From Clostridiales bacterium (GTDB taxonomy: Bacteria > Bacillota > Clostridia > Christensenellales > Aristaeellaceae): a DNA stretch of 40,977 nt. The notes beneath the pieces were generated by a model. It saw only the letters and a program-made list of their open reading frames with translations. It did not search any database and was not told the DNA's origin. Location: assembly GCA_012729115.1 (NCBI GenBank), contig JAAYDR010000038.1, positions 1 to 40,977 of the forward strand, written 5' to 3'. Of this stretch, positions 1 through 40,977 are shown piece by piece (position 1 is the first letter of the stretch; each line of letters opens with the position of its first letter). The position numbers and the translations under genes were made by a program.

Positions 1-178
1 AAGCGTTGAAGGCTTCCACCCTGGCAAGGCTCAGCAGGCTTATCTGCCGGTGCCAGTCCCCTCCATGGGCGTCTCCTTCCAAGCCCCAGTTCTCCACCAG
101 CCGTCCCTGAGTGATCTCGTGCTTCTCTGTCCCCCGGGCGGAACTTACACAAATGGCCCGGATTACACCCTGTCGCAT
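1..178 (-). CDS. MOSC-domain protein, N-terminal part (cut by window edge)
   Basis: The reading frame opens at an ATG (178-176), 8 bases after a GGAGGG that overlaps the end of moaA, and stays open to the left edge, so only the first 59 codons are present. The visible protein begins MRQGVIRAICVSS and contains GLEGDAHGGDWHRQISLLS, which matches the start of MOSC domains. MOSC domains act in molybdenum-cofactor sulfuration or handling. It is the last visible gene of the molybdenum operon, so a molybdenum-cofactor role fits. An in-frame ATG at 184 overlaps the moaA stop, but it lies too close to the ribosome site. A C-terminal MogA/MoaB-like fusion cannot be excluded because the rest is outside the window. 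Confidence 0.85.
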   Translation of the reverse strand, partial: MRQGVIRAICVSSARGTEKHEITQGRLVENWGLEGDAHGGDWHRQISLLSLARVEAFNA

Positions 179-183
179 CCGCA

Positions 184-1146
184 TTACCCTCCGATTTTGG
201 ATAGTCCCGAAAGCCCGCCGGTTTCCCCTGTCTCCAGATGGTGCCCCTCGGGTTTCCCGCCGATGGCCTGCTCCATGGCCCGGCGAAGCTGCTCATCATC
301 CGCCCCGGAGCGGAGCAGCGCCCGCAGGTCCAGCCCCTCTCCATGATAGAGGCACAACCGCAGGAATCCTTGGCTGCTAAGCCGCACCCGATTGCACTGG
401 CCGCAAAAATGATCGCCCATGGCGTCAATAAACCCCACACGGCCCAGAAAAGCCGGGCTTTGCCAGTAGCGGGCAGGGCCGTTTCCACGAGTGGCCGCTG
501 GAGCCAAATCCGGATACGCGCTTTTGAGTATCTCCAGAACCTCGGCACCCGGTACCCGCGCAAGGTCCCTTGCCGCACCCACCGGCATCAGCTCAATAAA
601 GCGCACATCCACCGGCAGTTGGGTGGCAAGCCTGGTCAAAGGAAGGATTTCGTCATCATTGATTCCACGCATCAGCACGCAGTTGAGCTTGACGGCCAAG
701 CCACCGGCTAGTGCCGCATGGATTCCCTCCAAGGTTTGGGCCAGCCCGTCCACCCCGGTCAGGTCCCGGTACCTTTCCCCGGATAAGGTGTCCAGGCTGA
801 TATTCACCCAATCAAGCCGGGCTGGGCGAAGCCTGTCCAAAGACTCGGCCAGGAGCACGCCGTTGGTGGTGATCGCGATGGTTTCGACCCCCGGAACCTG
901 TCGCAAAGCCGCCAGAAATTCTGGAGCACCTTTCCGGGCGAGAGGTTCGCCTCCGGTAATCCGCAATCTGGTCATGCCCAGACTTACCGCTACGCGGGAG
1001 ATCCGCAAAATCTCCTCATAGCGCAGCACATCCTCATGGGGGACGCAGGGAACTCCCTGGGGCATGCAGTACCGGCAACGCAGATTGCACCGATCGGTGA
1101 TGGAGATACGCAGATAATTGATCTCCCGACCCAGGGCGTCAAGCAT
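184..1146 (-). CDS. moaA: GTP 3',8-cyclase MoaA (radical SAM)
   Basis: MoaA turns GTP into 3',8-cyclo-GTP, the first step of molybdopterin synthesis; MoaC completes the conversion to cyclic pyranopterin monophosphate. The 320-residue protein has the radical-SAM cluster motif CNLRCRYC near residue 20, a glycine-rich SAM-binding stretch (RITGGEPLARKG) and the second Fe-S cluster ligands near the C-terminus (CGQCNRVRLSSQGFLRLCLY). It ends in Gly-Gly, the conserved tail needed for activity in characterised MoaA. I chose the ATG at 1146 because GGGAGG lies 6 bases upstream; an ATG at 1152 abuts that site. The start lies inside the end of moaC (8-base overlap), which indicates translational coupling. 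Confidence 0.96.
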   Translation of the reverse strand: MLDALGREINYLRISITDRCNLRCRYCMPQGVPCVPHEDVLRYEEILRISRVAVSLGMTRLRITGGEPLARKGAPEFLAALRQVPGVETIAITTNGVLLAESLDRLRPARLDWVNISLDTLSGERYRDLTGVDGLAQTLEGIHAALAGGLAVKLNCVLMRGINDDEILPLTRLATQLPVDVRFIELMPVGAARDLARVPGAEVLEILKSAYPDLAPAATRGNGPARYWQSPAFLGRVGFIDAMGDHFCGQCNRVRLSSQGFLRLCLYHGEGLDLRALLRSGADDEQLRRAMEQAIGGKPEGHHLETGETGGLSGLSKIGG

Positions 1147-1627
1147 GGTCATCCTCCCGCAGATAGGTTCCGCTTTTTCCGCCCTGCTTTTCCAGCAGGC
1201 GCACTTTGTCAATCACCATGCCTTTGTCCAGAGCCTTGCACATGTCGTAGACGGTCAGCAAGGCCACCGTAGCCCCGGTAAGGGCCTCCATCTCCACGCC
1301 GGTCTGTCCGGTACACTGGGCGGTGCATACCACCTCCAGGGCATGGTTGGGATCATCCCAGAAGAAGTCGACACCCGCCTTGGTGAGAGGGATGGGATGA
1401 CAGAGGGGAATCAGTTCCGCCGTTTTTTTGACGGCCATGATTCCTGCCACCCGGGCCACAGCCAGTGCGTCACCCTTGGGTAGTCCACCGTTTTTCAAGG
1501 ATTCATAACAATCCTGGGACATGGTAATCCACCCGGCGGCCTTTGCCATGCGCCGTGTAGGCTCCTTCCCGCTCACATCCACCATCACCGCGTGGCCGTG
1601 CTCGTCCAGATGGGTCCATCCCTCCAT
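1139..1627 (-). CDS. moaC: Cyclic pyranopterin monophosphate synthase MoaC
   Basis: MoaC converts 3',8-cyclo-GTP to cyclic pyranopterin monophosphate. The 162-residue length is normal for the family. Recognisable signatures are MVDVSGKEPTRR near the N-terminus, the active-site region LIPLCHPIPLTKAGVDFFW, and GQTGVEMEALTGATVALLTVYDMCKALDKGM. An AAGGGG lies 9 bases before the ATG. The gene begins 2 bases after the stop of the MoeA-like gene and overlaps moaA, so it sits in the middle of the molybdenum operon. No frameshift or missing residue was noticed. Confidence 0.97.
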   Translation of the reverse strand: MEGWTHLDEHGHAVMVDVSGKEPTRRMAKAAGWITMSQDCYESLKNGGLPKGDALAVARVAGIMAVKKTAELIPLCHPIPLTKAGVDFFWDDPNHALEVVCTAQCTGQTGVEMEALTGATVALLTVYDMCKALDKGMVIDKVRLLEKQGGKSGTYLREDDHA

Positions 1628-1629
1628 CC

Positions 1630-2652
1630 TTACACGCCCCTTCCGAATCCACAGTTTGGAAAGATACAGGGATCACAGTGCAGGCATAACCCGCCGTGTC
1701 CCAAGGCTGCCAGTTCTTCCCGGGTTACCGCCAACCCTGCCAAAATTCTGGGCAACACCAGGTCAAAGATCGTCCGGCGGGCATACATCACGCACCCGGG
1801 CAACCCAACCACCGGCACACTGCCTGCGTAGGCCAGCATGAACATCGCCCCAGGCAGCACCGGAGCGCCATAACTGATGACGGTATCTGTGGCATTTTTA
1901 ATGGCCAGGGGTGTCCGGTCGTCGGGGTCTACGCTCATGCCTCCGGTACAAAGCACCATCTGTGCCCCCTGACGGATCATATTCCGGATGGCTTCCGTGA
2001 TCCTCTGGGAGTCGTCGCCTGGCAGTTCATGCCAGCAAACTTCACTGCCATAACCTTTTAACTTGTCCAGCAGCACCGGGGTGAAGCCGTCCTGGATCCT
2101 GCCGGTGGCCACCTCGTTTCCTGTGGTCACCACTCCCACCTGAAGCTTTTGGTAGGGGTGCAATGCCATCAGGAACCTCTCTCCTGCGGCGGCCTTGGCC
2201 CGCTCCATCTTTTCCTTTTCAATCACCAGAGGGATTACCCGCATCCCGGCCAGTTTATCCCCCTTTTTTACCGGGGTATGGCTGAGCCGGGTGGCGATCA
2301 TCATCTCTCCCAAGCTGTTGACCCGCCGCAGGCCCTCCACATCCACGGTAAACAAACCGTCCACCTGGGCGGTAAGATCGATTTTTCCTTCTACAGGGTC
2401 CGAAGCCGCCATATGCTCATTCTGGCACAGGGAGCGGAGCACCTGAGCGGCCTCGTCCTCGTGAAGCATATGGGGGCCTGCCTCCCATACATACAGATGC
2501 TCCTTGCCCATCGAAAGCAGGGTTTCTACGTCTTCCTCCCGCACCACATGCCCCTTGCGGAAGGCCGCTCCCTTGCATTGCCCCGGTACAATTTTTGTCA
2601 GATCATGGCATAGCACATGCCCTACGGCATCCCGGGTGTTGATCAGTTTCAT
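1630..2652 (-). CDS. MoeA/MogA-like molybdopterin-binding protein
   Basis: A 340-residue protein with a MoCF-biosynthesis (MoeA/MogA-like) domain in its second half. The family signatures VVTTGNEVATGRIQDG, ELPGDD and VLCTGGMSVDPDDRTP are clear. The first 150 residues resemble the N-terminal part of clostridial molybdopterin-binding proteins rather than the full MoeA multi-domain arrangement. The C-terminus ends in a small Cys cluster, CLHCDPCIFPNCGFG, which could bind a metal. The ATG at 2652 overlaps the stop of the ModE-like gene in an ATGA arrangement. Family members bind molybdopterin and may insert metal or hand over the cofactor; the exact reaction cannot be read from the sequence. It is not a convincing full-length MoeA. 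Confidence 0.88.
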   Translation of the reverse strand: MKLINTRDAVGHVLCHDLTKIVPGQCKGAAFRKGHVVREEDVETLLSMGKEHLYVWEAGPHMLHEDEAAQVLRSLCQNEHMAASDPVEGKIDLTAQVDGLFTVDVEGLRRVNSLGEMMIATRLSHTPVKKGDKLAGMRVIPLVIEKEKMERAKAAAGERFLMALHPYQKLQVGVVTTGNEVATGRIQDGFTPVLLDKLKGYGSEVCWHELPGDDSQRITEAIRNMIRQGAQMVLCTGGMSVDPDDRTPLAIKNATDTVISYGAPVLPGAMFMLAYAGSVPVVGLPGCVMYARRTIFDLVLPRILAGLAVTREELAALGHGGLCLHCDPCIFPNCGFGRGV

Positions 2653-3023
2653 GACAATATCCCCGCTTCCTTTGGAAAATGGCGGCGAAAGATGGCTTCC
2701 ACCGCTTCCCGGCATTCCGCCTCATAGGCCTCATAACGCGCAAGCAACGCTTCTCCCTGAGGCATCAGCGTGGTTTCGCCACCCTTCTTCCCCCCGGGTC
2801 GGCGGGAAACCACCGCATATCCCACTTCGGCTTCCAGCGTATTGAGAATCCGCCAGGCCTTGCTATAGCTCATCTCCATGGCCTCGCAAGCCAGCCGCAC
2901 CGATCCGTTCTCCCGGATCAGCATGAGCAGATCTCGGCACCCCGGCCCCATGAATTTCACAGTCTTGGCGATGGGCAGCTTGACCAGAGGCCGCCAAGGC
3001 TTCTCCATCAGTTCTTCCGGCAT
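2649..3023 (-). CDS. ModE-like winged helix-turn-helix regulator, DNA-binding domain only
   Basis: A 124-residue protein matching the N-terminal ModE DNA-binding domain: the helix-turn-helix segment LACEAMEMSYSKAWRILNTLE is followed by the wing region with RPGGKKGGETTLMPQGEALL. The molybdate-binding TOBE/Mop part of classical ModE is absent. It therefore either acts as a constitutive DNA-binding protein or senses molybdate through a partner. The ATG at 3023 is preceded by GAGG at 7 bases; a TTG at 3029 is possible but less well placed. It lies between modC and the MoeA-like gene within the operon, which suggests autoregulation through the palindrome near 5568. LysR-type assignments that sometimes arise for this fold are unlikely because there is no effector domain. 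Confidence 0.9.
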   Translation of the reverse strand: MPEELMEKPWRPLVKLPIAKTVKFMGPGCRDLLMLIRENGSVRLACEAMEMSYSKAWRILNTLEAEVGYAVVSRRPGGKKGGETTLMPQGEALLARYEAYEAECREAVEAIFRRHFPKEAGILS

Positions 3024-3025
3024 GT

Positions 3026-4060
3026 TCAAACCTCACCCCTCAGCGGCAATACATCCTCCGGTGCAACACAGAGCGCATCGGGCAGTTGGGTCCGCCTGGG
3101 CAAGCGTACCCGCAGGGATGCGGCGCCGGGCTGGTCTGATAACAGCACCCTGGCGCTGTGGGCATCCATTTCCTCGAAACGTTCAAGGTAGGAAATGATA
3201 AAGCGATTTACAGCACCCAAGCCCTCCGCATGCACCCAGCGTTCCTCCCGAATTCCCACGGCGGTTACATCCCCTGGCACAGGCCTGTCCGTGATGAGCT
3301 CCACTCCCCAATCAAGGGCCAGCAGTTTCTTCCCACCCAAGGGACGGGCTGGAGAGATGTTGCGGCACCCTGTAAGGCGGGCTACCTGGACAAGCCCTGG
3401 CCTTGTGAACAGTTCTTTGGTGTTTCCCTTGGCGATGCAACGCCCCGCTTCAAACACCGCAAGCCGGCCACACAGACGGTAGGCCTCCCGCTGATCATGG
3501 GTCACAAGCACCACCGGGCCTCCATAATCCCTGAGCATTGCCTGCAACTCCAACTGCATTTGCTCCCGCATCCCGGCGTCCAGGGCGGAAAAAGGCTCGT
3601 CCAACAGCAAGGCTTCCGGTTCCGCAGCAACACACCGGGCCACAGCAACCCGCTGCTGCTGGCCGCCGGAGAGCTGACTGGGATAGCGTTTCTCCAGTCC
3701 CCGGAGCTGAAAACGCCCCATCAACATGTCCACCTTGGCCCTGCGATGATCCCTGGGCAAAGCGCAGCTGATGTTTTCTGCCACCGTCATGTGAGGAAAC
3801 AGGGCGTAGTGCTGAAACAGATACCCAACCCGCCGGTTTTGGGGGCGCAGATGAATCCCCCTGGAAGAATCATACAGCACCCGTCCCGATAATTCAATCC
3901 GCCCCTCGGTTGGCTGGTCAATGCCCGCCACTGAGCGAAGCATCATGCTCTTGCCGCTGCCGGATGCGCCCAGGATGCCAAGCACCCCATCCTCGATCGA
4001 AAAAGCCGCATCCAGGGAAAAACCCTTCAGCTTGCGCCGTATATCTACACCCAGCCCCAT
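3026..4060 (-). CDS. modC: Molybdate ABC transporter ATP-binding protein ModC
   Basis: The cytoplasmic ATPase of the molybdate importer, 344 residues. Walker A is GASGSGKS, the signature is LSGGQQQRVAVAR and Walker B is LLLDEPFSALD, followed by the switch region VVLVTHDQREAYRL. The C-terminal 100 residues look like the TOBE-type molybdate-sensing extension usual for ModC (for example DVTAVGIREERWVHAEG). The open frame extends further upstream, but that part is the antisense of modB, and the ATG at 4060 has a GAGGGA ribosome site. The gene starts 2 bases after modB ends and is followed closely by the ModE-like gene. Its promoter is shared with modA. Confidence 0.96.
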   Translation of the reverse strand: MGLGVDIRRKLKGFSLDAAFSIEDGVLGILGASGSGKSMMLRSVAGIDQPTEGRIELSGRVLYDSSRGIHLRPQNRRVGYLFQHYALFPHMTVAENISCALPRDHRRAKVDMLMGRFQLRGLEKRYPSQLSGGQQQRVAVARCVAAEPEALLLDEPFSALDAGMREQMQLELQAMLRDYGGPVVLVTHDQREAYRLCGRLAVFEAGRCIAKGNTKELFTRPGLVQVARLTGCRNISPARPLGGKKLLALDWGVELITDRPVPGDVTAVGIREERWVHAEGLGAVNRFIISYLERFEEMDAHSARVLLSDQPGAASLRVRLPRRTQLPDALCVAPEDVLPLRGEV

Positions 4061-4061
4061 C

Positions 4062-4745
4062 TTATCCCTCCCCTCGCCTTCGCAAGGAGCGCCGGTTGCC
4101 GGACAGCGAGCCCATGCCAAGCACCACCAGCAACGAAACCCCCAGTAAAATAAGCACATAGTCCTGGGCGCTCTCCAGGTCCCCGCCAGCCACAGCCGAA
4201 TAAATGGCCAGGGGCAGAGTGCGGGTTCTCCCTTGAATGTTTCCCGCGATCATGGCCGTAGCCCCGAACTCACCCAGCCCCCGGGCAAAGGCCAGCACAG
4301 CGCCGGACATCACCCCCGGCAGAGCCAGGGGCAACTCCACCCTAAAAAAGACCCACATCTCACTTCGCCCCAAGGTCCGTGCCGCGTCAAGCAAGGAGGA
4401 ATCCACCTGCTGCAGAGCTCCTCTTGCCGATCGGTACATGAGAGGAAAACTGAGCACAAACGCTGCCAGCACCGTGGCTTCCCAGGAGAAAGCGATCTTC
4501 ACCCCGAAGTAATCCAGCAGAAACTGTCCGATGGGGCGTTTGACGCCAAACAGGTAGAGAAGAAAAAAGCCTGCGACGGTGGGGGGGAGCACCATGGGAA
4601 GGGTACACAGACCATCCAGCAGCCCCTTGATCCAAGGCCTGCGTATGGCTGCTACCGCCTTTGCAACCATAAGCCCCAACACAAAGGTGATGCAGATGGA
4701 TACAATGGATGTCCTGATGGAAATAAGCACAGGTGAAATGTTCAT
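4062..4745 (-). CDS. modB: Molybdate ABC transporter permease ModB
   Basis: A 227-residue membrane protein with about five hydrophobic segments, the usual size for ModB. The permease EAA-loop signature is recognisable as ARGLGEFGATAMIAGN, where the ATPase docks. The segment LPMVLPPTVAGFFLLYLFG is also characteristic of molybdate and tungstate permeases. It begins 3 bases after modA ends and is followed immediately by modC, completing a standard modABC importer in one transcription unit. A tungstate preference cannot be ruled out from sequence alone. Confidence 0.96.
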   Translation of the reverse strand: MNISPVLISIRTSIVSICITFVLGLMVAKAVAAIRRPWIKGLLDGLCTLPMVLPPTVAGFFLLYLFGVKRPIGQFLLDYFGVKIAFSWEATVLAAFVLSFPLMYRSARGALQQVDSSLLDAARTLGRSEMWVFFRVELPLALPGVMSGAVLAFARGLGEFGATAMIAGNIQGRTRTLPLAIYSAVAGGDLESAQDYVLILLGVSLLVVLGMGSLSGNRRSLRRRGEG

Positions 4746-4748
4746 GTC

Positions 4749-5525
4749 TTACGGATTGCGGACAAAGCCATGGCGCTCAAACACCGCCATTGCTTCATCG
4801 GACTTGAGAAAATCCAGGAAGAGCCGGGCTTCATCCTGTTTTTCGGAGGTGGCCACGATACCTGCGGGATAAATTACCTGCTGCTTGAGGCTACCCTCAG
4901 GCGCTTCACACAATACCTTGACCATATCACTCCTGGCGGCGTCCGAAGCGTATACAATCCCCACCTCGGCGCTGCCTTCGGCCACCCAACTGAGCACCTG
5001 GGTAACATTGGTGCCCAAACTGGCTTTGGCAAAGGCCTGCTCCCAAACCCCAAGGCTGGTTAGGGCTTCCTGGGCATACTGCCCGGCGGGCACGCTCTGA
5101 GGATCGCCCAAGGCGATGGTTCCGGCCTGGGTAATGCACTCAAAGGAATCAATGTCGGTATCCAAGTCCACCGGGGCAATCAGTACAATGCGATTCACCA
5201 GCAGAGGGGTTACTGAGACTTTCATGACCAGAGACTGCTCCACCAGAGCATTCATCGGCTTCATTGCCGCGGGCATGAACAGATCTGCTTCCAGCCCCTC
5301 CTCGATCTGGGTCTGGAGCTTTCCGGAACTGTCATAAGTACCTTCCACGCGAATTCCCGGATTGGCAGACTCAAACAAGGGAATCAGTTCGTCGGTAAAA
5401 ACCTTCTCCAAACTGGCCGCAGCAGCCACCAGGAGATTTCCCTTCTGTTCTGCCAGGCCTGACCCCGACAGCATACTGATCAGAACCAGCATACAGGCCA
5501 CCCCCATGATCCATCTTCCCTTCAT
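4749..5525 (-). CDS. modA: Molybdate-binding protein ModA
   Basis: Extracytoplasmic binding protein of the molybdate importer, 258 residues. The N-terminus (MKGRWIMGVACMLVLIS) is a signal peptide. The mature part starts with LLVAAAASLEKVF, the typical ModA opening with oxyanion-binding serines, and includes GTYDSSGKLQTQIEEG and the late motif VIYPAGIVATSEK. No clear lipobox Cys follows the signal, which is somewhat unusual for a Gram-positive binding protein. I chose the ATG at 5525 because it begins the signal peptide; AAGGTGG lies about 10 bases upstream. The longer open frame runs through the promoter and is not coding. Confidence 0.95.
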   Translation of the reverse strand: MKGRWIMGVACMLVLISMLSGSGLAEQKGNLLVAAAASLEKVFTDELIPLFESANPGIRVEGTYDSSGKLQTQIEEGLEADLFMPAAMKPMNALVEQSLVMKVSVTPLLVNRIVLIAPVDLDTDIDSFECITQAGTIALGDPQSVPAGQYAQEALTSLGVWEQAFAKASLGTNVTQVLSWVAEGSAEVGIVYASDAARSDMVKVLCEAPEGSLKQQVIYPAGIVATSEKQDEARLFLDFLKSDEAMAVFERHGFVRNP

Positions 5526-5558
5526 GGTAGGATGTCCACCTTCTTCCGGGTTGAATAC

Positions 5559-5577
5559 CGTATTGTTTTTAAATACG
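5559..5577. promoter_or_regulatory. Putative ModE-type operator of the molybdenum operon
   Basis: A perfect inverted repeat CGTATT-N7-AATACG lies just downstream of the modA promoter, starting about 10 bases after the -10 hexamer and before the modA ribosome site. The half-site size and 7-base spacer resemble known ModE operators, and the operon encodes a ModE-like protein. Binding is inferred, not shown. Confidence 0.6.
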
Positions 5578-5586
5578 ATTCGATTT

Positions 5587-5615
5587 ATTCTAGCGTGTAA
5601 AAGTCCCTTTGTCAA
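5587..5615 (-). promoter_or_regulatory. Promoter of the modA operon
   Basis: Read on the minus strand, a perfect -35 TTGACA (5615-5610) is followed by 17 bases and a -10 TAGAAT (5592-5587). It lies 62 bases before the modA start. No other convincing promoter was noticed inside the following eight genes, which are spaced by at most a few bases, so this probably drives all of them. Confidence 0.85.
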
Positions 5616-5817
5616 CATTAGGAAAAGGTGTCCTTCCAGGTAAAATCCGCTATGCAAGCTGTTGGCAAACGAATTCGCGGTCTATGGACAACCATCCCAT
5701 TTATATGATAGAATACGGTATCACTTCCCCCTGCAGAGGTCATTTCCTGACAGCCGATTCCAAAGAATTTGAACCTTGTTCAGAAATTCACACATTTTTT
5801 TTGGAATCATTGTGGCA

Positions 5818-5823
5818 TATAAT
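5818..5823 (+). promoter_or_regulatory. -10 box before ytfQ (no good -35)
   Basis: A perfect TATAAT lies 52 bases upstream of the ytfQ ATG. The region 16-18 bases further upstream is only a run of T residues, not a recognisable -35, which would fit activator-dependent transcription. The rest of 5616-5875 holds no gene that I can support. The open frame crossing it has no ribosome site at its start and no recognisable protein content before the ytfQ signal peptide. Confidence 0.45.
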
Positions 5824-5875
5824 CATTTTTAGAGACATGGGAAACATGTCCAAAATTGAACGGAGGGATTGCCTC

Positions 5876-6871
5876 ATGAAGAAACTAGTTGCTCTGGTAC
5901 TGTGCCTCATGATGATGGCTGCCTTCACCGCCAGCGCCAGCGCGCTGACCGTGGCCTTCTCCCAAATCGGGCAGGAGTCCGACTGGCGGACCGCCAACAC
6001 TGACGACCTGTGCAAGGCCATCGAAGCTGAGGGCTGGACCCTGGTGTACGACGATGCCCAACAGAAGCAGGAAAACCAGATCAAGGCTCTGCGGAACTTC
6101 ATCTCCCAGGGCGTTGACTACATCCTCTTCACAGGCGTTGTGACCACCGGCTGGGACGAGGTCCTCAAGGAAGTGAATGAGGCCGAGATTCCCCTGATCC
6201 TGGTTGACCGTATGCCTGACTGTGCCGACGAGATTGAGTATGCTGCCGCCTTCGGCGGTGACTTCACCGAGGAAGGCCGTCGGATGGGCTTCTGGGCCGG
6301 CAACTACTTCAAGAGCATTGGCCGCGGCGAAGAAGAGATCAACGCCGTCATCCTTGAAGGAACCACCGGTGCCACTGCCGCCACCGAGCGTACCAACGGT
6401 ATCCTGGAAGCTCTCCAGAACTTCCCCAACATCAAGGTTATTGCTTCCCAGACCGGTAACTTCACCCGCGCAGAAGGCCAGCCTGTGATGGAAGCCTGGC
6501 TGAAGGCTTACCCGGACATCGACCTGGTGCTGGCTGAGAACGATGACATGGGCCTGGGCGCCGTCGCTGCCATCAAGGCCGCAGGCAAGGTTCCCGGCAA
6601 GGACATCATCGTTGTGGGCTGCGACGCCGTAAAGGTTGCTTTTGAAGCGATCGTCGCCGGCGAAATGAACGCCACCATCGAGTGCACCCCCCTCTACTCT
6701 CGCTTCGTTGTGGATTGCATCAAGCGCCTTGAAGCCGGTGAGACCTTTGGCCGCGATGTGCTGCATCCGGAAGAGTTTGTGTATGACGCCGAAGGCGGCA
6801 TCGCATACAACGCCGAAGGCGACAAGCTGTCCATCAAGGCCGGCGACGTCATCGACGAGCGCCTGTACTAA
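5876..6871 (+). CDS. ytfQ: Galactofuranose-type sugar ABC transporter binding protein (YtfQ family)
   Basis: A 331-residue extracytoplasmic sugar-binding protein. It has a signal peptide (MKKLVALVLCLMMMAAFTASA) followed directly by LTVAFSQIGQESDWRTANT. The segments QQKQENQIKALRNFISQGVD, VTTGWDEVLKE and LAENDDMGLGA match E. coli YtfQ, which binds galactofuranose. The start is fixed by GGAGGG 8 bases before the ATG at 5876 and by the signal peptide. It heads a plus-strand operon with ytfR, ytfT and yjfF; a strong hairpin follows the gene. A divergent paralogue sits at 13681-14691 as part of a sensory module. The precise sugar in this organism is inferred from family membership only. Confidence 0.92.
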   Translation: MKKLVALVLCLMMMAAFTASASALTVAFSQIGQESDWRTANTDDLCKAIEAEGWTLVYDDAQQKQENQIKALRNFISQGVDYILFTGVVTTGWDEVLKEVNEAEIPLILVDRMPDCADEIEYAAAFGGDFTEEGRRMGFWAGNYFKSIGRGEEEINAVILEGTTGATAATERTNGILEALQNFPNIKVIASQTGNFTRAEGQPVMEAWLKAYPDIDLVLAENDDMGLGAVAAIKAAGKVPGKDIIVVGCDAVKVAFEAIVAGEMNATIECTPLYSRFVVDCIKRLEAGETFGRDVLHPEEFVYDAEGGIAYNAEGDKLSIKAGDVIDERLY

Positions 6872-6902
6872 TCTCCCACACGGCTTATGGGAAATAGGCC
6901 AC

Positions 6903-6932
6903 GACGGATGAGGGCCAACACCCTCATCCGTC
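6903..6932 (+). terminator. Hairpin between ytfQ and ytfR (attenuator or partial terminator)
   Basis: A perfect 12-bp stem (6903-6914 with 6921-6932) closes a 6-base loop and is followed by CTTCTTGT rather than a full T tract. Located between the binding-protein gene and the ATPase gene, it probably lets much of the transcription stop, or protects the upstream message, so that more binding protein is made than membrane components. Confidence 0.75.
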
Positions 6933-6976
6933 CTTCTTGTATGAGAGCAGGTCATTGAGAATGAGGGGATGATGTT

Positions 6977-8484
<1,508 letters not shown>

Positions 8485-8488
<4 letters not shown>

Positions 8489-9552
8489 AGCGTAAATTGA
8501 ATTGGGAAAGCATCGTCCGCTCCAAGGTGTTCTGGGCGGTGGTGGCGGAAGCGCTGATTCTGCTGATTGCAGTAATCGTCCGGCCCGACTTCCTGAAAAT
8601 TGAGTACAACGAAGTCACCGGCATGCTGTACGGGGTTCCCATCGACATTCTCAATCGATCTGCAGAGATCATCATCATCGCCATGGGCATGACATTGGTC
8701 ATCGCCCTGGGTGGCACAGACTTGTCCGTGGGCGCCCTGGTGGCCGTTTCCGGGGCTCTTGCACTGAAGTTCCTGCGTTGGGACGTGCTTATTTACAACA
8801 CCCCTGGAAATTACACGGTCATGCCCTTCTATCTGGTGATTCTGGTGCCCCTGGTGGCTTGTACCCTGATGGGCGCCTTCAACGGACTGCTGATCTCCAG
8901 GCTGAAACTGCAACCCATCATCGCCACCCTGATCCTGATGGTGGCGGGGCGCGGTATCGCACAAATCGCTACCAATGGCAAGCAATTTACCACCATGTAC
9001 ACCCCCTACCAGTTTATCGCCCAGGGGCATGTGCTATGGTTACCCCTCCCCATCATCATTGCTGCGGTGGTGTTGATCAGCATAGCTCTCTTTACCCGTA
9101 AAACCTCCTTCGGTATGTTTGTGGAGTCCGTGGGCGTCAACCCCAACGCCAGCCGGGTGTCCGGCCTGAAATCCAACCGCATCATCATGATCGCCTATAT
9201 GCTGACAGGCTTTCTGTCCGGCATCGCCGGCCTGATCTATTCCAGCCGCATCTCCTCTTGCGATTCCAACAACGCAGGCGTGAACAACGAAATGGATGCA
9301 ATTTTGGCGGTTGTTATCGGCGGCACCAGCATGTCCGGCGGCAAGTTCAGCCTTGCAGGGACCGTGGTGGGCGCTCTCATCATGCGCACCATCATTACCC
9401 TGGTCTATTTCTTCGGCATCGTATCTGAGGCGATTCTGGCCTTTGAGGCCGTGATCATCGCGGTGGTCATCGTGCTTCAGTCCGAACCCGTACGCAAAGC
9501 CATGGCCAAACGCGGGCACAAGAAAGTGACGGGAGGTGTAGTCCGTGCTTAA
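8485..9552 (+). CDS. ytfT: Galactofuranose-type ABC transporter permease 1 (YtfT family)
   Basis: A 355-residue membrane permease of the ribose/RbsC superfamily with about eight to ten hydrophobic segments. Family signatures are AMGMTLVIALGGTDLSVGALVAVSGA near residue 70 (seen in two parts) and the late loop AVVIGGTSMSGGKFSLAGT. The ATG overlaps the ytfR stop (ATGA). It overlaps the next gene by 8 bases. It pairs with the second permease to form the heterodimeric channel. Confidence 0.92.
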
Positions 9553-10594
9553 GGCCGAGACCAAAAGGCAAGGTCTGTTCTCGCGGCTGTTCAACCCAAA
9601 GTTCGTCATGGTCTACGCCACTTTGGGAATCTTTCTGGTCATCTACCTCTTTGGAGCCTTGATGTACGGCAGCAAAGGATTTACCTCCATCCGCACCTTT
9701 ACGCTCATGTTCATCGACAATGCCTATGTGGGCATCTCCGCTATGGGCATGACCATGGTACTGATTACCGGCGGCATTGACCTGTCCGTGGCTGCCGTGG
9801 CTTCCCTCACCGGCATGTTCATTGCTTACGGCACTTCTGTGCTTGGTCTGGACCCGGTGGCGTGCATGGTCTTTTCCCTGCTTGTTGGCACCGGGCTGGG
9901 GCTCTTGATGGGCGCGACGATTCACTGTCTGAACGTCCCCCCCTTCATCACGACCCTGACGGGGATGTTCCTGGCCCGGGGCGTCTGCTCCCTCATCAGC
10001 CGGGAATCCATCTCCATCTCCCATCCCACCATTGATGCACTGGCAGGCTGGAAAATCTACCTGATGCGCCTTGTGGACGGGGAGTGGGTCAAAATCAAGC
10101 CCGTGGCATATATCAATTTCAACGTGTTGCTCATGATCTTCATGGTAATCGTGGGCATCGTTCTGCTCCAATGGACCCGCTTTGGCCGCAATGTATACGC
10201 CATCGGCGGCAGCGAACAATCCGCCAAACTTATGGGTCTGCCTGTAGGACGAACCAAGATCCTGGTATACGGCTTCAATGGCTTCTGCTCCGCCCTGGCG
10301 GGAATTGCTTACGTGCTATATGTGAAGTCCGGCTGGAACCTGGCTCTCGCAGGCGGGGAACTGGACGTTATCTCCTCGGCGGTTATCGGCGGCGTACTTC
10401 TTACCGGCGGCGTAGGCTACCCCATTGGTACACTCCTAGGTGTAATGTTGAAGTCCACCATTCCCGCACTGATCACATTCAACGGGAACCTCAACTCCTG
10501 GTGGGCCAAAATCGCCACCGGCGTATTGCTTCTGCTTTTCATCGTCATCCAGCGCATCGTGGTGAACTACTCCGCACGTAAAAAGGCGAAATAG
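9545..10594 (+). CDS. yjfF: Galactofuranose-type ABC transporter permease 2 (YjfF family)
   Basis: A 349-residue permease paralogous to its upstream neighbour, with the same superfamily signatures: ISAMGMTMVLITGGIDLSVA and AVIGGVLLTGGVGYPIGTLLG. Strong similarity of gene order to the E. coli ytfQRT-yjfF locus supports the assignment. Translation begins at GTG (9545), with GGGAGG about 8 bases upstream, inside the end of ytfT. The C-terminus ends in a positively charged tail (YSARKKAK). The operon ends at the terminator that follows. Confidence 0.92.
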   Translation: MLKAETKRQGLFSRLFNPKFVMVYATLGIFLVIYLFGALMYGSKGFTSIRTFTLMFIDNAYVGISAMGMTMVLITGGIDLSVAAVASLTGMFIAYGTSVLGLDPVACMVFSLLVGTGLGLLMGATIHCLNVPPFITTLTGMFLARGVCSLISRESISISHPTIDALAGWKIYLMRLVDGEWVKIKPVAYINFNVLLMIFMVIVGIVLLQWTRFGRNVYAIGGSEQSAKLMGLPVGRTKILVYGFNGFCSALAGIAYVLYVKSGWNLALAGGELDVISSAVIGGVLLTGGVGYPIGTLLGVMLKSTIPALITFNGNLNSWWAKIATGVLLLLFIVIQRIVVNYSARKKAK

Positions 10595-10610
10595 AAACGC
10601 AAGACAGGCA

Positions 10611-10649
10611 GCAAAAGGACCGGAGTAAAATGGCTCCGGTCCTTTTTGC
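10611..10649. terminator. Bidirectional terminator between ytf operon and AraC-type regulator
   Basis: A stem of at least 13 perfect pairs (AAAAGGACCGGAG with CTCCGGTCCTTTT) and an 8-base loop. A T run follows on both strands because the stem is flanked by A and T tracts. It sits between two convergent units, so it can serve both. Confidence 0.9.
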
Positions 10650-10655
10650 CCCTGC

Positions 10656-12230
10656 TCACTTTTTACAGGAATTCCGATACTCCCTGGGATTCATGCCCAC
10701 AGACCTTTTAAAGAGGTAGCTAAAGTAGTGGGGATCATTGTAGCCGATGGCGGCAGCCACTTCGCTGGAACGCTTGTCCGTACTTTTCAGGAGCTCCTTC
10801 GCCTTTTTCATACGCAGCTGAGTCAGGTATTCGATAAAGGTGCTGCCAACCTCCTGGGAGAAGACAGTGCAAAAATGGTTGTTGGACAGGGCTACATGCC
10901 TGGCCACGTCGCTTAGGGTAATATCGGGGTTGGCATAGTGCTGGTCGATATAGGCGCAGGCACTGCGGATCACAGAGCCGTAACGGGACATGGTTTGGCT
11001 GTCCCGAAATTGAATGGCCTTAAGCAGGATCTGCCGGGCGGAATCCACCATGTCCTGCTGATCCACGAACGTGCGCAGAGGCCCGCTTTGCTGCTGCACA
11101 GCCTCGGGGGCGATCTCCGCCGGGTCTCCACCGCTTTCCCGAATGACTCGCATGGCAGCCAACAGGATATCCACATACAAATAGTTAGCCATAATGACCG
11201 ACTGGCGGGCAACGGTGCCAATGGAATCAAAGTGAGCTTTTAATATCTCCTCCGCCTCCTGGCTGCTGGCATAGCGAAGCTTTTCAAACAGAGGTACCAC
11301 ATCCAAACCAATCAACTTGGCTCCAACCTGCATTCCCCGGTCCACCGTATCCATAATGCGCGTCTGGGTGGCATTGGGAGCCATGGCTTTGAGTACCTCC
11401 TGCGCCGAGACATAGGAGCCTGCAACGCCCTCCAACTCCCGGGTGGGTGCGCCGATGGCCACGCGGAGTTTGATGCCTGCGGAACGTTCCACCTCATATT
11501 TTACTGCCTGGGCAAATGCAAAGGCCCTTTCCTCCAGATCCTCATCGCTATCACCCATGACCATGGCAGCGATATGCCCGCCCGCTTCACATAACAGAAC
11601 CCGTCCATCCAGACCACTGGAGAGACGCTGCACATGAGCCCGCACCAAAAGCATATCGTCCTTCTCACCTGCCGCGATCAGCATCACCCGAAACCAATAG
11701 GAGCTCAGAGGGATGTCCAGACTTTTGGCTTGTGCCAGAACGCTCTGGGCAGGAGCACCCAGGAGCAGCTCCAGCAGCCATTTTTCCTGCATAAGCCTGG
11801 TGGATGACACAAGCTGCCTCTTGAGCTCCTCATAATCCGCCTGCTGCCGGCGCTCCTCATCAATGCTCTGACTGATCCGCTCCAGCACCTGTCCCAGGTC
11901 ATAAGCACTGACCGGCTTTAGCAAATACTCCCTCACGCCCAGGGAGATGGCCTCTTTTGCATAGGAAAAATCGTCATATCCGGACAGAATCACCACATGC
12001 ACCCACGGCATGGTCTGGGTGATCTTTCTGCACAGGACCAGGCCGTCCATAAAGGGCATCTTGATATCAGTAATCAGAATATCAGGTTTGATGTCCTGAA
12101 GCATCGACAGAGCAATTTCACCGTCGGGTGCCTCACCCACAAGCTGATATCCGTTTTCCTCCCAAGGAAAGCAGTTGCGAATCCCTTCCCGGATTACGAT
12201 CTCGTCGTCCACCACAAAGACTTTAAGCAT
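10656..12230 (-). CDS. AraC-type response regulator (YesN-like)
   Basis: A 524-residue two-component regulator. Residues 1-120 form a receiver domain with the acidic pair DDE near residue 8-10 and the phosphoacceptor Asp55 in LITDIKMPFMDG. A long middle region follows. The last 100 residues are an AraC double helix-turn-helix (ITLSDVARHVALSNNHFCTVF and AAAIGYNDPHYFSYLFKRSVG). The ATG at 12230 lies inside the 3' end of the kinase gene (8-base overlap), and the longer open frame upstream is antisense-type extension. It is the output of the sensory set with the adjacent kinase and binding protein, probably activating the convergent galactofuranose importer. Confidence 0.94.
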   Translation of the reverse strand: MLKVFVVDDEIVIREGIRNCFPWEENGYQLVGEAPDGEIALSMLQDIKPDILITDIKMPFMDGLVLCRKITQTMPWVHVVILSGYDDFSYAKEAISLGVREYLLKPVSAYDLGQVLERISQSIDEERRQQADYEELKRQLVSSTRLMQEKWLLELLLGAPAQSVLAQAKSLDIPLSSYWFRVMLIAAGEKDDMLLVRAHVQRLSSGLDGRVLLCEAGGHIAAMVMGDSDEDLEERAFAFAQAVKYEVERSAGIKLRVAIGAPTRELEGVAGSYVSAQEVLKAMAPNATQTRIMDTVDRGMQVGAKLIGLDVVPLFEKLRYASSQEAEEILKAHFDSIGTVARQSVIMANYLYVDILLAAMRVIRESGGDPAEIAPEAVQQQSGPLRTFVDQQDMVDSARQILLKAIQFRDSQTMSRYGSVIRSACAYIDQHYANPDITLSDVARHVALSNNHFCTVFSQEVGSTFIEYLTQLRMKKAKELLKSTDKRSSEVAAAIGYNDPHYFSYLFKRSVGMNPREYRNSCKK

Positions 12231-13677
12231 CCTGATCCCCCCGGTTCGCAAGGATGGGCACGTTAAATTCAATGGTGGTACCCTCCCCTTGCACGCTGGT
12301 AACCTTCAATCCTTCCGGCTGGTTATAGTAAAGCCTGATGCGTTTATCCACGCTGTACAGGCCATAACCGGTCTCTCCCTCAGGCGCATCACCGGTTGAG
12401 AAAGCCTGCCGGACCTGTTCCAAGCGCTGGGCTGACATGCCCGCTCCGTTGTCGTGAACCCGTACCGACAGCCTGTCCCCCTGCCGTTCCACAACAATGG
12501 ACAGCCGCCCACCTCCCCGCCGGTTCTTGATACCGTGATAAATGGCATTTTCCACCAGCGGCTGGATGACCAGTTTCAAGATATACAGGCCATAGAGGGA
12601 CTCATCCACCTGCATGTCATAATCCAGAATATCCCGGTAGCGGACCTTTTGGATGGTCAGGTATCCTTGGAGGTGCTCCACCTCCTGGCCCAGGGTGATC
12701 CAATCCTGCCCGCCTGAAAGGGAGATCCGGAAAAAATTGGATAGGGCCCGGGTAACATTGATGACCTCACTGGCCTTGCGGGACTCCGCCAGCCAAATGA
12801 TGGCATCCAGGGTATTGTAGAGAAAGTGTGGGGCTATCTGAGCCTGCAAGGTTCGCATTTCGCTCTTTTTTAGGTTGTCCTGCTCGCGCTTGTTCTCCTG
12901 GATCAGCTCCGCCAGCTTTCCGGCCATGGTGTTCAGGCTCAGGGTTAAATCCGAAAGCTCCGATACCTCCGGCTCCGGTGCACGAACATCCAGATGTCCT
13001 CCGGCAATCATCCCGGCGAAGTGTTTCAGCTGCAGGATGGGGCCGCCGATGGCCTGGCCCAGAGATCGTTGAGCGATGGTGGCAAACACCAGCGTGCCCA
13101 GCAGCAGGCTCACTTCCATCAGCAATGTGGCTTGAACGACCCTTTGCAGCTGGTTACTGGTAGCCATGGAAGCGTCGATCTCGGCAGTGATGGCATCCCC
13201 AAGCATCTCCACCACCAGGGAACCTACATTGCGGATCTCCGCCAATGTCTGTTCGTCTTCTTCCACGGTGGAGCCGCTCTCCATTTGTTCTCCAAGGTTT
13301 TCGATATAACGGGTCAATGTGTTCATGGTATTGCGCGCTACGGTCATCTTGATCCGGCTGGCAGAATCATCCTGGATCAGGAGATCCATCTCACGGGATA
13401 CTGCGTTCAGTGTCTGAAACTGCTTGCCTTGGGCAAAGGTTTCCCGTCCCGCCACGATGGACCACATCTCCCCCAACAGTTCATCACTGATGACAGGGGA
13501 CAGGGAGGAGATCCGATCCATCCGTGTGATTACGTCATGATACCGGGTAGCATACGTTGTCATCATGGTAATGGAGGCCAATGCCGGAATGATCATCAGA
13601 AGCATCACCACCACCATGGACAGGGAGATGCGGCCGCGCAGTGATTTTCCAAGGCGGGAAAAAAAACGATGCTGCAT
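12223..13677 (-). CDS. Sensor histidine kinase (YesM/LytS type)
   Basis: A 484-residue membrane kinase. It has an N-terminal membrane segment (about residues 18-42), an extracytoplasmic region of about 150 residues, a second membrane segment near 180-205, then a HAMP region (GPILQLKHFAGMIAGGHLDV). The phosphorylated-His motif is QIAPHFLYNTLDAIIWLAE, and the ATPase domain has LVIQPLVENAIYHGIK and DNGAGM. The ATG at 13677 has GAGGGG 10 bases upstream and begins 3 bases after the binding-protein stop. Kinases of this class pair with AraC-type regulators and commonly respond to carbohydrates; here the encoded binding protein is the likely ligand sensor. Confidence 0.94.
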   Translation of the reverse strand: MQHRFFSRLGKSLRGRISLSMVVVMLLMIIPALASITMMTTYATRYHDVITRMDRISSLSPVISDELLGEMWSIVAGRETFAQGKQFQTLNAVSREMDLLIQDDSASRIKMTVARNTMNTLTRYIENLGEQMESGSTVEEDEQTLAEIRNVGSLVVEMLGDAITAEIDASMATSNQLQRVVQATLLMEVSLLLGTLVFATIAQRSLGQAIGGPILQLKHFAGMIAGGHLDVRAPEPEVSELSDLTLSLNTMAGKLAELIQENKREQDNLKKSEMRTLQAQIAPHFLYNTLDAIIWLAESRKASEVINVTRALSNFFRISLSGGQDWITLGQEVEHLQGYLTIQKVRYRDILDYDMQVDESLYGLYILKLVIQPLVENAIYHGIKNRRGGGRLSIVVERQGDRLSVRVHDNGAGMSAQRLEQVRQAFSTGDAPEGETGYGLYSVDKRIRLYYNQPEGLKVTSVQGEGTTIEFNVPILANRGDQDA

Positions 13678-13680
13678 ATC

Positions 13681-14691
13681 TCAATAACCCCTCGGCGGGA
13701 TGCTCTGGAGATCCTCGTCAAACTCCGAAAACACCGTTTCCTGGGAATAGGTGTAACGTTCCACCGTCTCACCGGCAGCCAGCTTTTTGGCCAGATTCAT
13801 AATAATGCTGCCAATCTTTGGGGTACACTCCACCACACAGTTGATCTTTCCTTGTTTTAACAGATCAATGGCCCCCTGCTCCCCATCCACGGTAATGATG
13901 ACAATGTCTTTACCAGGTTCCATACCATAAGCCTGAATAGCCTCAATCGCTCCCAGTGTCATGGCATCGTTGTGAGAGAACAGCACGTCGATGTGAAGGC
14001 CCTGCTCCTTGAGGATGCTGGTCATACATTCCTTACCCTTGGACCGTAAAAAGTCGCCGGACATGGATTCCACGATTTCAAAGCGCGGGTCATCCTGGAT
14101 GACCTCCCGAAAGCCGATGGCTCGCTGCCGCATGGGTGTGGAGTCAATTGTGCCGGTAATCTCTACAATACGCAGATGGTCTCTTCCCAACTGATCGGCC
14201 TTTTTCACCAAAAACTCTCCGGCACGGCGGCCTTCTTCATAAAAATCCGATCCCACGAAGCCAACAATCAATTCGGTATCTTCCTCGGCGATGAACCTGT
14301 CCGTACATAGCACGGGGATGCCCGCCTCTCTGGCTTCCGTGAGCACGTTTCGCCAGTTGTCCTCCACGATGGGGGCAAAGGCGATCACATCCACCTGATA
14401 GGCAATAAAGGAGCGAATAGCCTTAATCTGGTTTTCCTGTTTCTGCTCGGCATTTTCAAACATCAACTGAACGCCGGCCTGCTCTGCCGCAGCGATCACA
14501 TCCCGGGAGTTGCCGATGCGCCAACCACTTTCGCTGCCCAACTGGGAGAAGCCCAGGATAACAGGGTCCTGACCCGGCTGCTCAGCCTTCTTTGTAAAAC
14601 CGGACACTGCGACCACTGCTGCCGACACGGCCAACACCAAGGACAGGCCCCCCAGCACCCAGCCCACGATTGCTGGCAATCTTCTTTTCAT
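13681..14691 (-). CDS. Membrane-anchored YtfQ-like sugar-binding protein of a sensory module
   Basis: A 336-residue periplasmic-binding-protein-fold protein closely resembling YtfQ: it contains LGFSQLGSESGWRIGNSRD and AEQKQENQIKAIRSFIAY, plus LFSHNDAMTLGAIEAI. The N-terminus (LPAIVGWVLGGLSLVLAVSAA) is a hydrophobic helix without a lipobox Cys or an obvious cleavage site, so it may stay as a membrane anchor. The ATG at 14691 has GGAGG 8 bases upstream; a GTG at 14706 is less likely. It is first in an operon with the kinase and regulator, so it probably binds the same sugar as the convergent importer and presents it to the kinase rather than transporting it. Confidence 0.88.
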   Translation of the reverse strand: MKRRLPAIVGWVLGGLSLVLAVSAAVVAVSGFTKKAEQPGQDPVILGFSQLGSESGWRIGNSRDVIAAAEQAGVQLMFENAEQKQENQIKAIRSFIAYQVDVIAFAPIVEDNWRNVLTEAREAGIPVLCTDRFIAEEDTELIVGFVGSDFYEEGRRAGEFLVKKADQLGRDHLRIVEITGTIDSTPMRQRAIGFREVIQDDPRFEIVESMSGDFLRSKGKECMTSILKEQGLHIDVLFSHNDAMTLGAIEAIQAYGMEPGKDIVIITVDGEQGAIDLLKQGKINCVVECTPKIGSIIMNLAKKLAAGETVERYTYSQETVFSEFDEDLQSIPPRGY

Positions 14692-14762
14692 GCTTGCCGC
14701 CTCCACCGCATGAATAACCTTGTATGGATAGCCTTTTTATTTATAAAGTATCGCATAATCCG

Positions 14763-14792
14763 ACAAGAAAAGCAACCCGGGGCAGTGCCCCG
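14763..14792 (-). terminator. Terminator of the feo operon
   Basis: On the minus strand a GC-only stem (CGGGGC with GCCCCG, 14778-14792) with a 3-base loop is followed by a T-rich tract (TTGCTTTTCTTGTC). It is about 95 bases past the last gene of the feo unit. The segment 14707-14884 contains nothing else that I can support. Confidence 0.75.
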
Positions 14793-14884
14793 AGCTGTAT
14801 ATTATTGAAAGCTGAACCGGTTTTTTGCCATATGAGATGGCCACCGGACGATTGGTTCACCGCGGCTGGGGCGGTTGTTACTGA

Positions 14885-15055
14885 CTATGCGCCGGGTTGC
14901 CCGCAATGGCAGCTTCCGGCTTTGTTACAGCCATCACAGCTCACGCATTGGCCTCTGCGGGCCCTTCTCATCATGTTACGCACGATCAGCGCTACCACAG
15001 CCAGCACTGCAAATCCCACCCCAATGGTTCCCAGATTCTCCATGATACCATTCAT
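14885..15055 (-). CDS. FeoB-associated Cys-rich membrane protein
   Basis: A 56-residue protein: one membrane helix (GFAVLAVVALIVRNMM, about residues 14-29), a basic stretch, then a Cys-rich tail with CVSCDGCNKAGSCHC. This arrangement matches the small proteins encoded next to feoB in many Firmicutes, thought to help FeoB-mediated iron transport, possibly by binding iron. The ATG overlaps the feoB stop (ATGA), showing tight coupling. It was identified by context and composition because it is too short for similarity to be decisive by eye. Confidence 0.9.
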   Translation of the reverse strand: MNGIMENLGTIGVGFAVLAVVALIVRNMMRRARRGQCVSCDGCNKAGSCHCGQPGA

Positions 15056-17256
15056 TTCACGATTACCTCCTTCCTCAAGGAATGCAAAATGCCTTTCTTT
15101 CCTGCGTGCCCCAGAGCAGGCGCAGCGGGCTTGCGTAACAGCAGATAAAGCAACCCACCAAAAGCCAGGACAGCCATCCCTGTGCCAAAGCCAAACCCGC
15201 TTCCGCTTAACAGCGCCCCAAACTGGTAGATGCATAGGGACACCGCGTAGGCAAAGCCGCACTGGTACACAACCGCAAACCAGAACCATCTGGCGCTGTT
15301 CATCTCCCGTTTGATCGCGCCCATGGCAGCGAAGCAGGGTGCGCACAGCAGGTTAAACACCAGGAAGGAATAGCCGGAGACCGAGGTAAAGGCCATGGCC
15401 AGCTGCTGCCAAATCTCTGCACCATCTTCGGCAATCTCCGCGAATCCATAGAGAATGCCAAAGGTTCCCACCACATTTTCCTTTGCAATCAAACCTGTAA
15501 TGGCGGCCACAGCCGCCCGCCAGTTTCCCCAGCCCAGTGGCGCAAAAATCCACGCTACAGCACTGCCGAGCTTGGCCAAAATGCTGTCAGGCATCTCCAC
15601 CATGCCAAAGGAACCGTCCGCCCAGCCAAAACTGGAGGTGAACCAAACAAAAAGGGTGGACAGCAAGATCACCGTTCCGGCCTTCTTGATAAAGGACCAG
15701 CCCCGTTCCCACATGCTGCGAAGAACGCTGCCCATTGTTGGCCAGTGATAGGCGGGAAGCTCCATGACGAAGGGAGCCACTTCCCCTGCAAACAACCTGG
15801 TTTTTTTCAGGAGAATCCCCGAGGCCAGGATCGCTGCAACGCCCACAAAGTACGCGCTGGGGGCCACCCATCCCGCACCGCCAAAGAGCGCTCCCGCTAT
15901 CAGCGCGATGATGGGCAGTTTTGCGCTGCAGGGGATAAAGGTGGTGGTGATAATGGACATCTTCCGGTCCCGGTCGTTTTCAATGGTACGGGAAGCCATG
16001 ATTCCCGGCACACCACACCCTGTGCCAATCAGCATGGGAATGAAGCTCTTGCCGGAGAGGCCAAAGCGGCGAAAGACACGGTCCATGATGAAGGCCACTC
16101 GGGCCATGTACCCGCAACCTTCCAAAAATGCCAGGAAAGCGAAGAGGATCAGCATCTGGGGAACAAAGCCCAACACCGCACCTACACCGGCTACGATGCC
16201 ATCCAGGATCAGGCTCTGGAGCCAGTCCGCACAACGGATGGCGTCCAGGAAATTGCCCAGCAGCACGGGAACGCCCGGTACCCAAATGCCGAATAAATCC
16301 CAACCCTCTCCAAAGACTCCGTCATTGGCCCAGTCTGTGGCCAAGGTGCCTATGGTTGTCACCGAGATGTAGTACACGATAAACATGACCAACGCAAAAA
16401 TGGGCAGAGCGAGAAAGCGATTGGTAACCACTCGGTCGATCTGGTCGGAGATGCTTTGTTTTCTCGTGCTTCGCCCCTTGCGGCAATCTTTGATGATGGA
16501 ATCAATATAACCATAACGCTGAGCGGTGATGATGCTTTCGCTGTCGTCGTCCAATTCCAGCTCGCAGCGCTTGATGTCCTCCTCGATGTGGCTGACAAAC
16601 TGGGGAGAAAGATTCAGCTTGTCGATGATCTTCGCGTCCCTCTCAAAGAGTTTGATGGCGTACCAAAGCTGTTGCTCCTCAGGCAGATTGTGGAGGGCAG
16701 ACTCTTCAATATGGACCAGGGAGTGTTCCACTACGCCAAAAAAACGGTGCTTTGGTGCGGTTTTTGTTCCCTGTGCGGCATCAAGGGCAGCCTGGGCTGC
16801 CTCCATCACGCCGGTTCCCTTCAGCGCGGAAATTTGCAGCACTTGGCAGCCCAAAGCTTTAGAAAGGTTCTGGACATTGATTTTATCTCCACTCCTCTCC
16901 AGCACATCCACCATGTTTACGGCCACCACGACCGGAATCCCAAGCTCCGTCAGCTGCGTGGTCAGATAGAGATTTCGCTCCAGATTGGTACCGTCCACGA
17001 TGTTGAGGATTGCATCCGGGCGCTCGTCAATGAGGTAGTTCCGGGTCACAACCTCCTCAAGGGTGTAGGGTGACAGGGAGTAAATGCCGGGCAGATCCGT
17101 TACAACCACATCCCTATGGCCCATGAGCCGCCCTTCCTTCTTCTCCACCGTCACACCGGGCCAGTTTCCCACAAACTGGTTGGAGCCGGTCAGCGCGTTG
17201 AACAACGTTGTTTTTCCGCTGTTGGGATTTCCTGCCAGCGCAATTTTAATGGACAT
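15052..17256 (-). CDS. feoB: Ferrous iron transporter FeoB
   Basis: A 734-residue Fe(II) transporter in the cytoplasmic membrane. The N-terminal GTPase domain has G1 GNPNSGKTTLFNALTG, G3 DLPGIYSLSPYTLEE and G4 NMVD. The membrane part carries two Gate-like regions (LIGTGCGVPGIMASRTIEND with TTTFIPCSAKLPI, and FSLVFNLLCAPCFAAMGAIK-like sequence near the C-terminus) with the conserved Cys residues. The ATG at 17256 follows GGGGAGG at 6 bases. A TTG upstream is disregarded. A DtxR-like palindrome lies in the leader between feoA and feoB, which may allow separate control. Confidence 0.97.
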   Translation of the reverse strand: MSIKIALAGNPNSGKTTLFNALTGSNQFVGNWPGVTVEKKEGRLMGHRDVVVTDLPGIYSLSPYTLEEVVTRNYLIDERPDAILNIVDGTNLERNLYLTTQLTELGIPVVVAVNMVDVLERSGDKINVQNLSKALGCQVLQISALKGTGVMEAAQAALDAAQGTKTAPKHRFFGVVEHSLVHIEESALHNLPEEQQLWYAIKLFERDAKIIDKLNLSPQFVSHIEEDIKRCELELDDDSESIITAQRYGYIDSIIKDCRKGRSTRKQSISDQIDRVVTNRFLALPIFALVMFIVYYISVTTIGTLATDWANDGVFGEGWDLFGIWVPGVPVLLGNFLDAIRCADWLQSLILDGIVAGVGAVLGFVPQMLILFAFLAFLEGCGYMARVAFIMDRVFRRFGLSGKSFIPMLIGTGCGVPGIMASRTIENDRDRKMSIITTTFIPCSAKLPIIALIAGALFGGAGWVAPSAYFVGVAAILASGILLKKTRLFAGEVAPFVMELPAYHWPTMGSVLRSMWERGWSFIKKAGTVILLSTLFVWFTSSFGWADGSFGMVEMPDSILAKLGSAVAWIFAPLGWGNWRAAVAAITGLIAKENVVGTFGILYGFAEIAEDGAEIWQQLAMAFTSVSGYSFLVFNLLCAPCFAAMGAIKREMNSARWFWFAVVYQCGFAYAVSLCIYQFGALLSGSGFGFGTGMAVLAFGGLLYLLLRKPAAPALGHAGKKGILHSLRKEVIVK

Positions 17257-17274
17257 GTTCTTCCTCCCCAATAA

Positions 17275-17288
17275 TTAGCCAATGCTAA
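17275..17288. promoter_or_regulatory. DtxR-type operator before feoB
   Basis: TTAGC-N4-GCTAA palindrome 19 bases upstream of the feoB ATG. It shares the core TTAG-N6-CTAA with two sites ahead of the first feoA. I saw no clear promoter in the 74-base gap, so it may act as a roadblock or mark a weak internal promoter. Confidence 0.65.
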
Positions 17289-17330
17289 CTACTCTCCAAA
17301 ATCAAATCGGCTTTACATGTTTACAGCCGC

Positions 17331-17552
17331 CTATTCCACCTGGATGGTTTCCGCATCAGCCTTACGCAGGCTCAGCTCATAACCGCGCAGAGTCAGTTCC
17401 ATGGGATCCCCCAAAGGGGCCATTTTGCGCACGAAAATCTCCACGCCTTTGACAATACCCATATCCATAATCCTGCGCTTGACCGGACCTTCGCCGCCAA
17501 GCTTTACCACCCTGACCGTTTCGCCTATTCTGGCATCGCGAAGCGTTCTCAT
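17331..17552 (-). CDS. feoA: Ferrous iron transport protein A (copy 2)
   Basis: A 73-residue SH3-like FeoA protein with VKLGGEGPVKRRIMDMGIVKG, PLGDPMELTLRGYELSLRKADAETI seen in parts, and the usual length. FeoA proteins are small cytoplasmic partners of FeoB that tune its GTPase. It lies between the other feoA copy and feoB, 16 bases after the former. A tandem feoA-feoA-feoB arrangement is common in Clostridia. Confidence 0.93.
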   Translation of the reverse strand: MRTLRDARIGETVRVVKLGGEGPVKRRIMDMGIVKGVEIFVRKMAPLGDPMELTLRGYELSLRKADAETIQVE

Positions 17553-17568
17553 ATGCCACCTCCCACCT

Positions 17569-17778
17569 TCATATCATAATGCGGTTTGCCATGGTCTTGT
17601 CCAGTGCGATTCTGGAGCCCTTGATGCTGAGAATCATATTCCCCGCCAGCTGTGACACCACAGTTACCGACTCTCCGGTCACAAATCCCAGATTTTCCAG
17701 ATGTCTCCTCACTTCATCCTTGCCTGTGATCTTCCGGATGCGATTGGCGACTCCGACTGCTGCCATGGAAAGAGGCAT
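17569..17778 (-). CDS. feoA: FeoA-family protein (copy 1)
   Basis: A 69-residue FeoA-domain protein (HLENLGFVTGESVTVVSQLAG, then ILSIKGSRIALDKTMANRIM), more divergent than its neighbour. It is the first gene of the feo unit, with the promoter 78 bases upstream and two DtxR-type palindromes in between. Function is assigned by family and context. The N-terminal MPLSMAAVGVANRIRKITG suits the family, whose members often begin with a short extension. Confidence 0.9.
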   Translation of the reverse strand: MPLSMAAVGVANRIRKITGKDEVRRHLENLGFVTGESVTVVSQLAGNMILSIKGSRIALDKTMANRIMI

Positions 17779-17795
17779 CTTTCTTCTCCCTCATC

Positions 17796-17815
17796 AAGTT
17801 AGTCTAAGCTAACTT
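17796..17815. promoter_or_regulatory. DtxR-type operator in the feo leader
   Basis: A perfect palindrome with 7-base arms (AAGTTAG and CTAACTT) around 6 bases, 18 bases before the first feoA ATG. It shares the TTAG-N6-CTAA core with the sites at 17275 and 17840. Confidence 0.75.
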
Positions 17816-17839
17816 CTCGCCCGAAAAAAGGTGCTTTGA

Positions 17840-17855
17840 GTTAGCCACCGCTAAC
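17840..17855. promoter_or_regulatory. DtxR-type operator abutting the feo -10 box
   Basis: GTTAGC-N4-GCTAAC, a perfect palindrome directly downstream of the -10 hexamer of the feo promoter, covering the likely transcription start. This position would block initiation when occupied. The sequence resembles DtxR/IdeR/MntR boxes. Confidence 0.82.
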
Positions 17856-17884
17856 ATTGTATTGTGAAGACAATCAGATGTCAA
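17856..17884 (-). promoter_or_regulatory. Promoter of the feo operon
   Basis: Minus-strand TTGACA (17884-17879), 17-base spacer, TACAAT (17861-17856). It is nearly consensus and is followed at once by an operator palindrome. Confidence 0.85.
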
Positions 17885-17975
17885 TACCTTGTCACAAGAA
17901 AATATGTGAAGGCTTTGCCCGCGGACCTATCATTGGCTGTCTCCCATGCGGTCCAGGGGAATAGGTACACTCCCT

Positions 17976-18344
17976 TTACATCTTGCTTAAAAATGCCGTC
18001 TTCAGCGCATCGAAGGCTTCATCGCTTAAGGCATGTTCCAGCAGGCATGCCTGTTCCGATGCTGCCTGAGGAGCCAAACCGGCCTTCTTTAGCAAGTCGG
18101 TAAAGAACCTGTGCTTTTCATACACCTTTTCGGCCAAGACCCGGCCTTCCCGGGTCAGCTGAATGTGCTTGCCTTCCACAAATTCAATCAAACCCTCCTG
18201 CACCAGCAGGCCCATGGCTTTGCTGACGCTGGGTTTGGAAAAATTCATATGTTCAGCCACATCCACGGAGCGAACGCTTCCGCGCTTCTGTTCCACCAGA
18301 AGGATGGCTTCCAAATAATCCTCCTGGGAACGGCCATCCTTCAT
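17976..18344 (-). CDS. DtxR/MntR-family metal-dependent repressor
   Basis: A 122-residue winged-helix regulator: SQEDYLEAILLVEQKRGSV at the N-terminus, recognition helix in NFSKPSVSKAMGLLVQEGLI, wing with LTREGRVLAEKVYEKH and the metal-binding/dimerisation segment ending with ASEQACLLEHALSDEAFDAL. The length is shorter than DtxR, lacking the SH3-like domain, as in MntR-type members. It lies just upstream of the feo operon and its likely operators, and probably represses feo when Fe(II) is plentiful. The ATG at 18344 has AAGGGG about 10 bases upstream; a GTG at 18353 is an alternative start. Manganese as effector is also possible. Confidence 0.92.
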   Translation of the reverse strand: MKDGRSQEDYLEAILLVEQKRGSVRSVDVAEHMNFSKPSVSKAMGLLVQEGLIEFVEGKHIQLTREGRVLAEKVYEKHRFFTDLLKKAGLAPQAASEQACLLEHALSDEAFDALKTAFLSKM

Positions 18345-18385
18345 CGGCGCCACGCCCCTTCCGCTTTTTTTGCATTACTTCTTTA

Positions 18386-18414
18386 TGTATAACAAAAAAC
18401 CGCGGAAAAAGCAA
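18386..18414 (-). promoter_or_regulatory. Candidate promoter of the DtxR-family gene
   Basis: Minus-strand TTGCTT (18414-18409), 17 bases, TATACA (18391-18386), about 40 bases before the regulator start. No TTAG-N6-CTAA palindrome overlaps it, so the regulator may not repress itself. Confidence 0.5.
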
Positions 18415-18463
18415 TTCTGAACCATGAGGATGGAAAGTATCCAGGATGGGGTATACTCACAGC

Positions 18464-18508
18464 AAAAGGGAACCACCTGCAACCCGACATGGGTCGCAAG
18501 GGGTTCCC
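18464..18508 (-). terminator. Terminator of the oligosaccharide operon
   Basis: On the minus strand, 37 bases after the GH3 stop, arms GGGAACC and GGTTCCC enclose a second paired segment (TGC/ACCC with GGGT/GCA) and are followed by TTTTGCTG. This gives an extended hairpin plus a short T tract. Confidence 0.75.
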
Positions 18509-18544
18509 CCAATGATTTTGCATGATTATAACCGCTTCTTTGGC

Positions 18545-20647
18545 TTACTCCTCCAAATCAAGCTCTACCTCCAGAGGTTTTTGACCCGTCAACTGGACGC
18601 TCCGCTGATCAGGCTGGCTGGCACCCACAAAGAGCCGGTAACGTTTGCCCGCCTTCACCCGTTGGCCCTGCTGATCCACCACGGTAAAGGCCCGCTCGTC
18701 CAAGGGAAGCTCAACCATCTTTTCTTCCCCGGCCTTCAGATGCACCTTGGTAAAAGCGCAAAGGCTCGGGTTTGGAGGCGCATCGGCACAGCCTTCCGGC
18801 CGGATATATACCTGTACCACCTGTCCGGCATCCATCAGGCCGGTGTTTCGCACCTTCACCTTCACCTGCTTCCGGCTGGCGGATGCATTGGAGAAAGAAA
18901 AGCTTGAATAGCTCAGCCCATATCCGAAAGGATAGAGGGCATCCTTGCAGAAATAGCGGTAGGTGCGGTTCTCCATGCCATAGTCCTCAAAGGGAGGCAA
19001 CTCTTCCAAGCCATGATAAAAGGTTACAGGAAGCTTACCCGAGGGTGATACCTGCCCAAAGAGAATCCGTGCCAAGGCTGCACCGCCCGCTTGGCCCGGA
19101 TAGCCCGCCCAAAGGATAGCGTTTCCTTCCTCCACACGCAAGGCGCTGCCGCAGGCAAGCACCGTCACTACCGGGGTTCCTGCCCTGAGGATGGCATCCA
19201 CAAGCGCCCGCTGAGGCGCGGGCAGCTCCAGATCCACCTTGTCTCCGGAGAAGTACGCATTGCCAGTGTCTCCCTCTTCCCCTTCGATGGTTTCATCCAG
19301 GCCCACGCAGAGGACGACAACGTCCGAGTGTTTTGCTACCTGCACTGCTTCGGCTAGCCGATCATGAGGGAACTGGGAGAGGTTCTCGGTGCGATCCTGC
19401 TTGGTGCCGCTTCCAGGGGCATAGAGGATACGCGCCTTGCTTCCCACAGCCTGGCGAATTCCATCCAGGAAGGTGATGTAGCGGGAAGAGGTTCCATGAT
19501 AGTTTCCTTCCAGAGCGGGGACTGCGTCGGCATTGGGTCCGATCACTCCGATGGTCTTGATCTCACCCAGTGACAGAGGTAAAACTCCGTCGTTCTTAAG
19601 CAGCACCATGGAGCTTTCCGCAGCCCTATACGCCAGGGCATGGTGGTCATCCGTATCATTATCCAGGATGGAGAGTTTGTCGTACTCGCAATCCCCGTCA
19701 AACATGCCCAGTCTGATCCGAGTGGCCATCAGCCGGGTTGCAGCGAGGCGAATCTGCTGCTCTGTGACCAGGCCCTCCTGTAACGCCTGGAGCATCACCA
19801 GGTAGGTGTTGCCACAGTTCAGGTCGCAGCCGTTTTCAAGCGCCATGGCCGCGCTCTCCGTGGGGGTGTCTGTGACGTGGTGATGACTGTGAAAATCGGC
19901 GATGGCCCAGCAGTCGCTGACCACATGCCCGTTAAAGCCCCACTCTTCCCGCAGGATCTTTTTTAGCAGCGTAGGACTTCCACAGGCGGGTTCCCCATTG
20001 ACCCGATTGTAGGCACCCATCACGGCCTCGACACCCGCTTCCCGTACCAGAGCTTCAAAGGCGGGGAGATAGGTCTCTCTCAGATCCTTCCGGCTCACCA
20101 CGGCGTCGAAACGGTGCCGTTCCGCCTCCGGGCCGGAATGCACCGCGAAATGCTTGGCACAGGCAGCCGCCTTTAAATACATCCCCTTGCCCTGCAAACC
20201 CTTCACAAAGGCCACACCCATGCGAGAGGTCAGGTAGGGATCCTCCCCGTAGGTCTCATGCCCACGACCCCAGCGGGGATCTCGGAAGATGTTCACATTG
20301 GGGGACCACATCGTCAGTCCCTTGTATATGTCCCGGTCTCCCTCGGCACTGTTGGCATTGTATTTGGCGCGAGCCTGGGTGGCGATCACATCGGCGATTT
20401 CCTCTAACATTTCTACGTCAAACATCGCCGCAAGCCCGATGGCCTGGGGGAACACCGTGGCAGTTCCATTCCGGGCTACCCCATGCAAGGCCTCGTTCCA
20501 CCAGTTGTAGGCGGGAATGCCCAGACGCTCAATACCCGGGGCATCATAGCGAAGCTGGCTTGCGGCTTCCTCGAGGGTCATTTGTGCCACAAGTTTCTCA
20601 GCCCGTTCGTAAACCAGCTTTGTATCCATATTCATAGATCCTCTCAT
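18545..20647 (-). CDS. Glycoside hydrolase family 3 (beta-xylosidase/beta-glucosidase type)
   Basis: A 700-residue GH3 enzyme without a signal peptide, so it is probably cytoplasmic. The N-terminal barrel contains NWWNEALHGVARNGTATVFP, characteristic of the xylosidase-like branch, and the nucleophile region GHVVSDCWAIADFH (Asp245). The second alpha/beta domain has VVVLCVGLDETIEGEEGD, and a fibronectin-III-like C-terminal domain follows (YGLSYSSFSFSN onward). The ATG at 20647 has AAAGGA 8 bases upstream; two in-frame ATGs at 20635 and 20629 are possible. It follows the permease gene by 4 bases and presumably cleaves the oligosaccharide the transporter brings in. Substrate specificity cannot be fixed from sequence. 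Confidence 0.92.
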   Translation of the reverse strand: MRGSMNMDTKLVYERAEKLVAQMTLEEAASQLRYDAPGIERLGIPAYNWWNEALHGVARNGTATVFPQAIGLAAMFDVEMLEEIADVIATQARAKYNANSAEGDRDIYKGLTMWSPNVNIFRDPRWGRGHETYGEDPYLTSRMGVAFVKGLQGKGMYLKAAACAKHFAVHSGPEAERHRFDAVVSRKDLRETYLPAFEALVREAGVEAVMGAYNRVNGEPACGSPTLLKKILREEWGFNGHVVSDCWAIADFHSHHHVTDTPTESAAMALENGCDLNCGNTYLVMLQALQEGLVTEQQIRLAATRLMATRIRLGMFDGDCEYDKLSILDNDTDDHHALAYRAAESSMVLLKNDGVLPLSLGEIKTIGVIGPNADAVPALEGNYHGTSSRYITFLDGIRQAVGSKARILYAPGSGTKQDRTENLSQFPHDRLAEAVQVAKHSDVVVLCVGLDETIEGEEGDTGNAYFSGDKVDLELPAPQRALVDAILRAGTPVVTVLACGSALRVEEGNAILWAGYPGQAGGAALARILFGQVSPSGKLPVTFYHGLEELPPFEDYGMENRTYRYFCKDALYPFGYGLSYSSFSFSNASASRKQVKVKVRNTGLMDAGQVVQVYIRPEGCADAPPNPSLCAFTKVHLKAGEEKMVELPLDERAFTVVDQQGQRVKAGKRYRLFVGASQPDQRSVQLTGQKPLEVELDLEE

Positions 20648-20651
20648 GGTA

Positions 20652-22130
20652 TCATTCCTTTACGCCGCCCACTGCGATACCCCGAATGATGTACTTACTC
20701 AGAGCAAAGTAAACAATAATCAGCGGAAGGGCTGTAAGCGTCAGGCCGAGATAAATGGAGCCATACTCCGTGCGGTAGATGTCGCCCCTCAGCTCTTTTA
20801 CCATCATGGGCAGGGTGCGCATGTCGGGGTTGGAGAGCAGCATCAGGGGGGTCAAATAGTTGTTCCATGAGGTTATCACCGCCATAATGCCCATGGTGGC
20901 CAAGGCTGGCACCATAATAGGCATCACGATGCGATTATAGGTGTGAAATTCTCCCGCGCCGTCAATACGGGATGCCTCCACCAGGGAAATCTGAAAATTT
21001 GCCGCCAGGTATTGCTTCATGAAGAATACCGTACTGGGAGAGGCGATAGCGGGAATAATCAGTGGGATGAAATTGTTTGTAAGGTTCATGCGATACATCG
21101 ACATGTAAAAACCTGTAGCCGTCACCTGGGTGGGGATCATAATGATCGCCAGGATGAACTTGTAAAGCCCTTTACTTCCCTTGAACTGATAGACTGTTAA
21201 GCCATATGCGGTCAAAGCGGAGAAATAGACGCTGAGGATGGTTGAACCAAAGGCGATGATCGCGCTGTTTTGGAAACCCACCAGCACGTTGAAGTTCTTG
21301 CTGGTCAAAATCCGCAGGTTGCTTCCCAGATACGTGCTGGGAAGCAGCGACATACTCTGCTGAATCTGGTACGTAGACCGGGTGGCATTTACAATCATGG
21401 TCCAGAAGGGCAGAAGGCTGAGGAAACTGAGGAATGTCAGCAGTACATACAGCATCGTCCGCTTGGTATGGAACATCGACTGAATGTTGACCGCCAGGGC
21501 TACAACAGGCGCAAAGAAAAGCACATACTGCACCCAAGTGAGCTGTGCGTCGCTGTAGGGTGCATTGATGGGGAAAGCCATCAGACGCAGAATGCAATAA
21601 TCCAGTATGAGGATCGCGGCCAGATGAACGCAGCTGGAAAGGGTAAAGAACCTGCTCGCGTCCTTGGTGCCGCCCATGAGGAAAAGCGCAAGGGCGAGGA
21701 GGAGCAATGCGGCGGAAACATAAACCAGGGTGACATATTGCTGGGGATTGGGTTGGTAAACCCGTGCCGTGTTGATGCGTGCCTGGTCAAATTCCAGCAC
21801 GGCGGGCAGGCTCGGATTGGGCAGCATGGCATAGGTTGCGCCCCCCTCACCCTGCTGCTGTGCTGCTTTCTCGGCTTCAGCAAGCAGTTCATCCAGCTTC
21901 GCCTGCTCCTTGTCAATCTTCGCCTGCTGTTTGGCGATCTTGTCCGTATCGTTGTTTTTCACATAGCGGTCCATGGCCCGCCGCAAATCCACCAGCTTTT
22001 CTTCGCTCTTTTGTATGTCGGCGCTGGACGCGGCGGTAAAGGATTGTTCAAAAGTCGCCAGAGGCAGAAACATCGCTGCCAGGGTAACGAGAATCAGAAT
22101 TGCAAAAATGATCTGGTTATGCCTTTTCAT
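20652..22130 (-). CDS. Carbohydrate ABC permease (MalG type) with a large N-terminal extension
   Basis: A 492-residue permease. The last 280 residues are a normal MalG-type permease (LLPSTYLGSNLRILTSKN near its start, and the EAA loop EASRIDGAGEFHTYNRIVMP). The first 210 residues are extra. They comprise a membrane helix (residues 8-26), then a Lys/Glu/Gln-rich stretch of about 65 residues with coiled-coil character (KIAKQQAKIDKEQAKLDELL), a Gly-rich joint, and three further hydrophobic segments. The usual family length is 270-300. The ATG overlaps the upstream permease stop (ATGA). The extension probably projects outside the membrane and might contact the binding protein; that is inference. 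Confidence 0.9.
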   Translation of the reverse strand: MKRHNQIIFAILILVTLAAMFLPLATFEQSFTAASSADIQKSEEKLVDLRRAMDRYVKNNDTDKIAKQQAKIDKEQAKLDELLAEAEKAAQQQGEGGATYAMLPNPSLPAVLEFDQARINTARVYQPNPQQYVTLVYVSAALLLLALALFLMGGTKDASRFFTLSSCVHLAAILILDYCILRLMAFPINAPYSDAQLTWVQYVLFFAPVVALAVNIQSMFHTKRTMLYVLLTFLSFLSLLPFWTMIVNATRSTYQIQQSMSLLPSTYLGSNLRILTSKNFNVLVGFQNSAIIAFGSTILSVYFSALTAYGLTVYQFKGSKGLYKFILAIIMIPTQVTATGFYMSMYRMNLTNNFIPLIIPAIASPSTVFFMKQYLAANFQISLVEASRIDGAGEFHTYNRIVMPIMVPALATMGIMAVITSWNNYLTPLMLLSNPDMRTLPMMVKELRGDIYRTEYGSIYLGLTLTALPLIIVYFALSKYIIRGIAVGGVKE

Positions 22131-23116
22131 TTCGCACCCCTCCTGACAGATGTCGTATGATCCCTGTCTCTCATCAGCAGGAACATGATCAAGCTGGCAA
22201 CAACAATCAGCGCGAACAAAATGACCGATGCAGCACTGGCGTTGTTGAAGTTGCGGGAGCCGGTAAAGGCCTGGTTATAGATAAAGCGGGCCACCGTATT
22301 GGTGGTACCGTTAGGATTGCCCTGGGTAAGCAAATGGGGAATGTCAAACATCTGCAAGCCACCGATCATGCTTGTCACCAGTGTATAAAGCAAAATGGGC
22401 TTGATCAGCGGCATGGTGATCTTCCAAAACAGATTCCGGCTTGTGCAGCCATCCACGAGGCCCGCTTCAAACAGTGTGGTGTCGATGCCCAGCATGCCCG
22501 CGACCAAAATAATCATCGTATTGCCATACCACATCCAGAATTGGATGAAGCTGATAATGCCGCGGCTTGCGGGTACATCCCGTAGAAATTCAAAGGGCAG
22601 TGACAAAATGCCGGTCTGCTGCAGCAGCGTGTTGACGGGAGCTACCGGATAGCCAAAGAGGGATAGAAAAAGAATAGCAATGGTGGCAGCCGTGATGATG
22701 TTGGGCATAAAGATAATGACCTTAAAACCGCCTTGAAAGCGCAGGCGCATCCGGCTGTCCGTAAACCAGTTGGCCAGCAACAATGCCATCACAATCTGCG
22801 GAACGAAGTTGACGATCCATATCAGCAAGGTGTTGGTGAATGTTGCCCAAAACTCCTTGTACACCACGCTGCCCGGAGTAAAAAACTGCCGGTAGTTATC
22901 AATGCCGACAATCACGCTGGAATTGATTTTCTCCCAGCCGACGGCATCAGACAGGGAGGTACGGAATGTGAATAAAATGGGATAAAGTTGGAAAATAGTA
23001 AAAACTACCACAAAGGGAAGAACGAAAATATATCCGTATCGGTTATAATTGACTTTGCTTAAGCCTTTGCGGGGGCTTTTCGCTTGCGCCAACGGGGCCA
23101 TGGAATCAGTCCTCAT
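22127..23116 (-). CDS. Carbohydrate ABC permease (MalF/UgpA type)
   Basis: A 329-residue permease with about six membrane helices (first: YGYIFVLPFVVVFTIFQLYP). The EAA-loop region reads FEAGLVDGCTSRNLFWKITM, where the ATPase docks. The start is set at ATG 23116, with AAAGGAG 10 bases upstream; the open frame extends upstream without support. It works with the next permease and the binding protein encoded upstream. No ATPase gene is present, so a shared MsmX-type ATPase is expected elsewhere in the genome. Confidence 0.93.
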   Translation of the reverse strand: MRTDSMAPLAQAKSPRKGLSKVNYNRYGYIFVLPFVVVFTIFQLYPILFTFRTSLSDAVGWEKINSSVIVGIDNYRQFFTPGSVVYKEFWATFTNTLLIWIVNFVPQIVMALLLANWFTDSRMRLRFQGGFKVIIFMPNIITAATIAILFLSLFGYPVAPVNTLLQQTGILSLPFEFLRDVPASRGIISFIQFWMWYGNTMIILVAGMLGIDTTLFEAGLVDGCTSRNLFWKITMPLIKPILLYTLVTSMIGGLQMFDIPHLLTQGNPNGTTNTVARFIYNQAFTGSRNFNNASAASVILFALIVVASLIMFLLMRDRDHTTSVRRGAK

Positions 23117-23193
23117 TGAGCCGACACTCCTTTGCTGGATTGATGTCGCTCCGTTGTAAGCGAAGAGCGACCCTGGTGCAGAAGAATCGAGAA

Positions 23194-23232
23194 CGGCTGC
23201 CTCCTGCCTCATACAGAAGCAGAAGGCAGCCG
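23194..23232 (-). terminator. Hairpin between binding protein and permease genes
   Basis: A 9-bp perfect outer stem (CGGCTGCCT with AGGCAGCCG) with partial pairing inside lies in the gap after the binding-protein stop and is not followed by a long T tract. It is best read as an mRNA-stabilising or partly terminating element that raises binding-protein output over permeases. Confidence 0.65.
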
Positions 23233-23261
23233 AAGTCGTGAGGGTAACAATGACTCTGAAA

Positions 23262-24602
23262 TTATTCGATGGTCAGATCAGCGTAGGCAGCGGCAACCTT
23301 CTCCTTGAAGGTAGCAATCGCAGCGTCAAATTCCACTTCGCCTTTGGAGTAGGGAAGCGTCACGTTGTCTTGCCATAGGGTGTTCAGGGTCTCGTCGTAA
23401 CGGCTCATGATGGCGCCATTGGCCAGCATAGCGGCGGAAGCAAAGGCGCTGTAGTGATCCTGGCCACCCAGGAAGGGATTGGGCAGGCCGCCCTCATCCA
23501 CGATCTTCTGCACGACAGAGTTGTTGGAGACAAAGTCACCGGAATCCTTGGCGTAGGTATAAAGGAAATCAGCATCCAGGGTGAAGAAACGGATGAACTC
23601 TTTGATAGCAGCCATCTTGGCATCGTCCGCAGCCGCAACCTTGGCAGCGTTTGCGCCCAGCCAGGTGCCGCCCCAAGAGTAGCCCACAGGGCCGTCAACC
23701 ATGCGCCAGTCGCCATAGGTACCGGGGGTGCCTTCTTTGGCGGCGTCGGTTTCGCTGTCGTAGTTGCCGCAGTTGGGCTTGAGCACATAATGCAGACCCC
23801 AGGTGGGGAGGAAGTAGCACAGGGTGCTGTCGGTCTTCATGCCCTCAAACCAGGACTCTTGCCAGGCAGTGCCCTTGCCGTACAGATCGTCGGTCTCGGC
23901 TTCTTTGCACAGATCAACAAAGTCCAGCAACACGTCGTCGACGACAAGCTTGCCATCCACAACCCAGGGCTGGCTGCGGCTGTACTGATAAGCGTTCCAG
24001 ATGTCGCCGAAGGCGCAGAACATCTTGACAGCGCCCTGGGAAGCATCCTTCAGCTCATAGGCGGTCTCCATGAAGGCATCCCAGTCGGCAACCTTGGCCT
24101 GGAATTCTTCGGGGCTCTTCACGCCCAGATACTTCTCAGCCAGAGAAGCGCGGTAGAACAGAGCGCCAGGGGTGGACTGCCAAGCCAGAGCCTTATGGGC
24201 ACCGGTAGCGTTGTCGGTGCCAATCTGCACCATCGCGGGGATGCAGGTTTCGTAGTCGGCATCCATGAAGCCCAGGTCAGCCAGGTTCGCGGTCCATTCG
24301 CTGTCCACATACTTCTTCACGAAGGCTGCTTCCAGAGCGAACACGTCGGGAGCTTCGGCGTTAGCAGCATCGGTGCCCAGCAGAGCGTCCACCTTGCTGG
24401 TGTACTCACCAGCGTCGGTGGGATACAGCGTATAGGTGATTTCAATGTCGGGATGAGCGGGAACGAAATACTTGTTGATCATGCCTTCCAGCTCATTGGT
24501 GAAGGACCAGATGTTCAGTTTCACCTTTTCCTCCGCCACTGCGAAGGTCGTGCTGCCCAGCAGCATCAGGACGACGAGAACCAAAGAGAGCAGTTTCTTC
24601 AT
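23262..24602 (-). CDS. Extracellular carbohydrate-binding protein (family 1)
   Basis: A 446-residue ABC binding protein. The signal peptide is MKKLLSLVLVVLMLLGSTTF, followed by AVAEEKVKLNIWSFTNELEG. Family features include an early LNIWSF segment and Trp-rich regions around GYSWGGTWLGANAAK. There is no lipobox Cys right after the signal, so how it is retained at the surface is unclear. The ATG is preceded by a near-perfect AAAGGAGG. It leads the operon with two permeases and the GH3 enzyme, which suggests an oligosaccharide ligand such as a beta-linked xylo- or gluco-oligosaccharide. Confidence 0.93.
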   Translation of the reverse strand: MKKLLSLVLVVLMLLGSTTFAVAEEKVKLNIWSFTNELEGMINKYFVPAHPDIEITYTLYPTDAGEYTSKVDALLGTDAANAEAPDVFALEAAFVKKYVDSEWTANLADLGFMDADYETCIPAMVQIGTDNATGAHKALAWQSTPGALFYRASLAEKYLGVKSPEEFQAKVADWDAFMETAYELKDASQGAVKMFCAFGDIWNAYQYSRSQPWVVDGKLVVDDVLLDFVDLCKEAETDDLYGKGTAWQESWFEGMKTDSTLCYFLPTWGLHYVLKPNCGNYDSETDAAKEGTPGTYGDWRMVDGPVGYSWGGTWLGANAAKVAAADDAKMAAIKEFIRFFTLDADFLYTYAKDSGDFVSNNSVVQKIVDEGGLPNPFLGGQDHYSAFASAAMLANGAIMSRYDETLNTLWQDNVTLPYSKGEVEFDAAIATFKEKVAAAYADLTIE

Positions 24603-24867
24603 AGATGGGTTCCTCCTTTTCGTATTATATAATATCTAGAAGCATAAGCGCCTCGATATTTGGGGTAAGCCTCGGTCATAATCCCATACAGATAAAATGT
24701 TCAGGCATACGGCTGAACGTCCTATCATTCTATCGAGCTATTCCTGGTAACGATATTGGGTGTGGTTGAAAGGCCGCGTTCAAGCTCCTTCGTGATCAGA
24801 AACCCTGCTCATACGCCCTAAAGTCAGCCATCACGCTCTTTCTACAACCATTTCGTATGATGGGCCA
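24603..24867 (-). other. Long 5' leader of the binding-protein operon
   Basis: If the promoter at 24868-24896 is correct, the message has a leader of about 260 bases before the binding-protein start. It contains a small perfect hairpin (GTTCAG with CTGAAC, about 24700-24719) and a ribosome site at its end. I recognised no riboswitch family and no coding sequence. Bases 24897-25057, between the promoter and the end of the next gene upstream, are AT-rich and show no gene or clear terminator. Confidence 0.45.
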
Positions 24868-24896
24868 ATGATATCATGATGTATTGTATTTGTCAA
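24868..24896 (-). promoter_or_regulatory. Promoter of the oligosaccharide operon
   Basis: Minus-strand TTGACA (24896-24891), 17-base spacer, TATCAT (24873-24868). Confidence 0.75.
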
Positions 24897-25057
24897 CAAA
24901 TAATATGTGGTATCTGTCCAATATTCTTCCTTGTGTGCGGGAACATTTTACGATTTATGGATGAAACATGCTTTAAAACAGACATATCTTATGTTCTCAC
25001 AGCCTGCTTCTTCATTCTGCATTAGTTGAAATCCGAGACATTGATACAAAAGAATCG

Positions 25058-27364
25058 TCATCCTTGTTGTCCGGCCTCCAGCATTTTTCTAAGACGCCCT
25101 GCCAGAGTCCGGATGACGGAACCGGATATGCTGCTATTGCGCTGGAGCAGTTGGATAAAATCATCGCCTTCGATCATCAGGAAGCTGGTCTCTGCCAGGG
25201 TTTTCACAGTGGCCGAGCGGCGCTGCTTTTCAATAACCGCCATCTCTCCAAAAAGCCCGCCCATACCAATTTCATTGATGAGCTTGTCGCCCTTATAGAC
25301 GCCTACGCTGCCATTGATGACAATATACAGGCTTGCGCCCTCCTCTCCCTCCCTGATGATAGTTTCTCCCGCAGGAATTTTCTTGTAGCCGGCGATCTTC
25401 TGGATCTGCTGCAGGGTAAAAACATCCAACTCGCTGAACATGGGGATGGATTTTAAGGTGATGAGTTTTTCCATATTATCTGTTAACTGAGTGTCCATCG
25501 TCTCGCCTCCCACGTATCGGTAGATCCATTCCAGCAGAGCATTGTTTTCGCTGACCCTCAGCACGCTATACACTGGGACAGGTTGGGGAGGGCGCCCCGC
25601 CAGGCTCCCCACAGAGAATAACTCCTCCAGCGCGGCCCTGGTTTCAGCAGACAGGGCTGCCAACAGGGGCCTGATCTCCCCCTTTGTAAACGCCTCATCC
25701 AGCATCTCATTCAGGTTGTCCATTTTGATGCCTGCCTCCAAAAACAGCAGGTAATCCAACAAAGCCGCCAATAGCGCAAGCCTCAGCCTTTTTGCCTCCT
25801 CCAACAGCAATCCAACGCCAGGATACCCGCTGCGTTCCATCCTGCTTTCCTCATCCCGCAAATGAAACAAATACTCGATCAATTGATCCGCCTTGGACTG
25901 GTATATGCCTATGCTGCCCCTGTCCAGATGAGATGCGGCACAAAGTGTCAGTGCCATTGGAATGGGGTAAGGGATGATGCTTAACGACTTGACAATACCC
26001 AACGGCTCATAGAACCGGCAGATTTTCTTCAAGAAGGGATAGCTGTAGACATTGCATAAACCATTTTTCAAGAAGGAAAAATCATTGTCATATTCGGCAC
26101 TGATCTGAATGATTTCATCCAACTCTACTGGATTTAAGTCGATTCCCTTGATCACAGCGGCCAGATAGCGGCGGTTCACAGCGTCTTCCCGTCCAATGAA
26201 ACCCACCATGATCTCACAGGCAAAAAGCCTGTCCTCCTTTCGATCCGAACCCAACAAGCCTCCAATAATTCTGGGGTAATCTTCCCGCCTGCCCTCAAAC
26301 ACATAACCAAACATCCGCCGGGATTGTTCACTCTGCGCATAGGGACGCAGAATCTCCGCCCGTTCCTGAAGTTCCTCCAGAACCCCGTGCTCCACCAGGT
26401 CGACGCAGTTCACAAACAGGGCGCGGATGAAGTACTCAGCCAGGGCGGCATCGCAGCCATCCGCGATATGGGCAAGCAAGCCATAGGGCAGATTCCAGTT
26501 GAAAACCTGATCCACGATGGAGAATCGAACTTCCAGCGATCCGGTATCAAAAGCTGCCTTGACCAAGTCTTCTTTCTGCGCAAACTCAACGCCCCGCATC
26601 ATCTCCAGTAATAGCAGCTTGGCGATAGAGGTTCCCTGGCTCATCTGCCGGCTGATATAGGGCAGCAACTGCTGGATGCCTTCTGAGCCCAAGGCCATCT
26701 TCAGGCTATCCGTCATGGAAGAATCGTCCAGTGTCATCTCCAAAAGCCGAATCGTGCCCTGCTTTCCCCTACAAAAAAGGTACAGCACCAGCGCCATGAT
26801 GACCAGTACCCCGTAAACCAGCAACCCACCCAGTGCCCAGGGCTTACCCACACCTTGGAAAAAGCCCGGCAGGGTGAATGCTCCGATCAGCAGCAGAAAC
26901 AGCATAGTATTCGGGCTCACATTCCAGCGCATCTTATCCGATGGCAACAGAGCCAGCTGCAGCAATGACTGGGCTGCAAAGAACGCAAAGAGCAGTTCCA
27001 TCAGCCAGGAGGCGACAAAAAACGTATCTTCCGGCTGATACAAGAGTGGCGTAAAGGAAATGCCGATGGCAGCCATTAGAACCCAATGGGACGAGCATCG
27101 ATATGTCCAGAAAATTTGGTAAAGCTGTTTCATTGTGAGCACAATCAGACAGGCAAACAACAAGACCCGAAGGAGCAGATAAGAGATGTCCATCTGCCTG
27201 CTGATCCCAAATGAAGCCAGTTCTCTTAGTCCCTGGTAATAGGTCATTCCTATGGGTGCAGAAATTCGGCCAAAAAGAACCGCCATCACCAACAGCATCA
27301 GCACGTAAATCAGTCTGGGCAGCGTTTCACGGATCTGCCTGCGGCATCCCTGTTTCCCAATCAT
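25058..27364 (-). CDS. Membrane protein with C-terminal cyclic-nucleotide-binding domain
   Basis: A 768-residue protein of unrecognised overall family. Residues 1-200 hold about five to six hydrophobic helices. Residues 200-630 are soluble, rich in short Leu/Ala helices and look like a helical repeat scaffold. From residue 635 a cyclic-nucleotide-binding domain is clear: IPMFSELDVFTLQQIQKIAG, IIREGEEGASLYIVINGSV, and the phosphate cassette FGEMAVIEKQRRSATVKT, which keeps the Glu (near 707) and Arg (near 716) that contact the nucleotide. It lacks a DNA-binding helix-turn-helix, so it is not a CRP-type regulator. It is the last gene of the peptide-export locus, whose upstream part encodes an adenylate cyclase, so cAMP is the probable ligand. 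AAGGGG lies 10 bases before the ATG. Confidence 0.88.
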   Translation of the reverse strand: MIGKQGCRRQIRETLPRLIYVLMLLVMAVLFGRISAPIGMTYYQGLRELASFGISRQMDISYLLLRVLLFACLIVLTMKQLYQIFWTYRCSSHWVLMAAIGISFTPLLYQPEDTFFVASWLMELLFAFFAAQSLLQLALLPSDKMRWNVSPNTMLFLLLIGAFTLPGFFQGVGKPWALGGLLVYGVLVIMALVLYLFCRGKQGTIRLLEMTLDDSSMTDSLKMALGSEGIQQLLPYISRQMSQGTSIAKLLLLEMMRGVEFAQKEDLVKAAFDTGSLEVRFSIVDQVFNWNLPYGLLAHIADGCDAALAEYFIRALFVNCVDLVEHGVLEELQERAEILRPYAQSEQSRRMFGYVFEGRREDYPRIIGGLLGSDRKEDRLFACEIMVGFIGREDAVNRRYLAAVIKGIDLNPVELDEIIQISAEYDNDFSFLKNGLCNVYSYPFLKKICRFYEPLGIVKSLSIIPYPIPMALTLCAASHLDRGSIGIYQSKADQLIEYLFHLRDEESRMERSGYPGVGLLLEEAKRLRLALLAALLDYLLFLEAGIKMDNLNEMLDEAFTKGEIRPLLAALSAETRAALEELFSVGSLAGRPPQPVPVYSVLRVSENNALLEWIYRYVGGETMDTQLTDNMEKLITLKSIPMFSELDVFTLQQIQKIAGYKKIPAGETIIREGEEGASLYIVINGSVGVYKGDKLINEIGMGGLFGEMAVIEKQRRSATVKTLAETSFLMIEGDDFIQLLQRNSSISGSVIRTLAGRLRKMLEAGQQG

Positions 27365-27422
27365 ATCGCATCACCCCTTCGCAGCTCTGATGGCTCAATG
27401 GGAAAAAAGCCAATGAACCCAC

Positions 27423-29552
27423 CTATGCAGTCTGACGTCTGGCCAACTCCAGAAAAGGACCGGGGCAGGCCATCAGCTCGGCATAGGTGCCTGTCTGAAC
27501 GATCCTCCCCTTTTCAAGCACCAGAATCCTGTCGGCGTTCATAATTGTGCTGAGCCGATGAGCAATCACCACCCGGGTCATGCGTAACATCTCCAGGTTT
27601 TTGGTCACCAATGCTTGGGTGACATTGTCCAAAGCACTGGTGGCCTCATCCAACAGCATGATGCAGGGCTTTCTGACCAGGGCGCGGGCCAGCAATATTC
27701 TTTGCCTTTGCCCACCGGACAGAGTACGGCCACCCTCGGTGAGAAAGGTATGCATACCCATGGGCATTTCCTGAATATCCCGGTCCAGACCGACCAGCTT
27801 CGCAGCTTCCCATGCATCCTCCACGGACAGGTTGGAAGCGCCGATGATGTTTTTATATATATCGTCGGACATGATCTGCGCGTTTTGAATCACGGTGCCG
27901 ATCTGATTGCGCACTTCCTGCACATCCAAATCTGCCAGGTCCATTCCGTCGTAAAGGACAGCACCTGAGAGGGGGCGTTCAAAGCCCAGCAACAGGCGCA
28001 GCAGCGTGGACTTACCGCTGCCCGAACCGCCCACCAGGGCTACCATCTGCCCAGGCTCGATGGTACAGGAAATACCATCCAGCACATATCTGCTGGTTCC
28101 GGGGTAGCAAAAAACCACATTCGCTAAAGTAATGCTGCCCCTAAGCTTTCCCGGATCGGCTTTGGTATCATCCACTTCCGGCAGACATTCCAGGATGGGC
28201 TTCATTTCCTCATACAAAGGCAGAACCTCCAGGAAATCGCCCAGAGCCTGGGAGATGGCAATGAGCGAGGACACAAAGGCGCTGAACGCGGAGAACATGG
28301 CCAGAAAGTCGCCTGTGGAAGGTTTGCTCTGCCCATACCACACCGTGGCATAGAGAATCACGCTGCACAGGACAGGGAAGACGGTCATCAAAGTTTCCAG
28401 ACAGGCTGTCCTGATTCCAATGTCCGTCTCCAGGGTTTTGATCCTGGAAAAGGGCTTATGCCACAGCACAAAGGCCACATGTTCCGAGCCCGTGATGATA
28501 AACTTATGGAAACCACGGATGAGCTGCACCAGCAGGCCCTGGATGCTGCCGCTTTCCTGTGCCAGTCTTCCAACAGGTTTCCTCAATGCGCGAAAAAACA
28601 GAGTCAGAGCCGTGACCAATGCCGCCGCACAGGCCAGTACTGCCAAGCCTACCGGAATGCTGTAGGAAAACAAAAGCGCCAGGCTGAACAAGGAAAACAC
28701 GGCGGACAGCGTTGCGTTCAGGGCGGCGCCGGATACAGTCCTGCGTATTTCAGTGATGCCAAAGGCCCTTTCCGCCAGGTCGCCCGCAGAAAAATCCCGA
28801 AAAAACGCTACGGGCAATTTCAGAATTCTATCCCAAAGGGCGCTCTCCAGCCCCATGTCCAGCTTTCCTTCCGCTCTTAGAAGCGCCACGGCTTGAGTGA
28901 GCTGAAAACCAAAGGATGCAAAGCTGCCGGCAGCCAGTATAAGTACTACCCACAGAAGCTGATTGAGTTGCCGGGCTGGAACGATGTAGTCAAAAAGAAG
29001 TCCCGTCATGAAGGGAACCAACAGGCTCACAAGACCACCCGCCGCTCCCGCCAACAGCGTGGAGGTCAGACCCTGCCGTCCAAAATGGTGCAGGCAAAAA
29101 CGCAGTATTTGATGGATATCCACTCTTTGGGAACCAAAGGGTGCGTACAGACAATAAGCGCAGGACATGAGCCTTCCCGCAAGGGCTTGGTCCACAACTT
29201 CGCCTCTGCGCTTCCCGTTCCGAAAGAGCCTGTACCGGGCTGAGGAACTGGGAAGAAGAGCCACGGGCTGCCGGTCCGCCTCTAAAAAACCAAGGAAGGG
29301 CCCGCTGTCTTTTTTCCACCACTCTCCTTGAAGCATCACAGGCCGGGAACGCATACCCAGTCTCCTGGCCGCTTTGGGCACAGAAAGCTCCTCCTGTCCC
29401 GTTCTCCCATTGGCACGGTCAACAGGGCTGCCCAGAAAGTGCGCGATCGTAATCAACGCCCGATCAAGGGGGTGGAGGTTTTCCCCGCCCCCAGAAGCAG
29501 GGACAGAGTTCTTTCCTGTTCGCTTTTTTCTTTTCTCATCCCTTTTTAGCAC
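27423..29552 (-). CDS. NHLM-type peptide exporter, second ABC permease/ATPase (no peptidase)
   Basis: A 709-residue ABC half-transporter resembling the second ATPase subunit of NHLM (NHLP-leader microcin) export systems. A soluble N-terminal region of about 150 residues stands where a peptidase would be but lacks a recognisable catalytic Cys. The membrane domain follows (from about residue 160, AGGLVSLLVPFMTGLLFDY), then the ATPase with Walker A VGGSGSGKSTLL, signature LSGGQRQRILLARAL and Walker B MLLDEATSALD. It starts at GTG 29552, with AAAGGAAG about 11 bases upstream, 36 bases after the C39 exporter gene. The two ABC proteins may form a heterodimer or act in sequence. Assignment to the NHLM family is by resemblance of architecture and order. 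Confidence 0.88.
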   Translation of the reverse strand: MLKRDEKRKKRTGKNSVPASGGGENLHPLDRALITIAHFLGSPVDRANGRTGQEELSVPKAARRLGMRSRPVMLQGEWWKKDSGPFLGFLEADRQPVALLPSSSARYRLFRNGKRRGEVVDQALAGRLMSCAYCLYAPFGSQRVDIHQILRFCLHHFGRQGLTSTLLAGAAGGLVSLLVPFMTGLLFDYIVPARQLNQLLWVVLILAAGSFASFGFQLTQAVALLRAEGKLDMGLESALWDRILKLPVAFFRDFSAGDLAERAFGITEIRRTVSGAALNATLSAVFSLFSLALLFSYSIPVGLAVLACAAALVTALTLFFRALRKPVGRLAQESGSIQGLLVQLIRGFHKFIITGSEHVAFVLWHKPFSRIKTLETDIGIRTACLETLMTVFPVLCSVILYATVWYGQSKPSTGDFLAMFSAFSAFVSSLIAISQALGDFLEVLPLYEEMKPILECLPEVDDTKADPGKLRGSITLANVVFCYPGTSRYVLDGISCTIEPGQMVALVGGSGSGKSTLLRLLLGFERPLSGAVLYDGMDLADLDVQEVRNQIGTVIQNAQIMSDDIYKNIIGASNLSVEDAWEAAKLVGLDRDIQEMPMGMHTFLTEGGRTLSGGQRQRILLARALVRKPCIMLLDEATSALDNVTQALVTKNLEMLRMTRVVIAHRLSTIMNADRILVLEKGRIVQTGTYAELMACPGPFLELARRQTA

Positions 29553-29588
29553 TGTGTATGCTCTTCCTTTCCCTGGAGTGGGTTTTAT

Positions 29589-31778
29589 TCAGGCGTTGGA
29601 AACCAATTTGGCATAAGCTCCGCCCAATGCCATCAGTTCCTGGTGGGTGCCTCTCTCCAACACATGGCCATGATCCAGCAGAATGATCTCATCGCAATCC
29701 ATGATTGTACTCAGGCGATGTGCCACGATCAGACAGGCGCAGCCACGTTGCCTGATGCTGTCCATCACCTGCTTTTCCACCAGGGGGTCCAGGGCACTGG
29801 TGGCCTCATCCAGAACCATAACAGCCGGATTTGCGGCCAAGGCCCTGGCAATCTCAATACGCTGCTTTTCCCCGCCGCTAAAGCACTTTCCGTTCTCCCC
29901 CAGTTCCAACCCATAGCCCCCCTGCCGTTCCTGGATGATGTCGTGGATACAGGCATCCCGGGCTGCAGCTTCCACCTGGTCCTCCGGGACGGCGGAGTCC
30001 CAGAGAGTGATGTTCTCCCTTACCGTCCCCTCGAAAATGCAGATCTCCTGATCCACCATGGAAAAGGAACGCCTAAATGCATCTTTGGGGATCTGGGAAC
30101 GGGGTTTGCCGTCAAAGAGAATCTCACCTGCCCATGGGCTGTACAGACCGGCTACCAGTTTTGCAACAGTAGACTTGCCGCTGCCGCTGCCCCCTACCAC
30201 TGCCACATGAGCCCCCGGTGCCAGGGTCAGGCTGAAGCACTCGATCAGCGGCGGCTCCATGCGGCTATACCCAAAGGAGACATCTCTAAGCTCTACCCGC
30301 CCGCTGAGCCTGTCCACGCCCTCATCCTCCCGGGAGGGCGGGACGGTTTCCTCCACAGCAGGGTACTCGTAGATATCGTCCAGTCGTTCCAGATAGACTT
30401 GCAAGTCCTGGATCTCATCACTGAAGCAAACCAATCTGTTGATCGGGCTGAGAAAGCTGGCAAACAGGCCCTGAAAGGCGACCAGTGTCCCCAGGGTGAT
30501 CTGTGCCCCAATAACCTGCCATGCACCAAGGGCCAGCACCACAGCATCCGCCAGGGAGCCGATCACAAGCGGGATGGTACTAAGAAGCTGCAGGGTACCG
30601 CCCATCTGTTGCTCAGCGTTGAGCATCTTGGCCTGATAACCGGCCCAGCGGGCGAAAAAATCCGATTCTGTTCCCCCGGCTTTCATGGTCTCAATGATTT
30701 CAAGCCCCGCCGTACAGGTGCCGAAAAACTTACCCTCATCCGTGAGCAACTTGCGTTGTTGGTTGGCTCTCCTGCGGGAAAGAAAAAACAGAAAAGCGAA
30801 ATTGAGCAATGCAATGCTCACCCCCCACAGGGTAAGCAGAGGGCTGTAGATCAGCATCATCCCCATGAAGAAAAGAGCAATGATCAGATCCATAGCTGTG
30901 GAGGCCAGCTTACCGGTAATGAGTTCGCTGACGATGTCGTTGTAGGCAACCCGGGATGCGATATCTCCGGCAAAGCGCTGGAGGAAGAATTCCATGGGCA
31001 GGCGGAGCAAATGGCGGAGAAATCGGCTGGAAAAACTGAGGGAGAGTATGCTTTGCAGCCTTGCCATGTATTTGCTTCGAAGGATGTAGGTGACTCCCTG
31101 GAACAAGGCTACCATGGCAAACCCCAGCAGAAAGGGAAGCGCCCATTCCCCTGCATTCCCTTCCATCAATTCATCCACAAAAAATTTTGAGAAATAAGGC
31201 GCAAGCAAGCCCGGAAAAATCAGCAGAAGGCTGGTGAGAAGCAGAAAAGTAAGCGGTGCGGAAAGTCCCCGAAGGCTCTTCCTCATGGAGATCAGCAGGC
31301 TGTGGCTTTTGCCTGACTTGACAAAGGCAGGGGACGGCATGAACATCAGCGTTACGCCGGTAAATGCTTGATCAAGTTCCTCCTCTGTCACCCGGTAGGG
31401 CCCGCTGGCCGGGTCGTTGATGTACACCATGCCGCCTCCAAATCCCTCCAGTACCACATAATGGTTGAAATTCCAGTGAATGATGGCAGGGAGCGGAATG
31501 GATTTCAGCTCTTTTGGCTCATGTCGCAAAGCCTTTACGATGAGACCGTATTTTCTGGCTGCTTTGGCGATGTTACCGGCCTTGCTGCCATCCCGGGAGA
31601 CACCGCAGGATATCCGCAGTTCCTCCAGCGGCACAAACTTCTCCCAATACCCCAAAATGATCGCAAGAGCAGCAGCGCCGCATTCCACAGCCTCCATCTG
31701 GATCACCGTGGGTGTTTTTACCCGCTTGTGGAAGCGGTTATAAAACCGCTTGCTTTTTGATGGCTTGGCATGACTCAT
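29589..31778 (-). CDS. C39-peptidase ABC exporter (NHLM type)
   Basis: A 729-residue exporter that cuts double-glycine leaders and exports the cargo. The N-terminal C39 cysteine peptidase retains Gln27, Cys33 (VIQMEAVECGAAALAIILGY), His106 (HWNFNHYVVLEGF) and Asp122 (INDPASGPY). A six-helix membrane domain follows (about residues 160-440). The ATPase has Walker A VGGSGSGKSTVAKL, signature FSGGEKQRIEIARAL and Walker B VMVLDEATSALD. The ATG shares one base with the stop of the HlyD-like gene (TGATG). The two short peptides encoded at 36076-36189 and 36528-36641 have leaders of the kind it would cut and are its likely substrates. Confidence 0.95.
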   Translation of the reverse strand: MSHAKPSKSKRFYNRFHKRVKTPTVIQMEAVECGAAALAIILGYWEKFVPLEELRISCGVSRDGSKAGNIAKAARKYGLIVKALRHEPKELKSIPLPAIIHWNFNHYVVLEGFGGGMVYINDPASGPYRVTEEELDQAFTGVTLMFMPSPAFVKSGKSHSLLISMRKSLRGLSAPLTFLLLTSLLLIFPGLLAPYFSKFFVDELMEGNAGEWALPFLLGFAMVALFQGVTYILRSKYMARLQSILSLSFSSRFLRHLLRLPMEFFLQRFAGDIASRVAYNDIVSELITGKLASTAMDLIIALFFMGMMLIYSPLLTLWGVSIALLNFAFLFFLSRRRANQQRKLLTDEGKFFGTCTAGLEIIETMKAGGTESDFFARWAGYQAKMLNAEQQMGGTLQLLSTIPLVIGSLADAVVLALGAWQVIGAQITLGTLVAFQGLFASFLSPINRLVCFSDEIQDLQVYLERLDDIYEYPAVEETVPPSREDEGVDRLSGRVELRDVSFGYSRMEPPLIECFSLTLAPGAHVAVVGGSGSGKSTVAKLVAGLYSPWAGEILFDGKPRSQIPKDAFRRSFSMVDQEICIFEGTVRENITLWDSAVPEDQVEAAARDACIHDIIQERQGGYGLELGENGKCFSGGEKQRIEIARALAANPAVMVLDEATSALDPLVEKQVMDSIRQRGCACLIVAHRLSTIMDCDEIILLDHGHVLERGTHQELMALGGAYAKLVSNA

Positions 31779-32377
31779 CAGGAAGCCTCATTCTTTTCCG
31801 TTCCCTCCGGCAGGATCAGCCTGATGGGAGGGAATCGTTCCACGACGATCTCCGCCTCGCATAACCAGCCCATGGACGGGTCCAAGGTCTCCGGACTTGT
31901 TGCGAGAAGAAACTCTTGCACCTGGGCGGCGTCTTTGGCATCAAGGCTGATGTATGCCACTACTCCCCCATCTCCACCGCTCCATCCAGGAAGGTTTTCC
32001 AAGGGAAGGGATGCGACACCCAGAGCCCCATTGGGCCCGTCCACCGGTTGCAGGTGGGTAACACGTCCTGAGAGAACTAAATCCTTGCGGGAGGGTAGGA
32101 CGATGTACGCCTCCATACCCTCCTGCACAAAGGAGCCATCTTGTGAGCCCAGCACAATGGCGGCTTCCCCTGGCATACCGGCGAGCAGTGCCCCGCTCCC
32201 CCCCACCTGACGCACGATCTCCCCCAAAAACGCCCAGGCGACAAGAATTGCAACAACCGCAAACAAACAAAGGAGCGCTATCCAGTTTTTGGCGGGGACC
32301 AATTGCATCACCTGATCCAGGTTTTCTGGTGACGACAGCCGTTCCACCGCATCCTTGCGAAAAATCTTCTGATTCAT
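31778..32377 (-). CDS. Short HlyD-like membrane-fusion protein of the exporter
   Basis: A 199-residue protein with a short cytoplasmic N-terminus, one membrane helix (WIALLCLFAVVAILVAWAFLG, about residues 32-52) and a beta-rich extracytoplasmic part (GEAAIVLGSQDGSFVQEGMEAYIVLPS). Position and layout match the HlyD-like secretion proteins of NHLM systems. It lacks the long coiled-coil hairpin of classical HlyD, reasonable for a cell without an outer membrane, and seems shorter than typical NHLM relatives. It ends on the first base of the C39 exporter start. Start choice: ATG 32377 with TTGAGG upstream. Confidence 0.8.
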   Translation of the reverse strand: MNQKIFRKDAVERLSSPENLDQVMQLVPAKNWIALLCLFAVVAILVAWAFLGEIVRQVGGSGALLAGMPGEAAIVLGSQDGSFVQEGMEAYIVLPSRKDLVLSGRVTHLQPVDGPNGALGVASLPLENLPGWSGGDGGVVAYISLDAKDAAQVQEFLLATSPETLDPSMGWLCEAEIVVERFPPIRLILPEGTEKNEAS

Positions 32378-32410
32378 TTGTACCTCAACTCATCCGTTTT
32401 TATGAGGCCG

Positions 32411-33172
32411 TTACCGCTTCAATCCCCGGGATTCCAGGTATTCCAGGCTTTGCCGCTGGGCCTTTATTCCCTTAACCTCCAGTAAAAACGTGCTTGTGAT
32501 GCCATGTTTTGCAAGAAGTGCGAAGAAACCCTCAATATCCAGTATTCCACTGCCCAAGGGCCAATGGGAGTCCCCATGGCCATCACAATCGTTGAGATGG
32601 CAATGACGTATCATCGACTTCAGGGCACTGATCCAACTCTGGATCGGCGTAGGTGACAGGCATGCATGGGCAAAATCCAAGCACACTCCAAAGTTCGGAT
32701 AACAGGACAGGTGCTGGGCCAGACGGCACAGCAAGTCGGGGGTGAAATCAAACATATTTTCAATGTAAATATCGATTTGCGGGTTCTCCTCCAGCATCTG
32801 GGCATAGAACACAGCGTTCTCCTTCAGCCATCGGTCCTGGTAGGAGGGTAAGTTGCAATTGGGAATGGTGTTGGTATGAAAAATCACAGCCTGAGCCGCC
32901 AGTCTTTTACAGACCGCTATGCTTTGTCTGACCCGGAGCCGGGAAATCCCGCGAATCCTTTCGTCTTCACTACCCACCGAGATATCGAAAAACGCACCGT
33001 GTACGGTGCAGGGATAGTCCGGCTTGTTTGCCGTATACATCGCTATCAGCCTGTCGATTTCCACGGTGTTGTCCATGTCGCTATAAAAGTCATTGTACTC
33101 AAAGCCCAGCCCGTATTCCCGAGAAAGGGACAGGCTCTCCGAAATGCAATCTTTATCGGGTATGATCAGCAT
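32411..33172 (-). CDS. Xylose-isomerase-like TIM-barrel protein (AP endonuclease 2 superfamily)
   Basis: A 253-residue sugar-isomerase/epimerase-like TIM barrel. The usual metal ligands are visible: Glu in IYIENMFDF, Asp-x-x-His in VCLDFAHACLS, His in RHCHLNDCDGHGDSHW and Glu near the C-terminus in FLLEVKG. This suggests an active metalloenzyme. The substrate is unknown. Most relatives act on sugars, but the gene is embedded in a peptide-export operon, where related TIM-barrel metalloenzymes (MNIO/DUF692) modify peptides in other systems. The ATG has AAGGAG 6 bases upstream. It is in the same frame as the preceding FecR gene, separated by one TAG and a run of Pro-Glu codons (see findings). 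Confidence 0.85.
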   Translation of the reverse strand: MLIIPDKDCISESLSLSREYGLGFEYNDFYSDMDNTVEIDRLIAMYTANKPDYPCTVHGAFFDISVGSEDERIRGISRLRVRQSIAVCKRLAAQAVIFHTNTIPNCNLPSYQDRWLKENAVFYAQMLEENPQIDIYIENMFDFTPDLLCRLAQHLSCYPNFGVCLDFAHACLSPTPIQSWISALKSMIRHCHLNDCDGHGDSHWPLGSGILDIEGFFALLAKHGITSTFLLEVKGIKAQRQSLEYLESRGLKR

Positions 33173-33202
33173 TCTTAGCTCCTTCTCTGGTTCTGGCTCA
33201 GG

Positions 33203-34063
33203 CTATGTTTCCGGTTCAGGGTTGGGCTGGGGATTAGGCTGGGGAGTGGGCTTGGGGGTGTACTTGGGCCTTGGGGTAGGTTTATATTTCTTCGTTTGAT
33301 TCTCGGAGGCGTTGTCCGGTGAATTATCATCAATGGCGGCCAGGATGGCTTTAAGCGCATCCCTTTTCTCCGAATCATCTGTGTTGTTCAGTTGATTTCG
33401 GATGACCTCGCGCAGCCAATTCCGGGTCTCCTCCGGCAGGTCTTCATAATGGATGGGCTCATCCGCTCCGCCCAGCATACCGCCATCCTCGGTGAACAGC
33501 ACCTCGGCCTGGAGACCGCAACCCAGTGAATGCTCCTCACCGCTGCCGGTATTGATGCCGACCTCGCCCTCTACAGTTTGCACAATCACGGTGGAATTGC
33601 CCTCCCCGTCCGTGCCCAGCACAACCCGGAAGACCGTACCGCGCACTACCATTGATACATTGTCAACGGTTACGCTAAAGGTTTCTCCCGGGCCCAGCTT
33701 CTGCTGAATTGCGGAAGAGACGGCCCCTTTCATAAGGCGGATGGTGGTCATGGTATTGCCCGGTCCTCCGGCTGCAACGATCTCAAGTTGCGTATCCGGT
33801 TCCAGATACTCATACTTGTCGTCGTCCAACTTCAGCACCAAGCCACTGCCGGCAGGTGTGGTCACAACATCTCCGTCTTGGAGCTTCATGCCCTCATAGG
33901 CAAACATCTCTCTGGACAGCCCCTGGCGGGCTACCATGGCATCACCACTCACTGCGACGACAAAGATGCTGCGGTACTCGGGTGCGCCGGCCTTTCCCGG
34001 CACAGCCATCAGTATTGCCAGCATTCCAAGCACGATTGCAAATCGGCGAAATCTGCTATTCAT
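33203..34063 (-). CDS. FecR-domain secreted protein with proline-rich tail
   Basis: A 286-residue protein with a signal peptide (FAIVLGMLAILMAVPGKAGA) and a FecR-like beta-rich domain (DVVTTPAGSGLVLKLDDDKYE, MVVRGTVFRVVLG, VQTVEGEVGI). After an acidic helical region (near residues 190-250) it ends in a repeat of Pro with Lys, Thr, Gln, Asn and Glu (KPTPRPKYTPKPTPQPNPQP), resembling a cell-wall-spanning stalk. FecR domains in bacterial signalling loci often act as extracytoplasmic sensors or scaffolds. The ATG at 34063 lies 8 bases inside the end of the cyclase gene, so the two are coupled. The function here is not known. Confidence 0.86.
   Translation of the reverse strand: MNSRFRRFAIVLGMLAILMAVPGKAGAPEYRSIFVVAVSGDAMVARQGLSREMFAYEGMKLQDGDVVTTPAGSGLVLKLDDDKYEYLEPDTQLEIVAAGGPGNTMTTIRLMKGAVSSAIQQKLGPGETFSVTVDNVSMVVRGTVFRVVLGTDGEGNSTVIVQTVEGEVGINTGSGEEHSLGCGLQAEVLFTEDGGMLGGADEPIHYEDLPEETRNWLREVIRNQLNNTDDSEKRDALKAILAAIDDNSPDNASENQTKKYKPTPRPKYTPKPTPQPNPQPNPEPET
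33206..33283 (-). repeat. Proline-rich codon repeat at the 3' end of the FecR gene
   Basis: About 26 codons alternate Pro with Lys, Thr, Gln, Asn or Glu; on the plus strand this appears as a low-complexity GT/G-rich tract. The Pro-Glu alternation continues beyond the TAG stop for several codons to about 33185. Confidence 0.8.
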
Positions 34064-35936
34064 GTGATCCCTGCTTTCTGCCCTTGACGTCATAGACCAA
34101 TACCTCTTGCGACTTGCCTTTCAGCGGGATGATACCAATTTCCTCGGCGATGATTCTATCCTCCACGATTCGGTACAGACATTGGGGAATGAGGATCTGC
34201 CCACGCTTTGCATTGCTCTCCAGTCTGGCGGCGGTATTGATGGTGTCCCCGATGGCAGTATAGTCCATACGAAAACCGCATCCAATGTTCCCCACCACCG
34301 CTTCTCCACAGTTGACGCCAATACCAAAGCCTACATCCTTTTGGTACATTCTGAGCAGCTTCTGTTCCAGATCTGCGGCTCCCGCCACAATATCCAAAGC
34401 CGTGCAAACCGCCTGGTATTCATAATCCTCCAGATCCACAGGAGCATTGAACACCGCCATCACAGCGTCGCCGATAAACTTGTCCAAGGTACCCCCATGG
34501 TCAAAGATCACCTGGGTGACCAGGGCGAAATACTCATTCAGGATGCAAACCACGTCCTGAGGCGACAGCGACTCCGACAGAGGGGTAAAACCCCGGATGT
34601 CGATGAACAGCACCGCAACATTCCTGAGCTCACCCCCCAACTGGGGCTCAAACTGCTGGTCCCTGGCCATCTGATCCACCACCTGGGGTGCGACATACTT
34701 TCTGAAGGCGCTGGACAAGCGTGTGCGATGCATCCGCTCAGCAAAGTACAGTTTCAAATATTGGTAGGCATACACCAGCAGGATAAACAAAGGCAGATAG
34801 ACAAGGGGCATGGCCCACCCCCTGATAAAAAGCATCTTTGCAGCCAGAAGATAACCGCCGATGATCCCCAGGGCCACCAGGGTAGTGAGCAGAAACTTTT
34901 TTCGCAAGGACAGCAGGTAAAAGAGCATCGCCACAAGCGCCGTGAAGCATGCCAACGGCAAGGGACTTGCCGGAATAACCTGCCTGCCCTCCATCAGGTT
35001 CTGCAGGATGTTGGCATGGATCTCCACGCCGTACAAAGGAGCCTTGCGGTTGGTGCCGGTAAAGAAATTGTCCTGAAGACCCGTGGTATACGCTCCAATC
35101 AGTGCAACACAATCCTTGAAAACAATGGGGTCGATTCTGCCACCCAACACGAGATCCAAGGAAATGCCCTCAAAATCTCCGGTATCGCCCGCGTAATCGA
35201 TGAGAAACGCGTCCTTCAGTCTATCCGGGGAAGGGTGGGCCTGGCCCAGGGAGGCATAGTAGCGCAGATAAGTCTGGTAGGCCAGGCTTCGAAACTCTTT
35301 GCCCTGATGGGGATAGCGGATCATCGCCCAGCGGACCAGTCCATCCGGCTGCAGCACAGCATTGGAAAATCCCACCGACTCGTCATCATCGGTAAGCCAG
35401 TAGGGCAATTCAACGGCACTGAGGGACTCCTCCACAGACCATTGCCCTTGGGAGAAGGAAGCCTGTTCGCTGATGACAAGATGGGAAGCGCTGACCACGT
35501 TGTCATACTGAAGGGCTGCCTGCATAAGGTCTTCGTCTCCCGGCCCCCCCATCATCCCGGTAAAAAGCACGTCAAAGGCAATGACGGCAGGTCGATTGTC
35601 CTTATCCGCATTGAGAATCCCGATAAGCTGGGCATAAATGCTTCTATCCCAGGTACCAAAAGGTCCGAGGGTTTTGATCGTCCTTTCGTCAATCCCAATA
35701 ATTTTGATGGCGCTGTTTGTGGGTCTGCGTCGGCTGTACAGCAGATCCCTTGCAAAGAAATCCAGGCCTGATAACATGTTCATAATCGTAATCCCAAAAC
35801 AGAACATGCCGATCAGCCATGGTACTGCATGCCTCACAAGCCGTTTTACAAGTTGTTTTTTCTTTTTATTGTCCGATGGGGGCGGTGGAGGATGGAAACA
35901 ATCCGGAAGCTTTCTCTTTTGCATGATACGAATCAT
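34056..35936 (-). CDS. CHASE2-domain class III adenylate cyclase
   Basis: A 626-residue membrane receptor cyclase. A cytoplasmic N-terminus with a Pro run is followed by a membrane helix (about 38-56), an extracytoplasmic CHASE2 domain (about 60-320, with IIGIDERTIKTLGPFGTWDR), three membrane helices (about 327-395) and a class III cyclase domain. The catalytic set is complete: metal Asp446 (FIDIRGF) and Asp490 (FIGDAVMAVF), adenine-specifying Lys486 and Asp558, transition-state Asn567 and Arg571 (DTINTAARLE). The Lys/Asp pair favours ATP, hence cAMP. It is upstream of FecR, the exporter genes and a cNMP-binding protein. The ribosome site is weak (GGGAAG about 7 bases away); ATG 35924 is an alternative. 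Confidence 0.93.
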   Translation of the reverse strand: MIRIMQKRKLPDCFHPPPPPSDNKKKKQLVKRLVRHAVPWLIGMFCFGITIMNMLSGLDFFARDLLYSRRRPTNSAIKIIGIDERTIKTLGPFGTWDRSIYAQLIGILNADKDNRPAVIAFDVLFTGMMGGPGDEDLMQAALQYDNVVSASHLVISEQASFSQGQWSVEESLSAVELPYWLTDDDESVGFSNAVLQPDGLVRWAMIRYPHQGKEFRSLAYQTYLRYYASLGQAHPSPDRLKDAFLIDYAGDTGDFEGISLDLVLGGRIDPIVFKDCVALIGAYTTGLQDNFFTGTNRKAPLYGVEIHANILQNLMEGRQVIPASPLPLACFTALVAMLFYLLSLRKKFLLTTLVALGIIGGYLLAAKMLFIRGWAMPLVYLPLFILLVYAYQYLKLYFAERMHRTRLSSAFRKYVAPQVVDQMARDQQFEPQLGGELRNVAVLFIDIRGFTPLSESLSPQDVVCILNEYFALVTQVIFDHGGTLDKFIGDAVMAVFNAPVDLEDYEYQAVCTALDIVAGAADLEQKLLRMYQKDVGFGIGVNCGEAVVGNIGCGFRMDYTAIGDTINTAARLESNAKRGQILIPQCLYRIVEDRIIAEEIGIIPLKGKSQEVLVYDVKGRKQGSHE

Positions 35937-36075
35937 CTCAGCTTCCCGGTTGAAGTGGGCAGCTGCCCCGATGCCATGCCTAACGCGCTATCTGGATCGC
36001 ACGGTTTCCCGTTTGGCCCACACTGGTTGGTACAGAGTACGATCCTGAAGAAGTTAGCACATACACGAACCGGAA

Positions 36076-36189
36076 TTATTTCTTTTCCTTCTTCGCGCCA
36101 CCGCTGACCTGGTTCAAATCCTCATCGGAAATCTCTGCGGCATCCTGTTCCTCTGCCTTGATGGGTTTGAGATCCTTATCTTCTGCCAT
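36076..36189 (-). CDS. Double-glycine leader peptide B (core AKKEKK)
   Basis: A 37-codon gene with GGAGGAG before its ATG (36189) and a TAA stop. The peptide begins MAEDKDLKPIKAEEQDAAE and continues ISDEDLNQVSGGAKKEKK. The Gly-Gly is at positions 30-31, leaving a six-residue tail of mostly Lys. Hydrophobic residues sit at -4 (Val), -7 (Leu) and -12 (Ile) from the cleavage point, the pattern read by C39 peptidases. It aligns without gaps to peptide A: 20 of 37 residues are identical, but only one of the six tail residues. It has its own promoter with a conserved upstream element. The product is probably a cleaved, secreted hexapeptide; a degenerate bacteriocin is an alternative. Confidence 0.85.
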   Translation of the reverse strand: MAEDKDLKPIKAEEQDAAEISDEDLNQVSGGAKKEKK

Positions 36190-36277
36190 GGGTACTCCTC
36201 CTTACTGAATGCCTTGATTTCAGCCGAATCTCCTGATACATGCACAAATCACAGTGGCTGCACCAGTCATTATGGGT

Positions 36278-36305
36278 ATGTTATCTTTTTGCCATAAAAA
36301 AACAA
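36278..36305 (-). promoter_or_regulatory. Promoter of peptide B gene
   Basis: Minus-strand TTGTTT (36305-36300), 16-base spacer, TAACAT (36283-36278), 89 bases before the ATG. The weak -35, short spacer and upstream element suggest activator dependence. Confidence 0.65.
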
Positions 36306-36336
36306 GTGACTTTGCGGGTGCAAGTCATATGACTTT
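36303..36336 (-). promoter_or_regulatory. Upstream activator element of peptide B
   Basis: On the minus strand: the palindrome AAGTCATATGACTT (36335-36322), then an AAAGTCACTTG segment running into the -35 box. The two AAAGTCA starts are 23 bases apart. The same arrangement and spacing precede peptide A. Confidence 0.75.
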
Positions 36337-36422
36337 TTATGTCCAATTGCTTTTTCTGCCGGTCTGCTTTGGATGGAGTTCTATACAATATCCAGTGGCA
36401 AGGAAAGGAGCCGAAACATCCA

Positions 36423-36454
36423 ATACGGGCCGAACAAAACAGCCCGGCCCGTAT
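36423..36454 (-). terminator. Hairpin downstream of peptide A gene
   Basis: A perfect 9-bp stem (ATACGGGCC with GGCCCGTAT) with a 14-base loop, about 75 bases after the peptide A stop. On the minus strand only a weak T-containing tract follows. It may end or stabilise a short peptide A transcript, leaving peptide B to its own promoter. Confidence 0.55.
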
Positions 36455-36527
36455 CCTGGAAAGCCTCCGGCCTGATGCCAGGTGGCATTCTTCAAGATGA
36501 TTTGCGTAGTTTCATGTTCATTTCCGC

Positions 36528-36641
36528 TTATCGCTGAAATGTGCGTGCTCCACCGCTGGCCTGATCCAACTCCTCATCGGAGATCTCCTGGGTCTCCTGC
36601 TCCTCCTCCTCGATGGGCTTTACATCTTTCTCATCCACCAT
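36528..36641 (-). CDS. Double-glycine leader peptide A (core ARTFQR)
   Basis: A 37-codon gene with a strong GGAGGAGGG ribosome site before its ATG (36641) and a TAA stop. The peptide begins MVDEKDVKPIEEEEQETQE and continues ISDEELDQASGGARTFQR. The leader is highly acidic, with Ile, Leu and Ala at -12, -7 and -4 relative to Gly-Gly, as expected for C39 exporter leaders. The six-residue tail contains Phe and two Arg, and differs strongly from the Lys-rich tail of peptide B although the leaders are alike. It lies between the two-component genes and peptide B. Its short mature part suggests a signal rather than a pore-forming bacteriocin. Confidence 0.87.
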   Translation of the reverse strand: MVDEKDVKPIEEEEQETQEISDEELDQASGGARTFQR

Positions 36642-36721
36642 TCTTCACCCTCCTCCTTTCCAGCAAAATCACTGCTCCAGATGCAGGCCTCCAAGAATCG
36701 GCTGCATCGGTCCTTACCGGT

Positions 36722-36749
36722 ATAGTATCTTTTTCCATCAAGAATGCAA
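36722..36749 (-). promoter_or_regulatory. Promoter of peptide A gene
   Basis: Minus-strand TTGCAT (36749-36744), 16-base spacer, TACTAT (36727-36722), 81 bases before the ATG. The surrounding bases (GATGG then AAAAAGATA) closely match the peptide B promoter. Confidence 0.7.
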
Positions 36750-36780
36750 GTGATTTTATCTGAAAAAGTCATATGACTTT
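36747..36780 (-). promoter_or_regulatory. Upstream activator element of peptide A
   Basis: AAAGTCATATGACTTT palindrome (36780-36765), then AAAATCACTTG running into the -35 box, with the same 23-base spacing between starts as in front of peptide B. It begins 21 bases after the end of the response regulator gene. Confidence 0.78.
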
Positions 36781-36801
36781 GGGGCCCTTTTCCGTGGCTT
36801 C

Positions 36802-37452
36802 CTATTGCGGTACTTCCTTTTTCAAGGCCGTCATCAGCAGGATTGCCTGCCGCCGGTTGTCCACTTCCAACTTCTGGTAAATGTTGCTGATATAATTCTT
36901 GACCGTGCCCAGGGAGATGCCAAGGACTTGAGAGATACTTTCATTCAGATACCCTTGGGCAAGCAGCTCCGCAACTTTTGCTTCCCGCGCTGTTAGGCCA
37001 TAGTCCGCCAGGGACTTCTTTACAATATCCTTTGGAATCTGGGCTAGCAGCCGGGCCGCAATGGATACGGGCATCGTGCTGTTGCCTGCGAAGGCATTGC
37101 GGATTGCCATGGCGAGCCGTTCACCTGAAAGATCCTTGATCAGGTAACCGTCCGCGCCATTTCGGAAGGAATCCAGGATGTATTCGTCCGGTGCAAAAGT
37201 GGTCAGCATCAGTACCACTGTTTGTGGGCGTTTCGCCTTGATCGCTTTCAGCGCATCAATACCGGACATCTCCGGCATCTGGATATCCATCAATACCACA
37301 TCGGGCTGGTCCACCATTGCCGATTCCACAGCCGCGCGGCCATTATCAACGGTGCGGATCACCTGGATATCCGGCTGGGAGTCCAGGATGATGCGGATCC
37401 CGTCGCAGATAAGAAGCTGGTCATCGGCCACCAGTACTCTGATTTTATTCAC
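36802..37452 (-). CDS. NarL/LuxR-type response regulator
   Basis: A 216-residue regulator. The receiver domain has ADDQ near residue 9, phosphoacceptor Asp56 (VVLMDIQMPEMSG) and conserved LTT and Lys residues (GYLIKDLSGE). The C-terminal LuxR-type helix-turn-helix is LTAREAKVAELLAQGYLN with ISLGTVKNYISNIYQKLEV. The start is a GTG (37452) inside the end of the kinase gene. It lies directly upstream of the peptide genes, so it is the best candidate to bind the palindromes before their promoters; the cAMP circuit is an alternative. Confidence 0.93.
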   Translation of the reverse strand: MNKIRVLVADDQLLICDGIRIILDSQPDIQVIRTVDNGRAAVESAMVDQPDVVLMDIQMPEMSGIDALKAIKAKRPQTVVLMLTTFAPDEYILDSFRNGADGYLIKDLSGERLAMAIRNAFAGNSTMPVSIAARLLAQIPKDIVKKSLADYGLTAREAKVAELLAQGYLNESISQVLGISLGTVKNYISNIYQKLEVDNRRQAILLMTALKKEVPQ

Positions 37453-38659
37453 GAATGATATCCTCCGATTTTTCCGCAACCCCAGCGGGCAGCTGGATAC
37501 GCATTTCACAGCCGTTCCGGTTTTCGATGTGCATCTGTCCCCCCATGCACCGGGCATCCCAGGAAATCTTTGACAGGCCATATCCAAAGTTTAGTTTCCC
37601 AAAGCCACATCCATTGTCGTTCAAGGTAAATTCTACGACTCCGTCTGTTTTTTGGAGGCTGACCTCAAAGGACGTTGCTCCGCCATGGCGAAGTCCGTTG
37701 GTGAGGCCCTCCATCAGTGCGTTGTAAAGGAAGGATCTTTGGGAAACAGGCAGAGTGTCATAAGCCTCGGCTTCAAACCAGCAAAGGCGGATAGTGATCT
37801 CCGCGGACTTTTCTGTTTCCTCAATCAGATGGATGAATTGCACCGAGGTCAGCTCATCCTCCAATAAGTCGTTGGATTTGCCCGACAGTACGTCACGAAG
37901 GGACTTCATTGCCATCTGAATTTGCTGTGTGACGGTTCCCATACGTGCTTGCGCGGCAGAAATATCCGCGTCCATCAGCACCGTGACAGCCTGGGCGCTG
38001 ATGGACGCCGTTGCCAGCGTGTGGCCCAGTGTGTCATGCAAATTCCGCATCAACTGATCCTTGGCCCGCAGCTCGGCGGTTTCCTTCAAATTGTTCGCGT
38101 ATTCCTTGAGCTGTTGCATGGAGATTTCCAGCTCATCGGTTTTCTGTCGCAGCAATTGGCTGAGATGCCGGTTCTTTTCGCTGATCACAATGTTGTAGCG
38201 GGCTATGGCCAAAGTGACCACCATAAAGATTCTGGGGAAGAGGAGAGTGCCTATGGTTTGTGTGGGATAATCCTCAAAGAAATGGATCTGCCAATAATGC
38301 ATCCCGATGGTGCTGGATATGGCAAGGATTGTAAACGCGATGCAAAAAGGCACTTTCTCGCTCACCAGGACCGATGCGATGACGATCATCACCGTAAAAC
38401 CGGAGAGGCTGGAGCGGTCAAAATACTGGATGGCCAAGGCCAAACCAAATCTGAGAAAGGTAAACAGACGCGCCCAACGCCACGAGGTAGCCAACATTCG
38501 ATACCGTTGGTTTTGAATAAGCGAAAGCAACACGAACACAAAAAACAGAGACAGTGCAACGGCCCTGTTGGAGATGGTGCTCAGGCACAGAACCACGGTT
38601 CCCGCGGCAAGGGTAGAATAAAGCAGGAAAGAAACCATGCTTTTCCCTTTGGTATCCAT
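37445..38659 (-). CDS. Sensor histidine kinase (HisKA_3 type)
   Basis: A 404-residue membrane kinase with about five to six hydrophobic helices in the first 160 residues and almost no extracytoplasmic domain. A coiled-coil linker follows (about 160-200), then the HisKA_3 site MRNLHDTLGHTLATASISAQ with His208, and an ATPase domain (NALMEGLTNGLRHGGA, LNDNGCGFG). Kinases of this layout sense membrane-bound or hydrophobic cues, and some sense peptides. The ATG at 38659 has GGGGGAG 6 bases upstream; GTG 38677 and ATG 38665 are weaker. The regulator gene overlaps its 3' end. Confidence 0.93.
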   Translation of the reverse strand: MDTKGKSMVSFLLYSTLAAGTVVLCLSTISNRAVALSLFFVFVLLSLIQNQRYRMLATSWRWARLFTFLRFGLALAIQYFDRSSLSGFTVMIVIASVLVSEKVPFCIAFTILAISSTIGMHYWQIHFFEDYPTQTIGTLLFPRIFMVVTLAIARYNIVISEKNRHLSQLLRQKTDELEISMQQLKEYANNLKETAELRAKDQLMRNLHDTLGHTLATASISAQAVTVLMDADISAAQARMGTVTQQIQMAMKSLRDVLSGKSNDLLEDELTSVQFIHLIEETEKSAEITIRLCWFEAEAYDTLPVSQRSFLYNALMEGLTNGLRHGGATSFEVSLQKTDGVVEFTLNDNGCGFGKLNFGYGLSKISWDARCMGGQMHIENRNGCEMRIQLPAGVAEKSEDIIRE

Positions 38660-38710
38660 ATGCATCTCCCCCAGCACAAAACCATCTGATTTTCCTGCGT
38701 GGGTATGGGA

Positions 38711-40977
38711 TCACGTCCAAGAAGCCCTAACGTCTATGCCAACGATCTCCTTACTTCGGAAAAAGACCTCCCGGCTGATATCCTCGGGGAGGACGGGTCC
38801 TGATATCCTTTGCGTCATCTGATTCGCATAATGGACTTCAATGCATTCCTCGCCCTTTTCACCGGGCAGGTAACGAACAGGGGTTCCGCACACGGTAAAG
38901 GACAGGCTGCCCTGCCGGTCAAACTCCGAAGGTGCCACAAACCAGGGATCAAATTGCAGACAGCCATTCTCTACAATGACACCCAACTCACCCCTTCGCG
39001 CCAAAACAGATTCCTTTACCTGGCCGGTCATGCCCGGTTGCTGGCTTTTCCCATCAAAGGAGGAATGAGAGTAGGGCTCGATGGGAATCGCCTGGCATGC
39101 CATGGAATCCTTGCGGTAGAGGAAATGACGCACCACGTCCCGATAACATTGATACACCGTCTCAGCCTGAGGCCGGTTGTGGCGGCATGCCAGCGCCAGC
39201 TCCACAATGGCCAAGGACAGCTTTGCGTTCTGGTGCCAATAAATGCACCCAATCCCCTCATACTTGTACATCACCTGGCTGCGGCCGGTGAAGCGCTGAT
39301 GCCCAAACAAGCATTCAAACCGGTGGAGCAACTCCTGACGCTCAAGATCACTGTAGGAAGAAACCTCCAATGCCTGTCGCAATTTACTTTCTGTGGTCAT
39401 AGCCGCACCAAAGTGAAGCATTCCCTTTTCATCCCGGCAGACAATCCATCCGTCGGCAGCCAGAGGCGCCTCAAAGGAGTTCTTCTGCCAGAAGGGAACG
39501 GTCATACGCTTGGGGTATAGGAAATGCGCCCCATGCTGATCACTGCCCAAGGCCATATCCATCGTTGAAAGCAGCTGCGGGAGCTCCCCGGCGGTTACAA
39601 TCCCTGCACCGATGGCTGCTGACTGCCCTTCCAGCATGGGACGCATGGGTTCCACGCCACCGTCGGGGTGAAAGAGATTGTAGGTAACAAACAAATCCCC
39701 TTTGTTTTTGCGGATGGTTTTCTCCAGAACAGTCACGCAGCAGGCAAGCCACTCTCTGATGTGGCTCACGGCAAGGGTCTCCTGCCCGGAAAAACCACGA
39801 TCATACACAGTATCCCGATATTTGGAAAAGGTCTCACCCATTTGATCCAGCAGTTGTTTCGCACCTTCGCCGCGGCAAGCGATATAGGCCTGCAGCAGGG
39901 ATTGGGAAGCCGTCAGCCAATGGACTACATCTTTGGAGACTACATAGCTTCCATCCCCTTCCCCCAGAAGTTCCAACAGGAACGCGGCATATGCCCGCAT
40001 ATGGTATACGGTCACCATGGACAGGCCGATCCCTACAATCGCGTTGTTGGCATCGTTCCATTCCGGGCGCTGGGTGTTCATCCATACTCCCCCATCCGCA
40101 TGGAGGTTGGCCATTTTACTGAGCAGAGGCACGATGAGCTTCTCCATCAGGCACACGCAATAGACCTGGTCATTTTCAAGAACCAGCTGGCCGTCCGATC
40201 CCATCCTCCGGCAAAGGTCCGCAATCTGCCTGTCCCGTTCCCTGTCAAATAGTATCGTGTTTTTGCTGTCCCTGACGATGTCTGTGTAGGGTTTGAGGAG
40301 ATAGGGCACGTTGGCGTAAGTAAACACCTGCATGCCCAGAAGGGCGCAAAGCCGATCTGGAAAATGATCCCATAATCCCTTCAGCAAGCGCAGCAGATAG
40401 ATGATCTGATGATCCCCCCAGTAGCCAAGGCCGCTAAAGGGATTGTCCGGCTCCGGGCGCTCCCAGTCGATACCATCCCTGTTGATTCGATAGGGGTTGT
40501 ATCCATCGATGGTGGAAGCGTTCACAAACCTGGCGATCATGTGTTCATAATAGCAGGGAAAGGATAGCCCCAAGGCCTCCCAGTTTTGGAAAATGTCCCG
40601 CCAGTTTCCCTCATACCGCCTGACAGGCTTCCCCCGCTCGTCCGTGAGCCTGATATGAAACTGATTCCAAGGTCTGGAGGGGTCCCCATGACGGCGGGAG
40701 AAACTCAACGGCAGGTATTCCAACGCCAGACGCAGATACTGGGGCTCTTTGTCAAAGGCTTCCTTTAGTTGATGGATGGTGCGGCACTGCCGGGCTTTTT
40801 GGATGAAGTGCTCCTCGCTGCCCAGGGTATGATTCCGCACTGTGGCAAAATCCAGAAAATCCTCCACATCCAAGGTGTATGCGTCCGCAAAGATCCCGCC
40901 CCTCATGATATTGTAGAGGGTGTTCAGGTAATGATGATGGATTGCCGTTTGATCGGCAGTATGCTGGACACCATCCG
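38711..40977 (-). CDS. Large protein of unknown function, glycosidase-like (partial)
   Basis: The frame has no stop up to the right edge, so at least 754 C-terminal residues are present and the true start lies outside; residues before the first Met (for example QTAIHHHYLNTLYN) look coding. Segments such as NPFSGLGYWGDHQIIYLLRL and NDANNAIVGIGLSMVTVYHM suggest an (alpha/alpha)6-barrel, as in glycoside hydrolases or phosphorylases of the GH94/GH36-like kind. I cannot name the family with confidence. The last 130 residues look beta-rich. It ends 51 bases before the kinase start, with no clear terminator in between, so it may be co-transcribed with the two-component system, or simply adjacent. 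Confidence 0.75.
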   Translation of the reverse strand, partial: DGVQHTADQTAIHHHYLNTLYNIMRGGIFADAYTLDVEDFLDFATVRNHTLGSEEHFIQKARQCRTIHQLKEAFDKEPQYLRLALEYLPLSFSRRHGDPSRPWNQFHIRLTDERGKPVRRYEGNWRDIFQNWEALGLSFPCYYEHMIARFVNASTIDGYNPYRINRDGIDWERPEPDNPFSGLGYWGDHQIIYLLRLLKGLWDHFPDRLCALLGMQVFTYANVPYLLKPYTDIVRDSKNTILFDRERDRQIADLCRRMGSDGQLVLENDQVYCVCLMEKLIVPLLSKMANLHADGGVWMNTQRPEWNDANNAIVGIGLSMVTVYHMRAYAAFLLELLGEGDGSYVVSKDVVHWLTASQSLLQAYIACRGEGAKQLLDQMGETFSKYRDTVYDRGFSGQETLAVSHIREWLACCVTVLEKTIRKNKGDLFVTYNLFHPDGGVEPMRPMLEGQSAAIGAGIVTAGELPQLLSTMDMALGSDQHGAHFLYPKRMTVPFWQKNSFEAPLAADGWIVCRDEKGMLHFGAAMTTESKLRQALEVSSYSDLERQELLHRFECLFGHQRFTGRSQVMYKYEGIGCIYWHQNAKLSLAIVELALACRHNRPQAETVYQCYRDVVRHFLYRKDSMACQAIPIEPYSHSSFDGKSQQPGMTGQVKESVLARRGELGVIVENGCLQFDPWFVAPSEFDRQGSLSFTVCGTPVRYLPGEKGEECIEVHYANQMTQRISGPVLPEDISREVFFRSKEIVGIDVRASWT

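Follow-up and report, generated by a model that had tools for sequence, protein, structure and literature searches.

Exporters with a C39 peptidase domain are known for the secretion of bacteriocins and of longer pheromones. The known pheromones of three-component systems have about 17 residues and more, and systems of the ComCDE/BlpRH type use HPK10/LytTR pairs. ComCDE/BlpRH loci unite a double-glycine peptide, a C39 exporter, a two-component pair and a regulator site before the peptide genes (PMC7595303), NHLP/Nif11 export clusters draw on the TIGR03794, TIGR03796 and TIGR03797 families (PMC2887384), and the small GG-motif proteins EbfG1-4 of Synechococcus elongatus need the C39 exporter PteB for a non-antibiotic role (PMC4997328). 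HetC of Nostoc is a C39 exporter thought to export a signalling peptide, and a cyclic-nucleotide-type domain is needed for its function (PMC10986499). No report of a C39-exported hexapeptide was found in the literature searched, most subscription journals lying outside its reach.

The locus described here belongs to a 40,977-base window, the whole stretch of DNA analysed, which is one entire contig (C14) of a 3.15-Mb assembly with a stated completeness of 95.9%. It contains two small peptide genes, a two-component pair upstream and, 3' of pepB, seven minus-strand genes separated by gaps of -38 to +58 nt:

37445..38677, minus strand: sensor histidine kinase (HisKA_3), five hydrophobic segments ahead of the kinase part
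36802..37452, minus strand: LuxR/NarL-type response regulator, GTG at 37452 chosen as start (longest ORF from 37587)
36528..36641, minus strand: pepA, 37 codons with a coding signature, leader MVDEKDVKPIEEEEQETQEISDEELDQASGG followed by core ARTFQR
36076..36189, minus strand: pepB, 37 codons, leader MAEDKDLKPIKAEEQDAAEISDEDLNQVSGG followed by core AKKEKK; TIGR01847 bacteriocin signal, 18.2 bits (cut-off 15.7)
34056..35936, minus strand: CHASE2 and class III nucleotide cyclase
33203..34093, minus strand: FecR-domain protein
32411..33172, minus strand: xylose-isomerase-like TIM barrel (AP_endonuc_2); nearest NCBIfam model CbiR, 61.2 bits, below the cut-off of 105
31778..32377, minus strand: short HlyD-like protein, TIGR03794 positions 1-53 only, 56.4 bits, below the cut-off of 156.2
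29589..31778, minus strand: NHLP-type exporter with C39 peptidase (Cys33, His106, Asp122); TIGR03796, 978.7 bits, above the curated cut-off of 853.3
27423..29552, minus strand: NHLP-type exporter without peptidase; TIGR03797, 803.7 bits, above the curated cut-off of 709.4
25058..27364, minus strand: 768-aa membrane protein with a C-terminal cyclic-nucleotide-binding domain

Peptide genes, kinase, regulator and exporter stand together, the combination by which three-component autoinduction is recognised. As in ComCDE/BlpRH loci, double-glycine peptides share one locus with a C39 exporter and a two-component pair, and a candidate regulator site precedes the peptide genes; here, however, the pair is of the HisKA_3/LuxR type, the exporter is a two-ABC NHLP system, and a cyclase and a cyclic-nucleotide protein are present. 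All three families of the NHLP/Nif11 clusters are represented, but the precursors fail the Nif11 leader model, no classic maturase was matched, and the HlyD-like protein covers the first 53 model positions only. Mature EbfG proteins have 6-7 kDa (PMC4997328), against six residues here. HetC resembles the present locus in tying a C39 exporter to a cyclic-nucleotide-type domain; in HetC, that domain lies inside the exporter and bound ppGpp, and no substrate is assigned (PMC10986499), whereas here it sits in a separate membrane protein encoded in one operon with a cyclase, and candidate substrates are adjacent to the exporter. HetC is the nearest parallel for a possible cyclic-nucleotide input on export.

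The initial annotation had read pepA and pepB as paralogous genes with acidic double-glycine leaders, and both 37-codon frames do stand on the minus strand where it had placed them, with 19 of 31 residues identical between the leaders and one of six between the cores. Over the 31 leader codons, 10 synonymous differences fall on 17.0 sites (pS 0.59) and 13 nonsynonymous ones on 76.0 sites (pN 0.17), a contrast seen in the annotated frame and absent in the two others; the differences are distributed over codon positions 1, 2 and 3 as 5, 4 and 14 (chi-square p=0.019). Judged by these substitutions, the leader is evolving as coding sequence, under coding constraint. Three ORFs of 20 to 60 codons in the window bear the motif, namely pepA, pepB and one at 40409-40567 on the plus strand, opposite to a GH149 gene, against a mean of 0.09 in 100 dinucleotide shuffles, of which nine had any and none more than one. 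Ribosome-binding-like sites lie 5' of both starts (AAAGGAGGAGGGTGAAGA-ATG and TAAGGAGGAGTACCC-ATG). On these sequence features, we regard pepA and pepB as genes with high confidence. Beyond the pepB stop, the reading frame stays open for 31 codons (35983-36075), probably by chance; beyond that of pepA, for 11 further codons only.

The spacing of hydrophobic residues claimed for C39-type leaders was likewise borne out, with Ala in pepA and Val in pepB at position -4 before Gly-Gly, Leu in both at -7 and Ile in both at -12. Both peptides follow the rule of hydrophobic residues at these positions, the Ala of pepA being a small one; in a study on LahT150, a related C39 protease, cleavage depends on positions -4, -7 and -12, the usual residue at -4 is Val, Leu or Ile, and Ala is weaker (PMC6363468). 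In contrast to pepB, pepA, scanned without its first codon, was not reported by TIGR01847; in the same form it scored 15.6 bits with the Nif11 leader model (cut-off 32.3), by which pepB was not reported, and neither peptide was reported by the NHLP leader models. The Cys33, His106 and Asp122 of the exporter align with the C39 catalytic residues of a PCAT-type exporter. When the whole assembly was searched, this C39 domain was the only one detected, and three leader queries (the pepA peptide, a two-leader profile and TIGR01847) brought up no further leader of this kind: TIGR01847 retrieved pepB alone, the other two queries only pepA and pepB. For the two-leader profile, here and in the family, 100-relative and viral searches below, pepA was entered without its first codon (36528-36638, with Val2 taken as Met). 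Since a single C39 domain and no further leaders were found, exporter and substrates pair without a visible competitor. The claim of C39-type export is thereby supported at the level of sequence, and pepA and pepB are likely substrates of the linked exporter.

Each peptide gene is preceded by a copy of a duplicated promoter block that begins with the palindrome AAGTCATATGACTT; the two blocks agree in 97 of 134 aligned bases, and none of 300 shuffles aligned as well. The elements of this region are:

36766..36779, no strand assigned: palindrome AAGTCATATGACTT upstream of pepA, exact match
36722..36749, minus strand: promoter-like TTGCAT-16-TACTAT of pepA, by eye, not reported by a consensus scan
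36423..36454, minus strand: GC-rich hairpin between pepA and pepB, a possible terminator, 13 pairs, z -3.0
36322..36335, no strand assigned: palindrome AAGTCATATGACTT upstream of pepB, exact match
36278..36305, minus strand: promoter-like TTGTTT-16-TAACAT of pepB, by eye, not reported by a consensus scan

By eye, the two promoter-like elements are in the same register relative to the palindrome, which is nearly unique: the 3.15-Mb assembly holds two exact copies, both before the peptide genes, where 0.005 are expected. Allowing two mismatches added three sites in the assembly, against six for a reversed control pattern; at three mismatches, the window yielded only the two known sites, but 24 of 100 shuffles also gave at least two, so that only the exact match carries weight. 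Degenerate regulator sites may have been missed by the assembly search. The hairpin at 36423..36454 has no clear U run and is absent from the terminator scan listing, and Rfam at gathering scores reported nothing in the window. The 137 nt 3' of pepB fold weakly (z -1.4), which makes read-through from the pepB promoter into the next gene plausible.

The reading frames of kinase and regulator overlap, with 160 nt between the end of the regulator frame and the downstream pepA. With such a pair next to them and a copy of the palindrome at each promoter, the peptides are most simply read as an autoinducing signal. The signalling role that had been suggested for the hexapeptides thus gains further support from the adjacent two-component genes and from a palindrome that is exact only before the two peptide genes, and their role is probably signalling. 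The proposed course of events is that, once the peptide genes are expressed, the C39 domain of the linked exporter would cleave each precursor behind Gly-Gly, and ARTFQR and AKKEKK would leave the cell through the exporter as hexapeptides. One or both would then be sensed outside the cell by the adjacent kinase with its five hydrophobic segments, and binding of the response regulator to the palindromes in front of the two peptide genes would complete an autoinduction loop, while read-through from the pepB promoter would also drive the downstream export operon. The CHASE2 cyclase would make cAMP, to be read by the cyclic-nucleotide protein as a second input on export; the motifs of the cyclase and of the cyclic-nucleotide domain are present, and we take them to have their usual meaning. 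The complete reading, a self-contained system with exported hexapeptides, an autoinduction circuit and cAMP as a second export input, has in our estimate about an even chance of being correct. The more specific proposal of a pheromone system gated by cAMP, with paired unmodified hexapeptides released through an NHLP/C39 exporter and sensed by the adjacent two-component pair, and with the CHASE2 cyclase and the membrane receptor timing their export, is put forward tentatively, as possible without being probable. Predicted structures of the HlyD-like protein (pLDDT 57) and of the cyclic-nucleotide protein (pLDDT 46) were too poor to use.

The unusual shortness of the cores, pointed out in the initial annotation, is evident from 95 distinct double-glycine frames, selected under a single rule in the window and in the loci fetched by that stage, a set that is non-random, its loci having been fetched for a leader or NHLP exporter match, and that may contain false frames: the pepA and pepB cores have six residues, the next shortest has 11 and the median is 50, so that these two are the only frames with cores of 10 residues or fewer. 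A looser rule gave 102 frames, including one 7-residue core, VIVNIIK. A hexapeptide cargo would thus be far shorter than the other cores found, which counts against the main reading. LahT150 cleaved a substrate made of a 13-residue leader end and no more than Ala-Ala-Ser-Leu beyond it (PMC6363468), and the authors of a study on PCAT1 saw no specific contact between cargo and transporter (PMC6959990); a cargo of six residues would thus fit machinery of this kind. The hexapeptides are possibly among the shortest cargoes of the C39 route, and, if they are indeed such cargo, they extend its lower size limit and show how easily such small genes can be overlooked. The compact locus would also allow peptide and cyclic-nucleotide signalling to be tested together, with candidate substrates beside the exporter, unlike HetC.

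The proposal that the leader is conserved while the core diversifies is weakly supported. The contrast in identity is there (Fisher p=0.075), and at the DNA level 70 of 93 leader bases agree but only 6 of 18 core bases; core diversification is unproven, because the homology of the two copies ends at Gly-Gly-Ala, and the end of a duplicated block explains the core difference equally well. The stretches after the stops show no similarity beyond chance (215 of 300 shuffles equally good). Both genes nevertheless stop at the same codon, with TAA, despite the low identity of their core DNA, which is what a maintained length of six residues would predict.

Conservation in related genomes, named earlier as a check, was not observed: no match spanning leader and core occurred in the 307 other family genomes, so that core, length and promoter have no counterpart there for a comparison across species. 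With the two-leader profile, 36 of 308 family genomes, own included, had matches at E<=0.05. The DNA of all 54 matches outside the own genome was inspected, and most align to the C-terminal part of the leader only; the shortest core behind a leader-like family match has 17 residues (L143), and the only match that extends over the entire leader (positions 1-32, E 0.012, G123:C63) is followed by 48 residues after Gly-Gly. A match to the leader profile with KREKK, five residues, after Gly-Gly (G169:C72; L197, 970-1347) was not counted: it is the tail, ending in GGKREKK, of a 125-aa protein that is, by eye, a phage tail protein, has Ser in place of a hydrophobic residue at -7 and has as its neighbour what looks by eye like a phage tape-measure gene. 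Nine genomes, own included, were retrieved at E<=0.1 in the 100-relative search, and the other eight had leader cores of at least 22 residues or a match in a protein that, by eye, is not a leader. The profile search of viral contigs gave 129 pattern matches, none of them a relative, and phages gave no match for pepA.

The 768-aa protein had no match in the 307 other family genomes at 1e-30, and hence there is no sister locus to compare; in the class, one of 390 other genomes matched at 1e-12, in the cyclic-nucleotide domain only. In plasmids, no place covered 80% of this query, and the ten matches listed align to its cyclic-nucleotide end. The second exporter gene (NHLP ABC2) was found at 1e-150, own included, in at least 3 of 17 genus, at least 140 of 308 family and at least 26 of 391 class genomes, lower bounds because few candidates per genome were scored; a single-sequence scan of genome contigs gave six loci, one 44% identical to ABC2 and the others weaker. 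Flanks were fetched for 2 genus, 20 family and 19 class NHLP loci and for the one class cyclic-nucleotide match, many being cut by contig ends, and tblastn at 1e-4 found in them no relative of the CHASE2 cyclase, FecR protein, TIM barrel or kinase of the window. The operon looks unique in the sample of sequences examined. At 1e-30, 30 of 170 family genomes, counting the own one, contained a match to the CHASE2 cyclase; the fetched flanks of four fuller matches (G008, G299, G052, G302) contained no NHLP exporter, one having a weak ABC ATPase match and two weak FecR-like matches. The cyclase and FecR protein may be an older module recruited here. At three loci (L186, L187, L188), relatives of the CHASE2 cyclase lie, by eye, beside GAF- and MBL-fold-like genes; two of the three have weak FecR-like matches, and none has an NHLP exporter in the fetched flanks.

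These comparisons bear on several other explanations. The cores could be remnants of a longer cargo that was lost, in which case the leaders survive as mere relics or compete for the exporter. The pepA and pepB cores are shorter than all others counted, the most similar family leaders carry longer ones (48 residues for the whole-leader match), 31 more codons are open past the pepB stop, and the whole gene has no relatives in the 307 other family genomes; yet just 11 codons follow the pepA stop, two losses at the same codon, or one before the duplication, would be required, and leader and promoter are still alike beyond chance, so that we consider this rather unlikely. That the frames are not genes is also compatible with the lack of whole-gene relatives in those 307 genomes, but is scarcely credible beside the coding signature, the shuffle control, the ribosome-binding-like sites and the duplicated promoter. 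The leader fragment left in the cell might instead be the active product and the hexapeptide a by-product, as the leader is the conserved part and the authors on HetC propose a possible role inside the producer for the N-terminal part after cleavage (PMC10986499); recognition by C39 already explains leader conservation, however, and the idea seems improbable.

The gene for the TIM barrel, an xylose-isomerase-like superfamily member at 32411-33172, lies inside the export operon, 30-33 nt from its neighbours. Its product keeps residues resembling a metal site, a meaning we presume for them, and might modify the hexapeptide before export, which would make the system a very small RiPP. The cores, however, lack Cys and have Ala as their only common residue, none of the operon proteins matched a lanthipeptide, YcaO or radical SAM maturase, and the named proteins closest to the TIM barrel act on cobamide, resemble endonucleases or are uncharacterised, leaving this explanation an unlikely one. 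Paired double-glycine genes with an NHLP exporter would also suit a two-peptide bacteriocin, and pepB passes TIGR01847 and weakly resembles other bacteriocin leader models; but where a class II bacteriocin has an amphipathic or hydrophobic core of bacteriocin size, these cores are six residues long and mostly polar or charged, presumably too few for a membrane-active helix, and general domain models identified no immunity protein among the proteins scanned. A bacteriocin is accordingly very improbable.

The surroundings of the signalling genes hold further observations. A gene for a GH149 beta-1,3-glucan phosphorylase (38711-40906), cut by the contig edge, lies 33 nt before the kinase gene, and 18545-24602, after the export operon, is likely a sugar ABC importer with a GH3 enzyme. 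The peptide system lies inside a region that looks like one for glucan use, and the kinase, 33 nt behind the GH149 gene, may serve sugar use instead. In two genomes of the same genus (L025, L027), a different NHLP locus has a GG peptide with a 30-residue Cys-containing core. At six loci of the family (L003, L111, L148, L155, L157, L161), double-glycine leaders stand before cores that, by eye, resemble LysM, SH3-like or zinc-ribbon domains, as if exporters secreted small folded domains.
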